Origin: a candidate division TA06 bacterium
Lineage (GTDB): Bacteria > Edwardsbacteria > AC1 > EtOH8
DNA: 64,000 nt
NCBI GenBank assembly: GCA_016235665.1
Contig: JACRJI010000014.1
Span: 62,001-126,000 of the forward strand
Direction of reading: 5' to 3'
The translations under genes were made by a program, and so were the position numbers. Positions 1 through 64,000 of the stretch are shown piece after piece (positions within the stretch are counted from its first letter, which is position 1; each line of letters starts with the position of its first letter). Under the pieces are notes generated by a model that did not search any database, had not been told where the DNA came from, and saw only the letters and a list, made by a program, of their open reading frames with translations.

Positions 1-1
1 A

Positions 2-1087
2 CTGTCCCGGATCAAAGACCTGCCCGGCCCCACCATGCTCCATGTGCTGACCACCAAGGGCAAGGGGTATGCCCCGGCCGAAAGCAATGCCGAAAAATTC
101 CACGGGGTGGGGGCCTTCGATCCCGAGACCGGCAACTCCCGCACCCAGTCGGACATTCCCTCCTACACCGAGGTCTTCGGTCAGACCCTAAGTGAACTGG
201 GTTTAAAGAATCCCCGGATCGTGGCCATCACCGCGGCCATGCCCGAGGGCACCGGCCTGGACATCTTCCGGGATGCCATTCCGGAAAGGTTCTATGATGT
301 GGGCATTGCCGAACAGCACGCCCTGACCTTTGCCGCCGGACTGGCCGCCCGGGGCTTACGGCCGGTGGTGGCCATCTACTCCACCTTTTTGCAGCGGGGC
401 TATGACCAGATCATCCACGACATCGCGCTCCAGAAACTGCAGGTAGTGCTGGCCATAGACCGGGCCGGGCTGGTGGGCGAGGACGGCCCCACCCATCACG
501 GGCCTTTCGACATCTCCTATCTGCGCTGCATCCCCAACCTGCTATTGATGGCCCCCAAGGATGAGCAGGAGCTGAAGGACATGCTGATGACCGCCATCAA
601 ACATCAGGGCCCTTCGGCCATCCGCTATCCCCGGGGCAGCGGTTTCGGGGTTGTTTTAAGACCCCCGCAGGAACTGCCTTTGGGGCGGGCCGAAAACTTA
701 AGGGAGGGAAAGGACGGGGCCATATTGGGGCTGGGCATCGGGGCCACCCTGGGGCTTCAGGCTGCAGAATTGCTGTCTGCCAAAGGACTGGAGCTGGAGG
801 TCTGGAACGCCAGATTCGCCAGTCCCCTGGACGAGGAAGCCATCCGCAGCGTACTGGCCAGACATAATAAGGTGATGACCATCGAAGAAAATGTTCTGGC
901 CGGCGGCTTTGGCTCGTCGGTGCTGGAACTGGCCAACCGGCATCAACTGAAAACCGGTATTCAACGGCTGGGCCTGCCCGACAGCTTTGTGGAGGCGGGT
1001 CCGCGGCCCCTGCTGTTGGAGAAGAACGGCCTGAGTGCTTCGGGCATCGCGGCTTCGGCAGAAAAATATTTTAAGGACCGGCCATGA
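2..1087 (+). CDS. dxs: 1-deoxy-D-xylulose-5-phosphate synthase, C-terminal part (cut by window edge)
   Basis: DXS joins pyruvate and glyceraldehyde 3-phosphate using thiamine diphosphate, the first step of the MEP isoprenoid pathway in the cytoplasm. The reading frame is open from base 2, so the gene starts outside the window; about 361 of the usual 620 residues are present. Visible family signatures are MLHVLTTKGKGYAPAE at the end of the first domain, the pyrimidine-binding domain with GIAEQHALTFAAGLA and EDGPTHHGPFD, and the transketolase C-terminal domain with IEENVLAGGFGS. The stop codon overlaps the truB start (ATGA), so the two are probably translationally coupled. Identification is firm; the true N-terminus cannot be seen. 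Confidence 0.96.
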   Translation: MSRIKDLPGPTMLHVLTTKGKGYAPAESNAEKFHGVGAFDPETGNSRTQSDIPSYTEVFGQTLSELGLKNPRIVAITAAMPEGTGLDIFRDAIPERFYDVGIAEQHALTFAAGLAARGLRPVVAIYSTFLQRGYDQIIHDIALQKLQVVLAIDRAGLVGEDGPTHHGPFDISYLRCIPNLLLMAPKDEQELKDMLMTAIKHQGPSAIRYPRGSGFGVVLRPPQELPLGRAENLREGKDGAILGLGIGATLGLQAAELLSAKGLELEVWNARFASPLDEEAIRSVLARHNKVMTIEENVLAGGFGSSVLELANRHQLKTGIQRLGLPDSFVEAGPRPLLLEKNGLSASGIAASAEKYFKDRP

Positions 1088-1962
1088 GCAGCGCGCTGCA
1101 GGAAGATGCAGTTTACATCGTCAACAAGCCGCCGGGACCTACCTCCTTTGCCCAGGTAGCCAGCCTCAGGCGGCTTTTGGGCATCAAGAAGGCCGGGCAC
1201 GCCGGAACCCTTGATCCCGATGCCTCCGGCATTCTGATAGTACTGACCGGCCAGGCCACCAGGGCCGCCAAGTTCTTTGAAGGGTTGGACAAGGAATACC
1301 TGGCCGTCATCAAACTGGGGATAACCACAGACACCTACGATCTGAGCGGACAGGTACTTTCCACTTCAGACGTTCCCGTCCTCAGCCGGGCTGAGATAGA
1401 GAAAGCGCTTAGTAATTTTCAGGGTCATATCATGCAGGTCCCGCCGGCCTTCTCGGCCATCAAAAAGGACGGCCAGCCGTTGTACAAGGCGGCCCGACAG
1501 GGAATAGCCGTGGAGCTGGTTCCCCGCCGGGTGGAGATCCAGCGGATCAAACTGGAAGGGATCAACCTGCCGGAGATCACCATTTCGGTAAAATGTTCCA
1601 AGGGAACCTACATCCGCTCGCTGGCCTATGATCTGGGCTGTCTCCTGGGCTGCGGGGCGGCCCTATCCAAACTGGTCAGAACGGCAGTGGGAGAATTCAC
1701 CATCGACCGGGCCGTGCCCGGAAACGCCAGCAGAGCGGAATTTGCGTCCGCGGCTATCTCCATAGACCAGGCCCTGTACTTTCTGGATGCCTTGGAACTT
1801 TCCCAAGACCAGGTACAAAAGATACGCCATGGCAACCCGGTGGAATGTTCCCACCCCAATGCCGGACAGATCAAGGCCCGCTATCAGGACCAAATACTGG
1901 CCCTGGGCCAGATCCAGGACAATATCTTCAAACCGCAGACGGTATTGGCGCCGCAATGCTGA
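1084..1962 (+). CDS. truB: tRNA pseudouridine(55) synthase
   Basis: TruB isomerises U55 in the T-loop of tRNAs. The 292-residue product carries the family motif GHAGTLDPDASGIL, with the expected catalytic aspartate at about residue 44, and the downstream KGTYIRSLAYDLG motif. Length fits bacterial TruB with a short C-terminal extension. The start ATG overlaps the dxs stop by four bases, and the stop overlaps ribF. The truB-ribF pairing is widespread in bacteria; having dxs immediately upstream is less usual. No promoter was seen between the genes, so the three are likely one operon. Confidence 0.96.
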   Translation: MSSALQEDAVYIVNKPPGPTSFAQVASLRRLLGIKKAGHAGTLDPDASGILIVLTGQATRAAKFFEGLDKEYLAVIKLGITTDTYDLSGQVLSTSDVPVLSRAEIEKALSNFQGHIMQVPPAFSAIKKDGQPLYKAARQGIAVELVPRRVEIQRIKLEGINLPEITISVKCSKGTYIRSLAYDLGCLLGCGAALSKLVRTAVGEFTIDRAVPGNASRAEFASAAISIDQALYFLDALELSQDQVQKIRHGNPVECSHPNAGQIKARYQDQILALGQIQDNIFKPQTVLAPQC

Positions 1963-2891
1963 CCATCACCCGCCTTAATAATTTCGGCCGGGAGCATCCC
2001 GGTGCGGTGGTGACACTGGGGGTTTTTGACGGACTGCACCGGGGCCACCAGGTTCTGATAAAAAAACTGATCACCAGGGCCGAAGCGGCCGGGCACCAAA
2101 GCGTGGTCCTAACATTTGAGCCCCACCCCCAGAAGGTGCTCCGCCGTACGAACCAACCGTTCATATTGACCACTGGAAACGAAAAGAAACAACTGCTTTC
2201 CCGGATGGGGGTAGATGTACTGGCCGTGATCAGGTTCTCTAAAAACATAGCCTCCATGGATCCGGAACAGTTCGTAAAAATAATATTGGTTCAAAAGCTG
2301 GGAGCCGCCACAGTCATTTGCGGACAGGACTGCGGGTTCGGGGCCGGCCGCCGGGGAGATATCTTGCTGCTGGAGAAGCTGGGGCAGAAATACGGGTTTA
2401 AGGTGGAGGGGATCCCCGCTTGCCAGTCACGGCAAAAAAAGATCGGCAGCACCCTGATCAGGAAGCAGATCAAAGACGGCTTTTTCAACCAGGCGGTAAA
2501 ATTGCTGGGCCACCCCTACCTGGTCAGGGGCCGGGTAGTGAAGGGGAGGGGAATGGGAAGAAAACTGGGTTATCCCACCGCCAACCTAAAAGTCAGCGAT
2601 AGGCTGAAACTCATCCCCGGGGACGGGGTCTATGCCGCCAGGGCTTTGGTAGAGAAGAAAAGCTATGAAGGGATGCTGTACATAGGAAGCCGACCGACCT
2701 TTGGCGGCAGAAGCACCAAGGCAATAGAGTTCAATGCTTTCGGGAACCCGGGAGACCTCTACGGTCGTGAGCTGATCCTGGAAGTTCACAAATTCATCCG
2801 GCCCAGCAAAAAGTACGGAAGCCTGGGGGAACTGAAGCGGGCCATTGCCGGGGATCAGGCGAAGATAAAGAAATATCCGTTCGGCCGTTAA
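1956..2891 (+). CDS. ribF: bifunctional riboflavin kinase / FAD synthetase
   Basis: RibF phosphorylates riboflavin to FMN and adenylylates FMN to FAD. The N-terminal adenylyltransferase domain (about residues 1-180) begins with the nucleotide-binding motif GVFDGLHRGHQ; the C-terminal kinase domain (about 185-308) shows GRKLGYPTANL, DGVYAARALV and YIGSRPTFGG. The frame is open further upstream, to 1845, but the ATG at 1956 is chosen because it gives the normal N-terminus MLTITRLNNF and overlaps the truB stop by a few bases. Product is 311 residues, the usual length. It is the last gene of the dxs-truB-ribF run. Confidence 0.95.
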   Translation: MLTITRLNNFGREHPGAVVTLGVFDGLHRGHQVLIKKLITRAEAAGHQSVVLTFEPHPQKVLRRTNQPFILTTGNEKKQLLSRMGVDVLAVIRFSKNIASMDPEQFVKIILVQKLGAATVICGQDCGFGAGRRGDILLLEKLGQKYGFKVEGIPACQSRQKKIGSTLIRKQIKDGFFNQAVKLLGHPYLVRGRVVKGRGMGRKLGYPTANLKVSDRLKLIPGDGVYAARALVEKKSYEGMLYIGSRPTFGGRSTKAIEFNAFGNPGDLYGRELILEVHKFIRPSKKYGSLGELKRAIAGDQAKIKKYPFGR

Positions 2892-2922
2892 ACAGGGCGC
2901 ACTCCTCATAACAAATTTTTAC

Positions 2923-2951
2923 TTGACTTATATATATAAATGGCATATATT
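2923..2951 (+). promoter_or_regulatory. sigma-70-type promoter of the vapBC-like pair
   Basis: TTGACT (2923-2928), a 17-base spacer, then TATATT (2946-2951). It lies 20 bases before the antitoxin ATG, which has an AGGAGG ribosome site at 2961-2966. Confidence 0.7.
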
Positions 2952-2961
2952 TATATATATA
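2929..2961. promoter_or_regulatory. palindromic operator covering the -10 box of the toxin-antitoxin operon
   Basis: Two perfect 13-base arms (2929-2941 and 2949-2961) flank a 7-base centre and run through the spacer and -10 element into the ribosome site. Type II antitoxins typically repress their own operon by binding such palindromes. The assignment as the antitoxin operator is inference from position and symmetry. Confidence 0.6.
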
Positions 2962-2971
2962 GGAGGTATAT

Positions 2972-3175
2972 ATGAAAACATTGGTTGAATTGGACGAGCA
3001 TCTGTTAAAGGAAGCTTTCCGTCTGACCGGCGCCAAGACCAAGCGGCAGGTGTTAAACCTTTCCCTGGAGGAACTGGTGCGTCAGAAAAGGATGATCAGC
3101 CTTAAGCAGCGCCTGGGACGGACCGGATTGAACCTAACCCTGAGCAAGCTGGAGGCCTCCAGAAATGCCCGGTAG
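2972..3175 (+). CDS. VapB-type antitoxin (DUF2191-like)
   Basis: A 67-residue protein with the pattern MKTLVELDEHLLKEAF followed by TGAKTKRQVLNLSLEELV, which matches the ribbon-helix-helix-like VapB antitoxins with N-terminal DNA-binding strand and helices. The basic C-terminal tail would wrap the toxin. It has an ideal AGGAGG ribosome site and its own promoter/operator, and its last codons overlap the next gene, the standard antitoxin-first arrangement. It would neutralise the PIN toxin and repress the operon. Family membership is judged by pattern only. Confidence 0.82.
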   Translation: MKTLVELDEHLLKEAFRLTGAKTKRQVLNLSLEELVRQKRMISLKQRLGRTGLNLTLSKLEASRNAR

Positions 3176-3578
3176 CGGATTGGTCCTGATAGACAGTTCG
3201 GCCTGGATCCTGGCCTTGAGGCCCAAGGGTTCGCCGCAGGCTCAAGCATTGGTGGGGGAGCTGCTGGAGCATGACCGGGCTGCCACCGCCGGAATGATCA
3301 TGGCAGAACTTTTACAGGGAGCCCGAAACGAAGGAGAGTATCGAGATCTCTCCAGCGAACTGGGCTCCTTGCATTATCTGCCGTTCCCGGAGGAGGAATG
3401 GAAGATGGTTGCCCAATTGGGCTATCGCCTGATAAGGGCCGGCCTCAAGATACCAACGACCGACCTGATCATTGCCCGTCTGGCCATAAAGCACCGCTGC
3501 CTGCTGTTGCACGCTGACCGGCATTTTGAGCTGATGGCCAAAGAGACTGGACTGGAGCAGAAAAGCATTAAGATATAA
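3165..3578 (+). CDS. VapC-type PIN-domain ribonuclease toxin
   Basis: PIN-domain toxins cleave tRNA or rRNA using a cluster of acidic residues that hold magnesium. The 137-residue protein has that set: D10 in VLIDSSAW, E48 in IMAELLQG, D100 in IPTTDLIIA and D118 in LLHADRHFELM. All four are intact, so the toxin is probably active. The start overlaps the antitoxin by 11 bases, implying coupled translation. RNA target cannot be predicted from sequence. Confidence 0.88.
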   Translation: MPGSGLVLIDSSAWILALRPKGSPQAQALVGELLEHDRAATAGMIMAELLQGARNEGEYRDLSSELGSLHYLPFPEEEWKMVAQLGYRLIRAGLKIPTTDLIIARLAIKHRCLLLHADRHFELMAKETGLEQKSIKI

Positions 3579-3677
3579 ATTCGTAATTGTCCGGAACTTT
3601 TGAAAAAGATTAGTTCTGAGAACGGCGCTAACACGATAAACCAATCAATCAATATAAAATATCGGGAGTCACCACCC

Positions 3678-4883
3678 ATGATCAAAGATCTATCGGCCTT
3701 CTATTCCAAGAACGCCCTGAACATGAAGCGTTCCGAGATCCGCGAGCTCTTGAAGTTCACCCGCCAGCCCGGCATCATCAGTTTTGCCGGCGGACTGCCG
3801 GCCCCCGACACTTTCCCGGTTCAGGAGATAGAGGAGATCTCCTGCCGGCTGCTGCGGGAAAAAGGAGCCCTGGCCCTGCAGTACGGCACCACCGAGGGAG
3901 AGGCTCCCCTGCGCGAGGAGCTGGCCAAGTGGATGTCCCAGGAAAAGCCGGGCATCAAACCGGAGAACATCTTCATCACCTCCGGTTCCCAGCAGGGACT
4001 GGACATCGTGTCCAAGGTGTTTCTGGATCCCGGCGACACCGTGATCGTGGAGCTCCCCAGCTATGTGGGCGGGCTGCAGGCTTTCACCGCCTACCGGGCC
4101 AAGATGGTGGGCGTACCCCAGGATGACCAGGGAATGCGGATGGACAAGCTGGAAAAAGTGCTGGCCGCTATGGCCAAGAAGAACAAAAAGCCGAAGTTCA
4201 TTTACGTGGTGCCCGATTTTCAGAATCCATCCGGGATCACCATGAGCCTGGAGCGGCGGAAGAAACTATTGGAGCTGGCTTACAAGTACGAAGTGCCTGT
4301 CGTGGAGGACAGCCCCTACCGCGATCTGCGCTTTACCGGGGAGCCGGTGCCGCCGATCTACAGCCTGGACACCCAGAACCAGGTGATAGTGCTGGGAACC
4401 TTCTCCAAGATCTTCTGTCCCGGACTGCGTTTGGCCTGGATCACCGCCCCGGCCGAGTGGATGGACCGGATGATAGTGGCCAAGCAGAGCATGGACCTAT
4501 GCAGCCCTTCCTTCAACCAGCTGATCACCGCCGAATACATGAAGCAAGGCCTGTTGCAGCCCCAGATCGAGCGGATCAAACTGGTTTACGGCCAGAAGCG
4601 CCAGGTGATGTTAAAAGCCCTGAAGAAGCACATGCCCAAAGGAGTTAAGTGGACCAAGCCCGAGGGCGGGCTGTTCCTGTGGATCAAACTTCCAAAGAAC
4701 CTGAGCGCCAACGAACTTTTCCCTAAGGCCATCGAGGAGAAGGTGGCCTACGTGGTGGGCAGCGCCTTCCATTGCGACGGCAAGGGCCAGAACGCTATGC
4801 GGATAAATTTTTCCTATCCCACCGAGGCGCAGATCGAGGAGGGGATACTGAGGTTGGCCACTATGATCAAGAAGAATATGTGA
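3678..4883 (+). CDS. PLP-dependent aminotransferase, 2-aminoadipate/aromatic (fold type I) family
   Basis: A 401-residue class I/II aminotransferase resembling LysN-type 2-aminoadipate transaminases and the catalytic half of MocR regulators, without their helix-turn-helix. Motifs: FAGGLPAPDTFP near the N-terminus, TSGSQQGLDI for cofactor phosphate binding, PDFQNPSG, and the lysine that should form the Schiff base at K244 in GTFSKIFCPGLRLAW. The frame is open from 3600, but the ATG at 3678 gives the standard N-terminus. The gene stands alone between the toxin-antitoxin pair and the transporter. Substrate is not certain: branched, aromatic or 2-oxoadipate amination are all possible. Confidence 0.88.
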   Translation: MIKDLSAFYSKNALNMKRSEIRELLKFTRQPGIISFAGGLPAPDTFPVQEIEEISCRLLREKGALALQYGTTEGEAPLREELAKWMSQEKPGIKPENIFITSGSQQGLDIVSKVFLDPGDTVIVELPSYVGGLQAFTAYRAKMVGVPQDDQGMRMDKLEKVLAAMAKKNKKPKFIYVVPDFQNPSGITMSLERRKKLLELAYKYEVPVVEDSPYRDLRFTGEPVPPIYSLDTQNQVIVLGTFSKIFCPGLRLAWITAPAEWMDRMIVAKQSMDLCSPSFNQLITAEYMKQGLLQPQIERIKLVYGQKRQVMLKALKKHMPKGVKWTKPEGGLFLWIKLPKNLSANELFPKAIEEKVAYVVGSAFHCDGKGQNAMRINFSYPTEAQIEEGILRLATMIKKNM

Positions 4884-4987
4884 CCTGAACCGGAATATAG
4901 AATATTGAAGACGGAATATTGACAGGTTGTTCTGTATTCCTTCTCCCAAACTCAATATTCACCCGAAGCGTTTAAAGAGGAGAAAGT
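4884..4987. repeat. short intergenic repeat cluster (GAATATTGA units)
   Basis: GAATATTGA occurs at 4900-4908 and 4914-4922, and its reverse complement at 4952-4960. The arrangement of two direct and one inverted copies looks like a small interspersed filler repeat. No gene lies here; the 3' part holds the AAAGAGGAG ribosome site of the transporter. Confidence 0.4.
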
Positions 4988-6556
4988 ATGTCAGAGAAAC
5001 GCGAACAGTGGGGATCCAAACTGGGGGTCATTCTGGCCGTGGCCGGAAGCGCGGTGGGGCTGGGAAACTTCTTACGTTTCCCGGCCAAGGCGGTGCTCAA
5101 CGGCGGCGGGGCCTTTATGGTCCCCTATTTCGTCGCCTTTCTGCTTTTGGGAATTCCCCTGATGTGGGTGGAGTGGACCCTGGGCCGGATGGGCGGGGAA
5201 CGCGGCCACGGAACCGCGCCCGGCATGTTCGACAAGCTGGACAGAACAGGACGCTGGGCCAAATACCTAGGGACCATCGGTGTGCTGGGGCCGTTCGTCA
5301 TCCTGATCTATTACATGTACATCGAATCCTGGACACTGGCCTACGCCTGGTATTCTTTCACCGGGCACCTGCCGTTCGGGTCCGGGCAGACCGAGATGAA
5401 GGCATTCTTGTCTGGGTTTCAGGGTCTGGCCCAAAACCAGTACTTCACCTCGCTGGCCCCGGCCCTGGTATTCTTTGTCCTGACCTTCCTGCTTAACTTC
5501 TACTTCATCTACCAGGGCATTCAGGGTGGGATAGAAAAACTTTCCAAATACGGGATGCCGGTGCTGATAGGGATAGGGATCCTGCTGGCCGCCCGGGTGC
5601 TATCCTTGGGAACCCCCGACCCGGCGATGCCTGAACTGTCTGTCAAGAACGCCCTGGGATTTGTCTGGAACCCGGATTTCTCCCAGCTCTCCAATGCCAA
5701 AGTCTGGATAGAAGCCGCCGGCCAGATATTCTTCACCCTGTCGGTGGGGATCGGGGTGATCCTGACCTATGCCAGCTATCTTAAAAAGAACGACGACGTG
5801 GTGCTCTCGGGGTTGACCGCTTCGGCCACCAACGAGTTCTGCGAGGTGATCCTGGGAGGCTCCATAGTGATCCCGGCGGCCTTCATATTCCTGGGCGGGG
5901 CGTCGGGGGCCCTGACCGCCGCCCAAAGCGGAACCTTTAACCTGGGATTCGTGACCATGCCCATGATCTTCGGGAAAATTCCCCTGGGCTTTATCTTCTC
6001 CGGCCTGTGGTTCCTGCTGCTGTTCATCGCCGGCATCACCTCCTCGGTCTCGCTGATCCAGCCGGCCATCTCCTTTCTGGAGGACGAACTGAAGTGGAAG
6101 AGGAATAAATCGGTACTAGTGCTGGGGGCCGTCTCATTGGCGGCCTGCCTGCCCGCCATCTTCTTTCTGGGACACGGCTTCGTGGACGAACTGGACTTCT
6201 GGGGCGGCACCCTGTTCCTGGTGGTGTTTGCCACCATCGAGACCATTCTGTTCTCCTGGGTATTCGGGATAGAAAAAGGTTGGAAGGAGATGCATCAGGG
6301 CGCCCAGATGAGGATCCCCGCGATCTACAAACCCATCATCAAATACGTGACCCCGGCCTACCTGTTGATCCTTTTGGGAGTGTGGTCCTATCAGCAGTTC
6401 TGGCCGTTCATCGCGATGAAGGGGGTGGCCCCGGCCGACCAGCCGTACCAGTGGGCCGCCCGGGGGCTGGTGTTCGGTTTGTGGTCGGTGATCATAGTTC
6501 TGGTGGCCTGGGCCTGGAAGCGCAGGAGCAAAGTACATACAGCCGGGAATGTTTGA
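4988..6556 (+). CDS. sodium-dependent transporter, NSS/SNF family (MetP-like)
   Basis: A 522-residue membrane protein with about 11-12 hydrophobic segments. The first carries the family signature VAGSAVGLGNFLRFP, followed by NGGGAFMVPYF. NSS transporters import amino acids or related solutes with Na+. A strong ribosome site (AAAGAGGAG) precedes the ATG. A 31-codon MetS-like gene follows 26 bases downstream, the arrangement of the MetPS methionine/alanine importer of Corynebacterium, so neutral amino acid uptake is a reasonable guess; the substrate is not proven by sequence. Confidence 0.9.
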   Translation: MSEKREQWGSKLGVILAVAGSAVGLGNFLRFPAKAVLNGGGAFMVPYFVAFLLLGIPLMWVEWTLGRMGGERGHGTAPGMFDKLDRTGRWAKYLGTIGVLGPFVILIYYMYIESWTLAYAWYSFTGHLPFGSGQTEMKAFLSGFQGLAQNQYFTSLAPALVFFVLTFLLNFYFIYQGIQGGIEKLSKYGMPVLIGIGILLAARVLSLGTPDPAMPELSVKNALGFVWNPDFSQLSNAKVWIEAAGQIFFTLSVGIGVILTYASYLKKNDDVVLSGLTASATNEFCEVILGGSIVIPAAFIFLGGASGALTAAQSGTFNLGFVTMPMIFGKIPLGFIFSGLWFLLLFIAGITSSVSLIQPAISFLEDELKWKRNKSVLVLGAVSLAACLPAIFFLGHGFVDELDFWGGTLFLVVFATIETILFSWVFGIEKGWKEMHQGAQMRIPAIYKPIIKYVTPAYLLILLGVWSYQQFWPFIAMKGVAPADQPYQWAARGLVFGLWSVIIVLVAWAWKRRSKVHTAGNV

Positions 6557-6582
6557 ATAGTCAATAAAGGAGGGAGCATAAA

Positions 6583-6678
6583 ATGAACGCATGGGGTGTC
6601 CTGTTCATGGCCTTTTCCTGGGGCCTGATAATATTCTTGACAGTTTACAGTTTTGTCCTGGTGCTTAAAGGGAAATAA
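6583..6678 (+). CDS. MetS-like small subunit of NSS transporter (31 residues)
   Basis: A tiny gene with a good ribosome site (AAAGGAGGGAG at 6567-6577) directly after the transporter. The product is one hydrophobic helix: MNAWGVLFMAFSWG, then LIIFLTVYSF, and a lysine-rich end (LKGK). This is the pattern of MetS family small subunits (short proteins with a conserved G-V/A-x-F-M-x-F-x-W-G-x core) that are needed for activity of MetP-type transporters. It is too short for ordinary gene calling and would often be missed. Identification rests on pattern and position. Confidence 0.75.
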   Translation: MNAWGVLFMAFSWGLIIFLTVYSFVLVLKGK

Positions 6679-6748
6679 TATCATCCCGTATCTATCCGGT
6701 GGAGCAACTCGCTGAAAGACGAAAAACAATTATTGAACATCTTGTCAA

Positions 6749-7177
6749 ATGGCGCTGACAGTCAACCAGAACATAGCGATATCCGAGGACGAGCTCTCCG
6801 AGGAGTTCATCCGGGCATCGGGGCCGGGCGGGCAGAACGTCAACAAGGTGGCCACCGCGGTCAAGCTGAGGTTCAATGCGGCCGGCAGCCTTTCACTGCC
6901 GACGGAGGTTAAGCAGAGGTTGCTTTTACTTTACCGGAACCGGATCAACCTGGACGGTTATCTGGTGATCGACGCCCGCAACCACCGGACCCGGGAGGCC
7001 AACCGCTTGGAGGCCAGGCAGAGGTTGGTGGAGATGATCAGGCTGGCGGCCATACGGCCCAAGCTCCGCCGGAAGACCAAGCCCACCCATGCTTCCAGGG
7101 CCAAAAGGGTGGATGATAAAAAGAAAAAAGGACAAACCAAGTTAATGCGGAAAATAGTTGGGAACTCAGGCGACTGA
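6749..7177 (+). CDS. arfB: alternative ribosome-rescue factor / peptidyl-tRNA hydrolase ArfB
   Basis: ArfB (YaeJ) enters stalled ribosomes and hydrolyses the peptidyl-tRNA without a stop codon. The 142-residue protein has the catalytic GGQ at residues 27-29 within RASGPGGQNVNKV, lacks the codon-recognition domains of RF1/RF2, and ends in a lysine/arginine-rich tail (DDKKKKGQTKLMRK) that in the family threads the empty mRNA channel. Length fits the family. It appears to be transcribed with or just after the transporter genes. Confidence 0.93.
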   Translation: MALTVNQNIAISEDELSEEFIRASGPGGQNVNKVATAVKLRFNAAGSLSLPTEVKQRLLLLYRNRINLDGYLVIDARNHRTREANRLEARQRLVEMIRLAAIRPKLRRKTKPTHASRAKRVDDKKKKGQTKLMRKIVGNSGD

Positions 7178-7213
7178 ACGGCCCGGTCTTTTTGGAAACG
7201 TTTTAAGGAACAG

Positions 7214-8623
7214 ATGCCCAAACCCCGGTATCATATTAACAAACTGTGGCTGGAAGCCGGCGGGCAGTGCTATGCCTATTCGGTCTGTCTCAGCAAGGCT
7301 GATGTGCTGGAGCTGTCGGGCGAATGGCAGCAGGCGGAAGAACTATTCCGGAAGAACCTGGAATTCGCCAAACTAGCCGGTGCCAAAAGCCAGACGGCCG
7401 ACTCCCAGATAAAACTGTTCCGGATAATGCGGTACATGGGAAATGTCCATGATCCCCTGGTCTCGCTGAACGAAGCCCTGGCCATTTATACCGAGCTGGG
7501 TGACCCGTCCGGGATCAGCCAGACCATCAACAACATCGGGCTGGTGCATGCCGCCCAGGGGAGGCATCAGAAAGCCGAGGAATGTTTCAATGATCTGATA
7601 GCCAGGAGCAGACTATACGGGGACAGCAAGCATCTGATCAGCGGGCTGGGCAACCTCAGCCAGGTTCATATCAGCCGGGGCCGGTTCGACCAGGCCCTGG
7701 CATGCCTGGAACAGTGCGCCGAGGCCTCTTTGCGGGAGAATGACAGTTTGTTCCTGAGCATCACCTACGGGACCATGGGCAACGTCTATTTTTTCCAGGA
7801 CCGGCTGGACAGGTCCCATGAATATTACAAGAAACAGCTGGACCTGGCCCGGCGGCTGGGAGACCCCGCCAACCAAAGCATAGCAGTGGGCAATATGGGC
7901 AACATCTACTACCGCCAGGGGAAGTACAAAGAGGCCGTGGACTGTTACCGGACCAAACTGGAGATCTCCCAAAAACTGGATTACAAAACCGGTATCAGCC
8001 AGTCCTGCGGAAACCTGGGCATAGTGCATACCGAGCAGGAGCAGTATCAGACGGCGCTGGAATATTTTGAAAGGCAGCTTAAGATCTCCGAAGAGGCCGG
8101 AGATCCCGAGGGCCGGGAGGGGGGATGCTGCGGGCTGGGAACGGTATACGCCAAGACCGGGGAGTACGGGAGGTCCCGGGAATATTTTCAGAAAGCGGTG
8201 GAAATAGATCTGGAGGCCGGGTTTGACAGGGAGCTGGACTCAAATTATCTCCAGCTGGCCGAAGTATGTTTCAAGGCCGGGGACAAGATCGGGGCCCTGG
8301 ATCATCTGGAAAAGGCGAGACTTTCGGCCCAGAAAAATAATAACGATGATATCTTGGCCAAAACGGAGATACTGGAAATAAAAATAACGGCCGGGAACGA
8401 CCTGCCCCGGGCCGAAAAGATGCTTTTGGAGATCCTCGGCAAACAACCCGGAAACATGCTGGAAGCGCTGGTTTGCTACGAACTCTGCGGCATCACGGGG
8501 GATGAAGGACAAAAAACCCGGGCCATAAAGTTGCTGCAGGAACTTTACGACCAGACCTTCGATCATGATTATAAGCGGATGAAAACGGAACTGGAGAGGA
8601 TAAAAGATGGCAGACAAACTTAA
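7214..8623 (+). CDS. tetratricopeptide repeat protein, cytoplasmic
   Basis: A 469-residue protein built mostly of TPR units of about 40 residues, with repeated G-N-x-G-x-x-x-x-x-x-G/Q-x-Y-x-x-A signatures (for example GNMGNIYYRQGKYKEAVDCY). No signal peptide or enzymatic domain is visible. The repeats resemble those in the cyclase-ATPase-TPR protein near 33-36 kb, including the SLGNLS/GNIG style. It probably acts as a protein-interaction scaffold; partners are unknown. Its end overlaps the start of the nitroreductase by 17 bases, so the two are likely co-expressed. Confidence 0.85.
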   Translation: MPKPRYHINKLWLEAGGQCYAYSVCLSKADVLELSGEWQQAEELFRKNLEFAKLAGAKSQTADSQIKLFRIMRYMGNVHDPLVSLNEALAIYTELGDPSGISQTINNIGLVHAAQGRHQKAEECFNDLIARSRLYGDSKHLISGLGNLSQVHISRGRFDQALACLEQCAEASLRENDSLFLSITYGTMGNVYFFQDRLDRSHEYYKKQLDLARRLGDPANQSIAVGNMGNIYYRQGKYKEAVDCYRTKLEISQKLDYKTGISQSCGNLGIVHTEQEQYQTALEYFERQLKISEEAGDPEGREGGCCGLGTVYAKTGEYGRSREYFQKAVEIDLEAGFDRELDSNYLQLAEVCFKAGDKIGALDHLEKARLSAQKNNNDDILAKTEILEIKITAGNDLPRAEKMLLEILGKQPGNMLEALVCYELCGITGDEGQKTRAIKLLQELYDQTFDHDYKRMKTELERIKDGRQT

Positions 8624-9536
8624 AACCATGCCTTCGCATCACGGGGTCAAACAGGCGGTTAAGTCCCGGACTACCAACCCCACCATCCGGCTGCTGCTGG
8701 AACGGGGAAGCTGCCGTATCTTTACGGACAAGAAGGTTCCGGCCAGTGTCCTGGAGCAGGTGCTCGAGGCCGGGATCCGCGCCCCCACCGGCGGAAACCT
8801 GCAGCCGTATTCCATTGTCAGGATAGAGAACCGGGCCACCAACGCCAAACTGGCCAAGCTCTGCGGACAGCCCTTTGTGGGCCAGGCTCCGGTCAACCTG
8901 CTTTTCTGCATCGACTGGCGAAGGCTGGAGCGCTGGTCAAAACTGTCTGATGCGCCATTCACCGCCGCCAGCTCCTTCCGTCATTTCTGGATCTCGTTCC
9001 AGGACACCATCATCAGCGCCCAGAACATCTGCACCGCAGCCGACGCTTTGAGCCTGGGCTGCTGCTACATCGGAACGGTACTGGAATTCTTTCCCGCTCT
9101 TAAAAAAATGTTCAATCTTCCCAAAGGGGTCTTTCCGGTGGTGCTGCTTTGCCTGGGATATCCCAAGGCAAAACCTGTGCCCCGCAAAAAACTCCCGGTC
9201 AAGGTCATGGTCCATTCCGAAAGATACCGGGACTTAAGCGACCGGGAGCTGGTCAAGGCTTATGACGAAAAATATCCCGGGATGAAGGTTTCCCTTACCC
9301 CGGAAAGGCTCAAGGACATGGAGAGGGTCTGCCGCAAGACCGGCGGCCCGGCCCTGGCCAAAAGGGCCCTGGTCAGGATCCAAAAACAGGGATACATCAA
9401 CCCGGCCCAGCGCTACTTCGGCCTGCACTACAGCGCAGACTATATGCCGGAAGGCAATGACGGGTATCTGAAAATGATGGAGAAGTTCGGGTTCCACTGG
9501 TTCAAAAAATATGTTCCTTACGGGAAGAAAGCATGA
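8607..9536 (+). CDS. nitroreductase-family flavoprotein with C-terminal extension
   Basis: The N-terminal part (about residues 25-200) is a nitroreductase domain: RGSCRIFTDKKVP, then APTGGNLQPYS for FMN binding and a later GCCYIGTVLEF segment. Such enzymes reduce nitro groups, quinones or flavins using NAD(P)H. About 100 residues follow the domain without a recognisable motif (YPGMKVSLTPERLKDM onward), longer than a plain nitroreductase. The start is preceded by GAGAGG inside the TPR gene. The stop overlaps the next gene (ATGA). Substrate unknown. Confidence 0.87.
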   Translation: MADKLKTMPSHHGVKQAVKSRTTNPTIRLLLERGSCRIFTDKKVPASVLEQVLEAGIRAPTGGNLQPYSIVRIENRATNAKLAKLCGQPFVGQAPVNLLFCIDWRRLERWSKLSDAPFTAASSFRHFWISFQDTIISAQNICTAADALSLGCCYIGTVLEFFPALKKMFNLPKGVFPVVLLCLGYPKAKPVPRKKLPVKVMVHSERYRDLSDRELVKAYDEKYPGMKVSLTPERLKDMERVCRKTGGPALAKRALVRIQKQGYINPAQRYFGLHYSADYMPEGNDGYLKMMEKFGFHWFKKYVPYGKKA

Positions 9537-10159
9537 GATACTGGCGTCATGGTCTGGTACTCTTCGCCGCAGCGCTGGCGGTATCCTGCTCCCCGGTCTA
9601 TGTCCAGAGAAAGGAGCCGGCCGGCGATGAGACGCCGGCCCGGCTGGCGTTGGTCAATTATGCCAAGAGCCTTATCGGCGTAAAGCGGCTGAGCGAGCTG
9701 GACGGAAGGTTCAAGAATGACTGCTCGGGATATGTCAACGGGGTTTATGCCGTGATGGGCCGCAAGATAAAATACAATTTCGTCCGCCAGGGCCGCCAGC
9801 TCTCGGAGTCCCTGTACCTTACCTTAAGGGACAAGAACTTGTCATACGTTGATATGCCGCCCCGTCCGGCCGACGCGGTGTTTTTCAAGAACACTTTGGA
9901 GAATAGCTACGACAAGATCACCCATGTGGGTTTGGTGGAGGAGGTGCAGGAGGACGGTACGGTGGTCATTCTGCACTACGGTTCGGGCCGGGTGGGCCGG
10001 ATCAAGATGAACCTGCGGTATCCCTATGACTACAAGAATGACCGGGGGGAGATAATCAACGATTACCTGCGGAGAAGCGGGGGGAGGCAGAGCAGGGATG
10101 ATCTGGCCGGTGCGCTGTATTTTATGTTCGGGGATGTGTTCAGGTATACCTCTCAATAA
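9533..10159 (+). CDS. NlpC/P60-like cell-wall peptidase lipoprotein
   Basis: A 208-residue protein with a lipoprotein signal (hydrophobic residues ending in AVSC, probable lipidated Cys at about residue 19). The mature part has FKNDCSGYVNGVY, which fits the catalytic cysteine motif of NlpC/P60 peptidases, then ITHVGLVEEV with the probable catalytic histidine and ILHYGSG after it. NlpC/P60 enzymes cut bonds in peptidoglycan stems. It would be anchored in a membrane facing the periplasm. Its start overlaps the nitroreductase stop, closing a three-gene run ended by a strong terminator. The assignment to NlpC/P60 rather than CHAP is tentative. Confidence 0.72.
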   Translation: MRYWRHGLVLFAAALAVSCSPVYVQRKEPAGDETPARLALVNYAKSLIGVKRLSELDGRFKNDCSGYVNGVYAVMGRKIKYNFVRQGRQLSESLYLTLRDKNLSYVDMPPRPADAVFFKNTLENSYDKITHVGLVEEVQEDGTVVILHYGSGRVGRIKMNLRYPYDYKNDRGEIINDYLRRSGGRQSRDDLAGALYFMFGDVFRYTSQ

Positions 10160-10171
10160 GCAACCGTAAAC

Positions 10172-10206
10172 AAAAAACCCGAAGGATTGTATCCTTCGGG
10201 TTTTCT
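10172..10206. terminator. bidirectional intrinsic terminator
   Basis: Perfect 10-base arms (10178-10187 and 10191-10200) flanked by A6 on the left and T4 on the right. It lies between convergent genes and can serve both. Confidence 0.85.
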
Positions 10207-10218
10207 TGTTTCACAATG

Positions 10219-11019
10219 TTATTTCTGCGACACCCCCGGGCACTTGGTGCACTGCATGCACCGGATGCACTTGGCCGAGACCGGGTCCTTTCTGATGTCA
10301 ATGTCCACCGGGCAGAGTTTTCGGCAGTCGGCCTTGTCGCTGGTCTTATCCTTGTCCACGGCTATCTGCAGCAGGGATACCCGGTTGAACAGCCCGAAGA
10401 TGGCACCCAGCGGACAGATGAATCTGCAGAACGGTCTCTTTATGTAAATGGCGGCTGCAACTGTTCCCGCCAAAAGTCCTATCTTGACCCAGAACAGCCA
10501 GCCGGTCATGCCCAATATCGTGGAATACTGCCCCAGCGCCTTGGTCTTGAAGAAGGCCCAGCCCACTATCGGTATCCCGGCCTCCAGCGTGCCGGCCGGG
10601 CAGAGCTTGCTGAACCATGGCTCCTTGGTGATAGCCGGAATTATTATGGCCACTCCGACCAGGGACACATAGCGGCCCCAGCCAAGCCATGATGGCATGG
10701 AAAACTTGGCTTTTCTTATTTTTGCCAGCAGGTCCTGGAACAGGCCAAAGGGGCACAGATAGCCGCAGGCCCATCTTCCCGCCAGTCCGCCCGCCAGGAA
10801 CAGGATCCCCAGCAGGAAGAATGGGAACACCCCGATGATCACGAAATGTTGAAGGGTCCCGATGGGACAGGCGAAACTGGCCGCCGGGCAGGCATAGCAG
10901 TTGAGCGAGGGGCAGGGCAGGTATTTCAGATAGGGCGCCAGGAAATAGCTGTTGGTGACGATGACGGCGGCTATCTGAAGATACAGCCTTTTAACGGGGA
11001 TGCTCAGGTTCTTGAACAT
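10219..11019 (-). CDS. membrane 4Fe-4S polyferredoxin, NapH/YccM-like
   Basis: A 266-residue protein with four to five hydrophobic segments and several cysteine clusters: CPSLNCYACPAASFACP near the N-terminus, ACGYLCPFG, FCRFICPLG, then a soluble C-terminal CIRCMQCTKCPG cluster and CRKLCP. The CxxxCP plus ferredoxin layout is that of the NapH/YccM/RdxA group, which passes electrons between the membrane quinone pool and periplasmic or cytoplasmic partners. It is the last gene of a tight minus-strand operon, 6 bases after the L,D-transpeptidase-like gene. Electron donor and acceptor are unknown. Confidence 0.85.
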   Translation of the reverse strand: MFKNLSIPVKRLYLQIAAVIVTNSYFLAPYLKYLPCPSLNCYACPAASFACPIGTLQHFVIIGVFPFFLLGILFLAGGLAGRWACGYLCPFGLFQDLLAKIRKAKFSMPSWLGWGRYVSLVGVAIIIPAITKEPWFSKLCPAGTLEAGIPIVGWAFFKTKALGQYSTILGMTGWLFWVKIGLLAGTVAAAIYIKRPFCRFICPLGAIFGLFNRVSLLQIAVDKDKTSDKADCRKLCPVDIDIRKDPVSAKCIRCMQCTKCPGVSQK

Positions 11020-11025
11020 GGCGTA

Positions 11026-11784
11026 TTACGGTTGGTTGAAGAAATAGCTCCCCTTGCGGTCCACCATTATCAGGGGAACGGTTTTGTTGGTTCCAAAGAA
11101 ATCATAACCCTGTTTCATGTTGTTCCAGAATCTCAAGAGAACCGGGTCTTCCCGGTGTTCCTCCAGCAGCTTCTGATAGCTTGGCCCCTCCATCCGGCAG
11201 GGAAAAATGTGGACCGGGATCTTTTCCTGTCCATTGTTCCTGGCTTCCAGCGCGATCAGGTACAGCTCCTTGATCCCCTCGTCGGTGATGGGGATGCAGC
11301 CGATGGTCACGCAGTCGCCGTGGATATATATAGCGCTGCCGGGGTCGTCCCGGTCGCCCAGAAGTTGATCGGAACGGTTGGGGTAATCAAGTCCCAGGGA
11401 AAGGTGAAAGTTGCTGGCGGGATTGAAATGGTTTATTGAGTAAAAACCCTCCGGCACCTGGCCGTCGCCCCTCTTTCTCTTGGGTCCGGGATCCCCGGAA
11501 GAAGCGCAGACGGAGTATTCTTTCACCTGAACCATGGCCTTCCCGGCAGAGTCAGCGGCCCAGAGCTCCAGCAAACCTTCCTGTTTGAATATCCTGATCA
11601 AGATCTCCTTTGGGGGATAAGTAAGTTCATGGGCTTTGAACAGTGCTTTTACTCCCGGTTCCTTTTGGACATAAGCCTGCCGCACCCTGGGGTTCCGCAA
11701 CTGATCGCTCTTAAAACCGGTCTGGGCTGAAGCCGTTGCAGTCAACAAGGCCAGCGAAAGGGTTAAAAGAAAAGAGGTCTTCAT
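11026..11784 (-). CDS. YkuD-family L,D-transpeptidase-like protein (YafK/DpaA type)
   Basis: A 252-residue exported protein with signal peptide MKTSFLLTLSLALLTATASA. The catalytic region reads YIHGDCVTIGCIPITDEG: an HG followed by the nucleophile motif IGC, as in YkuD domains; the CVTIGC form is typical of the YafK/DpaA branch, whose E. coli member cuts the link between lipoprotein and peptidoglycan. The frame is open 11 codons upstream, but the ATG at 11784 precedes a clean signal peptide. The start overlaps the end of the cupin gene by four bases. Whether it forms or removes cross-links cannot be told. Confidence 0.85.
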   Translation of the reverse strand: MKTSFLLTLSLALLTATASAQTGFKSDQLRNPRVRQAYVQKEPGVKALFKAHELTYPPKEILIRIFKQEGLLELWAADSAGKAMVQVKEYSVCASSGDPGPKRKRGDGQVPEGFYSINHFNPASNFHLSLGLDYPNRSDQLLGDRDDPGSAIYIHGDCVTIGCIPITDEGIKELYLIALEARNNGQEKIPVHIFPCRMEGPSYQKLLEEHREDPVLLRFWNNMKQGYDFFGTNKTVPLIMVDRKGSYFFNQP

Positions 11785-12272
11785 TTTACAGTCAATGCAG
11801 TTATTGCTTGTTTGCATTTTGGGTAGAGCTTCAATAGTTCTTTCCTGCTACCCTGCTGGTAATCGGCGAAATCAAATCCCGGAAAAACAGTGGTGCCCAG
11901 CAGGGCGAGCCTTCCGCCGTTCAGCAAACGCGAACCCTGCCAGACATTCTTGGGAACCAGGAACTGAGGATGCTGGCCTTTTTCAATATCCGGCCCCAGG
12001 ATCACTTTCCTGGACCTGCCACCGGGATAGAGCAGCAGCATCTCCACCGGATCCCCGAGATAAAAGTGAAAGATCTCGTCGGAGCAAACCAGGTGCATGG
12101 ACGAATATCTATCCGGCGTTATCAAATAGTAAATTGAGGTTCCTACGCTGCGTTTGGCCCCTGGTCCGCGGACCACTTTCAAGGCAGAACGGTAGGTCTC
12201 GCGGTAAAGCCCGCCTTCCTGGGGCAGGGGTTTGAGCTTTAGAAGCTTCATTATCCTTTGGACTGTCAGCAT
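11781..12272 (-). CDS. cupin-fold protein, DUF985 (Cupin_5) family
   Basis: A 163-residue cytoplasmic protein with the DUF985 hallmarks: LPQEGGLYRETYRS, IYYLITPDRYSSMHLV, SDEIFHFYLGDP and the C-terminal GFDFADYQ. The conserved histidines and glutamates fit a cupin metal site, but the biochemical role of the family is not established. It shares one base with the upstream YkvA-like stop and four with the downstream transpeptidase, so it belongs to a tightly packed operon. Confidence 0.86.
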   Translation of the reverse strand: MLTVQRIMKLLKLKPLPQEGGLYRETYRSALKVVRGPGAKRSVGTSIYYLITPDRYSSMHLVCSDEIFHFYLGDPVEMLLLYPGGRSRKVILGPDIEKGQHPQFLVPKNVWQGSRLLNGGRLALLGTTVFPGFDFADYQQGSRKELLKLYPKCKQAITALTVK

Positions 12273-12661
12273 CAGTACTTCCCCATTGCTTTAATTACCA
12301 GCCATACCAACAAAGCCAGGCTTAACAGCCAGACCAGCACCACCACGGTGGCGGCCTTGCGGCCCAGCGAACCAGTACCGTCCAATTTCTGACGGGCCCT
12401 CTGCCGGCATTCCGCCATTATCTCCGCCGGGATGAGCCTGATCGCAAGGGCGATCCCCAAGGGCACCAGCACCAGGTCGTCAAGATAGCCCAGCACCGGG
12501 ATGAAATCCGGAATCAGGTCGATGGGGCTGACGGCGTAGGCCACTGTGGCCGCCGCCGCCACCTTGGCGTACCATGGGACCCTCGGGTCGCGGTAGGCCA
12601 GATACAGGGCGTAGGTCTCTTTCTTGAGGTCTTCGGCCTTTTGTTTCAAAACTTTGAGCAT
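12272..12661 (-). CDS. YkvA-like DUF1232 membrane protein
   Basis: A 129-residue protein with the DUF1232 core VAYAVSPIDLIPDFIPVLGY followed by LDDLVLVPLG, and a C-terminal transmembrane helix (VVVLVWLLSLALLVWLVI). Function of the family is unknown. It is the first gene of the four-gene minus-strand operon. The promoter just upstream leaves only 9 bases between the -10 box and the ATG, with no room for a normal ribosome site; the mRNA is probably leaderless or nearly so. Confidence 0.85.
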   Translation of the reverse strand: MLKVLKQKAEDLKKETYALYLAYRDPRVPWYAKVAAAATVAYAVSPIDLIPDFIPVLGYLDDLVLVPLGIALAIRLIPAEIMAECRQRARQKLDGTGSLGRKAATVVVLVWLLSLALLVWLVIKAMGKY

Positions 12662-12670
12662 CGCCCATCA

Positions 12671-12699
12671 ATTATATATGGCCGGGGCGAAATATGCAA
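12671..12699 (-). promoter_or_regulatory. sigma-70-type promoter with almost no leader, minus strand
   Basis: Read on the minus strand: TTGCAT (12699-12694), 17 bases, TATAAT (12676-12671). Only 9 bases separate the -10 box from the start codon at 12661, so the expected transcript start is within about 3 bases of the ATG. Confidence 0.65.
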
Positions 12700-12717
12700 C
12701 CAAAACAAAAATAATTT

Positions 12718-12746
12718 TTGACAAATCACGGCCCTTGGGTTATAAT
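12718..12746 (+). promoter_or_regulatory. perfect-consensus sigma-70 promoter, leaderless
   Basis: TTGACA (12718-12723), 17 bases, TATAAT (12741-12746): both hexamers and spacing are ideal. The ATG at 12753 begins 7 bases after the -10 box, the usual +1 position, so transcription should begin at or next to the A of the start codon. Confidence 0.8.
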
Positions 12747-12752
12747 CGAAAC

Positions 12753-13922
12753 ATGAAATACAAATACATAGTTTTGGGGGCTGGCCGCCAAGGCGTGGCC
12801 ATAGCCTATGACCTGGCAAAATTCTGCCAGGCCGGGCCGGTCATATTGGCCGACTACGAACTGAAACTGGCCCAGACCGGTGCAGCCAGGGTCAACAAGC
12901 TGGTGAAGCCGGGGATCTCCAGGGCGTTCAAAGCCGATGCCGGAAACCCGGCAGCGCTTAAAAAACTGTTCGCCGGGGCCGATTGCGTGGTCAGCGCCGT
13001 GCCATATCATTACAATTACGGAGTGGCCAAGGCCGCGGTGGAGGCCGGGGCCAATTTCTGCGACCTGGGCGGCAACACCGATGTGGTGCTGAAGGAACTG
13101 TCGCTCCACAAGCAGGCCAAGGCCAGGGGCATCACCATCGTACCGGACACCGGGCTGATGCCGGGCATGGGCAACACCCTGGCCGCCTACTTCATCAACA
13201 AACTGGACAAGGTGGATGAGATCCACATGCGCTGCGGGGGCCTGCCCCAAAAACCCAAGGGTCCGCTGAACTACAAACTGGTGTTCTCGGTGGAAGGCCT
13301 GATCAACGAATATTTTGGCGACGCCTACATAGTCAGGAACGGCAAAGTGGCCAAAGTCCCGACCTTCGACGGGCTGGAAGCCATCGAGTTCCCCAAGCCG
13401 GTGGGCAGATGCGAGGCTTTCGTCACCAGTGGCGGCACTTCCACCGCGCCCTGGACCTTTGCCGGAAAAGTCAAAGAATACGACTACAAGACGGTGCGCT
13501 ATCCGGGGCACCACCAGAAGATCAAGACCCTGCTGGAGCTGGGGTTCTTCGGCCAGGCCCCGCTGGAGGTCAAGGGCCAGAAGGTCATCCCCCGCCGCTT
13601 AAGCCATGCCCTGATCACCAAGGCCATAGATTTCCCCAAGGACAAGGACCTGATAGTGCTGAGGGTAACGGCCATCGGGAAACATCAAGGCAAAAAGTTG
13701 GAGGCCAAGATAGATATCATAGATTTCCAGGACGAGAAGACAGGCTTCACCGCCATGGAGCGGACCACCGGGTTCCCGGCGGCCATCGTGGCCCATCATC
13801 TGGTTCAGGGACTGACCCCCAAAGGCGCGGTGCCGCTGGAGAGGTCCATTGATCCGGTGCAGTTCATAAAGGATTTCAAGAAACGGGGGATACAGTTCAG
13901 GGAAACAATCAGGAAGATATGA
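12753..13922 (+). CDS. saccharopine dehydrogenase-family oxidoreductase (lysine 6-dehydrogenase-like)
   Basis: A 389-residue protein beginning MKYKYIVLGAGRQGVAIAYD, a Rossmann NAD(P)-binding motif (GxGxxG) at the very N-terminus, then VVSAVPYHYNYGVAKAA and CDLGGNTDVV, characteristic of saccharopine dehydrogenase-like and lysine 6-dehydrogenase proteins. The C-terminal domain has TSGGTSTAPWTF. Enzymes of this family act on lysine, saccharopine or carboxynorspermidine. Because the Rossmann strand starts at residue 3, the ATG at 12753 must be the start, even though the frame stays open upstream through the promoter. No ribosome site is possible, so translation is probably leaderless. Confidence 0.85.
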   Translation: MKYKYIVLGAGRQGVAIAYDLAKFCQAGPVILADYELKLAQTGAARVNKLVKPGISRAFKADAGNPAALKKLFAGADCVVSAVPYHYNYGVAKAAVEAGANFCDLGGNTDVVLKELSLHKQAKARGITIVPDTGLMPGMGNTLAAYFINKLDKVDEIHMRCGGLPQKPKGPLNYKLVFSVEGLINEYFGDAYIVRNGKVAKVPTFDGLEAIEFPKPVGRCEAFVTSGGTSTAPWTFAGKVKEYDYKTVRYPGHHQKIKTLLELGFFGQAPLEVKGQKVIPRRLSHALITKAIDFPKDKDLIVLRVTAIGKHQGKKLEAKIDIIDFQDEKTGFTAMERTTGFPAAIVAHHLVQGLTPKGAVPLERSIDPVQFIKDFKKRGIQFRETIRKI

Positions 13923-13956
13923 AGATGAGAAGCTGATAAGCATAGCCAGGAGCAAC

Positions 13957-13993
13957 AAAAAACCGGCGTATTTATATGTACGCCGGTTTTTTT
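13957..13993. terminator. bidirectional intrinsic terminator
   Basis: Arms of 11 bases (13960-13970 and 13979-13989) with an AT loop, an A-run before and a T-run after. It separates the dehydrogenase from the convergent Wzc-like gene. Confidence 0.85.
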
Positions 13994-14013
13994 ATATACT
14001 GACCATATATCTC

Positions 14014-16260
14014 TTAACCCTTCAAAACATTCCACCATTTATGCCGCCGGTCCCGCTTCTTCTTGGAACCGTCATCGGCATAATAATAATTGTAATGGTA
14101 ATAATAATCGTAGCTGCCCGCCAGTCCGGAGAGTTCTATCTTATTCAGCACCACGCCCAAAATATTGGCCTTGAGGTTGCTTAGGATGGTCTTGGCCCTT
14201 AGCAGGGCCCGCTTGTCGGTGGCGTGCGATTTGACCACCAGTACCAGCCCGTCCACCTGGGGGCTTAACACCGCGGTGTCGGTGACGGTGATCACCGGCG
14301 GGCTGTCGAACAACACTAGGTCAAATTGCTGGCTCAGCAGCTTGATCAGGTCGCGCATTCTCTGCGAACCCAGCAGTTCCGAGGGATTGGGCGGGATGGC
14401 TCCGCAGGTCAGGATGGAAAGGTTCTCGATCCCCGAGGGTTTGACCACCTTATCCAAGGGCAGACGTTCGGCCAGCAGGTTGCTTAAGCCCGGTTCCCGT
14501 TCCAATCCGAAAAGTGAATGGACCACCGGCCGGCGAAGGTCGGCGTCAACCAGCAGGGTCCGGATGCCGGACAGGGCGGTGGTGATGGCCAGGTTGGCGG
14601 CCGAGGTTGATTTTCCTTCCGAAGGAGCGGCCGATGTGATGACCACGGTCTTTAGGGGATCGTCGATCCGGGAGAACTGGATGTTGGTCCTTAATGAACG
14701 GTAAGCTTCCGACACATGGGAGCGCGGGGTATATTTGGTGACCAGGGTGGCCGAGATCCGGGCCACCTCATCGCCTCCGTTTTTGCGGTTGCTTTTTCCG
14801 TTCTCGGAATGAATGGCCGGGATCAATCCCAGCACCGGCAGTTCAAAGTTATGCTCGATGTCCTCCACAGTTTTCACGGAGTTGTCCAGGGAATCCAAAA
14901 AGAACGACAGTCCCACTCCCAGGGTCAATCCCACCACCAGGCCGATGGCTATGTTCAGCATCTTGCGGGGTTTGATGGGGAATTGGGGCGGCTGGGCCCG
15001 GTCTATCACCCGGACATTCCCGATCTTGCCGGCCTCGGTGATCTTGGCTTCCTCGTGCTTCACCAGCAGCAGACGGTAAACGCTTTCACCCACCTCCTTG
15101 GCCCGCAGCAGCCGGGCCAGCTGCAGTTCCTTGTTGGGAAGCTTAGCCAGGCCAAAATCATACTGGGACAGGATGGTCTTTAAGGCAGTTTCCCTGGCTG
15201 ACATGGTGGCCCGCTGGATCTCCAGCGGAGGGATCTGGTCCAGCAAAGACTGGATCTGGGGCATCGGCGAAAGCCGGTTTTTCTGGGTTATCTTCTGTAG
15301 TTCCTCCAGCAGTCGGGCCTTGACATTGGCTATCTGGGCATTGAGATTCATGATCTGGGGGTGCTCGGGAGCATAGCCTTTAACCTGCAGTTTGATTATC
15401 TCCATCTGCAGGTTAACCAAATTGCTGCGCAGGCTGTCTGCCATGGAGCCGGCGCTCAGGGGCAGGCTGTTCTCTGTCAAGGCGCCCTGAGCTTTAAGCT
15501 GATCGTAGATGGCCGTCAGCCGGCCTTCGATGCTCTGGCGTTCGGTGGAGGCCGCGATCATCTGTTTGTCGGCCTCGGTGGCCCGGGACAAGATCTCCTT
15601 GCCTTCATCGGAAAGCGAGACCACCTGATTCTGGGACTTGAAGTTTTTGATGGCCTCTTCGGCGGTATTGAGGGTGGCCTCCACCGAGGGCAGCTGGGCC
15701 TCTATGAATTTACGGGTGGAGGAGGCCTGTTCCCGCTTGACCGATGCGCTCCTTTCCTTGATGACCTCGGCCACCAGATTGGCGATGTTGGAGGCGGCAT
15801 CCGGAGTGGGGCCCTGCACTTTAACCAGTATCACGTCTGAATCGCGGATGGGCTCGGCGGTGATGCTTTTTTTGATGATGTGGGTCAGCCGGTAGTTTTG
15901 CCGATCGGGATTCAGGCTGCGGTCCCGTCCCCGCAACAGCAGCAGGGAATATTCCGGGTCCAAAAGCCGGACCACTTCCTCGGCCAGGCTGCGGGACTTG
16001 ATCTCTTCGATCTGGTTCACTATATAGCTCTTGCGGGAGAAGGCCTCTGAGATGTCGAAGGACGGCAGCGGTTCCCGGCTCTGTTCAAAAATGATGGTGG
16101 TCTGGGCCTCGTAAACCGGGGGCATGGTAAAATTGGCCAGGGCGATTGGCAATACCACGCCCAGCAGGCAGGTGATGATCAGCAACCTGCGCCGCCATAA
16201 AAGGTCTATCAGTTCGTAAATATTGGACTCGCTGGTCCGGGTCTTTACATCCTGGTTCAA
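14014..16260 (-). CDS. Wzc-like polysaccharide co-polymerase / BY-type tyrosine kinase (copy 1)
   Basis: A 748-residue inner-membrane protein that would control chain length and export of an exopolysaccharide. Order: N-terminal Wzz segment with first transmembrane helix (about residues 30-50), long periplasmic coiled-coil region, GNVR lipid-side motif region ending in PKRPxxP-like IKPRKMLNIAIG, second helix (about 435-455), and a cytoplasmic kinase with Walker A SAAPSEGKS (about 543-551), Walker A' VDADLRRP and Walker B LVLFDSPPV. A tyrosine cluster near the C-terminus (SYDYYYHYNYYY) is the autophosphorylation tail. The best start is a TTG at 16260 with AAGG upstream. It pairs with the SLBB gene upstream and is paralogous to the kinase at 20.5-22.7 kb. 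Confidence 0.9.
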   Translation of the reverse strand: MNQDVKTRTSESNIYELIDLLWRRRLLIITCLLGVVLPIALANFTMPPVYEAQTTIIFEQSREPLPSFDISEAFSRKSYIVNQIEEIKSRSLAEEVVRLLDPEYSLLLLRGRDRSLNPDRQNYRLTHIIKKSITAEPIRDSDVILVKVQGPTPDAASNIANLVAEVIKERSASVKREQASSTRKFIEAQLPSVEATLNTAEEAIKNFKSQNQVVSLSDEGKEILSRATEADKQMIAASTERQSIEGRLTAIYDQLKAQGALTENSLPLSAGSMADSLRSNLVNLQMEIIKLQVKGYAPEHPQIMNLNAQIANVKARLLEELQKITQKNRLSPMPQIQSLLDQIPPLEIQRATMSARETALKTILSQYDFGLAKLPNKELQLARLLRAKEVGESVYRLLLVKHEEAKITEAGKIGNVRVIDRAQPPQFPIKPRKMLNIAIGLVVGLTLGVGLSFFLDSLDNSVKTVEDIEHNFELPVLGLIPAIHSENGKSNRKNGGDEVARISATLVTKYTPRSHVSEAYRSLRTNIQFSRIDDPLKTVVITSAAPSEGKSTSAANLAITTALSGIRTLLVDADLRRPVVHSLFGLEREPGLSNLLAERLPLDKVVKPSGIENLSILTCGAIPPNPSELLGSQRMRDLIKLLSQQFDLVLFDSPPVITVTDTAVLSPQVDGLVLVVKSHATDKRALLRAKTILSNLKANILGVVLNKIELSGLAGSYDYYYHYNYYYADDGSKKKRDRRHKWWNVLKG

Positions 16261-16354
16261 ATGTTTCGGCCTTCATCAAAGATGTTAAATATTTTGTCCA
16301 GGTCAACTTATTATGGTGCGTTTTCCCGGTAAGTATTCGGAACAAGCCCACGGT

Positions 16355-16828
16355 TCAACGGTTCCGGGAAATGAGATAGTAGACGTTGGCGATGACCGCC
16401 ATGTCTGCCACAAAAGAGATCGCGTCCTTCCAGAAAAAGCGGGCGTTGCGGGGCACCATCACGGCATCTCCGGGCCGCATCACTATCAGAGAATCGGCCC
16501 GTTCCTTGTTCAGGTACTTGTCCAGGTTGATCTTTTCGGTGCGGGGCATCTGTCCCAAGGCGTGGGAGATCTTGACCCGCCCCAACGCTGCGTATTGAGT
16601 GGGGCCGCCGGCCTTGGATATCACATCCAGCACCGTGGAGCCGTCCGGCACCCGGTAGACCCCGGGAGTGTTGACCTCGCCCCAGACATGGATCTCGATT
16701 TCCAGCTGTTGGTTTTGCCCCAGGTAAAAATTGTCCTTTTTAAAGTCCGGCTGCTGCTGGGATATCCCGTTGCTGGCGGCGAAGGCAAAGGAAAAAAGCA
16801 GGCTTAATATCTGATGTGATATTTTCAT
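16355..16828 (-). CDS. SLBB-domain polysaccharide export protein (copy 1)
   Basis: A 157-residue exported protein with a signal peptide, then one SLBB domain: IHVWGEVNTPGVYRVPDG, STVLDVISKAGGPT, and MRPGDAVMVPRNARFFW. The C-terminus has a hydrophobic stretch (AVIANVYYLI). Wza-type exporters usually have an additional Poly_export domain at the N-terminus, which is absent here, so this is a minimal SLBB protein that may cap or link the Wzc-like kinase to an outer-membrane channel. It lies 94 bases before that kinase on the same strand and is paralogous to the gene at 22.7-23.2 kb. Confidence 0.82.
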   Translation of the reverse strand: MKISHQILSLLFSFAFAASNGISQQQPDFKKDNFYLGQNQQLEIEIHVWGEVNTPGVYRVPDGSTVLDVISKAGGPTQYAALGRVKISHALGQMPRTEKINLDKYLNKERADSLIVMRPGDAVMVPRNARFFWKDAISFVADMAVIANVYYLISRNR

Positions 16829-16835
16829 AAATGAC

Positions 16836-18575
16836 TTATTTTCCTTTTTTAAGGCGATCCTTGGTCTTGCCCAGATATTCCTTGGCCTTGGCGTGTCCAG
16901 GATCGGCCGACAGCACCTGCTTGAAGGTTTTCTCAGCCACGGAGTATTCCTCGTTCATGAATTGCTGGACTCCCTTTTTATAAAGAGCGGCCACATCCTC
17001 TGCTGACATCTTGGCTGGCTTGGCAACCGCCGGCGGGGTTGGCTTGGGAGCAGAAACGGCAGCGGCTTTTGGCTTTTCCGCAGCCGGCGGTGCCGGAGCA
17101 GCGGAAGCGGGCGGCTGATAAGCCACCGGGGCCGGAGGCTGAGCCGAAGGGGTCTTGGTCTTTTTGCCCGAGGCAGGGGCGGGCGGCAGGGCCGCGGCCA
17201 CAATTTCTTTTTCCAGCGCTATCTGGCGCTCGATTTCCGATTTATCCTTAAGGGTCAGTTCCTCTTCAAAGCTCCGGTATCCTTCCAGGCTGGCGGATAC
17301 TTTATATTTTCCCGGGGGAACCACGGTGCCGAACTGCCCGGTTACGGGATCGGCGCTGACATCGCCGGCACGGCTGCTGTTGAAGGAAACGGTGGCCGGT
17401 AAAGGCTGGCCAGTGACCCGGTCAATCACTTTGCCCTTAAAGCCCGCTGTCTTCCGCTTCAGGGTCAGGTCCCATTTCTCCACCTTGCCTTCCTTGACAT
17501 TGATCTTGCGCTCCAGCCAGCGGTAGCCGTTGGCGTAGATGTGGACCTTGTATTCCCCGGGAGGCAGCTTGGCCTGATAATCGCCGGCTTCGTTGCTGAC
17601 CAGACCCGGAAGGTCGGAGCCGGGGAAGGTGATCATGCCCTTCATGGGGACGCCGGTCTCGCGGTCCTTGATCAGGCCGGCCACTGCGCCGCCGATGGTT
17701 CCGGAAATAGCCTTGCCGGCGGCAGCGGGGAAGTCAAATCCCAGGATCAGCTGCCAGGGAGCGGAGGCCCTGGTCAGCCCGATGTCGCATGCCAGGTTGA
17801 GCCCTAAAAACGGCAAGGGGGAATACCTGAGGCCGGGTGTTATTCTTAATTCGGTCCGGTCGGCTCCCCGGCCCCGCAAGACCAAATCATCGGGCACTGA
17901 GTCTTTTTGGGCTCCCAGCCGGTATTCGCCAGAGGCTTCCAGAAAAGCTGAAAGGTTCTTCTGGAATGAATATTCAGCCCCGGCCCCGAAAGGAACCTGG
18001 GGCCGCTCCTCGCCCCGGGTCAGAAAGCCCGCATTGATGAAGACCATGGTCTGTCCCAGGTTGATATCGGTCAATAATTTTGCGCCAAAATCAAGCTTAC
18101 CGGTCTGGGACGGGCCGTCCTGGTATTTTTCCTTATTCATCGGCACCGACAGGGTTGGCATGAAACCCAGGTCCAATTTTCCGTCCATCAAAGGCAGGCA
18201 GTACTTTGCCGACAGCACCGCATCGCCGGGACAGCCCAGGCTCTTGTCGTCAGAGGCGCTGTCCAGTACCGCCACTGTCCATTGCTCGGCATGGCCCACT
18301 CCGGCCGCCATCAGGGCCAGGTTCTTTACCGGTACAAAATACAGGGTGTTAAAGCTCCAGGCATCAAGCAGGGCGTCCTGGTTTCCCGACTGTCCGTAGT
18401 AGTTCTGTCCGGAATATGAGGTCAGGGCCGCCAGGCTGCGCCCGCCGTAACCGATCCCGGTCTTGGCCGACTGCAAATGGATCAGCCCCGGTCCGCCAAA
18501 GACAGGGTAGCGGGCGGCCCCGGCCAGAGAGGCTCCCACTAATAACAGACCCAGTAAAGTGAACTGCCTTTTCAT
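16836..18575 (-). CDS. envelope protein with carboxypeptidase-regulatory-like repeats and C-terminal TPR (copy 1)
   Basis: A 579-residue exported protein. After a signal peptide comes a region rich in alternating strands (about residues 20-285, beginning YPVFGGPGLIHLQSAKTG) that looks like a beta-barrel or porin-like domain. Two carboxypeptidase-regulatory-like domains follow (about 295-460; IKDRETGVPMKG and VIDRVTGQPLPA), then a Pro/Ala/Lys linker, and one TPR hairpin at the C-terminus (ALYKKGVQQFMNEEYSVAEK). It sits inside the exopolysaccharide cluster next to an almost parallel copy. It may link the outer membrane and peptidoglycan to the export machinery; this is inference. Confidence 0.7.
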   Translation of the reverse strand: MKRQFTLLGLLLVGASLAGAARYPVFGGPGLIHLQSAKTGIGYGGRSLAALTSYSGQNYYGQSGNQDALLDAWSFNTLYFVPVKNLALMAAGVGHAEQWTVAVLDSASDDKSLGCPGDAVLSAKYCLPLMDGKLDLGFMPTLSVPMNKEKYQDGPSQTGKLDFGAKLLTDINLGQTMVFINAGFLTRGEERPQVPFGAGAEYSFQKNLSAFLEASGEYRLGAQKDSVPDDLVLRGRGADRTELRITPGLRYSPLPFLGLNLACDIGLTRASAPWQLILGFDFPAAAGKAISGTIGGAVAGLIKDRETGVPMKGMITFPGSDLPGLVSNEAGDYQAKLPPGEYKVHIYANGYRWLERKINVKEGKVEKWDLTLKRKTAGFKGKVIDRVTGQPLPATVSFNSSRAGDVSADPVTGQFGTVVPPGKYKVSASLEGYRSFEEELTLKDKSEIERQIALEKEIVAAALPPAPASGKKTKTPSAQPPAPVAYQPPASAAPAPPAAEKPKAAAVSAPKPTPPAVAKPAKMSAEDVAALYKKGVQQFMNEEYSVAEKTFKQVLSADPGHAKAKEYLGKTKDRLKKGK

Positions 18576-18695
18576 GTGTCACCCCTATAGTTTGAGGTAC
18601 CTTAATTATAATGCTGCCCTGTAATTCCAGCCGTCTCCGGAAACCATTATCAGTCTGGTCCCGTTTACGGTTGTAGATTTTTTAGGAAAAAAGAT

Positions 18696-20381
18696 CTATC
18701 CCTTTGATTTCTTCAGGCGGTCCCGGGTCTTGCCCAGATAGTCCTTGGCCTTGGTGTGTCCGGGGTCTGCCGCCAGCACCTGCTTGAAGGTTTTCTCAGC
18801 CGGTGCATATTCCTCGTTCATGAATTGCTGGACCCCTTTTTTGTAAAGCGCGGTCACTTCCTCGGCCGACATCTTGGGGGTGGCCGGGGTTGCAGGTTTG
18901 ACCGTCGGAGCCGCCAACGGTGGTTTTGCCGTGACGGGCTTTGGTTTGATTTGGGCGGAAGTCACTGAAGGCGTTACCGGCTTGGGCGGAACCGCTGCCT
19001 GAACCAGCGGCTGCAGGGAAACGATCTGCTGCAGGTCTTCCTTGTCCTTGATAGCCAGGGCAAGATTTTGGGAGACATAACCGGGAGCGCCCACCGTCAA
19101 AGAATAATTTCCGGGAACAAGTTTTGCCAGATACTGGCCCGAGACCGGGTCGGTGCTGAAGATTTGTTGGCCGTCGGTTCCAAATGTCAGAGAAGCTTTC
19201 ATTGGTCTTTGACCGGTAGCGTCGGTAACCTTTAGTGTCAGCTGCCCCAGCTTTTTATTAAGGTCCAGCGCCCAGCCGGCGTCCTGTCCGGCTTTCACTT
19301 CCATCTCCCTGGTAATTGTGCGGTATCCGTCAGCTTTGACCTGGATCTTGTAGCGGCCGGGTTTTAGTTTAAGACGGTAGTTTCCTTTGGCGTCGCTGAT
19401 GACGGCCGGGATATCCTGGCCGGGGAAGGAGATGATCCCCTTGATGGCGGCTCCGGAAGAGTTATCCTTGATGATGCCGGCCACCGCCCCCCACAGCGGA
19501 GCAACCAGCGACCTGCCAGCCGCCGCCGGGAAATCGACCCCGATGACAGCCTGCCAGGGGGCCGTGGCCCGGCTTAGCCCGATGTCGCAGGCCAGGTTCA
19601 GTCCCAGGTAAGAGACCGGGGCAAAGCGCAGTCCCGGGGTGACCCGGGCCTCATTCCGGTCGGCTCCGCGACCCCGCAGGATCTGGTCAGTGCTCAAAGA
19701 ATCTTTTTGGGCGCCCATCCGTAGTTCGGCCGAAACTTCCAAAAATCCCGAGAAGTTCGGGCTGAAACCATACTCCAATCCCAGTCCCAATGGTAGCTGG
19801 GGACGCTGGCCGCCCCGGGTCAGGAACCCGGTGTTCACCAAGACCGCCAGGTCGGAAAAGTTGATATCCGACAATATCTTTCCCCCGAAATCCAGCTTGC
19901 CGCTTTGCGACGGGGAATCCTGATATTTGGTGCGGCTCATTGGTATCGTGACCATGGGCATCAGCCCCAGATCCCACCGGCCATTCTGCAGGCTCCACTG
20001 GTATTTCAGGGCCAACAGGGCATCACCGGGACAGCCCAGCGATTTGTCGATGGTTTGTGCGGTTGAGGCCGGACTTTTCACCGTCCATTGTTCGGCGTGG
20101 GCCAGTCCGTTGCCGATCACCGACAGCCCTGGCATCGGCGAGTAGCTGATGGAATTGTGATTCCAAAGGTCTGTAAAGGCGTCATCCGTTCCCTGCAGGC
20201 CGTAGAAGGTCTGGTTGGAATACGAGGATACCGCGGCCAGGCTGCGGTATCCAAACCCCGGTCCGGCCTTGGCCGACTGAAGGTGAACCAAGCCAGGCCC
20301 CCCCACCAATGGGAACTGGGTGGCCGTGACAACTGAAGCCGCTATCCCCAGTGACAAGGATAGAAATAATTTTATTTTCAT
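18696..20381 (-). CDS. envelope protein with carboxypeptidase-regulatory-like repeats and C-terminal TPR (copy 2)
   Basis: A 561-residue paralogue of the preceding gene with the same order: signal peptide, strand-rich N-terminal domain beginning FPLVGGPGLVHLQSAKAG, two carboxypeptidase-regulatory-like domains (IKDNSSGAAIKG; VTDATGQRPMKA), a Pro-rich linker and a TPR tail (ALYKKGVQQFMNEEYAPAEK). The N-terminal and TPR parts are well conserved between copies while the linker differs. It is downstream of the second Wzc-like gene, separated by 87 bases. Role inferred only from context. Confidence 0.7.
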   Translation of the reverse strand: MKIKLFLSLSLGIAASVVTATQFPLVGGPGLVHLQSAKAGPGFGYRSLAAVSSYSNQTFYGLQGTDDAFTDLWNHNSISYSPMPGLSVIGNGLAHAEQWTVKSPASTAQTIDKSLGCPGDALLALKYQWSLQNGRWDLGLMPMVTIPMSRTKYQDSPSQSGKLDFGGKILSDINFSDLAVLVNTGFLTRGGQRPQLPLGLGLEYGFSPNFSGFLEVSAELRMGAQKDSLSTDQILRGRGADRNEARVTPGLRFAPVSYLGLNLACDIGLSRATAPWQAVIGVDFPAAAGRSLVAPLWGAVAGIIKDNSSGAAIKGIISFPGQDIPAVISDAKGNYRLKLKPGRYKIQVKADGYRTITREMEVKAGQDAGWALDLNKKLGQLTLKVTDATGQRPMKASLTFGTDGQQIFSTDPVSGQYLAKLVPGNYSLTVGAPGYVSQNLALAIKDKEDLQQIVSLQPLVQAAVPPKPVTPSVTSAQIKPKPVTAKPPLAAPTVKPATPATPKMSAEEVTALYKKGVQQFMNEEYAPAEKTFKQVLAADPGHTKAKDYLGKTRDRLKKSKG

Positions 20382-20468
20382 TAAAAAACCTCCCCTCCCA
20401 CATTTCAGGGGGATTGAGTTTAATTACTGCTACTGTTGCCTGCGGGAATCATTGATCAAGTCAGGGTT

Positions 20469-22697
20469 CTATTTTTTATTCTTACGTTTGCCTTTTTCCC
20501 CTTTTTTGCGGTGGCCGTCCTCGTAGTAGTAGTGATAGTAATAACTGTACCCGGCCAATAAGTCGGAGCTGATATTGTTCAGCACCGTACCGGCGATCTT
20601 GGCTTTGACATTGGTTAAAAGACTCTTGGCCCGCCGGGCGGCCTCACGGTCGGTCTTGCCAGATTGTATTACCAGCACCACACAGTCGGCTTCGGCTGCC
20701 AGCACTGCGGCATCGGTAACGGTGATCACCGGCGGACAGTCAAGGATAACCAGATCGCAGCACTTCTTCATTTCCTGGATCAAATGTTTCATCTTCTGCG
20801 AACTCAGCAGCTCGGAAGGATTAGGAGGAATGGTGCCGGCCGGCAGAATGAAAAGATTTTCAATGTCGGTGGAGACCATGGCCTTCTGCAGGTCGCCTCC
20901 TTTCACCAAAAGCTCGGTCAGTCCCGGCTCCTGGGGAATGCCGAAAACCCCGTTGACCATGGGACGCCGGAGGTCGGCATCCACGATCAAAGTGCGGGAT
21001 CCCACCTGAGCCATGGTAATGGCCATATTGGAAGCGGTAGTGGTCTTTCCCTCCGATGGTCCGGCGGATGTCACCAGGATGGTCTTCATCGGGGCGTCGG
21101 GGTTTAGAAACTGCAGGTTGGTGCGCAGTATCCGGTAAGCTTCCGAAATGGGCGACTTGGGCAGGTGGTGACTGATCAACCGTTCGGCAATGGCATTGGC
21201 CCCGTTGGGTATCTTGCCGTTTTCAGCCTGGCTGGCCACATCCTCCTGATCAATGGCAGGGATCAGTCCCAGCACCGGCAGCCCCAAGAACTGCTCGATA
21301 TCATGAATATTCTTAAGCGAGGTGTCCATATATTCCATCAGCAGAACCAGCCCTATGCCCAAAGCCAGGCCCAGGAATCCGCCGAATATTATGTTGAGTT
21401 TCCGCCGCGGGCCTACCGGCTCCTTGGGGATCTCGGCCGGATCGATTATTTTGACGTTGCCCAGTTTGCCGGCCTCGGAGATCCTGACCTCCTCGTATTT
21501 TTCCATCAGCATCTTGTAGATGTTGTCGTCCAGCTCAAACTGACGGGTCAGGCGGGCCAGCTCCACCTCCTTGGGCGGGATGGCTTTCAGTTTTTCCAGA
21601 TAATCATTCACCACCCTCTGTTGAGCCAATTCTTTGGCTTTGTATGTCTCTATCTCCACCTGAAGGTCCAGGATCTTTACTACCAGGTCCTCGGAAAATA
21701 AGATCGGATCAATTCCGCCGTTATCCTGGGCCACTATCTTGGATATCTCCTCCTTCAGCCGGGATTTGGTGTTTTCAATTTTCTTGCCCAGTTCCTTCAT
21801 CTTGGGATGATCCCCCGGAAAACCCTGGGAGGTCATGGTAGCCATCTGGGTCTGGAGGGTCAGGAGATCCTGGCGCAGACCGGAGGCCAATGGCGAAGAG
21901 ACCTGGGAAACGTTCTCCAGCATGTTCTTTTTCTGGAAGTCCAATTGGTCCTGCAGGTAGATCAGCCGCTTTTCGGCCGATTCCCGCTCTACCCGGGTCA
22001 GGTTATACTGGGATTCAAAGCCGGTCAGTTTGTCGATCAGGAATTTTGATTCTTCGGAAAGCGAAATCACTTGGTTGGTTTGCTTAAACAATCGCAATTG
22101 GTTTTCTTCGGAAAAGAGTCTTTTTTCAATTACCGGAAGCTGTACTTCCAAAAAGCGGCGGATCTCCGTGAACTCGCCCCGGCTATAACTTAAGTTCCGG
22201 GAGATGAAGGCCTGTCCTACTGTATTGGCAATGGCCGCCGCCTGGGTCGGGCCGTTGCTGCTGGCCACGACTGTGATAACGTCTGATGTGCGGGAAGAAA
22301 GCACGGCGGTGGAAAACATGATGGTTTCGGTCAGCAGGGTATCGGCAATGAAACCCAACTCCCTGGCATCGGGCCTGGCTTTCAGTATCATGGCGGCTTC
22401 TCCGGCCAGGCTGCGGCTGCGGATGATCTCCACCTGGTTATTGATCATGTTGCGGCTTTGTTCTGTCTCCATCATCATACCCAAAATGGGCTTATTGTCC
22501 CGCTGGACCAAAAGGCTGATGTTGGCTTCGTAGATATTTGGCTGTCTAGCCGAAAATATGATTGAGGAAACCAACACCGGAAGGAAGGCCCCCAGCACTA
22601 TCCAGCGGCGGCGCATAATTACCCGTATCAGGTCCTGAAGGCCGGGCTGTGATGATTCTGTTGAAGTTAGTTTTCCCTGGGTAAATTCGTTTTTCAT
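20469..22697 (-). CDS. Wzc-like polysaccharide co-polymerase / BY-type tyrosine kinase (copy 2)
   Basis: A 742-residue paralogue of the kinase at 14-16.3 kb: N-terminal Wzz region with helix near residues 30-50, coiled-coil periplasmic part, PVGPRRKLNIIFGG before the second helix (about 428-448), and kinase domain with Walker A SAGPSEGKT (about 534-542), Walker A' VDADLRRP, Walker B LVILDCPPV and a C-terminal tyrosine cluster GYSYYYHYYYEDG followed by a lysine-rich end. ATG start. It follows the second SLBB gene by 6 bases, so those two are certainly one transcript. No glycosyltransferases or Wzx/Wzy genes are near. Confidence 0.9.
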   Translation of the reverse strand: MKNEFTQGKLTSTESSQPGLQDLIRVIMRRRWIVLGAFLPVLVSSIIFSARQPNIYEANISLLVQRDNKPILGMMMETEQSRNMINNQVEIIRSRSLAGEAAMILKARPDARELGFIADTLLTETIMFSTAVLSSRTSDVITVVASSNGPTQAAAIANTVGQAFISRNLSYSRGEFTEIRRFLEVQLPVIEKRLFSEENQLRLFKQTNQVISLSEESKFLIDKLTGFESQYNLTRVERESAEKRLIYLQDQLDFQKKNMLENVSQVSSPLASGLRQDLLTLQTQMATMTSQGFPGDHPKMKELGKKIENTKSRLKEEISKIVAQDNGGIDPILFSEDLVVKILDLQVEIETYKAKELAQQRVVNDYLEKLKAIPPKEVELARLTRQFELDDNIYKMLMEKYEEVRISEAGKLGNVKIIDPAEIPKEPVGPRRKLNIIFGGFLGLALGIGLVLLMEYMDTSLKNIHDIEQFLGLPVLGLIPAIDQEDVASQAENGKIPNGANAIAERLISHHLPKSPISEAYRILRTNLQFLNPDAPMKTILVTSAGPSEGKTTTASNMAITMAQVGSRTLIVDADLRRPMVNGVFGIPQEPGLTELLVKGGDLQKAMVSTDIENLFILPAGTIPPNPSELLSSQKMKHLIQEMKKCCDLVILDCPPVITVTDAAVLAAEADCVVLVIQSGKTDREAARRAKSLLTNVKAKIAGTVLNNISSDLLAGYSYYYHYYYEDGHRKKGEKGKRKNKK

Positions 22698-22703
22698 TTA
22701 ATG

Positions 22704-23204
22704 CTACCTCACTCCAGTCACTACCAGATAGGCAGTGATTATTACAGCCGCCTGACTTAAAAAGGTGGCCGCCCTAATCATTTTGTGATACAGGGTGGAG
22801 GGCACAATCACCACATCGCCCTGTTCCAGCATAGGAACCAGGGACCGGTCGGCTTTTCCGGTATATTTGGAAATATTCACTTTTTGGGTTTGTCCGGAAC
22901 CGAAAGTTCCCCTGACCAGTTTAACCCTGGAAAGGGCGGCATCTTCGGTGGGGCCGCCGGCATAAGAAATCAGGCCCACCACATCAGTGGTAACCGGAAC
23001 CCGGTACCGGCCGGGTTTACTTACCTGGCCCCAGATCTGGACCTCGACCAAAACCTCGCGCTCGTAAATATCGCCGGAGGTGCCGGCCGGGCCCTGTGCT
23101 CTCTCCATATAACCGCCGGCTTGGGCAAAGGCCAAACTTGCTCCGCCGAAAAGCCAACAAGCTATCAGTATTGCCGCCTTAAATTTCAATGTAAAAAATC
23201 TCAC
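22704..23204 (-). CDS. SLBB-domain polysaccharide export protein (copy 2)
   Basis: A 166-residue exported protein with signal peptide ending in SLAFAQA and an SLBB domain: VQIWGQVSKPGRYRVPVT, GLISYAGGPTEDAALSRVK and MLEQGDVVIVPST, then a C-terminal hydrophobic stretch. It lacks the N-terminal Poly_export domain of full Wza proteins. Start is a GTG at 23204, ten bases after AAGGAG; no ATG is available before the signal peptide. It heads the minus-strand exopolysaccharide operon and has its own promoter about 75 bases upstream. Confidence 0.82.
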   Translation of the reverse strand: MRFFTLKFKAAILIACWLFGGASLAFAQAGGYMERAQGPAGTSGDIYEREVLVEVQIWGQVSKPGRYRVPVTTDVVGLISYAGGPTEDAALSRVKLVRGTFGSGQTQKVNISKYTGKADRSLVPMLEQGDVVIVPSTLYHKMIRAATFLSQAAVIITAYLVVTGVR

Positions 23205-23277
23205 CGCCCAAAGTCTCCTTAATAGTAGCGTTGAATTGTTGCAAACCCTTTTCGGGCAAACAGGTTATAACCAAATA

Positions 23278-23306
23278 AAATTAACACATTTCAAGGGCAA
23301 AGTCAA
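23278..23306 (-). promoter_or_regulatory. promoter of the exopolysaccharide export operon
   Basis: On the minus strand: TTGACT (23306-23301), 17 bases, TAATTT (23283-23278). The leader of roughly 65 bases contains a short GCCC/GGGT hairpin and ends with AAGGAG before the GTG start. Confidence 0.6.
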
Positions 23307-23330
23307 CAACTAAAACATATTTTTTAAAAT

Positions 23331-23364
23331 AAAAAAGCCTCTCCGTAAAATAGGGGGAGGCTTT
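23331..23364 (-). terminator. intrinsic terminator after the lipocalin gene
   Basis: Stem AAAGCCTCTCC / GGGGGAGGCTTT with an 8-base loop. On the minus strand it is followed by a run of T, so it ends lipocalin transcription before the exopolysaccharide promoter. Confidence 0.75.
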
Positions 23365-23414
23365 AAAGCAAAATCTTGGAGACAAAGGTACTACCGGTCC
23401 ATTTTATCCTAAAT

Positions 23415-23939
23415 TCAGTATGTTTTTTGGGGAGTCTTTTTAAGGTTAGAGAGGTCATAACCATGGACCTCCTGCAGCCGCCTCAAAAGATCCCCATACA
23501 AGCCCTCATCCATCTTCGGGGTCCGGCAGAGGATCCACAGATAATTGCGGTTTGGGTGGCCCACCACGGCATACTGGTATCCAACGGAGTCTAACTCTAT
23601 TATCCAATAAGAACCGGAGAAGGGCCAGAAGAACTGAACCTTAAGCTTGGCGTTGGTCTCTTTGTCAACCACCCAGGCCTTGCCGTGGACCGATTTGTAC
23701 TTGCCGTTCAGGGAATCCTTGTAGCATTGGTTGAGTACGTCTATCTTTCCGTCCGGCCGCAGGCTGTAAGTGGCGGTAACACCGGTGCAGCCCTTCTGGA
23801 AACGCTGGGGGATTGTGGCGATCTCGTACCAGGTTCCCAGGTAGCGGTTCAGGTCAACTTTGGGAACGGTCTGAAGAGGAGGTAATTCAGCCACAACCTG
23901 CCCTGCCGTAAGCAGTAAAAGCAAAGGTATGAGATACAT
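23415..23939 (-). CDS. blc: Blc-family bacterial lipocalin
   Basis: A 174-residue exported protein with signal peptide (MYLIPLLLLLTAGQVVA) lacking an obvious lipobox cysteine, so it is probably soluble in the periplasm rather than lipid-anchored like E. coli Blc. Lipocalin signatures: YLGTWYEIATIPQRF near the start, KVQFFWPFSGSYWII and the C-terminal YLWILCRTPKMDE. Such proteins bind lysophospholipids or fatty acids and are linked to envelope maintenance. The ribosome site AAAGGAG lies just upstream. A terminator follows. Confidence 0.9.
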   Translation of the reverse strand: MYLIPLLLLLTAGQVVAELPPLQTVPKVDLNRYLGTWYEIATIPQRFQKGCTGVTATYSLRPDGKIDVLNQCYKDSLNGKYKSVHGKAWVVDKETNAKLKVQFFWPFSGSYWIIELDSVGYQYAVVGHPNRNYLWILCRTPKMDEGLYGDLLRRLQEVHGYDLSNLKKTPQKTY

Positions 23940-24072
23940 TTTACTCCTTTCCTATCTCCTAATGGTTGACAATTTTTTATTGGTGTTTACTGCGAGTCGG
24001 CGAAGATTTACGTTGGGCGGAAGGTCCGCAATCACTGATATCTTTTATAATTTCCTCTAAACTGCGCACCCG

Positions 24073-24424
24073 TTATACCGCCGGATGGTAATAAAAGACA
24101 GATTGATCTGTTTTTTCCCCCAGCACATAAATCAGAGGTTGTCCCTTTTCCAGAAAAGACGAGATGGCCGCCCCCAGCTCAACGTATTTGGCCCGGCCAT
24201 CCACCGGCATGGAGAGGATAATGAATACGTCGCAATTCCGTATGCCTTTCATATCCATGACAGCAATTCCCCGTTTTTTTTTGGATCTTTATTCCTGTCC
24301 GGGATTGATGTAATGGGGCCTTTCGTCCAGTCGACGGTGATCCCGTGCCTAAATTTCCGCAGCGCTCTAAAGATTTCTTTCACTTGTTTTTCTGGCGGAC
24401 ATAGGCAGCGACATAGAATTTCAT
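24073..24424 (-). pseudogene. frameshifted gene resembling nucleoside 2-deoxyribosyltransferase-like proteins
   Basis: Three pieces of one protein lie in different frames on the minus strand. The start MKFYVAAYVRQK runs into a stop; the next frame continues with QVKEIFRALRKFRHG and ITVDWTKGP; the last, ending at 24073, reads GIRNCDVFIILSMPVDGRAK then YVELGAAISSFLEKGQP. The order (K-F-Y-V-A start, V-x-x-I-F-x-x-L helix, then N-C-D-V-F-I and V-E-L-G-A) fits the nucleoside 2-deoxyribosyltransferase-like fold. The breaks coincide with A-tracts of five (24387-24391) and nine (24274-24282) bases, so real decay and sequence error are both possible. It starts 5 bases after the transketolase stop. Confidence 0.55.
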
Positions 24425-24428
24425 TGGT

Positions 24429-26429
24429 TTACTTCTCGATAAATGCTGTTATCTTTTTAGCCACCTGCTCCGGCGTAAAGCCGAATTCTTTAGCCAGAAC
24501 CTTGTCCGGGGCGCTGGCCCCGAAATGCTCGATGCCTATGAACAGACCGTCCTGGCCGATCACCTGACGCCACAAGGCGCCGCGGCCGGCCTCCAGCGCC
24601 ACTTTTAAGGAGCCGTGGGGAACGATGGTTTTCCGGTATTCTTCGCTCTGCTCCAAAAACAGCTCCAGGCAGGGGACCGAGACCACCGAGATCTCTAATC
24701 CCTGGGAAGCCAGCAGTTTGGCGGATTCCACCGCCAGGGCAACTTCCGAACCGCTGGCCATCAGCGTTACCTTGCGGCCCTGGCCGTAAACATGCAGATT
24801 ATATGCGCCCCGGAGAACGTTGTTGGGCTTAAAACATTCAGAACGTTCCAGCGCCGGCAGTTTTTGCCGGGTCAGGATCATGGCAGTCGGCCCATCCTTT
24901 TTCTGCAGGGCCAGAGCCCAGGCGGCGGCGGTCTCCTGGGCATCGGCCGGCCGGATGACCCGCAGGTTGGGTATCAGTCTTAAAGCTGAAACATGTTCGA
25001 TCGGCTGGTGGGTGGGTCCGTCCTCGCCCACATAAAAAGAGTCGTGGGTGAAGATGTAAACCGCCGGCAGTTTCATCAGAGCCGAAAGGCGGATGGCCGG
25101 GCGGCAGTAATCCGAGAACACCAGAAAGGTGGAGCCGAAGGGGACGAAAAACCCGTAGAGGGACATGCCGTTCATCATGGCCCCCATGGCGTGTTCCCGG
25201 ATGCCGAAATGGATGTTGCGGCCGCTGAAATCCTCCGCCGAAACATGGGCCGAGCCCTTGATGTCTGAATTGGTGGAGCCGGCCAGGTCGGCCGAGCCGC
25301 CCGCCAACGAAGGAATGATCCCGGCTATCTTCTGGATCATATCTCCGGAAAGGCTACGGGTGGCTGCCGGTTCGTTTTTAATGGCGGAGGACAAAATGCC
25401 GTAAATGTCTGCGGGGATCTCTTTTTTCTCCAGCCTGTCCCACAGGCCGGCCTTTTCCTGGTTCTGCAGTCTCCAGACGGCCAGGTCCTTCTGCCACTTG
25501 TTATATTCCCGTTTGTTCCGGGATATCTTCTTTTGGCAGACCGATCTTACTTCTTCCGGGATGTAAAATGCCTGGTTGGGCCACCCTAAATTTCTACGGG
25601 TGGCGGCCACCTCTTCCTTTCCCAGCGGCGAGCCGTGGGCCGCCGACAGATCATGTTTATTGGGGCTGCCCTGGGCGATGTGGGTCCGGGCCAGGATCAG
25701 CGAGGGCTTGTCCGAAATCTTTTGGGCTTTCTTGATCGCCTTGTGAACGGTCTGGTGATCATGGCCGTCGATGCTTTGGGTGTGCCAACCCAGAGCCTTG
25801 AACCTGGCTCCCACATCCTCGGAAAAGCTCACATCAGTCCGGCCGTCAATGGTGATGCGGTTGTCGTCATATATGTAAATGATGTTGCCCAGTTTCAAAT
25901 GCCCGGCCAGCGAGGCTGCTTCGGAAGATATGCCTTCCATCAGGTCTCCGTCCGAGACTAAAGCGTAAATGTAATGATCCAGGATTTTCTTCCGGTCAAG
26001 CCCCAGCCGGGCGGTAGCCATCTTCTGGGCCAGGGCCATGCCCACCCCGTTGGCAAACCCCTGACCCAGCGGGCCGGTTGTCACCTCCACTCCCGGGGTG
26101 TGCCCGGCTTCGGGATGGCCCGGGGTCAAGCTTCCCCATTGGCGGAAATTCTTAAGTTCTTCCAATGAGACATCATATCCGAAAAGGTGTAGCAGCCCGT
26201 ACAGCAGGGCCGAGCCGTGTCCGGCCGACAGGATGAAGCGGTCCCGCCCCGGCCATTTGGGGTCTTTTGGGTTGAACTGCAAAAAATCGTGCCACAGCAC
26301 AAAGGCAAAATCAGCCGCACCCATCGGAAGTCCGGGATGGCCGGAATTGGCCTGCTCCACCGCGTCCACCGCCAGCATGCGCAAAGTATCGGCGGCTTTT
26401 TGATATTGCTGGTTGGTTAGCTTGCTCAT
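24429..26429 (-). CDS. tkt: transketolase
   Basis: Transketolase moves two-carbon units between sugar phosphates in the non-oxidative pentose phosphate pathway and makes glyceraldehyde 3-phosphate, one DXS substrate. The 666-residue product has [16 protein letters not shown], the thiamine diphosphate motif GDGDLMEG-like [23 protein letters not shown], and in the second domain [15 protein letters not shown]. Length is normal. The frame is open upstream to 26483, but the ATG at 26429 ([20 protein letters not shown]) matches the family start. The frameshifted gene follows directly. Confidence 0.95.
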
Positions 26430-26498
26430 ACGATAAATATTGTTGATATGGTTTGTTTGTTTTTTGCCTACACAGAACACCACGTTCTAAGCCCGCGG

Positions 26499-26606
26499 AT
26501 GAATGCGATAGTAAAAGATGCTTCCATCTACGCTAATGCTACGGTGGACAGGTCGGCTGAAGTTGCTGATCACACTGTTTGGATAGCCGCGTTCTGGGCG
26601 GGGTAA
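26499..26606 (+). pseudogene. fragment resembling the start of a hexapeptide (left-handed beta-helix) acyltransferase
   Basis: The 35 codons read MNAIVKDASIYANATVDRSA then EVADHTVWIAAFWAG. Small hydrophobic residues recur every six positions (A-S-I, A-T-V, A-E-V, T-V-W-I), the pattern of LbH acetyltransferase N-termini such as those acting on nucleotide sugars. The frame stops after three coils, far short of any functional enzyme, and there is no ribosome site. It is best seen as a remnant; a chance pattern cannot be excluded. Confidence 0.35.
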
Positions 26607-26734
26607 TCTATGGCATTTTTTGCGGGCTCCATAATCATATCATTTTTATTACGGATTTTGCAAACAAAAAGAATTTTATCCGGAAAACAATTATGAAAGG
26701 ATACGGGCCATAAATTTTATGGATACCCACCCCC

Positions 26735-26763
26735 TTGACAATCATATATATCGCTGTTATCAT
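26735..26763 (+). promoter_or_regulatory. sigma-70-type promoter of the sigma-54 activator gene
   Basis: TTGACA (26735-26740), 17 bases, TATCAT (26758-26763). The leader of about 30 bases has an AAAAAAAGGA ribosome site before the ATG at 26800, a conventional layout unlike the leaderless promoters nearby. Confidence 0.75.
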
Positions 26764-26799
26764 TGGGTAAGAAAATATTAAAAAAAGGATATAAATCCC

Positions 26800-28314
26800 A
26801 TGAACGACCAAAAATCCCGCCAGGAGCTTGAGTTTTTGCTGTCCTTCAGCAAATCTCTTTCTTCCACCCTGGATCAAAGCCAGCTGCTGGACATCATTAT
26901 CGAATCGGCCAAAACGCTGACTGTGGCCGAGGCCAGCTCGCTTCTACTGCTGGACCGGGCCACCCAGAACCTGCATTTTGCCCATGCCACCGGGGAAGTT
27001 TCGGAGGAACTGAAAAAACTTTCCATCCCCATGGGTCAGGGCATCGCCGGGTGGGTGGCCCGGGAACAAAAACCCCAGATCGTGAATCAAGCCGAGCAGG
27101 ACGAAAGATGGTACAAGGGCATAGACGAGAAGACCAAGTTTACCACCAAATCTTTGTTGTGTGTGCCTTTGCTTTCCAATGGCCAGACCATCGGCGTTAT
27201 AGAGGTGTTGAATAAAAAGGACGGTCAGCAGTTTGACCAGCAGGACCAGGAACTGCTTTTGAAGTTCGCCGACCTGGCGGCCCAGGTGCTGGAGAATGCC
27301 GATAAATACAGCCGGTTGAAGGATGAGAACGTCCAGCTGCGCGACGAGTTGGCCAGCCGCTACACCATTACCGGCAAAAGTCAAGCGGTGGAAGAGGTGC
27401 TGGGGCTGGCCCGCAAGGTGGCCTCCGGCAACACCACGGTGCTGCTGCAAGGCGAGAACGGCACCGGCAAGGAACTGCTGGCCCGTTTCATCCATTACCA
27501 AAGCCCCAGGGCCGATAAGGCCTTTGTGGCCGTCAACAGCGCCGCCATCCCGGTGGAATTGCTGGAATCCGAGCTGTTCGGACACGAGAAGGGCGCTTTT
27601 ACCGGGGCCGGCTGCCGGCGCAAGGGACGGTTTGAAATGGCGGCCGGAGGCACCATCTTCCTGGACGAAGTGGGGGACCTGCCCCAGGCCATCCAAGCCA
27701 AGATCCTGAGGGTTTTGCAGGAAAGGGAATTCGAGCGTCTGGGCAGCAGCGAAACGATAAAAGTAGATGTCAGGATCATCGCCGCCACCAACAAGGATCT
27801 GCTGCAGCTGGTAAAAGCCGGGTTGTTCCGTGAGGATCTGTATTATCGCTTAAATGTGTTCCAGATATTCCTGCCGCCGCTGCGCCAACGGGCGGAAGAT
27901 ATACCGGTTCTATCCCGGCATTTTTTGGAGCACTTTGGCCGGGAAACAAAAAAGCAGGTGCGGGGATTTACCGAGGAGGCCGCCCAGGCCATGCAGAACT
28001 ATTCCTGGCCTGGAAATATCCGGGAGCTGCAGAATGCTGTGGAAAGGGCGGTGGTGCTTAGTTCCGGACAAACCATAACCCTGCAGAACCTGCCCCGGCT
28101 GGTGGACGATTCTTCCACCAGGGATGGCATCCCGCCCACCATGACCTGGGACGGCGCCCAGGATGTGTTTAAGCGGGAATACATGATAAAAGCGCTGGAA
28201 GCCAATGGTTGGAACCAAAGGAAAACGGCAAAGGTTTTAGACATTCAGCCATCGTATCTTTCCCGGTTGTTGAGGGAACTTAATATCATCCGGCCCCGAA
28301 ACAGGGAGTCATGA
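26800..28314 (+). CDS. sigma-54-dependent transcriptional activator with GAF sensor domain
   Basis: A 504-residue enhancer-binding protein. GAF domain (about residues 15-175) for ligand sensing; AAA+ central domain (about 190-420) with Walker A GENGTGKE (218-225), the sigma-54 contact loop GAFTGA (265-270) and Walker [14 protein letters not shown]; Fis-type helix-turn-helix at the C-terminus ([20 protein letters not shown]). No receiver domain, so it is controlled by a small molecule rather than phosphorylation. A consensus sigma-54 promoter lies about 415 bases downstream, in front of the winged-helix gene, and is its likely target. Confidence 0.95.
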
Positions 28315-28343
28315 GACGGATTATTAACAGATTCTCTTCGACC

Positions 28344-28383
28344 CGCACAAAAGGCCTTAACTTTGGTTAAGGCCTTTTGTGCG
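28344..28383 (+). terminator. 18-base-pair hairpin terminator
   Basis: Perfect arms (28344-28361 and 28366-28383) around a TTTG loop. The A4/T4 block in the stem with GGCC at its core resembles a bidirectional terminator with paired A and T tracts, although no extra T-run follows the stem. Confidence 0.6.
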
Positions 28384-28457
28384 CAAGGAATCGCCCAAAG
28401 ATGTAAAATTTACAGCTTATTATAACTATTTGAAAGATATGATATTGAATGAACAGG

Positions 28458-28474
28458 AGTGTAAATATTACACT
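28458..28474. promoter_or_regulatory. candidate upstream activator site (palindrome)
   Basis: AGTGTAA-ATA-TTACACT: perfect 7-base arms around a 3-base centre, about 255 bases before the sigma-54 promoter. Size and distance suit a Fis-type enhancer-binding protein. Binding is inferred. Confidence 0.4.
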
Positions 28475-28727
28475 TCCATACGTTGTTTGATGATAATAAC
28501 CATGAGGCTAACTTATTGATAATAAAATAGATAGGAAATATCAGGATAAAATAAATAAAAGGTACGAAAAATGCATTATAAAAATAAATTGTGCAAAGAC
28601 AATATGGAGATAAACAGTATATTTTTTTATTGACATTATATATAAATACAACCATTTTACGAAAAATTTAAAATCAATAAATAGCATAAATCAAGTTATT
28701 GCATGGCGATATAAAATAATATGCAAG

Positions 28728-28744
28728 TTGGCATAGTACTTGCA
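28728..28744 (+). promoter_or_regulatory. sigma-54 promoter (-24/-12)
   Basis: TTGGCATAGTACTTGCA matches TTGGCAYR-N4-TTGCW at every defined position, with GG at 28730-28731 and GC at 28742-28743, the required 10-base interval. Transcription should start near 28755, leaving about 17 bases before the ATG at 28772. Confidence 0.85.
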
Positions 28745-28771
28745 ATACATAGTATTTCATAAAATACAACT

Positions 28772-29152
28772 ATGCACAATATTAATGAAAATAAAGACTT
28801 AGGATCGTTCATTGAGCGATCGATACACAGCTTTACTGCGCTGGACATTGTATTGCATTATGCCCGCCAACCCAACTCCCAGGAGACACCTAAAACCATT
28901 TCTAGGTTGTTGGGCAAAAGTCAGGAGGAGATAACATGCTGTTTAGACCATTTTGTTGAACATAAAATACTGCAGCGGGTAAAAAAGAAAGGCGAGAACT
29001 GGTATCTGCCCAGTGCGGATGTAAAAAAAACAGAGATACTCCAACTGCTTAAACAGTGCCTGGACGACAAGGATAAAAGAATTAAACTGCTCTCGGTGGC
29101 TTTGGCTGCCATCAGGGAAAAAACCCCCGGTAAAAGGAGAAAAACCACATGA
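28772..29152 (+). CDS. small winged-helix protein, probable transcription regulator
   Basis: A 126-residue protein whose first 80 residues look like a winged helix: FTALDIVLHYARQPNSQETP, then ISRLLGKSQEEITCCLDHFV as recognition region and KILQRVKKKGENWYLP as the wing. This is the MarR/ArsR-like pattern of domains that test for cell or ligand state. A basic tail follows. The gene is the first after the sigma-54 promoter and overlaps the large secreted protein gene (ATGA), so they are co-translated. It may regulate its own operon; targets are unknown. Confidence 0.7.
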   Translation: MHNINENKDLGSFIERSIHSFTALDIVLHYARQPNSQETPKTISRLLGKSQEEITCCLDHFVEHKILQRVKKKGENWYLPSADVKKTEILQLLKQCLDDKDKRIKLLSVALAAIREKTPGKRRKTT

Positions 29153-32100
29153 AAAAAATTGTTGGTCTATTGTTTGCGTTAATGGCCCTGGTTTCTTCAG
29201 CCATGGCTGCCTCGGACACAGTCAAAATATTTTTGTGGGATAACGATGCCGGTGAGACCGCCCAAAAATCCCCGGCCGCAGTGATGGACGAGAACTACTG
29301 CTCCCGGTATGTATGGGCCGACAGCCGGGACGGTAATTTCAACATCTACGGCCGGATCTGGGAACGGAACCCGGAAGCGGCTACCGGCGCTTTTCTAGTC
29401 AACCGGATCCGGGTGGACGAGCATACCCAGGAACAGCCCGATGTGGCAGGGACCGTGGGCGATTTTTTCTTCGTGGTCTGGCAGGACTCTGTGATGAAAT
29501 CCGGGGAATTATGGCAGTTGTATGGTCGTAAGCTTGACAAGACCGGGCACCCGACGACCGACGAGATTCCGGTGTTGGAGGTGCCCAACAAGGGAAATGC
29601 CAAATACCCCAAGATCGCTGTCAACAAAAGGACCCAGGACTTCGTGGTGGTCTGGCAGGACGATAGGGAAGGACAAATTGACATCTGGGGCAGGCTCTTC
29701 AACTATAAGTTCGAACCGCAATCGCCAGACATCAAGATCAACGAGGACGGGCTCAAGGTCAGCCACATATTGCCTGTGGTCAGCTTTACAGATGAAGGCA
29801 TAGCCATTGCCTGGCAGGACAACCGGGACGGCCTTTCCAAAGCGGACATTTACATGCGTTATTTCAAGCCCGACCTTTCCCCCCTGACTCCCAGCGCCAT
29901 GGTCAACGACGACGTCGAAACCTGGCACTACACTCCGGCCATCGCCGCCTCGGACTCGGGTTTTTTCACCATCGTCTGGCTGAATTTCAGCAAAAGCGTC
30001 AAAGGCGACATTTATGCCCAGCGCTATGCTCCCGATGCCAAGAAAATAAATCAGAATCTTGCCATCAGCAATATAACCACTACTACTGAAGCCAACAGGA
30101 TCCCCTCGGTAATCATGGGGATTGATAATGTTTCCTTCTGGACCAGCTGGGCGGATTCATCCAGCAGCACAAATTTGTACCAGATACGGGCCAGGTATTT
30201 TGACCAGTATGCCCGTCTGGGTGCCACCGTCAAAGTGGTGAATGATAACTGGGCATATGGCCAGCGGGCCCCGGATGTCTGCCGGTTCGGCGACTGGTTC
30301 TCTGTTGCCTGGCTTGATTCCAGCCGGGCCAATGGCCGGGGGGACATCTTTGGTCAATATTTTCTGCTGGACCAGAAGGATGACACCCTGGACAATCAAG
30401 GGATTAATTACAATATCAGCAAGGACCTAACTGCGGGACGCAAGGTATGGTATCACCCCAAGAAAGATTACGACAACCCCGCCACTTCCGGCTGGAACGA
30501 GGACCCCATTGCCGAACCGGAATCCTTATACGTTCCTTTGGATTCGGCTTATGTCCGGGCTTTGGCCGAGCGAAATATACCAAATCAGAACTTTTTCCAG
30601 ATCACGGACACGGACACCCTGGAATATACCTGGCGGAAGCAAGGCAAGCTTAACAGCACCGAGTATGATCTGTGTCTTCTTGATCTGGGCTATGCCGAGG
30701 ACGGCTCCAGCGCCGGCGCCATAGAAGACGAGCAACAGGACAGTCTGATAGCCTTTGCTTTGGATACCTTAAAATGTCTTTTGGTAACCGGAAACGATTT
30801 CGGCGAGATGTACAATAAGGATTCCATCTTTACTTTCTTCGGATCAAAATACGTGGGGCCTGGGAATTCTTCTGATGTGGGAAATATCCAGCAAATTGGA
30901 GGCGTTGCCGGGACCTTTACCGAAGGAATGTTATTCGACTATCCTTACCAGCAGGGGCCCGATAATTCGGTTGATATCATCGATGTGATGGCAGCGGGAT
31001 CGGGGCTTATCATGGGCAGCGATGATCCCAAAATCAAATGGTCCTATGGCCGCGGTACTTCGTATGGCGACTACTATAAAGGCGGTAAAGCCTCTCCCCA
31101 TAAAAACCTCTATCTTACTTTTTCTATTGGTTCATTGAGTAATGGGATTTTTCCCAGCACCGCCTCGGAGTTGACCCGCCGTCTTCTGGCTTACCAGGGC
31201 TTCAACGTGGAACCTGAACCCATTGTTGACCTGGTGGACTCTGTTTATACCGGAACCATCGAGGGTTCGGTTGAGCTTTCCTGGACCGCCGTCAGCGATG
31301 ATGCCCTGACGGAAGCCGCTTCAAAATATTGGCTAAAATACACCAAGTACAACGCTTCTGCCGCTGATCTGGGCAAGATGAGCGCAGAGGAAGATTTTAT
31401 TGATACCGGGATGACCTATTATCAAGCATGGACCCCGGCCGCCGCAGACGTTCGTGAGAAAAAAATCGTTTATGGGTTTGCTCCAACCGACACCCTGATC
31501 TTTGCCTTGAAGGCCGGCGATGAATCCTTGCCTGTCCGGTGGGGCACCCTGGGCAACGAACCAAGGATCGTGGTCTATGGCGATACGGTTACACCGCACA
31601 CAGTCCGGCTGGGTTATACTTATGGCGGCGTCAATGATTTCACCAAAAGCGAACGGATAGGAATCCGGCTTAGCGACACGTTATTCACAACCTGGGATGC
31701 CTCCAATCTTTATCTGGGCTATGGCCGTTGCGATTGGCGCACAGCAGGCGATCTTTTCATCTATTTTGACACCAGGACAGGAGGTGCAGATTCCACCTGC
31801 ACGTACAATGCAGGAGATTCCTGCTCCGGGTTTGATCCAGCTTTCCGGCCGGATTTCTGCCTGATAATTGAGAACGGGACCACCGCGGTCCTGAAAAAAG
31901 CCACCGGTAGCAAGACCTGGGTGGATTCCATAGCCGCTTACAGCACAACTTATCTGTCGCTGGACAGCATCAACAAGTACAATTATCTGGAAGTACAGGT
32001 CCCGTTCGCTTATTTGAAATACACGGTTGGAAATGTCTTTAAATATCTGGTGGTCTGCAACAACGAAACTAACGAACATTCCTGGAACGCTTTCCCCACC

Positions 32101-32796
32101 ACCAACAACATCGGCAAAGACGCCAAAGCCCCGGTGGCCAAGTACCCGTATTTCTACCAGATCAACAGCCTTAGTGCAGGTCTATCCCCGCGGAATGGGG
32201 CACTGCCCTTGGCAATAGAGCTTTCTGAATTTGCCTGCCAGAGCGGGAGCGAGGGGATAACCCTGACCTGGCAGACTGCCAGCGAGAAAGACAACTATCA
32301 ATGGTTGATAGAACGCTCAATTAGTCCGGCAGAGAATTTCCAGAACATAGATACCGTTGAGGCCGGGGGGGGATCATCGATTGGCAGAAGCTACAGTTAC
32401 ACCGACGCGGCGGTATCCCCCAATACCACTTACTATTATCGCCTGGGGGACAAGGACCTGAGCGGGCAGGTGACCTGGCACGGTCCGGTAATGGCGGTAA
32501 GCGGCGGTCTGGTCTACGACAAGCTGCAGTTGATGCCCTGCCATCCCAACCCGTCTTCGGGGGCGGTTGCCATCAAATATGCCCTGCACAAACCGGGAAC
32601 GATGTCGCTAAATATTTATGATATCTGCGGACGGAGGGTAAATACGTTAGACCAGGGTCAAAAACAAAGCGGAGCTTACACCTTGACCTGGAAGGGTGAT
32701 GACAACCAGGGAAGGATGCTGCCGGCCGGAGTGTATTTTTACCAGCTTAATTTTGAAGGAACCAACCTTACTCAAAGGATGGTTTTACTAAGATAG
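29149..32796 (+). CDS. large secreted protein with FlgD-like C-terminal sorting domain
   Basis: A 1215-residue exported protein with signal peptide (MKKIVGLLFALMALVSSAMA). Residues about 40-400 contain repeats of the VVWQDxRxGxxDIWGR type (for example VVWQDDREGQIDIWGR), which suggest a beta-propeller. A middle region of unknown type, an Ig/FnIII-like segment (about 690-800) and a carbohydrate-binding-like part follow. The C-terminal 90 residues (HPNPSSGAVAIKYAL, YDICGRRVNTL, LPAGVYFYQL, MVLLR) form the FlgD-like/T9SS type A sorting domain. It would be moved over the outer membrane by type IX secretion. Ribosome site AAAGGAG. Controlled by sigma-54 with the winged-helix gene. Ligand unknown. 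Confidence 0.85.
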   Translation: MKKIVGLLFALMALVSSAMAASDTVKIFLWDNDAGETAQKSPAAVMDENYCSRYVWADSRDGNFNIYGRIWERNPEAATGAFLVNRIRVDEHTQEQPDVAGTVGDFFFVVWQDSVMKSGELWQLYGRKLDKTGHPTTDEIPVLEVPNKGNAKYPKIAVNKRTQDFVVVWQDDREGQIDIWGRLFNYKFEPQSPDIKINEDGLKVSHILPVVSFTDEGIAIAWQDNRDGLSKADIYMRYFKPDLSPLTPSAMVNDDVETWHYTPAIAASDSGFFTIVWLNFSKSVKGDIYAQRYAPDAKKINQNLAISNITTTTEANRIPSVIMGIDNVSFWTSWADSSSSTNLYQIRARYFDQYARLGATVKVVNDNWAYGQRAPDVCRFGDWFSVAWLDSSRANGRGDIFGQYFLLDQKDDTLDNQGINYNISKDLTAGRKVWYHPKKDYDNPATSGWNEDPIAEPESLYVPLDSAYVRALAERNIPNQNFFQITDTDTLEYTWRKQGKLNSTEYDLCLLDLGYAEDGSSAGAIEDEQQDSLIAFALDTLKCLLVTGNDFGEMYNKDSIFTFFGSKYVGPGNSSDVGNIQQIGGVAGTFTEGMLFDYPYQQGPDNSVDIIDVMAAGSGLIMGSDDPKIKWSYGRGTSYGDYYKGGKASPHKNLYLTFSIGSLSNGIFPSTASELTRRLLAYQGFNVEPEPIVDLVDSVYTGTIEGSVELSWTAVSDDALTEAASKYWLKYTKYNASAADLGKMSAEEDFIDTGMTYYQAWTPAAADVREKKIVYGFAPTDTLIFALKAGDESLPVRWGTLGNEPRIVVYGDTVTPHTVRLGYTYGGVNDFTKSERIGIRLSDTLFTTWDASNLYLGYGRCDWRTAGDLFIYFDTRTGGADSTCTYNAGDSCSGFDPAFRPDFCLIIENGTTAVLKKATGSKTWVDSIAAYSTTYLSLDSINKYNYLEVQVPFAYLKYTVGNVFKYLVVCNNETNEHSWNAFPTTNNIGKDAKAPVAKYPYFYQINSLSAGLSPRNGALPLAIELSEFACQSGSEGITLTWQTASEKDNYQWLIERSISPAENFQNIDTVEAGGGSSIGRSYSYTDAAVSPNTTYYYRLGDKDLSGQVTWHGPVMAVSGGLVYDKLQLMPCHPNPSSGAVAIKYALHKPGTMSLNIYDICGRRVNTLDQGQKQSGAYTLTWKGDDNQGRMLPAGVYFYQLNFEGTNLTQRMVLLR

Positions 32797-32810
32797 CACC
32801 CAGACAATTA

Positions 32811-32840
32811 AAAAAGGGCGGCCATTTGGCCGCCCTTTTT
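32811..32840. terminator. bidirectional intrinsic terminator
   Basis: AAAAAGGGCGGCC / GGCCGCCCTTTTT around an ATTT loop: 13 perfect pairs, between convergent genes. Confidence 0.9.
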
Positions 32841-32856
32841 ATCATCCCGGGACAGA

Positions 32857-35800
32857 TCAGGTGAAGGCAAGTTTGCGGAAAGTATTCTCTATGAAACCTT
32901 TTCTTATATCCGGGGGCAATGCGCTTTCCATTCGTCTGATCATGTTCCTCGCACTTTCCAGTTCCTTTTCTGCCTGTTCCTTGTTCTCTTTCAGGCTGTA
33001 AAGTTTGCTGAGATGATAACTGGTCTGCCATAAAAGTTCAGGAGATCCTGTTTTCTCGGCCATTTCCAAAGCATCTTTTAAATAGTCCTCGGCTTCCCTG
33101 ATATTGCCGCCCAATAAGGCTCTTTGGGCAAACAGCAGATAAATGCGGCCCAAAAGGAATTTATCCTTTAGTTCCTGGGCCATGACCAGGGAATCAGAAA
33201 GCGGATGTACCATTTCGTCTGGCGCATTCTTCTGTATCATCAGGGTTGATAAATTTAAAAGTCCGTAGGCCATTTCCCGTTTGTTTTGTGTTTTTTCCGC
33301 CAATCCCAGAAGCCGGTTGACATGCTCCTCAGCTCCGGTAAGTTCTTCGGTATCCAGCTTAAGCTCCACCAGGGCCCGGGCCGAAGCCAGGATGACCTCG
33401 GGGTCCCGCACCCTACGGGCCTCATCAAGAGACTCTGCTATAGTCTTGTCGGCCTGTTCCAGCTGGCCCAAAGTATGGTAGAGGGCTCCAAGATTGGCTT
33501 TTATAAAGGCCTGCATGCGGGGGTCGCCCATCTGAACTGCGAGCTTAGCTGCCAGCAAGAACTCGGACAAAGACTCCTTGTATCTTCCCTGAAGGCCCAG
33601 GTCCAGGCCCAGATTTCTGCGGATCTCACTTTCGTTGCCAACGTCCTTGAGGGCGATTGAAATTTCAGCTGCCTCCCGGTGGCGTTCCAAAGCCTTCTGG
33701 GTGTCCCCCCAAAGCTGGTAGACGCATCCTATGTTGTTGATCATCTGCATCTTTTGCTGGGGTTCGCGCGTCTCCTCGGCAGCGGCCAGGGACATTTCAA
33801 AAAACCCCAGGGCCAGATCGTAATCACCGGCCATGGCATTGATGATGCCGATATTGCCAGAAGACAGGGATTCGACCCTGATGTCGCCTATTTTCTTTGC
33901 GGTCTCCAGCGCTTTGGTGAAATGCTTTAAAGCCTCTTCGATCTCCCCCTGCATCAGCAAAGGATTGCCGATATTGTTGTTCTGCAGGGCGACGCCTTCG
34001 GCGTAGTTGATGGTTGTTGACAGTTCAAGGGCGGCCCGGTAATTTTCCACAGCTTTGGGGATTTCACCGGTCAATTCGAATGCTTTGCCCAGACTGCCGT
34101 GAATCAAAGCGATTTCTTTGTCATTCCTTAAGGTTTGGTAAATCGAAAGGGCCTTTGAAAACGAAGCAATCGCCTCGCCATTGTTGCCGGTATGCAATAG
34201 AATGTTACCTCTATTGTGCAGGGCTATTGCTTGAGCCATGAAATCCCCGCCCTTTTCCGCTGAATCTAAAACCGTTTCAATAATGTTCCTGCTTTTATCT
34301 AGTTGCCCCAGCATGTCGTAGACTATTCCAGCCGAAAGCAGGTACTTCCTCTCGGCCTGGTCCTCCTTTTCCCGCTGGGATATCTTGGCTGCGGTGATGA
34401 AATTCTTCAGGGCTAGGTCCCGCTGGCCTATCAGCCGGAAGATGGCCCCCTGGGCTCCCAGCAGTTCGGCGGTCTCCATCAGGTTGGGCCGGCTTTCCTT
34501 GAGCAGCTTGACCACCTCCAGTCCCTTGCGGTAGAACTCCACCGCTTCGGGGTTGGCGTAAAGCCCCCGGGCCTTGTCTCCGGCCCGGTGCAGGTAGTTT
34601 ACCGCCTTGTCGCTGTCCTTGCTGTGGTAGTAGTGGTGGGCCAGGTCTTCGTAATGGGAATAGAGGTCCTTATGGTGCTCCCGCTCCAGGGCCTGGGCGG
34701 CCTGGCCGTGAAGCTCCCTTCGCCGGCCTTTAAGCAGGGTGGAGTAGGCGGCCTCGTGGGTGGTGGTGGAGTGGAACTCATAGGTCCGTTTCCCCTCCAG
34801 TAGCTTGGAATATAACAGTCCTTCAAAATGTTCCAGATTGTCCAGCAGGGGCTGGACCTGTTCTGGGGTCTGCCCCGAAAGTTTTCCCAGCAGCCGGGTA
34901 TCGAATTCCTTGCCGATCACCGCAGCATACTGCAGGGTGCGGCGCAGCTCCTCGGAAAGCTTGTCGATCCGGCCCAGCACCATGGCGGCCACCGTGTTGG
35001 GAAGGGAAAGCTTGGCAAAACGTTTGGAGGCCTGCAGGTTGGGGCCGTCCCGTTTGACCAGCCGGCGGGAGAGCAGGTTGCGGATGGTCTCCTCGATGAA
35101 CAGGGGGTTGCCCTCGGTTCGTTCCTCTATCTTTTTAAGCACCTCTTCGCTGACATCCTGGACCTGGGCTAGGCCGGAGACCATCTGCAGGATCTCCCGG
35201 ACATCCAGCTTCTTCAGTACCAGGCTCAGGCAGTTGGGCCGGGCGATGAATGGCAGGGCCAGCTCCGGCCGGTAATCGCAGCAGATCAAAACAGGCTGCT
35301 GCTCCAGGTCAGCCACCAGATGCTCCAGCAGTTCCAGGGTGATGGTGTCGGCCCAATGCAGGTCCTCGAATGCCAGTACCAGGGGCTGCTTGGAGGAGGT
35401 TTTGGAATATAGCTGGGCGAAGGCCTCGAAGGTTTTTCTCTTGCGTTTTTCCGGGTCCAGGGCCTCGGTTTCGGGATAGCTCAGACCCAGCAGAGAACCC
35501 AGGTAAGGCTCAAAGTCCAGCAGGTCCAGCGACTGAAGGCAGGCCTGTAGTTTTTCGGCTTTTTTTGGGCTGAGATCGGATTCCGCGATCCCGGTCAAAA
35601 CATTCAGCTGGCGCAGGAACGGCAGATAGGCCACCCCGGAGGCGTAGGAGTAACATTTGCCCTTGATGAATTTAAAATTCTCCTCCCGGGCCAAAAGCTC
35701 CAGCTCCTTGGCCAGGCGTGATTTTCCCAGTCCCGGTTCGCCGGTGATGGCCACGATCTGTCCGGTTCCGGTTTTGGCCCGTTGAACAGATTGCCGGATC

Positions 35801-36630
35801 CCGTCCATCTCGGCCTGGCGGCCCACCATCCTTATGGACCCGGAACGCAGGCTGGCGGCCTTTTCTTCGGCCTCCATCCGTCCCAGGATCAGATACACGT
35901 TCTGGGGCTTGGATTTTCCCTTGACCATCACCGGTTTCAGTTTTTTCAGCCGGATCTTGCCCTTGACCTGCTTGTAGGTGTTCTCACCAATCACGCATTC
36001 CCGGGCGCTGGCTACCTTCTCCAGCCGGGCCGCCAGGTTGACTGCGTCGCCGATGACTGTGTATTCCATTCTTTCCCGGGATCCCACATTCAGGGCCACC
36101 ACCTCACCGGAGTTCAGGCCGATGCTCATGGCCAGGGCCATCTTGCGTTCGGCGGCGAAGCGGTCCATAGCCTCAAGCATCTCTATGGCCGCCAGGCAGG
36201 CCCGCAGCGGGTCATCCTCGTGGACCACCGGCGCCCCGAACAGCACCATCAAAGCGTCGCCCATGAATTTGTCGATATGCCCGCCGTAGCGGGAAGCGAT
36301 CTCCACCATGGCGTCAAAGTATTGGTTGACCACCTCCACCACCTGCTCCGGGTCCATGGTCTCGGACATTGAGGTAAACCCGGAGAGGTCCCCGAACAAA
36401 ATTGTCACCGGACGGCGTTCGCCCTCCACCTGGGTTCCTTCGGGGTTGAGCAGGATCTTGTCAATTATCCGCTGAGGCAGGTAACGTTCGATGGAGCTGA
36501 CAATTTTCTCCACCTGATCCAGCCTTACAAACACTGTCTGTTCCTGCTGATCCGCCGGGACGGTCAGCTCCTTGCGGGTGATCTGACCCAGCCGCTCCAG
36601 TATTTTACTGACCAGTTCAGTTCGTTCCAT
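32857..36630 (-). CDS. class III adenylate/guanylate cyclase fused to AAA ATPase and TPR repeats
   Basis: A 1257-residue cytoplasmic regulator. The cyclase domain (about residues 70-240) has both metal-binding aspartates (D81 in GDLSGFT, D125 in KFMGDALM), lysine K121 in the position usual for ATP-specific enzymes, D195 in VIGDAVNLAAR, and the transition-state N198/R202 pair, so it should be active on ATP. Next comes an AAA_16-type ATPase (Walker A GEPGLGKS, 297-304), then about 500 residues of TPR repeats. Fusion of cyclase, ATPase and TPR is known in many bacteria, but ligands are mostly unknown. Two free cyclic-nucleotide-binding proteins lie just upstream. Confidence 0.9.
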   Translation of the reverse strand: MERTELVSKILERLGQITRKELTVPADQQEQTVFVRLDQVEKIVSSIERYLPQRIIDKILLNPEGTQVEGERRPVTILFGDLSGFTSMSETMDPEQVVEVVNQYFDAMVEIASRYGGHIDKFMGDALMVLFGAPVVHEDDPLRACLAAIEMLEAMDRFAAERKMALAMSIGLNSGEVVALNVGSRERMEYTVIGDAVNLAARLEKVASARECVIGENTYKQVKGKIRLKKLKPVMVKGKSKPQNVYLILGRMEAEEKAASLRSGSIRMVGRQAEMDGIRQSVQRAKTGTGQIVAITGEPGLGKSRLAKELELLAREENFKFIKGKCYSYASGVAYLPFLRQLNVLTGIAESDLSPKKAEKLQACLQSLDLLDFEPYLGSLLGLSYPETEALDPEKRKRKTFEAFAQLYSKTSSKQPLVLAFEDLHWADTITLELLEHLVADLEQQPVLICCDYRPELALPFIARPNCLSLVLKKLDVREILQMVSGLAQVQDVSEEVLKKIEERTEGNPLFIEETIRNLLSRRLVKRDGPNLQASKRFAKLSLPNTVAAMVLGRIDKLSEELRRTLQYAAVIGKEFDTRLLGKLSGQTPEQVQPLLDNLEHFEGLLYSKLLEGKRTYEFHSTTTHEAAYSTLLKGRRRELHGQAAQALEREHHKDLYSHYEDLAHHYYHSKDSDKAVNYLHRAGDKARGLYANPEAVEFYRKGLEVVKLLKESRPNLMETAELLGAQGAIFRLIGQRDLALKNFITAAKISQREKEDQAERKYLLSAGIVYDMLGQLDKSRNIIETVLDSAEKGGDFMAQAIALHNRGNILLHTGNNGEAIASFSKALSIYQTLRNDKEIALIHGSLGKAFELTGEIPKAVENYRAALELSTTINYAEGVALQNNNIGNPLLMQGEIEEALKHFTKALETAKKIGDIRVESLSSGNIGIINAMAGDYDLALGFFEMSLAAAEETREPQQKMQMINNIGCVYQLWGDTQKALERHREAAEISIALKDVGNESEIRRNLGLDLGLQGRYKESLSEFLLAAKLAVQMGDPRMQAFIKANLGALYHTLGQLEQADKTIAESLDEARRVRDPEVILASARALVELKLDTEELTGAEEHVNRLLGLAEKTQNKREMAYGLLNLSTLMIQKNAPDEMVHPLSDSLVMAQELKDKFLLGRIYLLFAQRALLGGNIREAEDYLKDALEMAEKTGSPELLWQTSYHLSKLYSLKENKEQAEKELESARNMIRRMESALPPDIRKGFIENTFRKLAFT

Positions 36631-36644
36631 TATGCAAACTCCGG

Positions 36645-36980
36645 TTACAGGGTGGTTGATTTTTTTCCGCTGCGCCGTTCATCCTTCTCTATGGCCAGCA
36701 TCAGTTTTTTCATCTGGTATTCCTGGCTGGCAAAATGTTCCTCCAGTTTCTGGCCCCAGGCGTGGATCCGGTCGGTCAGTTCCATGGCCTGCTCGTCGCT
36801 GATCAGCCCATCATGCCTGGCGTCCAGGATTTTATTCATCAGTCTGGGGCCGAATTCCAGGTCGCTCTGCCGTTTAAGCCTTTCCAGCACCTTGACCATT
36901 CCCAGATAATGGCGGTAGCCGGATCCGCCAATATCATTTGGAGCTTCCGGAACCATCTCGGCTTTAAGCTGTTTGTTCAT
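36645..36980 (-). CDS. hypothetical protein, helical, upstream of the cyclase gene
   Basis: A 111-residue soluble protein without a recognised family. It is rich in charged helix-forming residues (KVLERLKRQSDLEFGPRL, then EQAMELTDRIHAWGQKLEEH) and ends in a basic tail. The ATG at 36980 is used; a TTG two codons upstream is also possible. It ends 14 bases before the cyclase start and is probably in its operon, so it may act in the same signalling system. Function unknown. Confidence 0.65.
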   Translation of the reverse strand: MNKQLKAEMVPEAPNDIGGSGYRHYLGMVKVLERLKRQSDLEFGPRLMNKILDARHDGLISDEQAMELTDRIHAWGQKLEEHFASQEYQMKKLMLAIEKDERRSGKKSTTL

Positions 36981-37019
36981 GGCCAAAAAAATTAATGTTT
37001 TTAGATGGGCCTTATCGGC

Positions 37020-37073
37020 TTGACAGGGGCAGAGACTTTTGATATGCTATAATATCCGGGGGAATAATTGATG
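37020..37073 (+). promoter_or_regulatory. orphan promoter and ribosome site reading antisense into the CNB gene
   Basis: TTGACA (37020-37025) with TATGCT at 17 bases or, better as an extended -10, TGC-TATAAT (37045-37053). GGGGGA (37058-37063) and an ATG at 37071 follow, but the frame ends after 8 codons. No plus-strand gene lies here, so transcripts would run antisense to the CNB gene. Confidence 0.4.
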
Positions 37074-37074
37074 C

Positions 37075-37530
37075 CTAGGCCGGTTTCAAACTTTTGAATT
37101 TTTCGTCAGTGGAGCGCAGTCTGCCCAGGGCCACTTTCAGCAGGGCCACCAGTATCTTGGAGGTGATGCCGGGATCGGTCAGCAGCATCTGGTCAAAGAC
37201 CTTTTTGGTGATCACCACCAGCTCGGCGTCCTCGGTGATCCGGGCGGTGGCCGAGCGGGGCTGGGCGTCCACCAGGGACATCTCCCCGAAAAAACTGCCT
37301 GGGTTCAGGACCGCCAAAAGCAGGTCATCCTTGCCGGGGACCGACTTGTATATGCCCACCTGACCGGAATGGATCAGGTACATCACCTCTCCCGGCGTGC
37401 CCTCAAAGAACAGGGTCCGGCCCTGGCGGTAACTGCGCAGGAAAATAAGCTTGGCTATCCGCTCCAGCTCATCCGGGGTAAGCGAAGAGAAAAGGTGATT
37501 GTTGGTCAGGGCTTCAATGATCTGGGACAT
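37075..37530 (-). CDS. free-standing cyclic-nucleotide-binding domain protein (CNB-1)
   Basis: A 151-residue protein made of one CNB domain without the Crp-type helix-turn-helix. The phosphate-binding cassette reads FFGEMSLVDAQPRSATARI, with the FGE and R-S residues that hold the cyclic phosphate intact. The C-terminal helices (MLLTDPGITSKILVALLKVA) are typical of the hinge and lid. It is divergent from a second CNB gene and lies 94 bases upstream of the helical protein and cyclase on the same strand. It should sense cAMP or cGMP made by that cyclase; the output partner is unknown. Confidence 0.88.
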   Translation of the reverse strand: MSQIIEALTNNHLFSSLTPDELERIAKLIFLRSYRQGRTLFFEGTPGEVMYLIHSGQVGIYKSVPGKDDLLLAVLNPGSFFGEMSLVDAQPRSATARITEDAELVVITKKVFDQMLLTDPGITSKILVALLKVALGRLRSTDEKFKSLKPA

Positions 37531-37603
37531 ACCGGCAAACTCCTTGGTTTTAATATTCTAAAATTCCGAAAAATCCAATACTTTATCAAACAGGAGGGGG
37601 TAA

Positions 37604-38062
37604 ATGAGCTCCATCAATAACCTCAGGGATTTTCTGCTTTTCCAGGAACTGGCCGAAGACGAGATGATGCGCCTGACCCAGCTGTTTTCCACCGAGGCAG
37701 AGGATTTCATGCCCGGCGCCATCATCTGCCAGAAGGACGCCCCCGGCGACAGTATGTACCTGATCAAGAGCGGCAAGGTCCAGATAAGCCTGCCCACCGA
37801 TCAGGGCGACGTTGTGCTGGCCGAGCTGGGGCCGGGAAAGTTCTTTGGTGAAATGTCCCTGCTGGACAAGGCCCCCCGTTCGGCCAATGTCAACGCGGTG
37901 GAGAGCACCGAGCTGTATATTCTGACCCGCAAGCACATCGCTTTTCTGATGGATAAAGAAGCCAAGATCGCGGCCAAGATGATGCTGGCTATGTCCCGGA
38001 TCCTGTCGGCCCGGATCAGGGTGATGGACGAACGGATCCAGGATTCGTTTGCCACGGAATAG
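37604..38062 (+). CDS. free-standing cyclic-nucleotide-binding domain protein (CNB-2)
   Basis: A 152-residue paralogue of CNB-1 on the other strand: one CNB domain with FFGEMSLLDKAPRSANVNAV as binding cassette (FGE and the arginine present) and no DNA-binding domain. A very strong ribosome site (AGGAGGGG) precedes the ATG. Starts of the two CNB genes are only 73 bases apart, so they share a regulatory region. Its last 47 bases overlap the end of the convergent PHP gene. Confidence 0.88.
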   Translation: MSSINNLRDFLLFQELAEDEMMRLTQLFSTEAEDFMPGAIICQKDAPGDSMYLIKSGKVQISLPTDQGDVVLAELGPGKFFGEMSLLDKAPRSANVNAVESTELYILTRKHIAFLMDKEAKIAAKMMLAMSRILSARIRVMDERIQDSFATE

Positions 38063-38765
38063 CCCCATCCAGGGGCCAGAACAGGTCCCGCTCGGTCAGT
38101 TTCAGTTTTCCGGCCAGTTCCAGTGAATAGTCCAGGCGGCACATCTTCTCCCTGTCGTGCCCGTCCGATCCCAACGAAAACTTAAGTCCGGCCTCTTTGG
38201 CCATCGCCGCCAGCTTATAGTCCGGCACCAGCCACCGGGAGCTGAGCTCGATGGCCAAATTGCATTTAAGGGCCAGTTCCACCAATTTCATCCGCCAGCC
38301 GTCAGTTATGGCGTCCTTCTGCTCCCGGAAATTGCAGGGCAAAAGGCCGGGATGGGCCAGGATGTCAAAAGAATATCTTTGGGACTGGTGGGCGATCATT
38401 TCCAGCATTTCATCCAAAAGCAGGGCCAGGTCAATTGCAGTGACCTGGGGGTCAAAGAAATCCACCGGCCCGGCCGAATGCACACCGCCGATCAGGTAAT
38501 GACAACGCTTCAGGTCCGCCGGCGGAACAGGGATCTCCCGCCCCAGGTCCAGTTCCACAGCCCGGTAAACCGGAAGATCATAGATGGCAGCAAGGTATCT
38601 TTCAATCCGGTCTGGGCTGTCCAGTTGGAAATTTCCCGGTCCGCAGTGGTCGGCCAGGCCCACCCGGTACCCCTTTTCCAAAGCGATCTGCAAGACCTCC
38701 CGGGGAGAAAGCCGGCCGTCTGAAAAAACGGTATGGGTATGTAAGTCGGCGATGGTTTTTAGCAT
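38016..38765 (-). CDS. PHP-domain phosphoesterase (histidinol phosphatase-like)
   Basis: A 249-residue protein with the PHP metal-binding motifs: DLHTHTVFSDG at the N-terminus (HxH and D), LADHCGPG, and later DILAHPGLLP and FSLGSDGHD. PHP proteins hydrolyse phosphoesters with a trinuclear metal centre; histidinol phosphate, nucleotides or phosphosugars are all possible substrates. The ATG at 38765 gives the family start (MLKTIADLHTHT). The promoter leaves about 10 bases before the ATG with no ribosome site. The 3' end overlaps CNB-2. Confidence 0.82.
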   Translation of the reverse strand: MLKTIADLHTHTVFSDGRLSPREVLQIALEKGYRVGLADHCGPGNFQLDSPDRIERYLAAIYDLPVYRAVELDLGREIPVPPADLKRCHYLIGGVHSAGPVDFFDPQVTAIDLALLLDEMLEMIAHQSQRYSFDILAHPGLLPCNFREQKDAITDGWRMKLVELALKCNLAIELSSRWLVPDYKLAAMAKEAGLKFSLGSDGHDREKMCRLDYSLELAGKLKLTERDLFWPLDGAIPWQTNPGSVRPSP

Positions 38766-38775
38766 ACAACATTTA

Positions 38776-38804
38776 ATGATAAGTCTAAATCGGGCCAAAG
38801 TCAA
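38776..38804 (-). promoter_or_regulatory. promoter of the PHP gene with very short leader
   Basis: On the minus strand: TTGACT (38804-38799), 17 bases, TATCAT (38781-38776). Ten bases lie between the -10 box and the ATG, so the mRNA leader would be about 3-4 bases. Confidence 0.6.
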
Positions 38805-38826
38805 ACAAAATATGCGTAAATTTTGC

Positions 38827-38855
38827 TTGTTTTTTCCGGCAGTTTGGGTTATCCT
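38827..38855 (+). promoter_or_regulatory. promoter of lpxK-nadA with very short leader
   Basis: TTGTTT (38827-38832), 17 bases, TATCCT (38850-38855), 9 bases before the ATG at 38865. The elements are weaker than in the neighbouring divergent promoter, and no ribosome site precedes the start. Confidence 0.45.
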
Positions 38856-38864
38856 AATAGTGCA

Positions 38865-39962
38865 ATGATTTTTTCAGATATCATAAAGATCGCTTTCCTT
38901 TGGCCTTTTTCCCTGCTTTACGGGTTGATAATGGAGCTGAGGGTTGGCGCCTATAAGGCAGGTTTGTTCAGGGGTCATAAAGCTGCGGTCCCGGTCATCT
39001 CCATCGGCAACATCACGGTTGGAGGCACCGGCAAGACGCCGATGGCCATTTATGTGGCGCAGATCCTGATGGGCCAAGGCTTTCGAACGGCGGTGCTTTC
39101 GCGGGGATACAAAAGAAAATCAAAAACCAACCCTTCGGCATCGCTCAGGGCAAGAAATCAAAAACAAAAAACACTGGTGGTCAGCGACGGCATCTCGGTC
39201 CTGTGCCAGGCCGATGAGGCGGGGGATGAGCCGTTTCTGATGGCCTCGCGTCTGCTGGGGACAAAAGAGCGACCAGGCGCATTGGTCATCGTCGGCCGGG
39301 ACCGGGCGGCCGGGGCGGAGAAGGCCGTGGAACTGGGGGCGCAGGTCATAGTGCTGGACGACGGCTTCCAGCACCTGCGGCTGAAGCGCGATCTGGACAT
39401 CGTCCTGTTGGACGACGGCCAGAGGCCTTATGACAACGGCTGGTTGCTGCCGGCCGGGATGCTGCGGGAGCCGGTCAGAGCGCTGCGGAGGGCGGGGGCC
39501 ATAGTGCTGACCAGGTGCAACAATCAGAATTCAGAATTCAGAATTCAGAATTCTGAAGCCGCAATGTTTAAGACCCGGCATAACGCCGGACTGCCGTATG
39601 GGTTTGCTGACAGCCTATCGGCGGACATGGATAAACTGAAGAAGGCTAGGATAATTTTGTTCTCCGGTATTGCCAAGCCGGGATCCTTTGAACAGATCGT
39701 CAGGCAGGCCGGGCTTTCTTTTGCAACCCACATAAAATATCCCGACCATCATCACTATACCCGGGAGAACTTAAAGCAGATCACCGGGATGGCCCAGGGT
39801 TGCGATTACCTGTTGACCACCGAAAAGGACGCGGTAAAACTTCCACCCGGTCTTGACCTCGGCAAACCGTTGCTGGTGCTGCCGGTGGAGATAGGGTTCA
39901 TGGACGAAGCTCAGCAACAAATATTCAATCAACTAGTGTTGGATGGGGCTAAACTAAAATGA
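38865..39962 (+). CDS. lpxK: tetraacyldisaccharide 4'-kinase (lipid A)
   Basis: LpxK adds the 4'-phosphate to the lipid A precursor at the inner membrane. The 365-residue product has the P-loop ISIGNITVGGTGKTPMA, LSRGYK, ADEAGDEP, DDGFQHLRLKRDLDIVLLD and GWLLPAGMLREP, in family order, and an N-terminal hydrophobic anchor. The ATG at 38865 gives the usual start. Two stretches of non-family residues (TNPSASLRARNQKQK after RGYKRKSK, and NNQNSEFRIQNSE) are coded by short repeat DNA inserted in frame. The stop overlaps nadA (ATGA). Presence of the gene shows a lipid A-bearing outer membrane. Confidence 0.93.
   Translation: MIFSDIIKIAFLWPFSLLYGLIMELRVGAYKAGLFRGHKAAVPVISIGNITVGGTGKTPMAIYVAQILMGQGFRTAVLSRGYKRKSKTNPSASLRARNQKQKTLVVSDGISVLCQADEAGDEPFLMASRLLGTKERPGALVIVGRDRAAGAEKAVELGAQVIVLDDGFQHLRLKRDLDIVLLDDGQRPYDNGWLLPAGMLREPVRALRRAGAIVLTRCNNQNSEFRIQNSEAAMFKTRHNAGLPYGFADSLSADMDKLKKARIILFSGIAKPGSFEQIVRQAGLSFATHIKYPDHHHYTRENLKQITGMAQGCDYLLTTEKDAVKLPPGLDLGKPLLVLPVEIGFMDEAQQQIFNQLVLDGAKLK
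39117..39165. repeat. short repeat element inserted in lpxK
   Basis: CCCTTCGGCATCGCTCAGGG (39131-39150) has self-complementary ends and resembles the CCCTTCGRCTNCGCTCAGGG family of small repeats seen in many bacterial genomes. It lies between perfect 11-base direct repeats AAATCAAAAAC (39117-39127 and 39155-39165). Confidence 0.55.
39524..39551. repeat. 7-base tandem repeat in lpxK
   Basis: Four perfect copies of TCAGAAT in a row, ending in the palindrome CAGAATTCTG. As 7 is not a multiple of 3, gain or loss of a copy would break the reading frame. Confidence 0.85.
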
Positions 39963-40894
39963 CGCTGGCCGAATACCAAAAACTTCCGAACGAAAAGCTT
40001 TACGGCATCATAGCTGGCCTGAAGCGGCAAAAGGACGCGGTTTTTCTAGTTCACAATTACCAGACCCTGGAGGTGCAGAAGATCGCCGATTTTCTGGGCG
40101 ATTCCCTGGCTCTGGCCCAGGCCGCGGTTCAGGTTCAGGCCAGGGTCATCGTCTTTTGCGGGGTGCACTTCATGGCTGAAAGCGCCAAGTTGCTGAACCC
40201 GTTTAAAAAGGTCATCATGCCCGATCGGAGCGCCGGCTGCCCCATGGCCGACATGATCACGGCTGAGGCCCTGATAGCCGCCAAAAAGCAATACGGCGAT
40301 CCGCTGGTGGTGGCCTATGTCAACAGTTCGGCGGCGGTGAAGGCCCAGAGCCACATCTGCTGCACTTCCTCCAATGCGGTGAAAGTGGTGAACTCCCTGC
40401 CCCGCGACCGGCAGATACTGTTCGTGCCGGACAGGAATCTTGGTTCCTATGCCTCCAAAATTTCGGAACGGGAACTGATACTATGGCCGGGATTCTGCTT
40501 TGTGCACAATCGTTTCACGGCAGAAGATGTAAAGGCCGCCCGGGAGGAGCATCCCGGCGCCCGGCTGATAGTGCATCCCGAGTGCCGGCCGGAGGTGGTA
40601 GCGCTGGCCGACCAAGCGGCATCCACTTCGGGGATGGTCAAGGCGGTCAGCGAACAAAGCGGGACAAGCGAGTGGATAATCGGCACCGAGATGGGACTGG
40701 TGGAACAGTTAAGTCAAAGCCACCCCGGCCAAGGGATATACCCGCTGGCCCGCCATGCGGTCTGCCAGAATATGAAAATGACCACGCTGGCCAAGGTGGC
40801 CTGGGCATTGGAAAATGAGGAAAATGAGATCAGCCTGCCGGGAGAGACGGCGGGAAAAGCCAGGGAGTCTTTGGAAAGGATGCTGGCGCTTTAA
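39959..40894 (+). CDS. nadA: quinolinate synthase
   Basis: NadA condenses iminoaspartate with dihydroxyacetone phosphate to quinolinate in NAD synthesis, using a 4Fe-4S cluster. The 311-residue protein begins with the NYQTLEVQKIADFLGDSL motif and has three cysteines at cluster-like spacing: C94 (SAGCPMAD), C180 (WPGFCFVH) and C269 (RHAVCQNM), matching the 87/86 spacing of the Thermotoga enzyme closely. HPEC and SGTSEWIIGTEMG are also present. Start overlaps the lpxK stop. NadB and NadC are not in the window. Confidence 0.94.
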   Translation: MTLAEYQKLPNEKLYGIIAGLKRQKDAVFLVHNYQTLEVQKIADFLGDSLALAQAAVQVQARVIVFCGVHFMAESAKLLNPFKKVIMPDRSAGCPMADMITAEALIAAKKQYGDPLVVAYVNSSAAVKAQSHICCTSSNAVKVVNSLPRDRQILFVPDRNLGSYASKISERELILWPGFCFVHNRFTAEDVKAAREEHPGARLIVHPECRPEVVALADQAASTSGMVKAVSEQSGTSEWIIGTEMGLVEQLSQSHPGQGIYPLARHAVCQNMKMTTLAKVAWALENEENEISLPGETAGKARESLERMLAL

Positions 40895-40956
40895 AGTCCG
40901 ATAATGCGCATATCCTTCATTTACATCTTGACTTAAGCTTGTTTTTTTGGTAAACT

Positions 40957-40962
40957 TATAAT
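40957..40962 (+). promoter_or_regulatory. -10 box of the tRNA-Ala gene
   Basis: A perfect TATAAT 17 bases before the tRNA. A TTGACT is present at 40928-40933 but the 23-base spacing is too long for a standard promoter, so the -35 element is unclear. Confidence 0.5.
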
Positions 40963-40979
40963 CTGTTTGGATTTCACTC

Positions 40980-41057
40980 GGGCCTGTAGCGCAGTTTTGG
41001 TAGCGCGCCTGACTGGCAGTCAGGAGGTCAGGGGTTCGATTCCCCTCAGGTCCACCA
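40980..41057 (+). tRNA. tRNA-Ala (anticodon GGC)
   Basis: Full cloverleaf with encoded CCA: acceptor GGGCCTG pairs with CAGGTCC, including G3-U70, the alanine identity element; D-arm GCGC/GCGC; anticodon stem CCTGA/TCAGG around loop CTGGCAG, anticodon GGC; variable loop AGGTC; T-arm AGGGG/CCCCT with loop TTCGATT. It marks the border between GC-rich core and AT-rich accessory DNA. Confidence 0.97.
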
Positions 41058-41173
41058 GCATTCTTCATAGGCAAATGAAATAACATCTTGTTTGACACCA
41101 TCTTACTTGACTGTTAGATTCTTTTGCCTATTTTCTTTGTTTAGTTCTAATACTGCCACTTTTGACCCCGATG

Positions 41174-41195
41174 TGGCACAAATATGGCACAAATA
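41174..41195. repeat. two tandem copies of an 11-base repeat, possible integrase arm sites
   Basis: TGGCACAAATA occurs at 41174-41184 and again at 41185-41195 without gap. Short tandem direct repeats next to a tRNA 3' end are usual for arm-type binding sites of tyrosine recombinases. Confidence 0.5.
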
Positions 41196-41216
41196 ATTTT
41201 TTGCTGTAAAATAGAT

Positions 41217-41252
41217 CCCTTTAGCTATTCTGCTAAAGGGCTTTTCTTTTTT
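41217..41252 (+). terminator. intrinsic terminator
   Basis: CCCTTTAGC / GCTAAAGGG (9 perfect pairs) with a 6-base loop, followed by CTTTTCTTTTTT. It would stop read-through from the tRNA side into the accessory region. Confidence 0.8.
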
Positions 41253-41333
41253 GTTCATTAATAAATAGTGCTTGATTTTATTTTAGAAGGGGTGTATATT
41301 GTTAACAAAGATAATTATTAAAGAGAGGAACGC

Positions 41334-41702
41334 ATGTCTACAAAATATCCTTGGTTAAACACATTATCGTTTGTTGGGTTTGAAGTAAATTCAGCAATTG
41401 AAGGGGGATTTGGTGATGGTGTCTCGTTCGATGATATCTATACCAGCATAGAACGAGGTGCTTTATTGGAAGATCTTGATAAATTGATAACGGATACCTT
41501 TGATTTTAGCTTATATCCAGCAGCGAGCGAACAAAATATTGCTTTCAATTACGCAATAAAGATAGCTTCAGAAGGTATTCAAGGACGAGAGAGCAGGAAA
41601 GTTGGCATTAAAAAGTCTGGTCTTCATTTATTGGTAGCGATAATACTAGAGGCAATACAGCAGCAATATTGGGTAATTCCAGATCACCGAAAGAAAAAAT
41701 AA
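41334..41702 (+). CDS. hypothetical protein
   Basis: A 122-residue soluble protein preceded by a GAGAGGAA ribosome site. No family was recognised. It is acidic in the first half (FDDIYTSIERGALLEDLDKL) and ends in HRKKK; no signal peptide or cysteines. AT-rich codon use sets it apart from the core genes. It opens a group of three small genes on the same strand. Confidence 0.6.
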   Translation: MSTKYPWLNTLSFVGFEVNSAIEGGFGDGVSFDDIYTSIERGALLEDLDKLITDTFDFSLYPAASEQNIAFNYAIKIASEGIQGRESRKVGIKKSGLHLLVAIILEAIQQQYWVIPDHRKKK

Positions 41703-41735
41703 AGATATTATAAAACAAATAAAGTAGAGTATTTT

Positions 41736-41927
41736 ATGGCAAAAGAAGAAGGTTGGTTAACAGTTTTAGGTATAGCAGCAGGGGGTGCTTTATTGGTGCT
41801 ACTGCTGAATGAACTTGCAAAAAATAAAGGCTCTTACTATAAATGTCCTAGATGTAATTATCCCGTAAGTAAGGGTGTTGACGCTTGTTCTAATTGCGGT
41901 CAGCCTTTGACATGGGAGGAGAAGTGA
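41736..41927 (+). CDS. small membrane protein with zinc ribbon
   Basis: A 63-residue protein: one transmembrane helix (LTVLGIAAGGALLVLLLNEL), then a zinc ribbon YKCPRCNYPVSKGVDACSNCG with two CxxC pairs, on the cytoplasmic or periplasmic side. Function unknown; such proteins often modulate membrane complexes. The stop overlaps the next gene, so both are translationally coupled. Confidence 0.7.
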   Translation: MAKEEGWLTVLGIAAGGALLVLLLNELAKNKGSYYKCPRCNYPVSKGVDACSNCGQPLTWEEK

Positions 41928-42229
41928 TGATTAAGAAGATCAAGCCGCTCCCTCCAATTAAACAATCTATTAATAAAACTGATTGGAATAAATTAAAGTT
42001 TTATAGGTTTCTTTGTTGGGTGCTCTCAAGTATTCTTATTGTATCGGCTTTATCAATAATAGCGCATTTTGCTTTTCTTGTTTTCACGGAGGGTTTTTGT
42101 TCTGAAGAAGCAGCTAAATATGCTATGTATCTTGTAGCAGGTAGTTATGCGTTTTTAATTATCGATAGAATAAAAATTAAACAGTTATTGGGAATAAAAG
42201 ATGTTTCGTATATCGACGAAGGCACATAA
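41927..42229 (+). CDS. small membrane protein, two helices
   Basis: A 100-residue protein with two hydrophobic segments (FLCWVLSSILIVSALSIIAH and YAMYLVAGSYAFLIIDRI) and a basic N-terminus. No family recognised. The ATG at 41927 follows GGAGGAG and shares a base with the zinc-ribbon stop; the frame is open slightly upstream but that start has no ribosome site. It probably forms a unit with the zinc-ribbon protein. Confidence 0.6.
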   Translation: MIKKIKPLPPIKQSINKTDWNKLKFYRFLCWVLSSILIVSALSIIAHFAFLVFTEGFCSEEAAKYAMYLVAGSYAFLIIDRIKIKQLLGIKDVSYIDEGT

Positions 42230-42272
42230 GAATAAACACCCCATTAATACTACTAAAGGCTATAAATAGAAT

Positions 42273-42779
42273 ATGACTCTTTACTGCACCAACAAACTTC
42301 TCACCCAATGGGGAATATCTCCGGATAAATGCATAAACAAACCATCACAATCATTTATGGAAGACTGGACAGCCACGTATTTCATATTTGATGACAGGCT
42401 AATTTATTTGTTTGTTAACAACGCTACTTTGTTTTCATTCGTGCTCAAGGACATTGATCTTAAAAATATAGAATATGAGTTCAAGTCGGGAGTGTCCGAT
42501 GCACTGCATAGGGCAGGGATTTCATTTGAATCAATCGGCAAGATTACCAAAGAAAATAAAAATATTGTATTCGCGAAAAACACCGACCGGCGCATCTTAG
42601 GCTCGATGAACAACCTGGTCTCTCTATATCAGTACACCATGAGCCAACACAGAAGTTTCGACACGGTCAATATGAGCGAGGTCGAAAGCAAAATGCTGAA
42701 AGTGCCGTTTAAACATTTATCCTATAAACAACCGGTAGAAATGCTGAAGGAAAGATTAAAGATTGAAAACAACATTTAA
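42273..42779 (+). CDS. DUF6933-like protein (copy A)
   Basis: A 168-residue soluble protein: MTLYCTNKLLTQWG at the start, DWTATYFIFDDRLIYLFVNN and KNTDRRILGSMNNLVSLYQY further on. The pattern of T-x-K-L-L start, W-x-A/V-x-x-F, L-F-V-N-N and R-x-L-G-S-x-N-x-L fits DUF6933, a family of unknown function often near transcription regulators. A clear paralogue (copy B) lies about 1.2 kb downstream. Between them are a SpoIIAA-like and a winged-helix gene, all on the same strand. Confidence 0.7.
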   Translation: MTLYCTNKLLTQWGISPDKCINKPSQSFMEDWTATYFIFDDRLIYLFVNNATLFSFVLKDIDLKNIEYEFKSGVSDALHRAGISFESIGKITKENKNIVFAKNTDRRILGSMNNLVSLYQYTMSQHRSFDTVNMSEVESKMLKVPFKHLSYKQPVEMLKERLKIENNI

Positions 42780-42797
42780 TAAATAAGGAATAAAAAT

Positions 42798-43172
42798 ATG
42801 GAACCAAGTTATAAAGTCTGGGTGGATCCCGTCAAAAACCGGTTATATCTGATTTTGAAAGGTTCCATCCCCGACGACATGGCCAAAATCGCCGCCGATA
42901 AAACCATTGAAGAAGCAAAGAAACTACAGTCGGGGTTTTTTGTCGTCAACGATATTTCCGAAATGCAACCAACAGGCTTTAAGGGTGCCGCGGAGATCAA
43001 ACGAGCCCAAGCTTTCTTGGGGTATCTCGGTGTCAGGCGTATAATTCGTGTAGTTCCCCAAACCGGCCTCGAGGCTAAAAAGCAGTTTGAAAACCCTATT
43101 CAAGGTTATCCCGTCGCCAATACGGCTTTTTCGATAGAGGAAGCCGACGCCATATTGGATAAACCGGCATAA
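42798..43172 (+). CDS. SpoIIAA/STAS-like domain protein
   Basis: A 124-residue soluble protein with alternating strands and helices: VWVDPVKNRLYLILKGSIPD, then GFFVVNDISEMQPTGFKGAA. This fits the SpoIIAA-like/STAS fold (strand with D-I-S and following helix), which in relatives binds lipids or regulates anti-sigma factors. No phosphorylatable serine of the SpoIIAA type is evident. Ribosome site AAGGAA. Function unknown. Confidence 0.6.
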   Translation: MEPSYKVWVDPVKNRLYLILKGSIPDDMAKIAADKTIEEAKKLQSGFFVVNDISEMQPTGFKGAAEIKRAQAFLGYLGVRRIIRVVPQTGLEAKKQFENPIQGYPVANTAFSIEEADAILDKPA

Positions 43173-43209
43173 GCCGGTATCAAACCATAATATGAAGGAG
43201 GGAACCAAA

Positions 43210-43410
43210 ATGTGGACTCCGATCATAGGTCAAAATGCAGGCGTTTTGTGGAAAATGCTAAACACCAAGGATGAGCAAAACCTCAGCGCTCTGAAAAAGC
43301 AGGCCAAGTTGGACGACAAGCAACTTTATCTGGCGTTGGGTTGGCTGGCTCGGGAAGACAAGGTGAAATTTACCCAAAGCAAGCAACAAGTCATTGTTTT
43401 CCTGAAATAA
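43210..43410 (+). CDS. winged helix-turn-helix protein, DUF2582 family
   Basis: A 66-residue protein MWTPIIGQNAGVLWKMLN with SALKKQAKLDDKQLYLALGW as probable recognition helices and EDKVKFTQSKQQVIVFLK as wing. This is the DUF2582 winged-helix pattern. The start at 43210 is chosen because the ribosome site GGAGGG (43197-43202) stands 7 bases before it; the ATG at 43192 would sit upstream of that site. It could be a small DNA-binding regulator; targets unknown. Confidence 0.75.
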   Translation: MWTPIIGQNAGVLWKMLNTKDEQNLSALKKQAKLDDKQLYLALGWLAREDKVKFTQSKQQVIVFLK

Positions 43411-43506
43411 GGATTATTGGACTGGCATTATCTACGCTCCGGCCGTAATTTTCGAATTGGTCGGTAATATAGCAATATTAAGGTAAATATAATATGAAAA
43501 TAAAAC

Positions 43507-44010
43507 ATGCGCTCGCTTAACTGCACTAGAAAGCTTGCCGACCATTTGGGATTATCAATTTCTCCAGACGAGCCAGAGCAGACACCGTCTATTCTTGGTG
43601 ACTGGACCGTTACCTATTTTCTTTTTGGCGATCAAACCATTTATCTTTTTGTAAACAACGACACTCTATTCTCATTTACATCCAAGAATGTTAAAGCTGA
43701 TAATATTAAAACAGAATTTCTCTCTGGGTTGGTGGACGCCTTGTATCGAGCAGGCACGCCATTTGAAAAAATAAATATGATCCATGAAGAGTATTGCCAA
43801 ATAGCCATTGCAAAAAACACCAACAAAAGAATACTTGGATCAATTAATAATCTTATTTACCATTACGACTATACGATGAGGCGATCCTTGAAAAACGGAA
43901 ACACTAATTTAGATGCAGTAGAGGCAAAGATGATAAAACTACCATTTAAATATTTATCATATAAATACCCGATAGAGCTTTTGAAAGCGAAATTGGGGAG
44001 AGGAAGCTGA
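43507..44010 (+). CDS. DUF6933-like protein (copy B)
   Basis: A 167-residue paralogue of copy A: NCTRKLADHLG start, DWTVTYFLFGDQTIYLFVNN, KNTNKRILGSINNLIYHYDY and PFKYLSYKYPIELLKAKLG at the end. The two copies share the same spacing but have diverged well, so the duplication is not recent. No clear ribosome site precedes the ATG. Function unknown. Confidence 0.7.
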   Translation: MRSLNCTRKLADHLGLSISPDEPEQTPSILGDWTVTYFLFGDQTIYLFVNNDTLFSFTSKNVKADNIKTEFLSGLVDALYRAGTPFEKINMIHEEYCQIAIAKNTNKRILGSINNLIYHYDYTMRRSLKNGNTNLDAVEAKMIKLPFKYLSYKYPIELLKAKLGRGS

Positions 44011-44135
44011 TTCATTATTGGATGATTGCAACTTGGCAGTACTACATAGTAAGAGAATCCAAAAACAACCTGGCTCTGAATATCAGCAGATCACGAATAA
44101 CTATAATTTATCAACTATATACCAACCGGAGGAAT

Positions 44136-44402
44136 ATGATGCCCAACGACGAAGATATTGAAAAGGAAATAGAGAAACGGATAAAAAATGCTAACGTGGT
44201 AAGCCACGGTGTTTGGAATATTGGCGTTACTGGTTCTCCAAGGCTATGTAAGAAATTCCACAATTACCCTGCGCATTTCATGTATTGGAAGGCCGGGGAT
44301 CCGGTTATTGCCCTAAAAATCAAAGAACATTTTCTGCAAAAGGGCATGAAAGAGGCTATCGGCCAGGACGATGCGAAGGCCGACTATGTTTTTATCTATT
44401 GA
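44136..44402 (+). CDS. hypothetical protein, intact copy of a duplicated gene
   Basis: An 88-residue soluble protein beginning MMPNDEDIEKEIEKRIKNAN, preceded by GGAGG. Core: SPRLCKKFHNYPAHFMYWKA, then a helix GDPVIALKIKEHFLQKGMKE, and the end DYVFIY. Family not recognised. The frame is open upstream but without a ribosome site. A shortened second copy is found at 49037-49120, and the two flank the hemerythrin-kinase block as direct repeats. Confidence 0.65.
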   Translation: MMPNDEDIEKEIEKRIKNANVVSHGVWNIGVTGSPRLCKKFHNYPAHFMYWKAGDPVIALKIKEHFLQKGMKEAIGQDDAKADYVFIY

Positions 44403-44496
44403 GCAATGCTTCTCTCGCCGGTAAACGTAGCCAATAGACTCCGCGGCAAGCAACAAACCATTATTCATTGAAAACAATTCTTAGAGAGCAGTAAAT

Positions 44497-44793
44497 ATGT
44501 ATGCAACAGCGCTTACCGAAAGTGAAGAAAAATTAGGTTTTGTGTTGGGCGAAATGCCAAGCACCAGAAGCCAGTGTTTGCCTGAACCGGAAATTGTTCC
44601 AGCAGTATTGTTCAAATTTGATGAAAACAATATTGTTGTTAAGGTTATAAATCCGATGGGCGGTTACCGTTACTGCCACAAACACCGTCGTAAGTCTGGC
44701 TGGATAACCGTTAGCAATGTCGAGGTTGACCCCGACGAGGCCATTTTAAAGTCAAGGGAATATCTTTGTAACTTGAAAATAACGGAGGAATAA
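44497..44793 (+). CDS. hypothetical protein upstream of hemerythrin
   Basis: A 98-residue soluble protein with LGEMPSTRSQCLPEPEIVPA and GGYRYCHKHRRKSGWITVSN; the C-x-x-x-x-x and Y-C-H-K-H residues could bind metal but this is speculation. No family recognised. It lies 3 bases before the hemerythrin ATG, and its terminal codons contain the hemerythrin ribosome site GGAGG, so both are co-translated and may work together. Confidence 0.6.
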   Translation: MYATALTESEEKLGFVLGEMPSTRSQCLPEPEIVPAVLFKFDENNIVVKVINPMGGYRYCHKHRRKSGWITVSNVEVDPDEAILKSREYLCNLKITEE

Positions 44794-44796
44794 AAA

Positions 44797-45204
44797 ATGC
44801 CACAAATGCAATGGACCGATGAATTAAGCGTGAACATCCAGACAATCGATGATCAACACAAAAAACTTATCGGACTCATTAATAGTCTGTATACGGCCAT
44901 GAAGGTGGGCCATGGAAAATCAGTGCTTGACCAGGTGTTAACGGAAATGACGAACTATGCCGCCTATCATTTCAAAACTGAAAAAGATTTATTTGAACGT
45001 TACCAGTATCCTGATACCATACAACACCTGCAAGAACATAATGAGTTTGCAAAGACAATAAACGGGTTAAAGGAAAAACATGAAAAGGGGCAGCTTACCG
45101 CCAGCATAGAAACCATGCTCTTTTTGCGGGAATGGCTGTCCAAACATATTTTAGAAACCGATAAAAAGTACGTGCCGTTTTTGAAAGACAAGGGTGTCAT
45201 TTAA
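44797..45204 (+). CDS. bacteriohemerythrin
   Basis: A 135-residue oxygen-binding protein with a non-heme di-iron site. All seven ligands are present at canonical spacing: H21 (DDQHKKL), H58 and E62 (YAAYHFKTEKDLF), H77 and H81 (QHLQEHNEF), H117 and D122 (LSKHILETDKKY). No extra domain. It may sense or carry O2, or supply it to an enzyme. The gene sits 77 bases before a large hybrid sensor kinase, suggesting a role in O2-linked signalling; that link is inference. Confidence 0.95.
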   Translation: MPQMQWTDELSVNIQTIDDQHKKLIGLINSLYTAMKVGHGKSVLDQVLTEMTNYAAYHFKTEKDLFERYQYPDTIQHLQEHNEFAKTINGLKEKHEKGQLTASIETMLFLREWLSKHILETDKKYVPFLKDKGVI

Positions 45205-45281
45205 CATTTGTAAGCATTGTATAGTGACAAAGAACAGTCTTTGGGGCCGCATAAAACCATATCGGAATAGGGGAATATTGC

Positions 45282-48200
45282 ATGAGAGCAAAAGCTGAGA
45301 AACGCGCTACTCGGGAATTGATAGTATTGCTTGTTATTTTGTCGGTGATTCTTCTTGCGATTGTTTTAGGATCAATGTATTTTTACCGACGACAGGCCAA
45401 AACAATAGCCGAAGCTCAGAAGCAGAATCTGGCAATGGTAGCTGATCTCAAATGCTTCATGATAGAAAATTGGTACCAGGAGAGGATGAATAATGCCTGG
45501 GGCATTGCCGACAGCCGCTCCTTTGCGGAGACTGCGTTCCGTTGGTTTGCAAATCCCGCGGATGGCTCTTTGAAGGAAGCTGTGGCCACTCGCATAGGGT
45601 CTTTAATGAGGTACAAACAATATAGCGCCATTTTGCTGCTTAAGCCAGATGGCACGGTGATGATGGCTGCCAATGACACCAGTAAACATACCGGTCCGAG
45701 GGTAAATGGCCTTACCCGCCAAGCGCTCAATACCAGACAGATTGTTACCAGTGATATTTACTTTTGTCCCGTAGCCAAACACCCCCACTTGGATTTTATC
45801 GCGCCGATAAACCTCGGACGTAAAAAAGTGGGGGTGATGCTTTTGAGGGTTGATCCAAAGACGTATTTCTATCCCTTCATCAACAATTGGCCAACCTCCA
45901 GCCGGACTTCCGAGACTTTATTGATAGAACGAGATGGAGATTCGGTGCTTTTTATGAACGATGTTCGTCATAAAAAGGGTACTGCCCTGAAAATGCGAGA
46001 GCCGTTATCGAAAAAAGAACTTCCGGCGGTGATGGCGGTAACAGGAAAAACAGGGACAGTAGAGGGACGAGATTACCGAGGCATGCCGGTACTGGCCGCC
46101 ATTAGAAAAATATCTGGTACAAACTGGTATATGGTAGCCAAGGTGGACTCTGATGAAGTGTATGCGCCAATAAAAAGTTTGTTTACGATCATTGCCTTAC
46201 TGGCCGTTATTCTTTCAATTGCGGTCACTGGAGCGATGGGTATGGTTTGGTATCGTCGCCGGCATCATTACTTAAGGTCCATTATGACGGCTGAAATGCA
46301 ACTTCAGGAGGCCAATCAGAAGCTTATCGAGAGCAATCAGGAATTGGAAGCTTCAGTTGAGGAGCTGACCGCTTCTGAGCAAGAACTCAGAACAGCCGAG
46401 GAGGAACTCCAACAGCAATATGCTCAATTGCAAAAAAGCGAAGAGAGATACCACTCAACGCTTGACAATATGCAAGAGGGATGTCAGATAGTAGATCGCA
46501 ATTGGCGGTATGTGTATATTAACGATGCTGCCGAAAGACACAACCGCAAACCAAAAGCCGAAATGTTGGGTAATGTTATGGCCGATATGTGGCCGGGCAT
46601 AGAAACTACCGGGGTGTATGCCGCCGAACGCCGCTGCATGGAAGATGCCGTCTCCTGTATTATGGAAAATGAATTTGTTTTTTCCGATGGAACCAAGGGG
46701 TGGTTTGCTTTAAGCATATTGCCGGTGCCCGAAGGTATATTTATTCTATCTGTGGACATAACGTTGCGAAAACGAGCAGAACTTGAACAAAAGCTAACGG
46801 TGGAAATATTGCAATTATTGAATCGAGCCGAGGAATCCCATCAAATTGTTGAAGATATACTTGATACAATAAAACCCATTACCGGCTGCGAGGCCTTGGC
46901 TATCCGGCTAAAAGATAATGGCGATTACCCGTATTACATGACAAACGGCTTTCCCAAAGAATTTGTTGAAAAAGAACGAAGCTTATGCGCCCGTACCATC
47001 CAAGGTGATTTGGTGACGGGTCCGGACGGCAAACCTTTTTTGGAGTGTATGTGCGGCAATATAATAAAAGGACGCACCGATCCGACGAAATCATTTTTTA
47101 CCCCAGGAGGCAGTTTTTGGAGCAATTATACTTCAGAATTGCTTGCTTCGACTAACGATGCCGACCGCCAAACGCATACACGCAATTATTGTAATAAGAT
47201 GGGTTACGAGTCGGTGGCGTTAATTCCTTTAAAATCCGAAGACGATATAATAGGGCTGTTGCAGTTGAATGATCGCACAAAAAACAAATTTACCCGGGAA
47301 TTTATAGAATATTTAGAAGGCATAGGCTCCAGTATTGGGATCGCTTTAAGCCGTAAAAAACATCAAATGGAAATTCAGGCGCAAAGGCAACAATTGATGG
47401 CCAACAACGAAGAACTGATGGCGGCCGAGCAAGAATTGAAAGCAGCTGAGGAAGAGCTGAAACAGCAACTGGAGGAACTGGTAAAGAATCAAGAAGCACT
47501 TTACCAAAGTGTTGAACAGTTCCGGCTATTATTTGAAAACGCTCCAGATGCCATCTATATTCAAATTGACGGGAAATTTAAATATGCCAATACTGCCTGT
47601 CTCCGCCTCTATGCAGCGGATAAGGCAGGTCAGTTGTTGGGTACAGCTGTATCTGAACGGATCCATCCTGATTGCCGTGAATTGGCGGGTGAGAGGGATA
47701 GAACCCTGATTCAGGAACGCAAAGCGGTTCCTCTGGTAGAGTATAGGCATGTAAGATTAGACGGAACACTGGTGGATGTGGAAGTATCTGCGGTGCCATT
47801 TGTATACAAGAATGAATCAGGCGCATTGGTTTTTGTAAGAGATATCAGCCGCCGGAAAAGTATCGAGGAGGAGTTGCGCCACTCACAGAAAATAGAGGCC
47901 ATTGGTCTTTTGGCGGGAGGAGTGGCTCATGACTTCAATAATATGTTGGCTGGGATCATTGGCAACGCTGAACTTCTGACTATAAAACTATTAAGAGATA
48001 AAGAACTATCAGGGTATGTTAACAACATTGCTAATGCTGCTGAGCATGCCGCTTCTCTTACCCGCCAACTATTGACCTTTGCAAGAAAGGGCCAAATGAT
48101 CCGGCAACCTGTTGACATCCATAAACTGATAACAGATACATGTAATATTTTAGGAAAGACCATAGATCGCCGGATAATGGTAAAATGGAATTTTGGAGCT

Positions 48201-49016
48201 CCCCGGCCAGTGGTCGTCGGGGATCCCTCCCAATTGGAAAATATGTTATTAAATCTTGGGGTTAATGCCAGGGATGCCATGCCAAAGGGTGGAGTGCTGA
48301 CTTACTCTACCCAGGAAAAATTGCTGGATGCCGGTTTTATAGTCGGTCGCGGTTATTCCATAGAACCAGGAAAATATATGCTGGTATCCGTTTCTGACAC
48401 CGGGTGCGGGATGGATGAAGGAACCAAACGCCGCATATTTGAACCATTCTTTACCACTAAGGACTCCGGAAAAGGAACAGGGTTGGGTCTGGCCAGCGTG
48501 TACGGAACGGTTATGAGCCATTTAGGTGTAATCGAGGTTGAAAGCAAACTTGGTGAAGGGGCAACTTTTAACATTTATCTACCGCTGGCTCAAGCCGAGG
48601 TATTGGTGGAAACTGAAAAGGATATAACGATATCTGCAGAATCTGGTCATGGAAGGATATTGCTGGTTGACGACGAAGAGATGATCCGGAAAATGGCCGA
48701 AAACTTGCTTGTTTATCTAGGCTATGAAGTGCACACTTGCCGGGATGGGGCAGAAGCTGTAAGTTACTATGCTGACAATGGCAAGGAAATAAACCTCGTT
48801 ATAATGGATATGATCATGCCGGTGATGAACGGAATGGACGCTTTCCTTGAATTAAAAAGAATAAACCCGTCGGTAAAGGTATTAATATCCTCCGGTTTCA
48901 GTGCGAGCGGAGAAACACATGAAATGTTAAAACTTGGCGTCATAGATTTTATAGGAAAACCTTACCGCGTGACGGAACTATCGGCAAAAATCAAGAAAGC
49001 TATCGAAGGGGAATGA
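45282..49016 (+). CDS. hybrid sensor histidine kinase (Cache-PAS-GAF-PAS-HK-REC)
   Basis: A 1244-residue membrane sensor. Order: transmembrane helix (about residues 15-33), periplasmic Cache-type region (about 50-300), second helix (about 305-330), coiled coil rich in E/Q (340-385), PAS (about 390-510), GAF (about 515-695), coiled coil (700-745), PAS (about 745-865), kinase core with H883 in GGVAHDFNNMLAGIIGN, ATPase with NLGVNARDAMP and KGTGLGLASVYG, and a C-terminal receiver with D1176 in VIMDMIMPVMNG. It senses an external small molecule and internal signals. No separate output regulator is adjacent, so the final target is unknown. Confidence 0.94.
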   Translation: MRAKAEKRATRELIVLLVILSVILLAIVLGSMYFYRRQAKTIAEAQKQNLAMVADLKCFMIENWYQERMNNAWGIADSRSFAETAFRWFANPADGSLKEAVATRIGSLMRYKQYSAILLLKPDGTVMMAANDTSKHTGPRVNGLTRQALNTRQIVTSDIYFCPVAKHPHLDFIAPINLGRKKVGVMLLRVDPKTYFYPFINNWPTSSRTSETLLIERDGDSVLFMNDVRHKKGTALKMREPLSKKELPAVMAVTGKTGTVEGRDYRGMPVLAAIRKISGTNWYMVAKVDSDEVYAPIKSLFTIIALLAVILSIAVTGAMGMVWYRRRHHYLRSIMTAEMQLQEANQKLIESNQELEASVEELTASEQELRTAEEELQQQYAQLQKSEERYHSTLDNMQEGCQIVDRNWRYVYINDAAERHNRKPKAEMLGNVMADMWPGIETTGVYAAERRCMEDAVSCIMENEFVFSDGTKGWFALSILPVPEGIFILSVDITLRKRAELEQKLTVEILQLLNRAEESHQIVEDILDTIKPITGCEALAIRLKDNGDYPYYMTNGFPKEFVEKERSLCARTIQGDLVTGPDGKPFLECMCGNIIKGRTDPTKSFFTPGGSFWSNYTSELLASTNDADRQTHTRNYCNKMGYESVALIPLKSEDDIIGLLQLNDRTKNKFTREFIEYLEGIGSSIGIALSRKKHQMEIQAQRQQLMANNEELMAAEQELKAAEEELKQQLEELVKNQEALYQSVEQFRLLFENAPDAIYIQIDGKFKYANTACLRLYAADKAGQLLGTAVSERIHPDCRELAGERDRTLIQERKAVPLVEYRHVRLDGTLVDVEVSAVPFVYKNESGALVFVRDISRRKSIEEELRHSQKIEAIGLLAGGVAHDFNNMLAGIIGNAELLTIKLLRDKELSGYVNNIANAAEHAASLTRQLLTFARKGQMIRQPVDIHKLITDTCNILGKTIDRRIMVKWNFGAPRPVVVGDPSQLENMLLNLGVNARDAMPKGGVLTYSTQEKLLDAGFIVGRGYSIEPGKYMLVSVSDTGCGMDEGTKRRIFEPFFTTKDSGKGTGLGLASVYGTVMSHLGVIEVESKLGEGATFNIYLPLAQAEVLVETEKDITISAESGHGRILLVDDEEMIRKMAENLLVYLGYEVHTCRDGAEAVSYYADNGKEINLVIMDMIMPVMNGMDAFLELKRINPSVKVLISSGFSASGETHEMLKLGVIDFIGKPYRVTELSAKIKKAIEGE

Positions 49017-49036
49017 TTCTACAGAAATGGCCGGCC

Positions 49037-49120
49037 GGTTCTCCAAGGCTATGTAAGAAATGCCATAATTTTCCGGCGCATTTCATGTATTGGAAGGCCG
49101 ATTATGTTTTCATTTATTAG
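49037..49120 (+). pseudogene. remnant copy of the 44136 gene with internal deletion
   Basis: Reads GSPRLCKKCHNFPAHFMYW then KADYVFIY and stop. Compared with the intact gene it lacks the first 30 or so residues and exactly 29 residues between KA and DYVFIY. In the intact gene the missing 87 bases lie between two copies of GAAGGCCG (44288-44295, 44375-44382), so the loss fits recombination or slippage between these repeats. The remnant starts 20 bases after the kinase stop. Confidence 0.8.
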
Positions 49121-49134
49121 GAGGCACGAGAATT

Positions 49135-49446
49135 ATGGCTTGGTCCAAGGACAAAAACGGAAATTGGCGTAATATCGAGGATATTGATGTTTATGACACT
49201 TGTTTTGAGGGTTTAAATGGTATTTGCGTGGTTTTTAAAATGTTTAATAGTAATTATGCTAGTAAAGAGAGTTACCGGGTGATTAGAACGGGCCGGGGAC
49301 ATATCCGTTCCATATTGGATCAATACATAGCTGAGCTAAAGGGCAAGAATAAGCTTTACGTTACCTGGCTTATAACACCCTCTTTTATACCCGAATTCCT
49401 CGCCGGCCTGTTAGATGAAAAACTGGAACTTATAATGAAAAACTAA
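49135..49446 (+). CDS. hypothetical protein
   Basis: A 103-residue soluble protein MAWSKDKNGNWRNIEDID with YDTCFEGLNGICVVFKMF and LYVTWLITPSFIPEFLAGLL. Family not recognised; no membrane segment of full length. Start chosen at 49135 after AGGAGG (49119-49124); an upstream ATG in the same frame would read through the remnant gene. A terminator follows, so it ends this transcription block. Confidence 0.6.
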   Translation: MAWSKDKNGNWRNIEDIDVYDTCFEGLNGICVVFKMFNSNYASKESYRVIRTGRGHIRSILDQYIAELKGKNKLYVTWLITPSFIPEFLAGLLDEKLELIMKN

Positions 49447-49510
49447 CAACGATAAATTTGATCAAATCGTTCGCAATATAATATCTCGAGATAAAACGAT
49501 ATAATATATA

Positions 49511-49540
49511 AAAAGCCGTTCCTTTTCAGGAACGGCTTTT
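49511..49540. terminator. bidirectional intrinsic terminator
   Basis: AAAAGCCGTTCCT / AGGAACGGCTTTT around TTTC: 13 perfect pairs between convergent genes. Confidence 0.9.
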
Positions 49541-49561
49541 TACGTTTACATAAGCATTAAT

Positions 49562-49906
49562 TTATTTTTTGATTTTCTTTTCCCTTACTAAATCAATAAT
49601 CTTAAGAGCAAGGTCAATATCGTCGGTGTCCTGTTCTTTGCATGTTTTAATCAGTTTTTCTAATAATTGTTTATGTGTATATTCGGTACTTTTCTCTTGG
49701 TCGAAAATGAAAAAACTACTGATATGCACATTCAAAGCTTTAGATATTTTGTCGAGTGTTTCAATAGAGGGGGATCTATGGCCACATTCTAACAGGGCAA
49801 TGTAATTATCACTCAAACCAGTAATTTCAGCTAAGTCGGCCTGAGTATATTTAGCGTCTTTACGTAACGCTTTTATTCTTTTTCCAATTATTAAAAGTAT
49901 ATTCAT
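49562..49906 (-). CDS. XRE-family transcription regulator (XRE-1)
   Basis: A 114-residue protein with an N-terminal Cro/CI helix-turn-helix: GKRIKALRKDAKYTQADLAE, then ITGLSDNYIALLECGHRSPS and LDKISKALNVHISSFF. The C-terminal 45 residues are charged and helical, perhaps for dimerisation. It is divergent from the lipoprotein/outer-membrane gene cluster that starts at 50055. The 148-base gap holds palindromes suitable as operators, so it probably controls that cluster and itself. Confidence 0.88.
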   Translation of the reverse strand: MNILLIIGKRIKALRKDAKYTQADLAEITGLSDNYIALLECGHRSPSIETLDKISKALNVHISSFFIFDQEKSTEYTHKQLLEKLIKTCKEQDTDDIDLALKIIDLVREKKIKK

Positions 49907-49959
49907 AGGCCTAATTTAACATCAAATCAACAACAAAGCTATTGACTAAAAGTAAAGAA

Positions 49960-49982
49960 AATATTAATATTATGGATAATAT
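49960..49982. promoter_or_regulatory. candidate operators between XRE-1 and the lipoprotein gene
   Basis: AATATTAATATT (49960-49971) is a perfect palindrome. It overlaps ATATTAT-GG-ATAATAT (49967-49982), with perfect 7-base arms. Both are directly upstream of the -35 box at 49984. Binding by XRE-1 is inferred from position. Confidence 0.4.
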
Positions 49983-49983
49983 A

Positions 49984-50012
49984 TTGACAATTAGTTATTA
50001 TTATGATATTAT
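49984..50012 (+). promoter_or_regulatory. sigma-70-type promoter of the lipoprotein gene
   Basis: TTGACA (49984-49989), 17 bases, TATTAT (50007-50012). The leader of about 36 bases has TAAGGAG (50041-50047) before the ATG. Confidence 0.75.
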
Positions 50013-50054
50013 TCTTCAAAATAAACCATAAAATCAAACATAAGGAGCATTACC

Positions 50055-51035
50055 ATGAAACGCCTTCTTCTTGCTTTGTCGCTGTCAATTGCCCTGGTCC
50101 TCGTCGGGTGCAGCAAAAACGAAACTCCGACAGAAACAGAAACCGGGACAGCGCCAAGCGCCCCGACCCTTTCCAGCCCGGCAAACGGAGCAACGGGAAC
50201 AAGTATCTCCCCAACCCTGACCTGGAACGCAGCCAGCGGAGCAACCAGCTATTCCCTGCAAGCTTCGACGGACAATACCTTTGCTTCAAACATAACTATT
50301 AACCAAGCCAGTTTAACAAGCACAAGCTATTCGGCAAGTAGTTTAGTAAATTCTACGACCTATTACTGGCGGGTCAATGCAACAAACAGCTACGGAACAT
50401 CAAGCTGGTCGTCGGCAAGTTCTTTTACAACCGTTGCTGCCCCGCCAAGCGTAGTCTGGGAAGATGGGTTTGAAACCTATGTCGCGAACAGTTGGCCGTC
50501 CAATTGGACCGCAGATGGGAATGGAACAGACAGCACGGCGAACTATGTGGATAATTCTGTGTTTAATAGCGGAGCAAAATCAATAAGGTTATTTGGCGTT
50601 ATTGGCAGTTGTTGGGGTGCATTGTCATACCGGCCACTAACGGTAGTTGCGCCCTATGAAATAGAGGTTAAAGTCAGAAACGGTAATGACGCGCTTTCCG
50701 GTTGCCACCCCGACAGAGCTTATATTGGCCTAAGACAAGGGACAAGTTGGGTAAACCCGTCAAGAGTATTAATTAGTTTTATGGGTGATGGTTCTATAAG
50801 GAGCGGGGCTTCAAATATTTTAGATTCGAGCTACTCAACGCTGACTTGGTATACAGTACGTATTCTTTATGAAAGACCTTCATCCACCCAGGTAAAAATC
50901 AGCTACTGGATTAATGGCGTTTCAAAAGGATATGAGACACTGACGGCCATAGCCGAAGAAGATCAATTAGACAATCTTGATCTGACAGCCCAGGAAGGAA
51001 CTGTTTGGTTCGATGATGTTAAGGTGATTAAATAA
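50055..51035 (+). CDS. FnIII-domain lipoprotein with jelly-roll-like C-terminal domain
   Basis: A 326-residue exported lipoprotein: lipobox LVLVGC, Cys at about residue 19, then a Thr/Glu-rich linker. A fibronectin type III domain (about 34-125) has the repeated secreted-protein pattern APTLSSPANGATGTSISPTL and YYWRVNATNSYGTSSWS. The rest (about 130-326) looks like a LamG/concanavalin-like fold (WEDGFETY, then FDDVKVIK at the end). It may bind sugar or protein at the cell surface. First gene of a three-gene cluster controlled by the promoter at 49984. Confidence 0.8.
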   Translation: MKRLLLALSLSIALVLVGCSKNETPTETETGTAPSAPTLSSPANGATGTSISPTLTWNAASGATSYSLQASTDNTFASNITINQASLTSTSYSASSLVNSTTYYWRVNATNSYGTSSWSSASSFTTVAAPPSVVWEDGFETYVANSWPSNWTADGNGTDSTANYVDNSVFNSGAKSIRLFGVIGSCWGALSYRPLTVVAPYEIEVKVRNGNDALSGCHPDRAYIGLRQGTSWVNPSRVLISFMGDGSIRSGASNILDSSYSTLTWYTVRILYERPSSTQVKISYWINGVSKGYETLTAIAEEDQLDNLDLTAQEGTVWFDDVKVIK

Positions 51036-51046
51036 GGAGAGCAGCC

Positions 51047-51673
51047 ATGAAAAATAGAATACCTATTTTGATTATCATTGGCGCGATTGTCTGCTGTAAT
51101 GTCGCCCGAGGGGATATCGGAGCTAAAATGGGCTATTTTGTGCCTGCTGAAAAATCCATTAAAGAAATATACGGATCAGGCGGGCTTACTTTTGGTTTGG
51201 ATGGCGTTTTCTGGAGGGCAAATAATGTCGGATTTGGAGTTTCCCTCGATTATTTCCGCAAGTCAGGAACGCCTGTATTTATCATCAACGGAGATACCGT
51301 GGAGACCTCCGATACTGCAATTGCGCGAGATGCTTCCTGCAAGATCACATTCATACCCATAACCTGCAACGTGTATTACAAATTAGGAAATAAAGATGCC
51401 GTAGTCCGACCGTATATCGGCGGGGGCATGGGTTTCTATCTTGCCAACGAGGAGCTTAAAGCTGTTATCTATGGTGATGACAGGTTCGGCTCTGCCTCGA
51501 AGACAGAAATTGGTTTTCAGGTTCTGGGAGGAATAGAAAGCAAGATAGGCGATAAATCAAAACTGGTTGCAGAAATTAAATATTCAATTGCCTCAGCGTC
51601 GGGCGAAGGCGGGTTGGCCGGGGAAACTGTAGATATGGGCGGACTGACGCTAAGCGCCGGTATCAGGTTTTAA
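51047..51673 (+). CDS. outer-membrane beta-barrel protein
   Basis: A 208-residue exported protein with signal peptide (IPILIIIGAIVCCNVARG) and alternating strands with aromatic girdles: DIGAKMGYFVPAEKS, FGVSLDYFRKSG, VRPYIGGGMGFYLA, and C-terminal LTLSAGIRF, a beta-signal with terminal Phe. This is the OmpW/OmpA-like eight-strand barrel pattern. Ribosome site AAGGAG. It follows the lipoprotein by 11 bases. Function unknown. Confidence 0.8.
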   Translation: MKNRIPILIIIGAIVCCNVARGDIGAKMGYFVPAEKSIKEIYGSGGLTFGLDGVFWRANNVGFGVSLDYFRKSGTPVFIINGDTVETSDTAIARDASCKITFIPITCNVYYKLGNKDAVVRPYIGGGMGFYLANEELKAVIYGDDRFGSASKTEIGFQVLGGIESKIGDKSKLVAEIKYSIASASGEGGLAGETVDMGGLTLSAGIRF

Positions 51674-51699
51674 CAATAATCAATTAAAGTAGACAAATA

Positions 51700-52266
51700 A
51701 TGGGTAAGATCAAAGGAATAATAATGGTGTTATTGGCTTTTGCATTGCTGTTCATTCCATTGGTTGGGTTTGCTGCAGGGAACAGCGACGGGATATCAGC
51801 CAACCTGGGGATATATCTGCCCCAGGGAGGAGATGATTCATACGATGCTATAAAAAGCGGGATGGGATTTACATTAGGCTACGAGCATTGTGTGAGTCAA
51901 AATACTATAGTGTTGGCCAGAGCCGGTTATATCAGATGGGGCACGACGGAGAATGATGAGTATCTATCCAATATACCGCTTATGGCAGGGGTCAAATTTC
52001 GTCTGGGTAGTGGTTCATCCGTCTACCCCTACTTTTTAGCTGACCTTGGGCTTAATATGTGGTCCTGGATGGAACGTGGGGAGCAATCATATAGTCATCA
52101 GGATCTCGGCTTTGGCTTTGGCGCCGGTTTGGAGTTCCCATTAAACAGTAATGTGAATTTTGATCTTTCAGGGAAATACAGCATCATATCTTGGCCGTCA
52201 GACTGGTGTGAGGAAAGCTTCAAGAATATTGAGATCGGCGTGGGGATAAAATATCTTTTGAAGTAA
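51700..52266 (+). CDS. outer-membrane beta-barrel protein
   Basis: A 188-residue exported protein with signal peptide (LLAFALLFIPLVGFAAG) and barrel-type strands: SANLGIYLPQGGD, ARAGYIRWGT, YPYFLADLGLNMWSW, FGFGAGLEFPLNSN, with a C-terminal GVGIKYLLK. Same class as the gene before it but not obviously a recent copy. It is the last gene of this cluster; a strong terminator follows 22 bases downstream. Confidence 0.78.
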   Translation: MGKIKGIIMVLLAFALLFIPLVGFAAGNSDGISANLGIYLPQGGDDSYDAIKSGMGFTLGYEHCVSQNTIVLARAGYIRWGTTENDEYLSNIPLMAGVKFRLGSGSSVYPYFLADLGLNMWSWMERGEQSYSHQDLGFGFGAGLEFPLNSNVNFDLSGKYSIISWPSDWCEESFKNIEIGVGIKYLLK

Positions 52267-52287
52267 CGGTAAATAAACATAATAACA

Positions 52288-52309
52288 AAAGCCCCCGAAA
52301 GGGGGCTTT
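52288..52309. terminator. bidirectional intrinsic terminator
   Basis: AAAGCCCCC / GGGGGCTTT with a GAAA tetraloop, between convergent genes. Confidence 0.88.
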
Positions 52310-52355
52310 ATTAAAATAAAAAGAAGTATGACAAGTCAATGTGATCCTATAAGGG

Positions 52356-52703
52356 CTATTTCAGTAAACGCAGAATTTTCTCAAATGTTCTAATTCTCTT
52401 AATATTTGATTTCCTCAATTGCTTTGAAACACGTTCTATTGCCTGTTCTTTTGCGGTTGGCTCTTTAGGCGTACGTTTCTTTTTCTTAACCTTTGCGCCA
52501 GCACATAAGTCGCACATTTCAATGCCAAGGGCTTTGGTTATCTTTTCTATGGTTTTTACGGAAGTGCTGATCCGGCCCTGCTCTATAAAGCCGATATAAC
52601 GAAAATTTAACCCGGACTTCTCAGCTAACATGGTTTGAGTAAGGCCCTGTTCCTTGCGTATTCGGCGTATTTGGGAACTTATTTGTTTCATGAAAGTGGA
52701 CAT
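52356..52703 (-). CDS. XRE-family transcription regulator (XRE-2)
   Basis: A 115-residue protein with an N-terminal Cro/CI helix-turn-helix: QIRRIRKEQGLTQTMLAEKS, then GLNFRYIGFIEQGRISTSVK. The second half has a CDLC pair and a lysine-rich stretch (VKKKKRTPKEP) that differ from XRE-1. It is divergent from the second lipoprotein cluster, repeating the layout of XRE-1. Probably an autoregulated repressor or activator of the neighbouring genes. Confidence 0.87.
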   Translation of the reverse strand: MSTFMKQISSQIRRIRKEQGLTQTMLAEKSGLNFRYIGFIEQGRISTSVKTIEKITKALGIEMCDLCAGAKVKKKKRTPKEPTAKEQAIERVSKQLRKSNIKRIRTFEKILRLLK

Positions 52704-52746
52704 TTTAGGTTTCTCCTGTAAAATAATAAATAATGGATATATGTTC

Positions 52747-52776
52747 TTGACATTGTTGTAAGAATTATAGTATTAT
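52747..52776 (+). promoter_or_regulatory. sigma-70-type promoter upstream of the structured leader
   Basis: TTGACA (52747-52752), 18 bases, TATTAT (52771-52776). Transcription should start near 52784, about 190 bases before the lipoprotein ATG. Confidence 0.65.
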
Positions 52777-52799
52777 AATATAGGAATCAAAGAAAGTAA

Positions 52800-52975
52800 A
52801 GACATCGGCGTGAAGTCCCTTCCAGGAACTGAAATTGATAATAAATGGAAGGTTAGTTAAGGTTAATGAGAACGCGAAGAAAATAAAGCCTCAAATGTTT
52901 GCCTCACAATGGCAGGCATTGGGGCTTTTGTGTTTTAAGCTATCGCAAAAACAATTAAAGAGGTTAATAAAATTG
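52800..52975 (+). promoter_or_regulatory. structured leader with terminator, riboswitch-like or small RNA
   Basis: The leader can form CCTTCC / GGAAGG pairing (near 52819 and 52845) and a GGCGT / ACGCG pairing enclosing it, followed by an intrinsic-type terminator: AAAGCC-TCAAATGTTTGCC (52885-52903) against GGCAGGCATTGGGGCTTTT (52911-52929), with one bulge and G-U pairs, and TTTTGTGTTTT after it. A terminator between promoter and gene points to attenuation or to a separate small RNA. No known riboswitch class was recognised. Confidence 0.4.
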
Positions 52976-53773
52976 ATGACAAAAAAAACATTATCGTTAA
53001 TGTCCGCAACATTATTTATATTGATGTTTGCTAACTGTAGTAAAAAGGCTAATCCAGTTAATGTAATTAATATAATTAACGACCCTAAAATATTTTACTG
53101 TTGGTTACAAGTGCCCACTCAAAATGCAGTGTTATACTCGGATCCGATTACGGATCCATCAAATACCACTGTTACGATGATCTGGGGCAGCCACAATCAA
53201 ATGCTTCTGTCGAATATTAGTAACGGGCAGATGAATTTTTATTCCGACAGTGGGCATTATTTCGGAGATACAACTATAACCATTAAAATTACATCTGATT
53301 CTGATACCGGTATTGGATGCATTCAAGTGCCGAGTGGCACAAGCTTATTAACCCCAGCAGAACATGATACATTACCAATAGATAGTGTAAAGTGCATATG
53401 GACAAAGGCAGAGAGAGCGGATTGGTATAAAATATATAGCCATTCCTATGCATTAGATTCTTCTGGGTGTTGGGCAGGCACCATACGTAATATTGATACA
53501 TTTCTTTTTGATACCACTTTCACAATTCCACTCAGTTATTTTTCTGTGCCGAATGCAATCTATTACCAAATACAATTAATGGTTGAACCTTATGCCGGTC
53601 CCCAAATGATACCCAATTCAGAAGGCAATATTTCCGGCGATATCAAAGGATTTTTATATGGCATAGGAAATGCTGGCGGTAGTAATTTTTGTGTGGACAC
53701 ACGATTAAAAATGTTAAGATTAAACGGTTCTAATATAAATAATAAGGAGACAAATAATGTTAACCAAAAGTAA
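52976..53773 (+). CDS. hypothetical lipoprotein
   Basis: A 265-residue exported lipoprotein: MTKKTLSLMSATLFILMFAN with the lipobox FANC, Cys at about residue 21. The mature part has strands with FYCWLQVPTQNAVLYSDP and an FnIII-like segment (about 110-200: LLTPAEHDTLPIDSVKCIWT, ADWYKIYSHSYAL). No known family. The frame is open to 52835, but the ATG at 52976 starts the signal peptide. Its end overlaps the next lipoprotein by 17 bases. Confidence 0.65.
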   Translation: MTKKTLSLMSATLFILMFANCSKKANPVNVINIINDPKIFYCWLQVPTQNAVLYSDPITDPSNTTVTMIWGSHNQMLLSNISNGQMNFYSDSGHYFGDTTITIKITSDSDTGIGCIQVPSGTSLLTPAEHDTLPIDSVKCIWTKAERADWYKIYSHSYALDSSGCWAGTIRNIDTFLFDTTFTIPLSYFSVPNAIYYQIQLMVEPYAGPQMIPNSEGNISGDIKGFLYGIGNAGGSNFCVDTRLKMLRLNGSNINNKETNNVNQK

Positions 53774-54878
53774 ACATTTAATTTTAACACTTCTATTTAT
53801 GGTCCTTGCAGGATGCGTTAATGATAAGGCCTTGAATAAAAGCAATGATCCCATTATAAATAATAATGGGAAAGCAGGATTAACTGCTACGGGTATGACG
53901 GTAGATGTGCCTGGGCCATTGCTTAGATCTGAGATAATACTTGACGAAATGCCCGAGTTAGATAAATGGACCAAAGTAACGATAAAGGTAAAACTAAACC
54001 GCGATGCTAAGACATATTATACAGAGCCACATACCGAAGATTTTCCGGAGGGGCCCGAAATAATTCTTACTGGTAGTGAAGGAGTTGAATTAAATACTGT
54101 AAGCAAGGATAGAATAAATAATGGCATAAAAGGTCAGGAATACCGTGCCAGTTTTAAAATACGGCCATTTATGGTGGGCGGATTAGAAATCAATTCTAAC
54201 GGAGCAAGTATAAAGTTTACCTTAGATGACAATGGAAAAACTGTTTTTATGAAAAGCCGGGAAGAATGGGAAGTGATGATAGGACCAAAGCATGCTGCCG
54301 TGAAGAATATGGGCGAGGGCATAGATACTATGACGATATATCGCTATACGCCAGAACAGAATGAAATGATTAATAAATTATGGCCTCCAAAGTATCTTGC
54401 CCCAAAGAACAAACCTATTATTATTGTTACTCCAGAACGGATACAATTGGGTGAAATAGAAATAGTACCCGCTCCAGCCATAGGACACGTTTCCAAGGTT
54501 ATCTGGACGTTGAAGGCAAAGGATAGAGGAGAACTTCCTAAAGTTGAACAGTTAATGTCCTTTAAAAGTGTAGTCCACGCTAAGCCTGGCCAGGAATATG
54601 TTACCAAGGATCAGATTGAGGAATACAGAGACGCTTTTAAGTGTTCGGATATATCAGCTTGGGAAATAATGAATGATAGTACGTATGCCTTATCATTTAC
54701 CATAGAGCCTTTGATGATTATAAAAAATAGTGAAAATGGACGTCTAAGGATTTCATGGTGGTATGGTATGCCGCCTGAAAACAAATATGGAAGATATAAA
54801 TCAATTTACTTTGTTATCGGCGAAGATGGTAAATTAAAAACAATAGACGGCCATGAGATGAAGGAAACGGAAAAATGA
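53757..54878 (+). CDS. hypothetical lipoprotein
   Basis: A 373-residue exported lipoprotein with signal MLTKSKHLILTLLFMVLAGC (lipobox LAGC, Cys 20). The mature part reads like several Ig-like beta domains: WTKVTIKVKLNRDAKTYYTE, GGLEINSNGASIKFTLDDNG and IKNSENGRLRISWWYGMPPE, but no family was recognised. Overlaps at both ends: 17 bases with the previous gene and four (ATGA) with the giant secreted protein gene, so the three genes are co-translated and their products probably act together at the cell surface. Confidence 0.65.
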   Translation: MLTKSKHLILTLLFMVLAGCVNDKALNKSNDPIINNNGKAGLTATGMTVDVPGPLLRSEIILDEMPELDKWTKVTIKVKLNRDAKTYYTEPHTEDFPEGPEIILTGSEGVELNTVSKDRINNGIKGQEYRASFKIRPFMVGGLEINSNGASIKFTLDDNGKTVFMKSREEWEVMIGPKHAAVKNMGEGIDTMTIYRYTPEQNEMINKLWPPKYLAPKNKPIIIVTPERIQLGEIEIVPAPAIGHVSKVIWTLKAKDRGELPKVEQLMSFKSVVHAKPGQEYVTKDQIEEYRDAFKCSDISAWEIMNDSTYALSFTIEPLMIIKNSENGRLRISWWYGMPPENKYGRYKSIYFVIGEDGKLKTIDGHEMKETEK

Positions 54879-57800
54879 AGACGATCAGATTTATTAATCT
54901 TTGCCTTTTCTCTTTGGCGATATTTACTGGTTTTGCCATTGCAGAGAAAAAGGAAATAGAAGCTAAGAGAACCGCTACATCTAAGGTATTTAGAAACGAC
55001 GACGGCACGCATACATTTCAGATTTATACAGAACCAAAGCATTATTATGAAGGGGGCAAATGGAAGGAGATAGATACCAAAATAGTCCCATACGGCAAAG
55101 ATGGGTATGATTATGCCTGTTTGACAAGTGATATAAAAACATATTTCAAAGGCAACGAAGGCCTATTTGGAGTAACTGATAAAAAATATAAATGGAACTT
55201 GATTGAAATAACTGATAATGATAAACATAACTTTAGATATATAAAAGCTGACCTCAAGCAGAATAAAGACAACAGTATAATATATAAATACGGGCAGAAT
55301 GGGGCTTTAACTTGGATCACTACAGCTAAAGGATTGAGTTGGATATATAAGGGTTCAAATCTTAAAAAAATAATATATCGTTTGAGCATACCAAGGGAAT
55401 ATTCTTTATATCAAGGGAAAGAGAGAATAAATTCTAGAATAAAAATTAAAAACAACCTAACAGCTTGCGATTCTTTAAGCGCATTTATGGCTGGGATTTC
55501 AATCCCTTTTGCTTTTCGGGAAAATAACGAAAAGATGGGGTTGGTTCTAGAAAATACAGTGGAGATGATAAATGCTGGCGAATATGAGTTTATATCGGAA
55601 ATCACTGACAGCAAGACCGATGATTCAATATCAGTAAAATCTCAATCATGGTTATTCACAGCCGGTAATGACGCTTTCATTGCATCTGGATATCCGGACA
55701 GCTATAATAACACTTATAATTTATGGGTGGGATACGATTCAACCTATGGATTCAAAAAGGAGCGAAGTTTATTAAGATTTGATGTGAGTCCGCTTGCCGG
55801 TGGAGCCAGTGTGACTTCAGCAACATTTAGCGCCAGGGTAAAAGGTTATACCGGTCCGGCAAATACTACATGCAATGTTACCGCCTACCGAGCGACTTCG
55901 TCATGGACTGAAGGTGGAGCTACTTGGAATAATATGTCAAGTTATTATTCAGAAAGCTATGGCACGCAGTCTGTCGGAGATACGGGTCGTTACAACTGGG
56001 ATGTAAAAAACCTATCTCAATATTGGATAAGTGGAACTTACAATAATTATGGCTTAATGTTGATCGCTGCCAATGAAAGCGGCGGGGATAAGGAGCGTTA
56101 CTTTTATTCGGACGAAAGTGGGACGTATGTGCCGTCACTTAATATTACATGCAATCTTCCCGATTTGATAACCTATACTCCATCGGGTTGGGACGATAAG
56201 ATTGTTGCTTCATCTGTTACCGGCACTAATACTACCAATACGTTGTATGCCCAAAAACCAACTTATATTGATTTAGCCATAATGAACAATACTTCGGTTT
56301 CAGTTATTAAGGGGTTCTATGTTAAAATATATTTGGACGGTAGTGAAATAAATACGCAATATTGTAGTAGCTTAAGCGGCAATACCAGTAAAACATGGTC
56401 AGATATAAATTACACCGTATATACACCCGGATGGCATAAGATTAAAATTGTAATTGATACTACCGGCGATATAACAGAAGAAAGCGAAACAAACAATTCG
56501 TATGAAAAGTTATTCTATTGGAAACGGCTACCGGATTTGTGGCCAGGTGTTATTACCACTTCCTCGCCACTTATTACAAACGAACCTTGCACTATTTACT
56601 GGAGCGTGTGGAATACCGGCGATACAATTTCAGGTGGATTTTATACCGGGCTTTATGTTGACGGGAATAAAAAAGATAATCAATATTTAAGCAGTTTAGC
56701 GGCCGGCGGCTATCAACCGTTTACTACAACTTATACCGCAACGACTGGCGGAAATCATACCATAAAAGTTATTTGCGATTCTTCTAATCAGGTTATGGAA
56801 ATTGACGACAGTCCCTCGGATAACATACTTACATATACTGCCAGTTGGAATACAAGGCCCAATGCGTGTACAAATCCTTCGCCTGTCAATGGTGTTACAG
56901 GAGTTGATTTAAGCGTTATCCTTCAATGGTATTGCACTGATCCTGATGGTCAGGCAATTACAAAATACCGTCTTCAATTATCCACAGATTCAACATTTAC
57001 CTCTACAGTGTTTGACGGTGAAGTTACCGCAAATTCTTATCAAGCCACCAACCTGTGGCGCGCTACTAAATATTATTGGCGGGTTAAAGGTTATGACGGT
57101 AGCCTTTGGTGCAATACCTGGAATACTTGGCGATTTACCACGGCGGATAATCAGTTTTGGGTTAGCGGCCATGTTAAGTATAAAAACCTTGATGATAATA
57201 CTATAAAAGGCATACCCCAGGCTTGGGTGGTATTGTATGACACAAACGATGCAACACCAAGATATATAGATTCTGTAAAAACATTAAGTGACGGTAGCTT
57301 CAATTTTGGTTTTGTTACCGCTGCTTCATTTGACCCAAAATTTATAATCCATACCAAACTAATAAACGAAATTTGTGTTGTAAAAGATACAGTTCCAAGT
57401 ATATATACCGATATTTCAGATACATCAAGTTGCCAAATATATCCCTCCGGTATTACCACGATATATCGGGGAATAAATGAAACTGGTAAAGACAGCATTT
57501 TTAACCAAGCATGCCATATCTTTGATGCCATTAACCAAACGTATAATTGGGTGGATAACAACACCAGTCCAAACTGGAAAAGGTCACAGATAACCGTATC
57601 GTACAATTATACGAATACCGATAGCACCAGCAGGTTCAGACCTGTCCCGGTTGGAATCGGTAGTATCATTATTACAGGCAAACCTCAAGTATTGTTGAGA
57701 TCGGGTTTAATAGTGCCCGGTTACAGATCGGAGAGGCCCTATCACGAATATGCCCATGCTATAATGTACAAAGTTTATGGAGATACTTTCCCACCGGGCT

Positions 57801-60800
57801 ATGGCGTTTCTGAACATTACCCATATAAGGTAACTAACCCTGGCAATGCCACAACCGAGGGCTTTGCCGAGTTTCTTCCTTGTGCAGTAAAGAACAACAA
57901 GGACTATCTGGTTTATTACAAGAGCTCTTATAACACCACGATGCAAGATGTCGAAACCAACCAGTGGCATTATACCGGTGATGCAGTAAGCATTGAGGGT
58001 GCAGTGGCTTCAATCTGGTGGGATATGCAGGACACCTTTACCGACTCCGACGAAGATTCTGGAGGACTATCAAACAAGTTCAGTAATATATTTAGTATTT
58101 TGAAAGATAATAAAATAAGAAACATAAGTCAGTTTTACAGTTATTACCGTTCTAATCCCGCTTTAGCAGGGGATACTTCAAAATTAAAGAGGATATATTA
58201 TAAGCACGGTATAGATTATTACAAGGCAGTTTTAGGATTTGAAGTATGGCAATCACCGCCAATAAACAATCCAGTGCCGAATCAAAGCGGTTGCGTGAAT
58301 ATCAATAGCGATACTACTGGAATAGAAAACGGCGTATATCCACACAACGGCGATTACATGTATAGATTATCAGGCACAGATGCCAGCAGTGATAACAGTT
58401 ATGCCTTTGTTAATTTATTTGACGTTAATATACCACTAATACCAGGCCCCAACTATGCTGCAAAATATTTATCATTTTGGGTATATATTGTAGAATCACC
58501 TGGCGCTGGTTGCATAAGCCTCGAACTTGTTACAGCTAAAAAAGGTGCTATACGGGATTACAACTATAAAGGAATGTATATTTCTGATCAATTCGGCCAA
58601 AGATTGCATCCAGCCGGCCGCAATGTCCCGAAAGGTCAATGGGTAAACTATATATGTGACCTTTCGATCCTAAACCCATCAATATACGCTGACGATACAC
58701 TTAGACAAATACAGGTGGCATATGATGATGGGAATTCAGCCGAAACAGGTGATTATTTGGCATATATAGATGATATTGAAATAAGTGAGTTTTCATATCC
58801 GACATTTGCCTGGGGTTACGTGGAGGATCCCACAACAGTTAAAGTAAGTTGGAATGATAATAATATTGACGAAGATGGTTTCCATGTGTGGTGGAAAAAC
58901 CAAAGTGACAGCACATTTATCAATCCGCCACTTTGGGTTGATTCGGTTTCAGGTATGGGAGGGAAAGGATATTGTACAATAACCGGGCTTTCAACGGGGA
59001 GTAGCTACAATTTTATGGTTCGCTCCAAACGAGGTGAACAGGTATCCGCATACGAATGGAGATACGCAACATCAAAAATAGCGGCTCCCGAAACACCAGC
59101 TCCACCAAGTGCGAAATTCCATACTCCCTCTTTAGAAATAAATGATACTATTCCATCTATTAATGTAAATAACGCACACTACGACTATAGTTCCAATATA
59201 TTTGAATGGGAAAGGAAGATTGACTCGACAGGCGTATGGACAAAAATAAAGGAAACGCCTTCTTGGTATGTTGTCGGCCATACTGATGCAACAAATATTA
59301 TTGATTCAAACATTATTTTTAATCATGATTATTATTATCGCTTGAGAGCCTATAATGGTTGTGGCAAATCAGAATATTCGGTAGAAACAAAAATACCGAT
59401 ATATTTTAAACCCCCAACAAACACAAATGCTATTGCATATGAAGCAGTAGATCCTTTATCCGGAACACATACATTGAAAATTGATTTATCATGGGGGGAT
59501 AATTCAACCATCGAAGCAGGGACATTAGTCTTTATAAAAAAAGCAGGGGGTGATTCATTTGTGGTTGCATTAGGCCCAAATATCACTAGTGCTTCAATAA
59601 GTGGTTATTGGGATGGTCAATGGCATTCCATTGAACCACTTTCCACCTATTATATTAAAGTAGCTCAGTATTGGATGTATTATAATGGATATAGAAGGAC
59701 CGAATATTCCAATACGGTTGAGGTATTTGTTCCCAAGATCGGCTATACCAATAATAACAACGCCCGCAAGCTGTTCCGTGGTGGCGATGACAAACTGAAC
59801 GCAACATTCTATGATGGAACACAGATTTATTGGGCCTCGTCAATCAACAATGGTTTATCGTGGTCTGTAACGGCGCCAAAAACCGGCGGCAATCCGACCG
59901 TTGCCGAGAAGAAAAGCAACAGCGCAATCTACTCGGTGCGGGTGAAGAAAGACAGCCTGTTGTTGGACAGCCTGGGCGTAACTTCGGGCTTTGGCAAGGT
60001 CATAAAAACCGGCGCTAAGATGTTCAACCCGGCCATTGCCACCGATAGTCTGGGTAACCTATATTGCGCTTGGGCGGAAACGGTATTGGCTATTGAAACA
60101 AGGTATGATCCTTTTGGTAGGTTTATAGAACACCGTTGGACATATACAATGAAGGTTCAATATGCAAAAAGAACAGGAGGTGTTTGGTCTTCACCGTCCG
60201 TGCTTCAGCCAATATCTGTATCTACGACGGGGTGGCAAGATTTCCCACCTTCGCCTTTCGATGAATTTATTGACATATCAAGTCCATCAATAGCGGTAAA
60301 TAAATCAGGCAATAGTATTTTACCCCATATAACCTGGGAACATAAACATGGAAGTTACAATATGTTTTCCGGGTGGTCCTTGGATACTTCAATAATATAT
60401 CATTATAATGCTGGAACATCTATTGGCATGACAGTAAGCGCCACAGGCGTTCTGGCAAGCTCTCCCTGCTTGGGAGTGAATAACGATGGCGCATTGGTTT
60501 TAGCATGGCAGCAAAATGGTGACATTTACCGAAGCACCAACAACGGAAGTGCCTGGAGCACGCCTTACAACGTTAGCAACAATACCGGGGCTTCGCAGAT
60601 GCCGACAGTGGCCTGCGACAAGGGCGGCACGTTGCATTTTCTCTGGTATGACGACAGTGACAGCGGTTTTGTGCAAAAGATATCAACCTTGCCTGTCGGA
60701 ACCGACGCAAAATTGGCTATAGCAAAACTTACCGAACTACCGCAAGGTGAGGAGTCGATAGTTTGGGAAGATGTACAAAAAGTAGAGATTGATAGTCTGA

Positions 60801-63205
60801 ACCAAGCATTAACAAAGGCTGCGGCGGCAGAAGACCTGACCGGGACAATCAATGAGAATCAGATATTCTACCGTAGGTATAAAAACAACGCTTGGTCGCC
60901 CATTTACAGGCTGACAGCCAGCGAAGATATTTCAGTTTACCCGGCATTGCCGCTTACCGATGACCCGGCTCAGATGGGCTTTTTATGGACCGAGGGCAAT
61001 TATGTAAAATACAAACGTCTTCCCGATTTAGATGGACCAACTGTGGCGGTAACATACCCCAACGGCGGAGAAGTGCTTTATTCCGGCAGGAGGTATAATA
61101 TAACTTGGTCCAGCACCGATAACCGGGGTATAAAATCGTACGTTTTGTATTACACCACTAACTATATTGCACAAGACGATCCAACAAGCACGGATGCAGT
61201 TACACTTTGGCGTTCTGTGGCGACCATAGTGGGCGGACTTAATTACTACTCCTGGCGGGTGCCGTATAATGTGGCTTCAACCAACTGCCGGTTCAAGGTC
61301 GTGGCTTACGATTCCAGCGGCAACACCGCAACAGACATCAGCGACAAAAACTTTACCATCAAAAGCCGTGATATTATAGTGGTGGAAACGGACAAAGCCA
61401 TAGCCTACAATAACGCCGGGAAAATAGCCCGATCCAGCGACGGATTGTTGCATGTTTGCTATAACAGCATAGATAGTGTGCACTATCTCTCCTCGTCGAA
61501 CGATGGACAAACCTGGGCAACCCCGCTTAACTTAGGTAAAGGATCTTTACCGACGATTGTAACTGACAGTAAGAACATGCCTGCCCTGGCCTGGATAAAA
61601 CAATGGGACCATGATACTGGTGGCGGAGTATTCTTTAGCCGTCAGACCGCAACCGGCTGGTCTGTACCCGAAACCTTGGCTTATATGCAAGGTGTTCCCT
61701 GGGATTATATAGGAGGGTATTCACCCCCGGCTATGACCATAAAGAACGACACCATCTCGCTGGTCTTTGAATACTCCTATGGTGGGGGCATACCGCCGCA
61801 TATCGCAAAAGGATGGGCTTTGCACCATACCCGGTTTGCCATAAATAACATTTCTGGCAAAAAAGATACTATCCTTGACGCATACACCGAAACAATAGAT
61901 CCCCCGATCTGGCAAGCTCCAGCCTCAGCATCAATTGCCACCGACTATAAAGGCTATGATCATATCAGCTGGCACCGAAAAGACAAGGTCTATTACCGGA
62001 TGAGAAAACCGGATGGCAACTACGGCAACATTCTCCAACTCTCTGGTTCAGGAATAGCCCAAAACCCCTGTATCAGCATTTCCGGGGTAGCTTCAGCCGT
62101 TTGGGTGGAAGATGGCGACATTTACCAGCGTACCGGATTTGATCAGAAGTGGGAAACAGCCGTAAACATCAGCGCATCCGGGGCAAGCTCCATGATGCCA
62201 TATATCTGTGGTAGCGATGTGCTTTGGACCGAGGATGTTTTAAGTGATTACGAGGTATATTTATCGTCCTATTCTACAGCCAAGATGACCTACGATGTGT
62301 CCGAAAACCTGTCTTGCACCGATTACGCTTCGATCTTCCCCCACGAAACTAAACTGCAAACCAATGAGGGGACGAAAACCTATCGCATTTGGGCGGAGGA
62401 AATTGAGCCAGAATTACTGTGGGGGCTAACCTTTATGGCAGATACCACGGAATTGGAGCCCACCTACGCCTTAGATGCCGGGTTAGCGGAGCCGTCAATA
62501 TTTACTGTGCAAAGAGATGGGTATATAACTTACGGCACGGCAGCCAAAGCCAAAAACACAGTTACCGAACCCTTTAAAACCGTGGATTATGACACTACTG
62601 CCCTGATATACAGCTTTGACAACTTTGATCCGGACAAGAAGTATAAAATCACTTTGAGCTTTTATCAGGAAACCGGGCAGGAGATCAAACTTAAGCCAAT
62701 CGTCAATAAGCTGCCTTTGGGTGAGATAAAGGTAACTTCAGGCGAAGAAGCGATTTTGGACAAGCCTTTGCCCGAAGCCAGTTATAAAGACGGGCAGATC
62801 ACGCTAACCATAGAAAAAACAAAAGGTCCGATTGCAGTTTGTGGCAAGATACTTATTTACGAAAATCCGACAGGCCAGGGACACGGTGGGACGCAATCGG
62901 AAGAGATAACCAGTATTACACCCAATTACATTAACAAACTTTACCAGAACTGCCCAAATCCCTTCAGCCATAAAACGAGTTTCATGTACCAAATCAAAAA
63001 CCAGGGCCAGGTAACGTTTAAAGTGTATAATGCCCTGGGGCAGTTGGTAAGAACCTTGGTTAATGAAATTAAACCGGCCGGGACTTATCAGGTGGAATGG
63101 GACGGGAAAGACGGGTGCGGTAGGCAGGTATCTTCGGGAGTTTATCTTTACAATATTAGTACCGGAGCCTTTGAATCAACCAAGAAGCTCATAGTTCTTA
63201 AATAG
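54875..63205 (+). CDS. giant secreted multidomain protein with zinc-metalloprotease motif and C-terminal sorting domain
   Basis: A 2776-residue exported protein. Approximate order: signal peptide (1-22); N-terminal domain; DNRLRE-type domain (265-425, LWVGYDSTYGFKKERSLLRF); two CARDB domains (430-655); FnIII-like (660-765); carboxypeptidase-regulatory-like (770-865); a domain with H957-E-Y-A-H961 and E995/E999 in EGFAEF, a gluzincin-like zinc site; carbohydrate-binding-like part (1140-1310); FnIII domains (1315-1590); two sialidase-like propellers (about 1600-2030 and 2150-2500) parted by an Ig-like domain (YPNGGEVLYSGRRYNITWSS); and the FlgD-like sorting domain (2690-2776: NCPNPFSHKTSFMYQI, LVRTLVNEIKPAGTY, KKLIVLK). 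It is probably exported by type IX secretion and could degrade surface or prey proteins. Confidence 0.85.
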   Translation: MKTIRFINLCLFSLAIFTGFAIAEKKEIEAKRTATSKVFRNDDGTHTFQIYTEPKHYYEGGKWKEIDTKIVPYGKDGYDYACLTSDIKTYFKGNEGLFGVTDKKYKWNLIEITDNDKHNFRYIKADLKQNKDNSIIYKYGQNGALTWITTAKGLSWIYKGSNLKKIIYRLSIPREYSLYQGKERINSRIKIKNNLTACDSLSAFMAGISIPFAFRENNEKMGLVLENTVEMINAGEYEFISEITDSKTDDSISVKSQSWLFTAGNDAFIASGYPDSYNNTYNLWVGYDSTYGFKKERSLLRFDVSPLAGGASVTSATFSARVKGYTGPANTTCNVTAYRATSSWTEGGATWNNMSSYYSESYGTQSVGDTGRYNWDVKNLSQYWISGTYNNYGLMLIAANESGGDKERYFYSDESGTYVPSLNITCNLPDLITYTPSGWDDKIVASSVTGTNTTNTLYAQKPTYIDLAIMNNTSVSVIKGFYVKIYLDGSEINTQYCSSLSGNTSKTWSDINYTVYTPGWHKIKIVIDTTGDITEESETNNSYEKLFYWKRLPDLWPGVITTSSPLITNEPCTIYWSVWNTGDTISGGFYTGLYVDGNKKDNQYLSSLAAGGYQPFTTTYTATTGGNHTIKVICDSSNQVMEIDDSPSDNILTYTASWNTRPNACTNPSPVNGVTGVDLSVILQWYCTDPDGQAITKYRLQLSTDSTFTSTVFDGEVTANSYQATNLWRATKYYWRVKGYDGSLWCNTWNTWRFTTADNQFWVSGHVKYKNLDDNTIKGIPQAWVVLYDTNDATPRYIDSVKTLSDGSFNFGFVTAASFDPKFIIHTKLINEICVVKDTVPSIYTDISDTSSCQIYPSGITTIYRGINETGKDSIFNQACHIFDAINQTYNWVDNNTSPNWKRSQITVSYNYTNTDSTSRFRPVPVGIGSIIITGKPQVLLRSGLIVPGYRSERPYHEYAHAIMYKVYGDTFPPGYGVSEHYPYKVTNPGNATTEGFAEFLPCAVKNNKDYLVYYKSSYNTTMQDVETNQWHYTGDAVSIEGAVASIWWDMQDTFTDSDEDSGGLSNKFSNIFSILKDNKIRNISQFYSYYRSNPALAGDTSKLKRIYYKHGIDYYKAVLGFEVWQSPPINNPVPNQSGCVNINSDTTGIENGVYPHNGDYMYRLSGTDASSDNSYAFVNLFDVNIPLIPGPNYAAKYLSFWVYIVESPGAGCISLELVTAKKGAIRDYNYKGMYISDQFGQRLHPAGRNVPKGQWVNYICDLSILNPSIYADDTLRQIQVAYDDGNSAETGDYLAYIDDIEISEFSYPTFAWGYVEDPTTVKVSWNDNNIDEDGFHVWWKNQSDSTFINPPLWVDSVSGMGGKGYCTITGLSTGSSYNFMVRSKRGEQVSAYEWRYATSKIAAPETPAPPSAKFHTPSLEINDTIPSINVNNAHYDYSSNIFEWERKIDSTGVWTKIKETPSWYVVGHTDATNIIDSNIIFNHDYYYRLRAYNGCGKSEYSVETKIPIYFKPPTNTNAIAYEAVDPLSGTHTLKIDLSWGDNSTIEAGTLVFIKKAGGDSFVVALGPNITSASISGYWDGQWHSIEPLSTYYIKVAQYWMYYNGYRRTEYSNTVEVFVPKIGYTNNNNARKLFRGGDDKLNATFYDGTQIYWASSINNGLSWSVTAPKTGGNPTVAEKKSNSAIYSVRVKKDSLLLDSLGVTSGFGKVIKTGAKMFNPAIATDSLGNLYCAWAETVLAIETRYDPFGRFIEHRWTYTMKVQYAKRTGGVWSSPSVLQPISVSTTGWQDFPPSPFDEFIDISSPSIAVNKSGNSILPHITWEHKHGSYNMFSGWSLDTSIIYHYNAGTSIGMTVSATGVLASSPCLGVNNDGALVLAWQQNGDIYRSTNNGSAWSTPYNVSNNTGASQMPTVACDKGGTLHFLWYDDSDSGFVQKISTLPVGTDAKLAIAKLTELPQGEESIVWEDVQKVEIDSLNQALTKAAAAEDLTGTINENQIFYRRYKNNAWSPIYRLTASEDISVYPALPLTDDPAQMGFLWTEGNYVKYKRLPDLDGPTVAVTYPNGGEVLYSGRRYNITWSSTDNRGIKSYVLYYTTNYIAQDDPTSTDAVTLWRSVATIVGGLNYYSWRVPYNVASTNCRFKVVAYDSSGNTATDISDKNFTIKSRDIIVVETDKAIAYNNAGKIARSSDGLLHVCYNSIDSVHYLSSSNDGQTWATPLNLGKGSLPTIVTDSKNMPALAWIKQWDHDTGGGVFFSRQTATGWSVPETLAYMQGVPWDYIGGYSPPAMTIKNDTISLVFEYSYGGGIPPHIAKGWALHHTRFAINNISGKKDTILDAYTETIDPPIWQAPASASIATDYKGYDHISWHRKDKVYYRMRKPDGNYGNILQLSGSGIAQNPCISISGVASAVWVEDGDIYQRTGFDQKWETAVNISASGASSMMPYICGSDVLWTEDVLSDYEVYLSSYSTAKMTYDVSENLSCTDYASIFPHETKLQTNEGTKTYRIWAEEIEPELLWGLTFMADTTELEPTYALDAGLAEPSIFTVQRDGYITYGTAAKAKNTVTEPFKTVDYDTTALIYSFDNFDPDKKYKITLSFYQETGQEIKLKPIVNKLPLGEIKVTSGEEAILDKPLPEASYKDGQITLTIEKTKGPIAVCGKILIYENPTGQGHGGTQSEEITSITPNYINKLYQNCPNPFSHKTSFMYQIKNQGQVTFKVYNALGQLVRTLVNEIKPAGTYQVEWDGKDGCGRQVSSGVYLYNISTGAFESTKKLIVLK

Positions 63206-63222
63206 TTTTACAAACCAAATTA

Positions 63223-63250
63223 AAAAGCCCTGACTTAGGTCAGGGCTTCT
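63223..63250 (+). terminator. intrinsic terminator after the giant gene
   Basis: AAGCCCTGAC / GTCAGGGCTT around TTAG, 10 perfect pairs. The T-run after it is weak (CTGG), while A-runs lie before. Confidence 0.75.
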
Positions 63251-63309
63251 GGTGATATCGCATAATCTATAATTATAGTAATTAAACTATAAATAAAGGA
63301 GATATTCCC

Positions 63310-63786
63310 ATGAACATTATAAAATATTCTATGATGCTTGCTTTAATTGCGTTGCTTATGTCTGGTTGTGCAACTGTTAAAATTTACAGCGACCAATCTT
63401 TGAAAACAGAAACTGGTCTGAAGTTTTATTCTGCAAAACCATATCTCTTGGTTGAACATAAGGCCAGCAACGACACATCATTCCGTATCGTTTATCTGCC
63501 TGATCTATCCCGTCCACAATATGCCAAGATTATACCCGGCTTGGGGACCAGCGATTTAAATATAACTTTAAATAACAGCATACTTACAACGTATGGCTCG
63601 AAAACCGATTCAAAGATTCCCGAGACAATAGCTTCTACCGCCGAGTTACTAAAGGAAGTATCTTCATTTAAAATGTTGGGAAACGCAAATGAAGCGGAAA
63701 GCAAACCAAAGCTAAAATATACCTTTGAACTATACGAGATTATCATGAATGCAAGTGGCACAAAATTAGTGAGAGTCACTGAATGA
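63310..63786 (+). CDS. hypothetical lipoprotein
   Basis: A 158-residue exported lipoprotein: MNIIKYSMMLALIALLMSGC (lipobox LMSGC, Cys 20), then CATVKIYSDQ and strand-rich sequence with GLKFYSAKPYLLVEHKASND and FRIVYLPDLSRPQYAKIIPG. The motif with K-Y-Y/F-x-A-K-P-Y-L-L-V recalls small lipoproteins of unknown function. Ribosome site AAGGAG. It stands alone between two terminators. Confidence 0.68.
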   Translation: MNIIKYSMMLALIALLMSGCATVKIYSDQSLKTETGLKFYSAKPYLLVEHKASNDTSFRIVYLPDLSRPQYAKIIPGLGTSDLNITLNNSILTTYGSKTDSKIPETIASTAELLKEVSSFKMLGNANEAESKPKLKYTFELYEIIMNASGTKLVRVTE

Positions 63787-63834
63787 ATAATTGATAAGGA
63801 CGAGGGCGATAGATATTTATAACATACTATTCAT

Positions 63835-63868
63835 AAAAGGCGGCATTTGTTATGCCGCCTTTTCTTTT
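63835..63868. terminator. intrinsic terminator
   Basis: AAAAGGCGGCAT / ATGCCGCCTTTT with a TTGTT loop and CTTTTT after it. Confidence 0.9.
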
Positions 63869-64000
63869 TGCCTACAACCCTTTAAAACCCTCTTTAGCAT
63901 TCTTCTTAATGGATTCCCTTCAACGGCCTAATTATCCCGACCTCGAGAACACCGTTCTATCTATTCTTTCCTCCGACGACAAACCTGCATCAGCTCTCGA
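63869..64000 (+). other. window end, unassigned; open frame running off the edge
   Basis: On the plus strand a frame is open through this stretch, with an ATG at 63909 (MDSLQRPNYPDLENTVLSIL), to the window edge. There is no ribosome site and no recognised family, so it is not called as a gene. It may be the start of a gene or plain intergenic sequence. Confidence 0.2.

Follow-up and report, generated by a model that had tools for sequence, protein, structure and literature searches.

Investigating a window of 64,000 nucleotides (the whole stretch of DNA analysed) from a genome of Candidatus Edwardsbacteria (UBP2), we observed a complete block of six minus-strand open reading frames (14014..23204), which we read, with a probability of roughly 0.55, as two separate pairs of the Wzx/Wzy type, each made up of an OPX-like (outer membrane polysaccharide export) protein and a PCP (polysaccharide co-polymerase), accompanied by two outer-membrane barrels tied to one of them, pair A. 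The gene pairing, the polysaccharide context, a fold match, a polar helix stripe and the adjacency of the barrel genes together lift this reading slightly above even odds. In the direction of transcription the order is SLBB-B, kinase-B, barrel-B, barrel-A, SLBB-A and kinase-A, with intergenic gaps of 6, 87, 120, 7 and 94 nt; two kinases, two SLBB proteins and two envelope proteins had been listed in this order by a sequence-only reading, and all six are present at the coordinates given below.

Both small proteins consist of a signal peptide (judged by eye), one SLBB domain (Pfam PF10531, E-values of 6e-13 and 9e-12) and a C-terminal helix, which is hydrophobic in SLBB-B (22704..23204, minus strand) and which in SLBB-A (16355..16828, minus strand) occupies residues 129-156, behind an SLBB domain at residues ~42-125. 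The model of SLBB-A matches WzaB of M. xanthus (9n9a; Z 14.1, 85 residues, 1.6 A) and Wza (2j58; Z 12.3). Pfam finds no PES domain in either protein, confirming the claim that they lack Poly_export, and PF02563 (Poly_export/PES) gave 0 matches in the source genome, in a profile search whose control was positive in E. coli and three others; because the whole genome is devoid of a PES protein, it contains no Wza by the PES definition. A PES domain hidden upstream of either SLBB gene is unlikely, since only 7 nt separate the end of barrel-A from the start of SLBB-A and in-frame stops occur within the 210 nt that precede SLBB-B. Among 72 aligned SLBB relatives, four matched PF02563. Set against the PES-based definition of an OPX protein, at least one SLBB domain and genetic coupling to a PCP are found here, a helix and a coupled outer-membrane barrel are predicted, and PES is missing. 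Two large OPX surveys identified candidates via the PES domain (PMC9601211) or drew up classes by PES-SLBB architecture (PMC9603273), so that PES-less proteins like SLBB-A and SLBB-B would go uncounted. Open-licence PubMed Central papers yielded no description of PES-less or single-SLBB exporters and nothing on exopolysaccharide in Edwardsbacteria.

The partners of these proteins, kinase-B (20469..22697, minus strand) and kinase-A (14014..16260, minus strand), are, judging by their sequences, intact Wzc-type tyrosine kinases. Both contain Wzz, GNVR and kinase P-loop domains (Pfam), Walker A and A' motifs and a tyrosine-rich tail (8 tyrosines among the final 45 residues in kinase-A), as in the PCP-2a/BY-kinase (Wzc) class; the Walker B pattern matched kinase-A only, the corresponding sequence of kinase-B being VILDCPP. 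Ahead of its helical arm kinase-A has ~80 residues fewer than E. coli Wzc, and its jelly-roll domain seems to be absent. The helical arm measures 229-234 residues in kinases of one-SLBB partners compared with 136 in E. coli Wzc, and we considered extra-long arms as making up for the missing OPX rings; this idea was rejected, as kinases of two- and three-ring PES partners in related phyla also have arms of 205-234 residues, and an inverse relation between arm and OPX length therefore holds only at the long-OPX end. The periplasmic length of the kinases likewise does not grow to offset the missing rings (median 390 residues for one-ring partners, versus 388 for two-ring and 383 for three-ring PES partners), which speaks against the OPX/PCP reading.

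The two envelope proteins, barrel-B (18696..20381, minus strand) and barrel-A (16836..18575, minus strand), are paralogues with 52% identity, in which Pfam recognises CarboxypepD-regulatory/PEGA domains and sub-threshold TPR. The AlphaFold model of barrel-A, of moderate confidence (mean pLDDT 71, 8 sequences), comprises 12 strands (42-282), two beta-sandwich domains (296-456), a disordered linker (457-520) and a helical tail (525-578). It bears out the barrel-regulatory-TPR architecture suggested from the letters alone, and both proteins are predicted to consist of a 12-stranded barrel, two carboxypeptidase-regulatory-like domains, a proline-rich (Pro/Ala) linker and a TPR-like end. FapF (the best match), the COG4313 channel, KdgM and NanC, all 12-stranded channels, resemble the model in fold (Z 17.4 to 20.8) at an identity of only 8 to 14%; we know of no relation of these channels to SLBB/Wzc systems. 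Known polysaccharide porins have 16-18 strands, and this difference, together with the moderate confidence of the model, counts against the OPX/PCP reading. The synthase-dependent porins PgaA and BcsC combine TPR and barrel in one chain like the proteins of the block; here, however, the TPR part forms the C-terminus, after two beta-sandwich domains, and no neighbouring gene was seen to encode a synthase. A first scan of contigs with the barrel protein as query turned up no relative, and a profile comparison of the barrel with the Cloacimonadota lipoprotein gave nothing.

Conservation of the block genes in the family is far beyond chance. SLBB-A is present in all ten family genomes, each time with an adjacent barrel gene, and kinase-A occurs in 10/10 as well, while SLBB-B is found in five, the same five that contain kinase-B; the search of related genomes for the six-gene block thus recovered the block or its core. 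In four of the ten the barrel adjoins SLBB-A without any kinase beside it. A single clade of kinase-A and kinase-B was rejected in an AU test (p=0.0023), which was run on a quick tree with a group defined after the first tree had been seen; together with a careful tree, this result led us to discard the idea that the SLBB-kinase pair was duplicated in tandem within Edwardsbacteria. The duplicated module proposed from sequence thus does not hold as a unit: the two SLBB-kinase pairs did not arise by duplication within the lineage, and of the block genes only those for the barrels resemble paralogues of the lineage. In one relative (G009) the SLBB-B/kinase-B pair stands alone within a glycosyltransferase cluster. 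Of the two possibilities raised for the two copies, two polymers or hetero-complexes, we favour two polymers for pairs A and B, because the kinases appear to have separate ancestry and because of the G009 cluster.

Polysaccharide genes are located elsewhere in the source genome. Among the Pfam-scanned genes adjoining the block we saw no glycosyltransferase, Wzx or Wzy, so that the block is not a Wzx/Wzy-dependent cluster with all of these at the same locus, and this weighs against the OPX/PCP reading. The statement that such genes are absent stands for the scanned neighbours but fails for the genome, where all three occur on other contigs (contigs 15 and 16). The contig-16 cluster contains Wzx and Wzy, with neither OPX nor PCP in the stretch read; a full Wzx/Wzy locus of the same genome encodes, beside a PCP, a PES-less protein with three SLBB domains and a similar C-terminal helix, which supports the OPX/PCP reading.

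Beyond Edwardsbacteria the SLBB-kinase pair is widespread, being common to many neglected bacterial phyla. An SLBB protein without PES was found at 66 of 70 fetched loci, a figure that favours the PES-less architecture because the search patterns were built from Edwardsbacteria SLBB proteins, and many of these loci are close relatives. A Wzc-type kinase lies near the SLBB gene in 62 of the 70 loci (59 of the 66 PES-less ones) and is the next gene in 57. In KSB1, Caldithrix, Latescibacterota and Zixibacteria the pair adjoins sugar-transferase or flippase genes; PHPT or Polysacc_synt_2-type genes are within 3.3 kb in 11 of the 70 loci, and Zixibacteria loci contain CpsB with Wzx. PES proteins are encoded at other places in 36 of 50 other genomes, in a sample of incomplete MAGs; the PES-less protein there may therefore not be the sole OPX, which is a further argument against our reading.

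If the OPX/PCP reading is right, the Wzc-type kinase of each pair would form an inner-membrane ring that regulates polymerisation and export through phosphorylation of its tyrosine tail, and the small partner would be an OPX protein of which one SLBB ring and a C-terminal helix remain. In E. coli, D1 (PES) is the domain by which Wza docks to Wzc (PMC12881504); as PES/D1 is missing here, docking would have to differ, with the kinase arm meeting the SLBB ring directly. The polymer would be made by Wzx/Wzy/glycosyltransferase sets elsewhere in the genome and might exit by way of the barrel, of a helical pore made by SLBB C-termini, or of the two combined. The block shares with Wza-Wzc (E. coli colanic acid/group 1 capsule) the SLBB fold, a BY-kinase with tyrosine tail and a helix after the last SLBB, but has one SLBB instead of two, no PES/D1, a more hydrophobic helix and a kinase apparently devoid of the jelly-roll domain. 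The composite OPX/beta-barrel translocon of Myxococcus (EpsY/EpsX, WzaX-S-B/WzpX-S-B) also has a short OPX-type protein genetically coupled to a barrel and a PCP; its OPX protein keeps D1 (PES) and lacks a helix, and its barrel has 18 strands (PMC9601211, PMC9603273). In the block, the coupling of barrel and OPX-type genes is found (10/10 genomes), whereas a D1D2 OPX protein is not, a helix is present, and the barrel, predicted to be 12-stranded, carries regulatory-like and TPR domains. An alternative export portal of a Poly_export-less SLBB protein and a barrel, as suggested earlier, is plausible, and the barrels are best read as a lineage-specific outer-membrane partner of a PES-less export/co-polymerase pair. 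Should PES-less proteins be exporters, polysaccharide export would be under-annotated in several phyla and the rule of D1 as the Wzc dock would not be general.

The C-terminal helix bears on two rival explanations. The helices alone might form an alpha-helical outer-membrane pore as in Wza, the barrels secreting or anchoring protein, for example. In SLBB-A the helix follows directly on the SLBB domain over 28 residues (block-mean pLDDT >90), and its polar stripe has helical periodicity (permutation p 0.015) and is conserved, position 142 being polar in 46 and position 148 in 47 of 50 sequences; the helix is also less membrane-like than those of the kinases. The best barrel match, FapF, is a protein-secretion channel, and at loci in other phyla the pair occurs with no related barrel having been found. 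We nevertheless consider such a pore rather unlikely, as the hydrophobicity of the helix greatly exceeds that of Wza D4 (median 19-residue insertion cost 5.1 versus 13.4) and the barrel gene adjoins SLBB-A throughout the family. Unlikely, too, is an inner-membrane adaptor, whose helix would hold the SLBB protein beside Wzc and leave the barrel as the only outer-membrane exit. A type-I-like layout, running from a signal peptide through a periplasmic domain to a hydrophobic helix and a basic C-terminus, the near-constant coupling to the kinase gene and the low insertion cost of SLBB-B (2.4; range -1.9 to 8.4 in 64 sequences) and some other helices would suit it, but a strongly polar mid-helix residue is kept in 45 of 50, the median cost lies well above that of kinase membrane helices, between these and Wza D4, and loci from other phyla showed no related barrel.

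In Cloacimonadota the pair adjoins PorU-PorV type IX genes, so the substrate may not be free polysaccharide, a point against the OPX/PCP reading. That the pair exports a glycan to which type IX-secreted proteins attach, as the PorU operon there suggests, is quite improbable. In favour of it, a PorU homologue lies within 7 kb in 24 of the 70 loci, with the order PorU-PorV-lipoprotein-SLBB-kinase in 20, and several C25 peptidases occur in each of the ten Edwardsbacteria genomes; against it, none of the C25 matches of the source genome is on the block's contig, and KSB1 and Zixibacteria loci resemble ordinary polysaccharide clusters. No PorU-Wzc link was found in open-licence PubMed Central papers, and the PorU-PorV association suggests that polysaccharide co-polymerases are connected with type IX surface attachment, an idea that can be tested. 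Returning to the OPX/PCP reading, we tentatively suggest, as a possibility with the odds against it, a fourth, PES-less exporter class (SLBB ring plus C-terminal helix, widespread in phyla of the FCB group) that would dock to Wzc without D1, use 12-stranded barrels with periplasmic TPR tails in Edwardsbacteria, form a translocon unlike Wza or EpsX/EpsY, and feed type IX surface attachment through the Cloacimonadota pair. A promoter scan returned 11 sites against 5.7 expected, and a terminator scan 11 against 14.1.

The six genes lie on the minus strand throughout, with intergenic gaps of 6 to 120 nt, in a genome (2.71 Mb, 16 contigs) rated 100% complete, of which the window covers positions 62001-126000 of contig 14, and Pfam confirmed the domain assignments of their products: two small SLBB proteins (SLBB-A and SLBB-B), two Wzc-type kinases (kinase-A and kinase-B, 41% identical, both keeping Walker A, A' and the tyrosine-rich tail) and two large envelope proteins with a predicted barrel (barrel-A and barrel-B, 52% identical). 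The sequence-only reading had described SLBB proteins without a Poly_export domain (PES, PF02563) and had noted that no full Wza is present, and both points were borne out: PF02563 matched nothing in this genome (0/1) and upstream of either SLBB gene there is no room for the domain. The absence of PES is thus genuine, and no PES protein elsewhere in the genome makes up for it. A PES protein above the cut-off is found in two of the ten Edwardsbacteria genomes, each of about 690 residues with several SLBB domains. Besides the two window proteins, SLBB matches in the genome are one three-SLBB protein on contig 15 and one match in a 609-residue frame on contig 12; GNVR matches are both kinases and one polysaccharide co-polymerase (PCP) without kinase domain on contig 15.

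For SLBB-A, the model (50 sequences, mean pLDDT 86) consists of an SLBB fold (42-125) and a helix (129-156). Structurally it comes closest to M. xanthus WzaB (Z 14.1, 85 residues, 1.6 A), followed by Wza (Z 11.5-13.9), and a search by sequence profile likewise leads to Wza chains (E 5e-11 to 5e-6). Polar columns of the helix fall at 134/135, 138, 141/142, 148 and 155 (polar at 142 in 46 and at 148 in 47 of 50 sequences), and the hydrophobic moment has its maximum at 110 degrees (permutation p 0.015). The cheapest 19-residue stretch costs a median of 5.1 (64 sequences) on a central-value insertion scale, on which Wza D4 costs 13.4 and the kinase membrane helices cost -0.8 and -2.3 (57 kinases); the predicted helix thus resembles neither an ordinary inner-membrane helix nor Wza D4. 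For barrel-A, the model (8 sequences, mean pLDDT 71) comprises 12 strands, two beta-sandwich domains, a disordered proline-rich linker and a helical tail, and matches FapF (Z 20.8), the COG4313 channel (19.8), KdgM (17.9) and NanC (17.5); residues 296-375 match a carboxypeptidase D transthyretin-like domain (Z 14.2).

SLBB-A is present in all ten Edwardsbacteria genomes and is adjoined by a barrel gene in every one; kinase-A also occurs in all ten and adjoins SLBB-A in six. In one genus of four genomes, kinase-A follows a putative dnaA-dnaN-like gene pair; three of these genomes place it 35-42 kb away from SLBB-A, and the fourth has it on a different contig. SLBB-B and kinase-B occur together in five genomes and are jointly absent from the other five, and in G009, one of these relatives, they sit away from the barrels within a cluster of glycosyltransferases and sugar-modifying enzymes. 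Given this adjacency, joint presence and placement, barrel and SLBB-A form the core, and kinase-B with SLBB-B is a separate, movable pair. Each of the ten genomes also holds 5 to 10 C25 peptidase matches, which suggests type IX secretion in Edwardsbacteria; in G009, some 5 kb separate one such match from the barrel genes.

Searching with 12 SLBB proteins yielded 70 loci outside the family (phylum names are those of the deposited titles). PES was matched by four of 72 aligned SLBB proteins, two of the 72 being from the window; a custom PES profile, which recovered 42/42 control regions, marks the SLBB proteins of four loci (L180, L184, L185, L186) and two other neighbourhood proteins (L179, L183). 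A Wzc-type kinase is found in the neighbourhood of 62/70 loci and, by clustering, is the next gene in 57, and the contexts of the pair vary among phyla. Eleven loci, from KSB1, Caldithrix and Latescibacterota, have a homologue of an initiating transferase or of Polysacc_synt_2 within 3.3 kb; three Zixibacteria loci have the order CpsB-SLBB-kinase, two of them with Wzx. Twenty loci of Cloacimonadota type (L134, L136, L141-L142, L144-L149, L151-L152, L155-L156, L159, L161-L163, L167, L169) place the PES-less SLBB-Wzc pair after PorU, a C25 peptidase, in the order PorU, PorV-like barrel, FN3-like lipoprotein, SLBB, kinase; one of them, L159, is titled 'Armatimonadetes'. PorU homologues lie within 7 kb in 24/70 loci overall, and the Cloacimonadota-type order hints at a link between polysaccharide co-polymerase and type IX attachment. 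Fifty of 62 genomes carrying such loci were searched: PES was matched at E 0.001 or better in 36, and no such match was found in the other 14.

From gene content, predicted folds and pairing, which are shown here, we infer substrate, assembly and exit route: the inner-membrane kinase ring would receive polymer from Wzy and hand it on to one SLBB ring. The C-terminal helices of that ring may extend to the outer-membrane exit or form its lining, and in Edwardsbacteria the exit may be completed or gated by the barrel protein, whose long linker and TPR tail would reach back into the periplasm. Whatever the exit route, we put the probability of a PES-less export pair for polysaccharide slightly above one half (about 0.55). 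The pair would work like Wza-Wzc but lacks PES, the defining feature of the outer-membrane export (OPX) family, and like the Myxococcus composite translocon, but without its D1D2 feature; as both features fail, it is not filed under either class. Passages of PMC9601211 and PMC9603273 use PES as entry criterion or class mark for OPX, and our searches of open-licence PubMed Central found no description of PES-less exporters.

According to PMC12881504, deletion of Wza D1 in E. coli abolishes co-localisation with Wzc, the contact being that of D1 with the Wzc helical arm; a PES-less partner must therefore reach its kinase otherwise. Kinase-A aligns to Wzc on either side of the stretch matching the Wzc jelly-roll, so this domain seems to be missing. 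Ring number and PCP length were compared in 50 regions (L194-L243: 40 hand-chosen PES places, 2 family PES and 8 three-SLBB), of which 33 pairs, E. coli included, were retained after filtering; the membrane-helix filter removed L212, distance excluded L222 and L242, and the remaining failures had no PCP in view. The more rings the OPX has, the shorter the periplasmic part of the PCP tends to be (Spearman -0.79, 33 pairs, the relatives among them not being independent). Adding 60 one-ring kinases weakens this to -0.51, since the median length of these kinases (390) is the same as for two-ring partners (388); the kinase thus does not visibly lengthen to make up for lost rings. At the long-OPX end the inverse relation holds, and of the three seven-ring proteins, two have partner co-polymerases almost devoid of helical arm.

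The absence of glycosyltransferases, Wzx and Wzy noted from the window does not extend to the genome: glycosyltransferases occur on contigs 3, 15 and 16, Wzx and Wzy on 15 and 16. Contig 15 holds a full locus (nucleotide-sugar genes, three-SLBB protein, PCP, Wzy, Wzx, glycosyltransferases, initiating transferase), whose export protein (L014:9341-10255) is likewise without PES and has a hydrophobic helix at its C-terminus; such a three-SLBB PES-less protein is present in 9/10 Edwardsbacteria genomes. On contig 16, glycosyltransferases accompany two Wzx-type flippases and two Wzy/ligase-type proteins; neither an OPX nor a PCP was seen among 10 proteins scanned in 19 kb, nor did the SLBB or GNVR searches match this contig. 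An initiating transferase accompanies the glycosyltransferases of contig 3. Given these gene sets, the block could serve contig-16 or contig-3 products.

The block had been read as a duplicated module, which the kinases contradict: kinase-A groups with KSB1, WOR-3, Latescibacterota and Caldithrix-type kinases (100/99, 28-row tree), apart from kinase-B, and the AU test went against a single clade of both (p 0.0023) in a quick tree of 24 rows, four long-branched ones omitted, the tested group having been chosen after the first tree was seen. The two barrels cluster by genus (support 93/98 and 87/93), but their individual domains tell another story: in barrel-A, the first regulatory-like domain shares 76% identity with its counterpart in the relative G005 and 48% with barrel-B, whereas the TPR ends of barrel-A and barrel-B are 84-89% identical within the window's genus. 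DNA identity is 85% in the TPR-coding ends (16840-17014 and 18703-18877) versus 62% in the barrel part, and dS is 0.56 versus 1.8; because of this high identity and low dS, the TPR ends were likely homogenised by gene conversion. Near the window end, one open frame of 2776 codons spans 54875-63205.

Follow-up and report, generated by a model that had tools for sequence, protein, structure and literature searches.

The DNA analysed here (the window, 64,000 nucleotides) is part of a contig of 213,772 bases in a genome of 2.7 Mb, whose phylum is represented in our genome collection by 10 genomes only, all of one family. Near the end of the window, three genes follow one another on the forward strand: lip1, lip2, and the gene for protein A, a predicted modular exported metallopeptidase. 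Overlaps amount to 17 bp between lip1 and lip2 (53757-53773) and to 4 bp between lip2 and A (54875-54878). A short XRE-type regulator (window positions 52356-52703, reverse strand) is divergent from lip1-lip2-A, and the gap contains promoter-like sites on both strands. The features of the locus are as follows.

52747..52776, + strand: promoter-like site TTGACA-18-TATTAT ahead of lip1; such sites are about as frequent in the region as chance would give
52976..53773, + strand: lip1, listed as open reading frame 52835-53773 with a probable start at 52976; poor lipobox FAN/C
53757..54878, + strand: lip2, 373 aa; signal with a good lipobox LAG/C
54875..63205, + strand: protein A, 2776 aa; starts with ATG and runs without an internal stop
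54875..54943, + strand: putative signal peptide, residues ~1-23, read from the sequence
55655..56149, + strand: DNRLRE/CBM96 domain, residues 261-425 (library matches)
56162..56809, + strand: two CARDB domains, residues ~430-645, best stretch 553-645 (library matches in two stretches)
57470..58264, + strand: gluzincin-like catalytic domain, residues ~866-1130 (family profile; profile relation to M36)
57743..57757, + strand: HEYAH, H957-E958-Y-A-H961
57815..57817, + strand: H981, an extra invariant His between HExxH and the Glu
57857..57859, + strand: E995 (EGFA), candidate third zinc ligand
57995..58033, + strand: downstream motif EGxVxxxxWDxxD, with E1041, D1050, and D1053
61247..63202, + strand: shared C-terminal scaffold, residues 2125-2776, recurring with other enzyme heads
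62954..63196, + strand: T9SS type A sorting domain, residues 2694-2774

A preliminary description had seen in protein A a chain of DNRLRE, CARDB, and FnIII domains ending in a sorting tail, and library searches bear this out. DNRLRE (NF033679, E value of 3e-32) and CBM96 (2e-16) were matched in a Pfam/NCBIfam search, as were the two CARDB domains (2e-24); fn3 was matched weakly and FlgD_ig was also matched. The tail scores 40.9 bits with TIGR04183 (cut-off of 23). The labels “propeller” and “carbohydrate-binding-like” (beyond DNRLRE/CBM96) derive from reading and internal similarity, without library matches.

A search with a 300-aa query yielded a single paralogue (B), encoded in the genome of protein A, and one protein (C) of a candidate division KSB1 metagenome-assembled genome.

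L003:6583-14889: paralogue B, 2768 aa; HEYAH at 926, EGWAEF; same arrangement as protein A
L004:5572-8007: KSB1 relative C, 811 aa; HEYAH at 557

A, B, and C group together in a single clade (92/94 support, rough bootstrap). With a profile of eight domains, 30 of 386 genomes gave matches, and these genomes belong to many families. Because some of the weakest matches are true M36 or M4-like proteins, the resulting ~8% is an upper bound for the family in the strict sense. A domain that occurs in up to one of twelve sampled bacterial genomes, bears a clear zinc-peptidase signature, and has no Pfam or NCBIfam model would amount to a real annotation gap for peptidases. No relatives were found in the scanned viral contigs. 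Gluzincin relatives of 1404 to 1437 aa in the same phylum carry the same kind of tail; across the relatives of protein A, accessory modules and tails differ widely. On Embleya megaplasmids there is a small relative with HELTH...EGFAEW (L011:2786-4654 and L012:2072-4657), where the PLSDB table has no gene.

Judged by its sequence, the chain outside the catalytic domain is a T9SS type A cargo scaffold, general for exoenzymes and with exchangeable heads. When A and B are compared in 60-residue blocks, they are 80-98% identical over residues 2041-2760, whereas the N-terminal part is 13-50% identical and the catalytic domain 22-47% identical. Other genomes of the same phylum also have residues 2125-2776, there behind different heads, namely, subtilisin (PF00082, 2e-29 and 1e-33), C13 (6e-10) and, more weakly, M23 (6e-6) and phospholipase C (9e-4); a head that resembles M6 is our own reading only. 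Because the same scaffold bears subtilisin, C13, and M23 heads within the phylum, it points to general exoenzyme export. Such a T9SS scaffold with swappable heads shows how exoenzymes are constructed in a poorly known phylum. A C-terminal query gave at least 74 matches in the genome of protein A, most of which are the sorting tail alone. The same genome has a SprA_N match (PF14349, 34.6 bits, cut-off of 27; partial, 365-498 of 510, in a 1897-aa open reading frame); the presence of the translocon was judged by SprA alone among the T9SS parts.

At L122-L135 (in G001, G002, G003, G005, G006, and G007), the scaffold stands behind beta-helix and NHL or Ycf48-like heads as well as the subtilisin, C13, M23, and phospholipase-like ones. 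A C25 (gingipain-type) peptidase with a propeptide and FG-GAP repeats is encoded in the window's own genome (L136:728-5518) and has only the sorting tail in common with A. Close to the G009 protease, a large open reading frame (L015:13659-19001, reverse strand) reads like a SprA-type T9SS translocon.

The predicted zinc motif of protein A is not a chance occurrence. H957, E958, H961, H981, E995, and G996 are present in all 22 aligned relatives, which come from many taxa and are 15-34% identical to protein A; E1041, D1050, and D1053 are each present in 21 of the 22. A separate alignment of 21 members agrees with this pattern, H981 being invariant there as well (21/21). In E995-G-F-A998, the Glu and Gly are shared by every relative and the Ala by 18/22; the reading of this downstream motif as ExxA type follows PMC6414381. 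HExxH with a catalytic Glu and a downstream third-ligand Glu are sequence hallmarks of gluzincin zinc peptidases (clan MA(E)), and the domain has both. The preliminary description had built a gluzincin site from H957 and H961 together with E995/E999. The positions are as described and the first three residues hold, whereas E999 is variable among relatives (E, N, D, H, and others), which leaves E995 alone as the candidate third ligand.

The HExxH-to-Glu spacing is 33 in protein A and 28-42 across its family. Within this segment, H981 lies 20 residues past the second zinc His (H961), and its counterpart comes after Gly-Gly-x in many relatives. C-terminal of E995, the 22-member alignment has no column with His in 80% or more of the sequences. 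In thermolysin and fungalysin, a His stabilises the transition state. Since no conserved His follows E995, this residue is missing here; H981 might take over its role, or it might block the zinc. H981 and the missing downstream His offer a specific and inexpensive test of how gluzincins can be rewired. AlphaFold2 models of residues 758-1135 and 866-1125 reached pLDDT values of 33.6 and 35.4, from two-row alignments only (protein A and the KSB1 relative at L004), and neither model is usable.

Neither Pfam nor NCBIfam yields a peptidase match for the HEYAH stretch, and permissive limits do not change this. In profile-profile comparisons, the domain was closest to M36-like sets (P of 3e-11 to 5e-11), followed by M1 (2e-5) and a strict M4 set (2e-3), with reversed controls at 0.2-0.3; these P values are single comparisons between small home-made alignments. 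An earlier, looser M4 set, with M36-like proteins among its members, reached 3e-7. When the PDB was searched with the 21-member profile, ten weak matches came back (E of 0.013 or worse), among them four fungalysin chains (4k90, 7qp3, 7z6t, and 7qfy) and four aminopeptidase N chains; the top match, a PPR protein, was taken as chance. In the alignment with 4k90, HExxH and EGW line up and H981 faces a nonhistidine residue. PF02128 did not match the domain over its cut-off. A library search found no FTP/PepSY propeptide in A, B, two relatives from the same phylum, or the KSB1 relative; it is present in the M36 proteins at L045/L046. The domain is therefore best called an uncharacterised gluzincin family, apparently a distant relative of M36 and not a member of it, because it has no PF02128 match, no FTP, a longer loop, and no conserved downstream His. 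One family member matched an aKG-HExxH hydroxylase model (TIGR04267, E of 0.0015), but locally at HExxH only and far below the cut-off, and this reading was rejected; matches to PF10405, PF00511, PF08388, PPR, and capsid models were treated as chance.

Of the two upstream genes, only lip2 is, on the grounds of recurrent neighbourhood, a real partner of protein A. Its family has three copies in the genome, every one beside one of the two gluzincin genes (A and B), and a fourth member accompanies the KSB1 protease.

L003:4128-5084: p1, lip2-family gene ahead of B
L003:5644-6570: p2, lip2-family gene ahead of B
L004:8021-9127: kl, fourth lip2-family member, after C; pairwise E of about 1e-4

Between p1 and p2 lies a free-standing 183-aa copy of the B N terminus (L003:5096-5647; 62% identical over 169 residues). 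This arrangement suggests a tandem duplication of the partner-protease pair as a unit, with truncation of one protease. No other credible member of the lip2 family was found in the 386 genomes, and lip1 has no relative at the L003 or L004 loci. Two co-translated lipoproteins had originally been proposed. The gene overlaps are real and the linkage of lip2 recurs at L003 and L004; the linkage of lip1 does not, and neither does lipidation. Of the three-gene set, only lip2 plus protease recurs (with B and in KSB1). A good lipobox is present in lip2 alone; p1, p2, and kl have plain signal peptides, so lipid anchoring is not essential to the pairing. Three weaker signals belong here: a lip2-like match in G278 (E of 0.005) looks on reading like another, PKD-like kind of protein and was treated as chance; a lip2-like domain fused to G001/G009 proteases (L013, L014, and L015) was suggested by eye, but the profile comparison is too weak for us to claim it (hhalign probability of 6%, P of 0.006); and an internal repeat in lip2 is only suggestive (P of 0.007).

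We consider it likely that protein A, borne on a T9SS cargo chain and served by a lip2-family partner, is secreted and works as a zinc metallopeptidase of a gluzincin family that is uncharacterised. The gene structure, the conserved residues, the family relation, the T9SS tail, the SprA-domain gene, the scaffold shared with other enzyme heads, and the lip2 linkage are observed; that protein A binds zinc and is active, where it is located, what it cleaves, and what the partner does are what we infer. A Sec signal would take protein A into the periplasm, and the C-terminal type A domain would guide its passage over the outer membrane by way of a SprA-type translocon. The DNRLRE/CBM96, CARDB, FnIII, and C-terminal repeat modules may bind a surface or polymer and so keep the peptidase close to its substrate, a protein that would be cleaved with H957, H961, and E995 as zinc ligands and E958 as general base. 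In related peptidases, the N-terminal FTP propeptide acts as chaperone and inhibitor. Since none was found here, the most economical guess for the lip2-family protein is a dedicated, separately secreted partner, most likely folding or inhibitory, in its place; this role is a guess based on adjacency.

More tentatively, and with rather less confidence than doubt, the family could be defined as new by the motif HExxH-x(15-28)-H-x(about 9-15)-EG, with H981 either substituting for the transition-state His or binding zinc as a fourth ligand that keeps the enzyme latent, and with lip2 replacing FTP in trans as chaperone or inhibitor.

The composition of the chain also invites the reading that protein A serves chiefly as a giant adhesin or as a surface protein that binds polymers, its HExxH domain being a degenerate, noncatalytic relative of peptidases: binding-type modules make up most of its length, the relatives have many different accessory modules and tails, and no His is conserved past E995. 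We regard this as unlikely, given that HExxH and the Glu, including the catalytic E958, are kept in 22/22 relatives of such low identity and that known catalytic heads sit on the same scaffold. Slightly less probable still is a plain M36 (fungalysin) or M4 domain missed by the library models. M36 is the nearest family in both the profile comparison and the PDB search, but the whole genome lacks a PF02128 or PF01447 match, and the missing FTP/PepSY in protein A, the spacing of 28-42 (versus about 16-23), the invariant H981, and the lack of a conserved His downstream argue against it. The surface-attack or prey-degrading system that had been proposed is very improbable: a large exported protease with binding modules and a lipoprotein alongside would suit it, and the lip2 linkage is compatible with, although not specific to, toxin-immunity pairing, but no immunity-like gene or toxin tip was recognised, just one of the two neighbours is conserved, with relatives that are no lipoproteins, and ordinary exoenzyme heads such as subtilisin, C13, and M23 sit on the same scaffold. 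Rather than a new weapon, protein A is in all likelihood a digestive enzyme that the cell exports and that belongs to an unusual family. The system is real and coherent, and it is better defined than in the preliminary description; its general kind is already known.

Among known peptidases, the closest counterpart is M36 fungalysin (PF02128; 4k90), which shares HExxH, a glutamate helix EG[WF]x-D/E, a downstream W-D/E stretch, and secretion. Although M36 is the best profile match, the domain stays below every M36 threshold; its spacing of 33 contrasts with ~16-23 in an M36-like set from the same collection, H981 is invariant in the family of protein A and missing in fungalysins, and the domain has neither an FTP propeptide nor a conserved His past the Glu ligand. 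M4 thermolysin (PF01447) has the same HExxH...E gluzincin layout, but the profile match of its strict set is far weaker, and the same features are missing. M1 aminopeptidase N (PF01433), also HExxH...E, is the second-best profile match, but the domain has no M1 library match and its context in protein A is secreted and modular. As for export, the closest counterparts are the T9SS type A cargo proteins known from Bacteroidota (reviewed in PMC10202324). Protein A resembles them in its signal peptide and TIGR04183 C-terminal domain and in being a modular secreted enzyme, a class that includes peptidases; it differs in belonging to a small phylum, in the very long scaffold common to several heads, and in its partner lip2.
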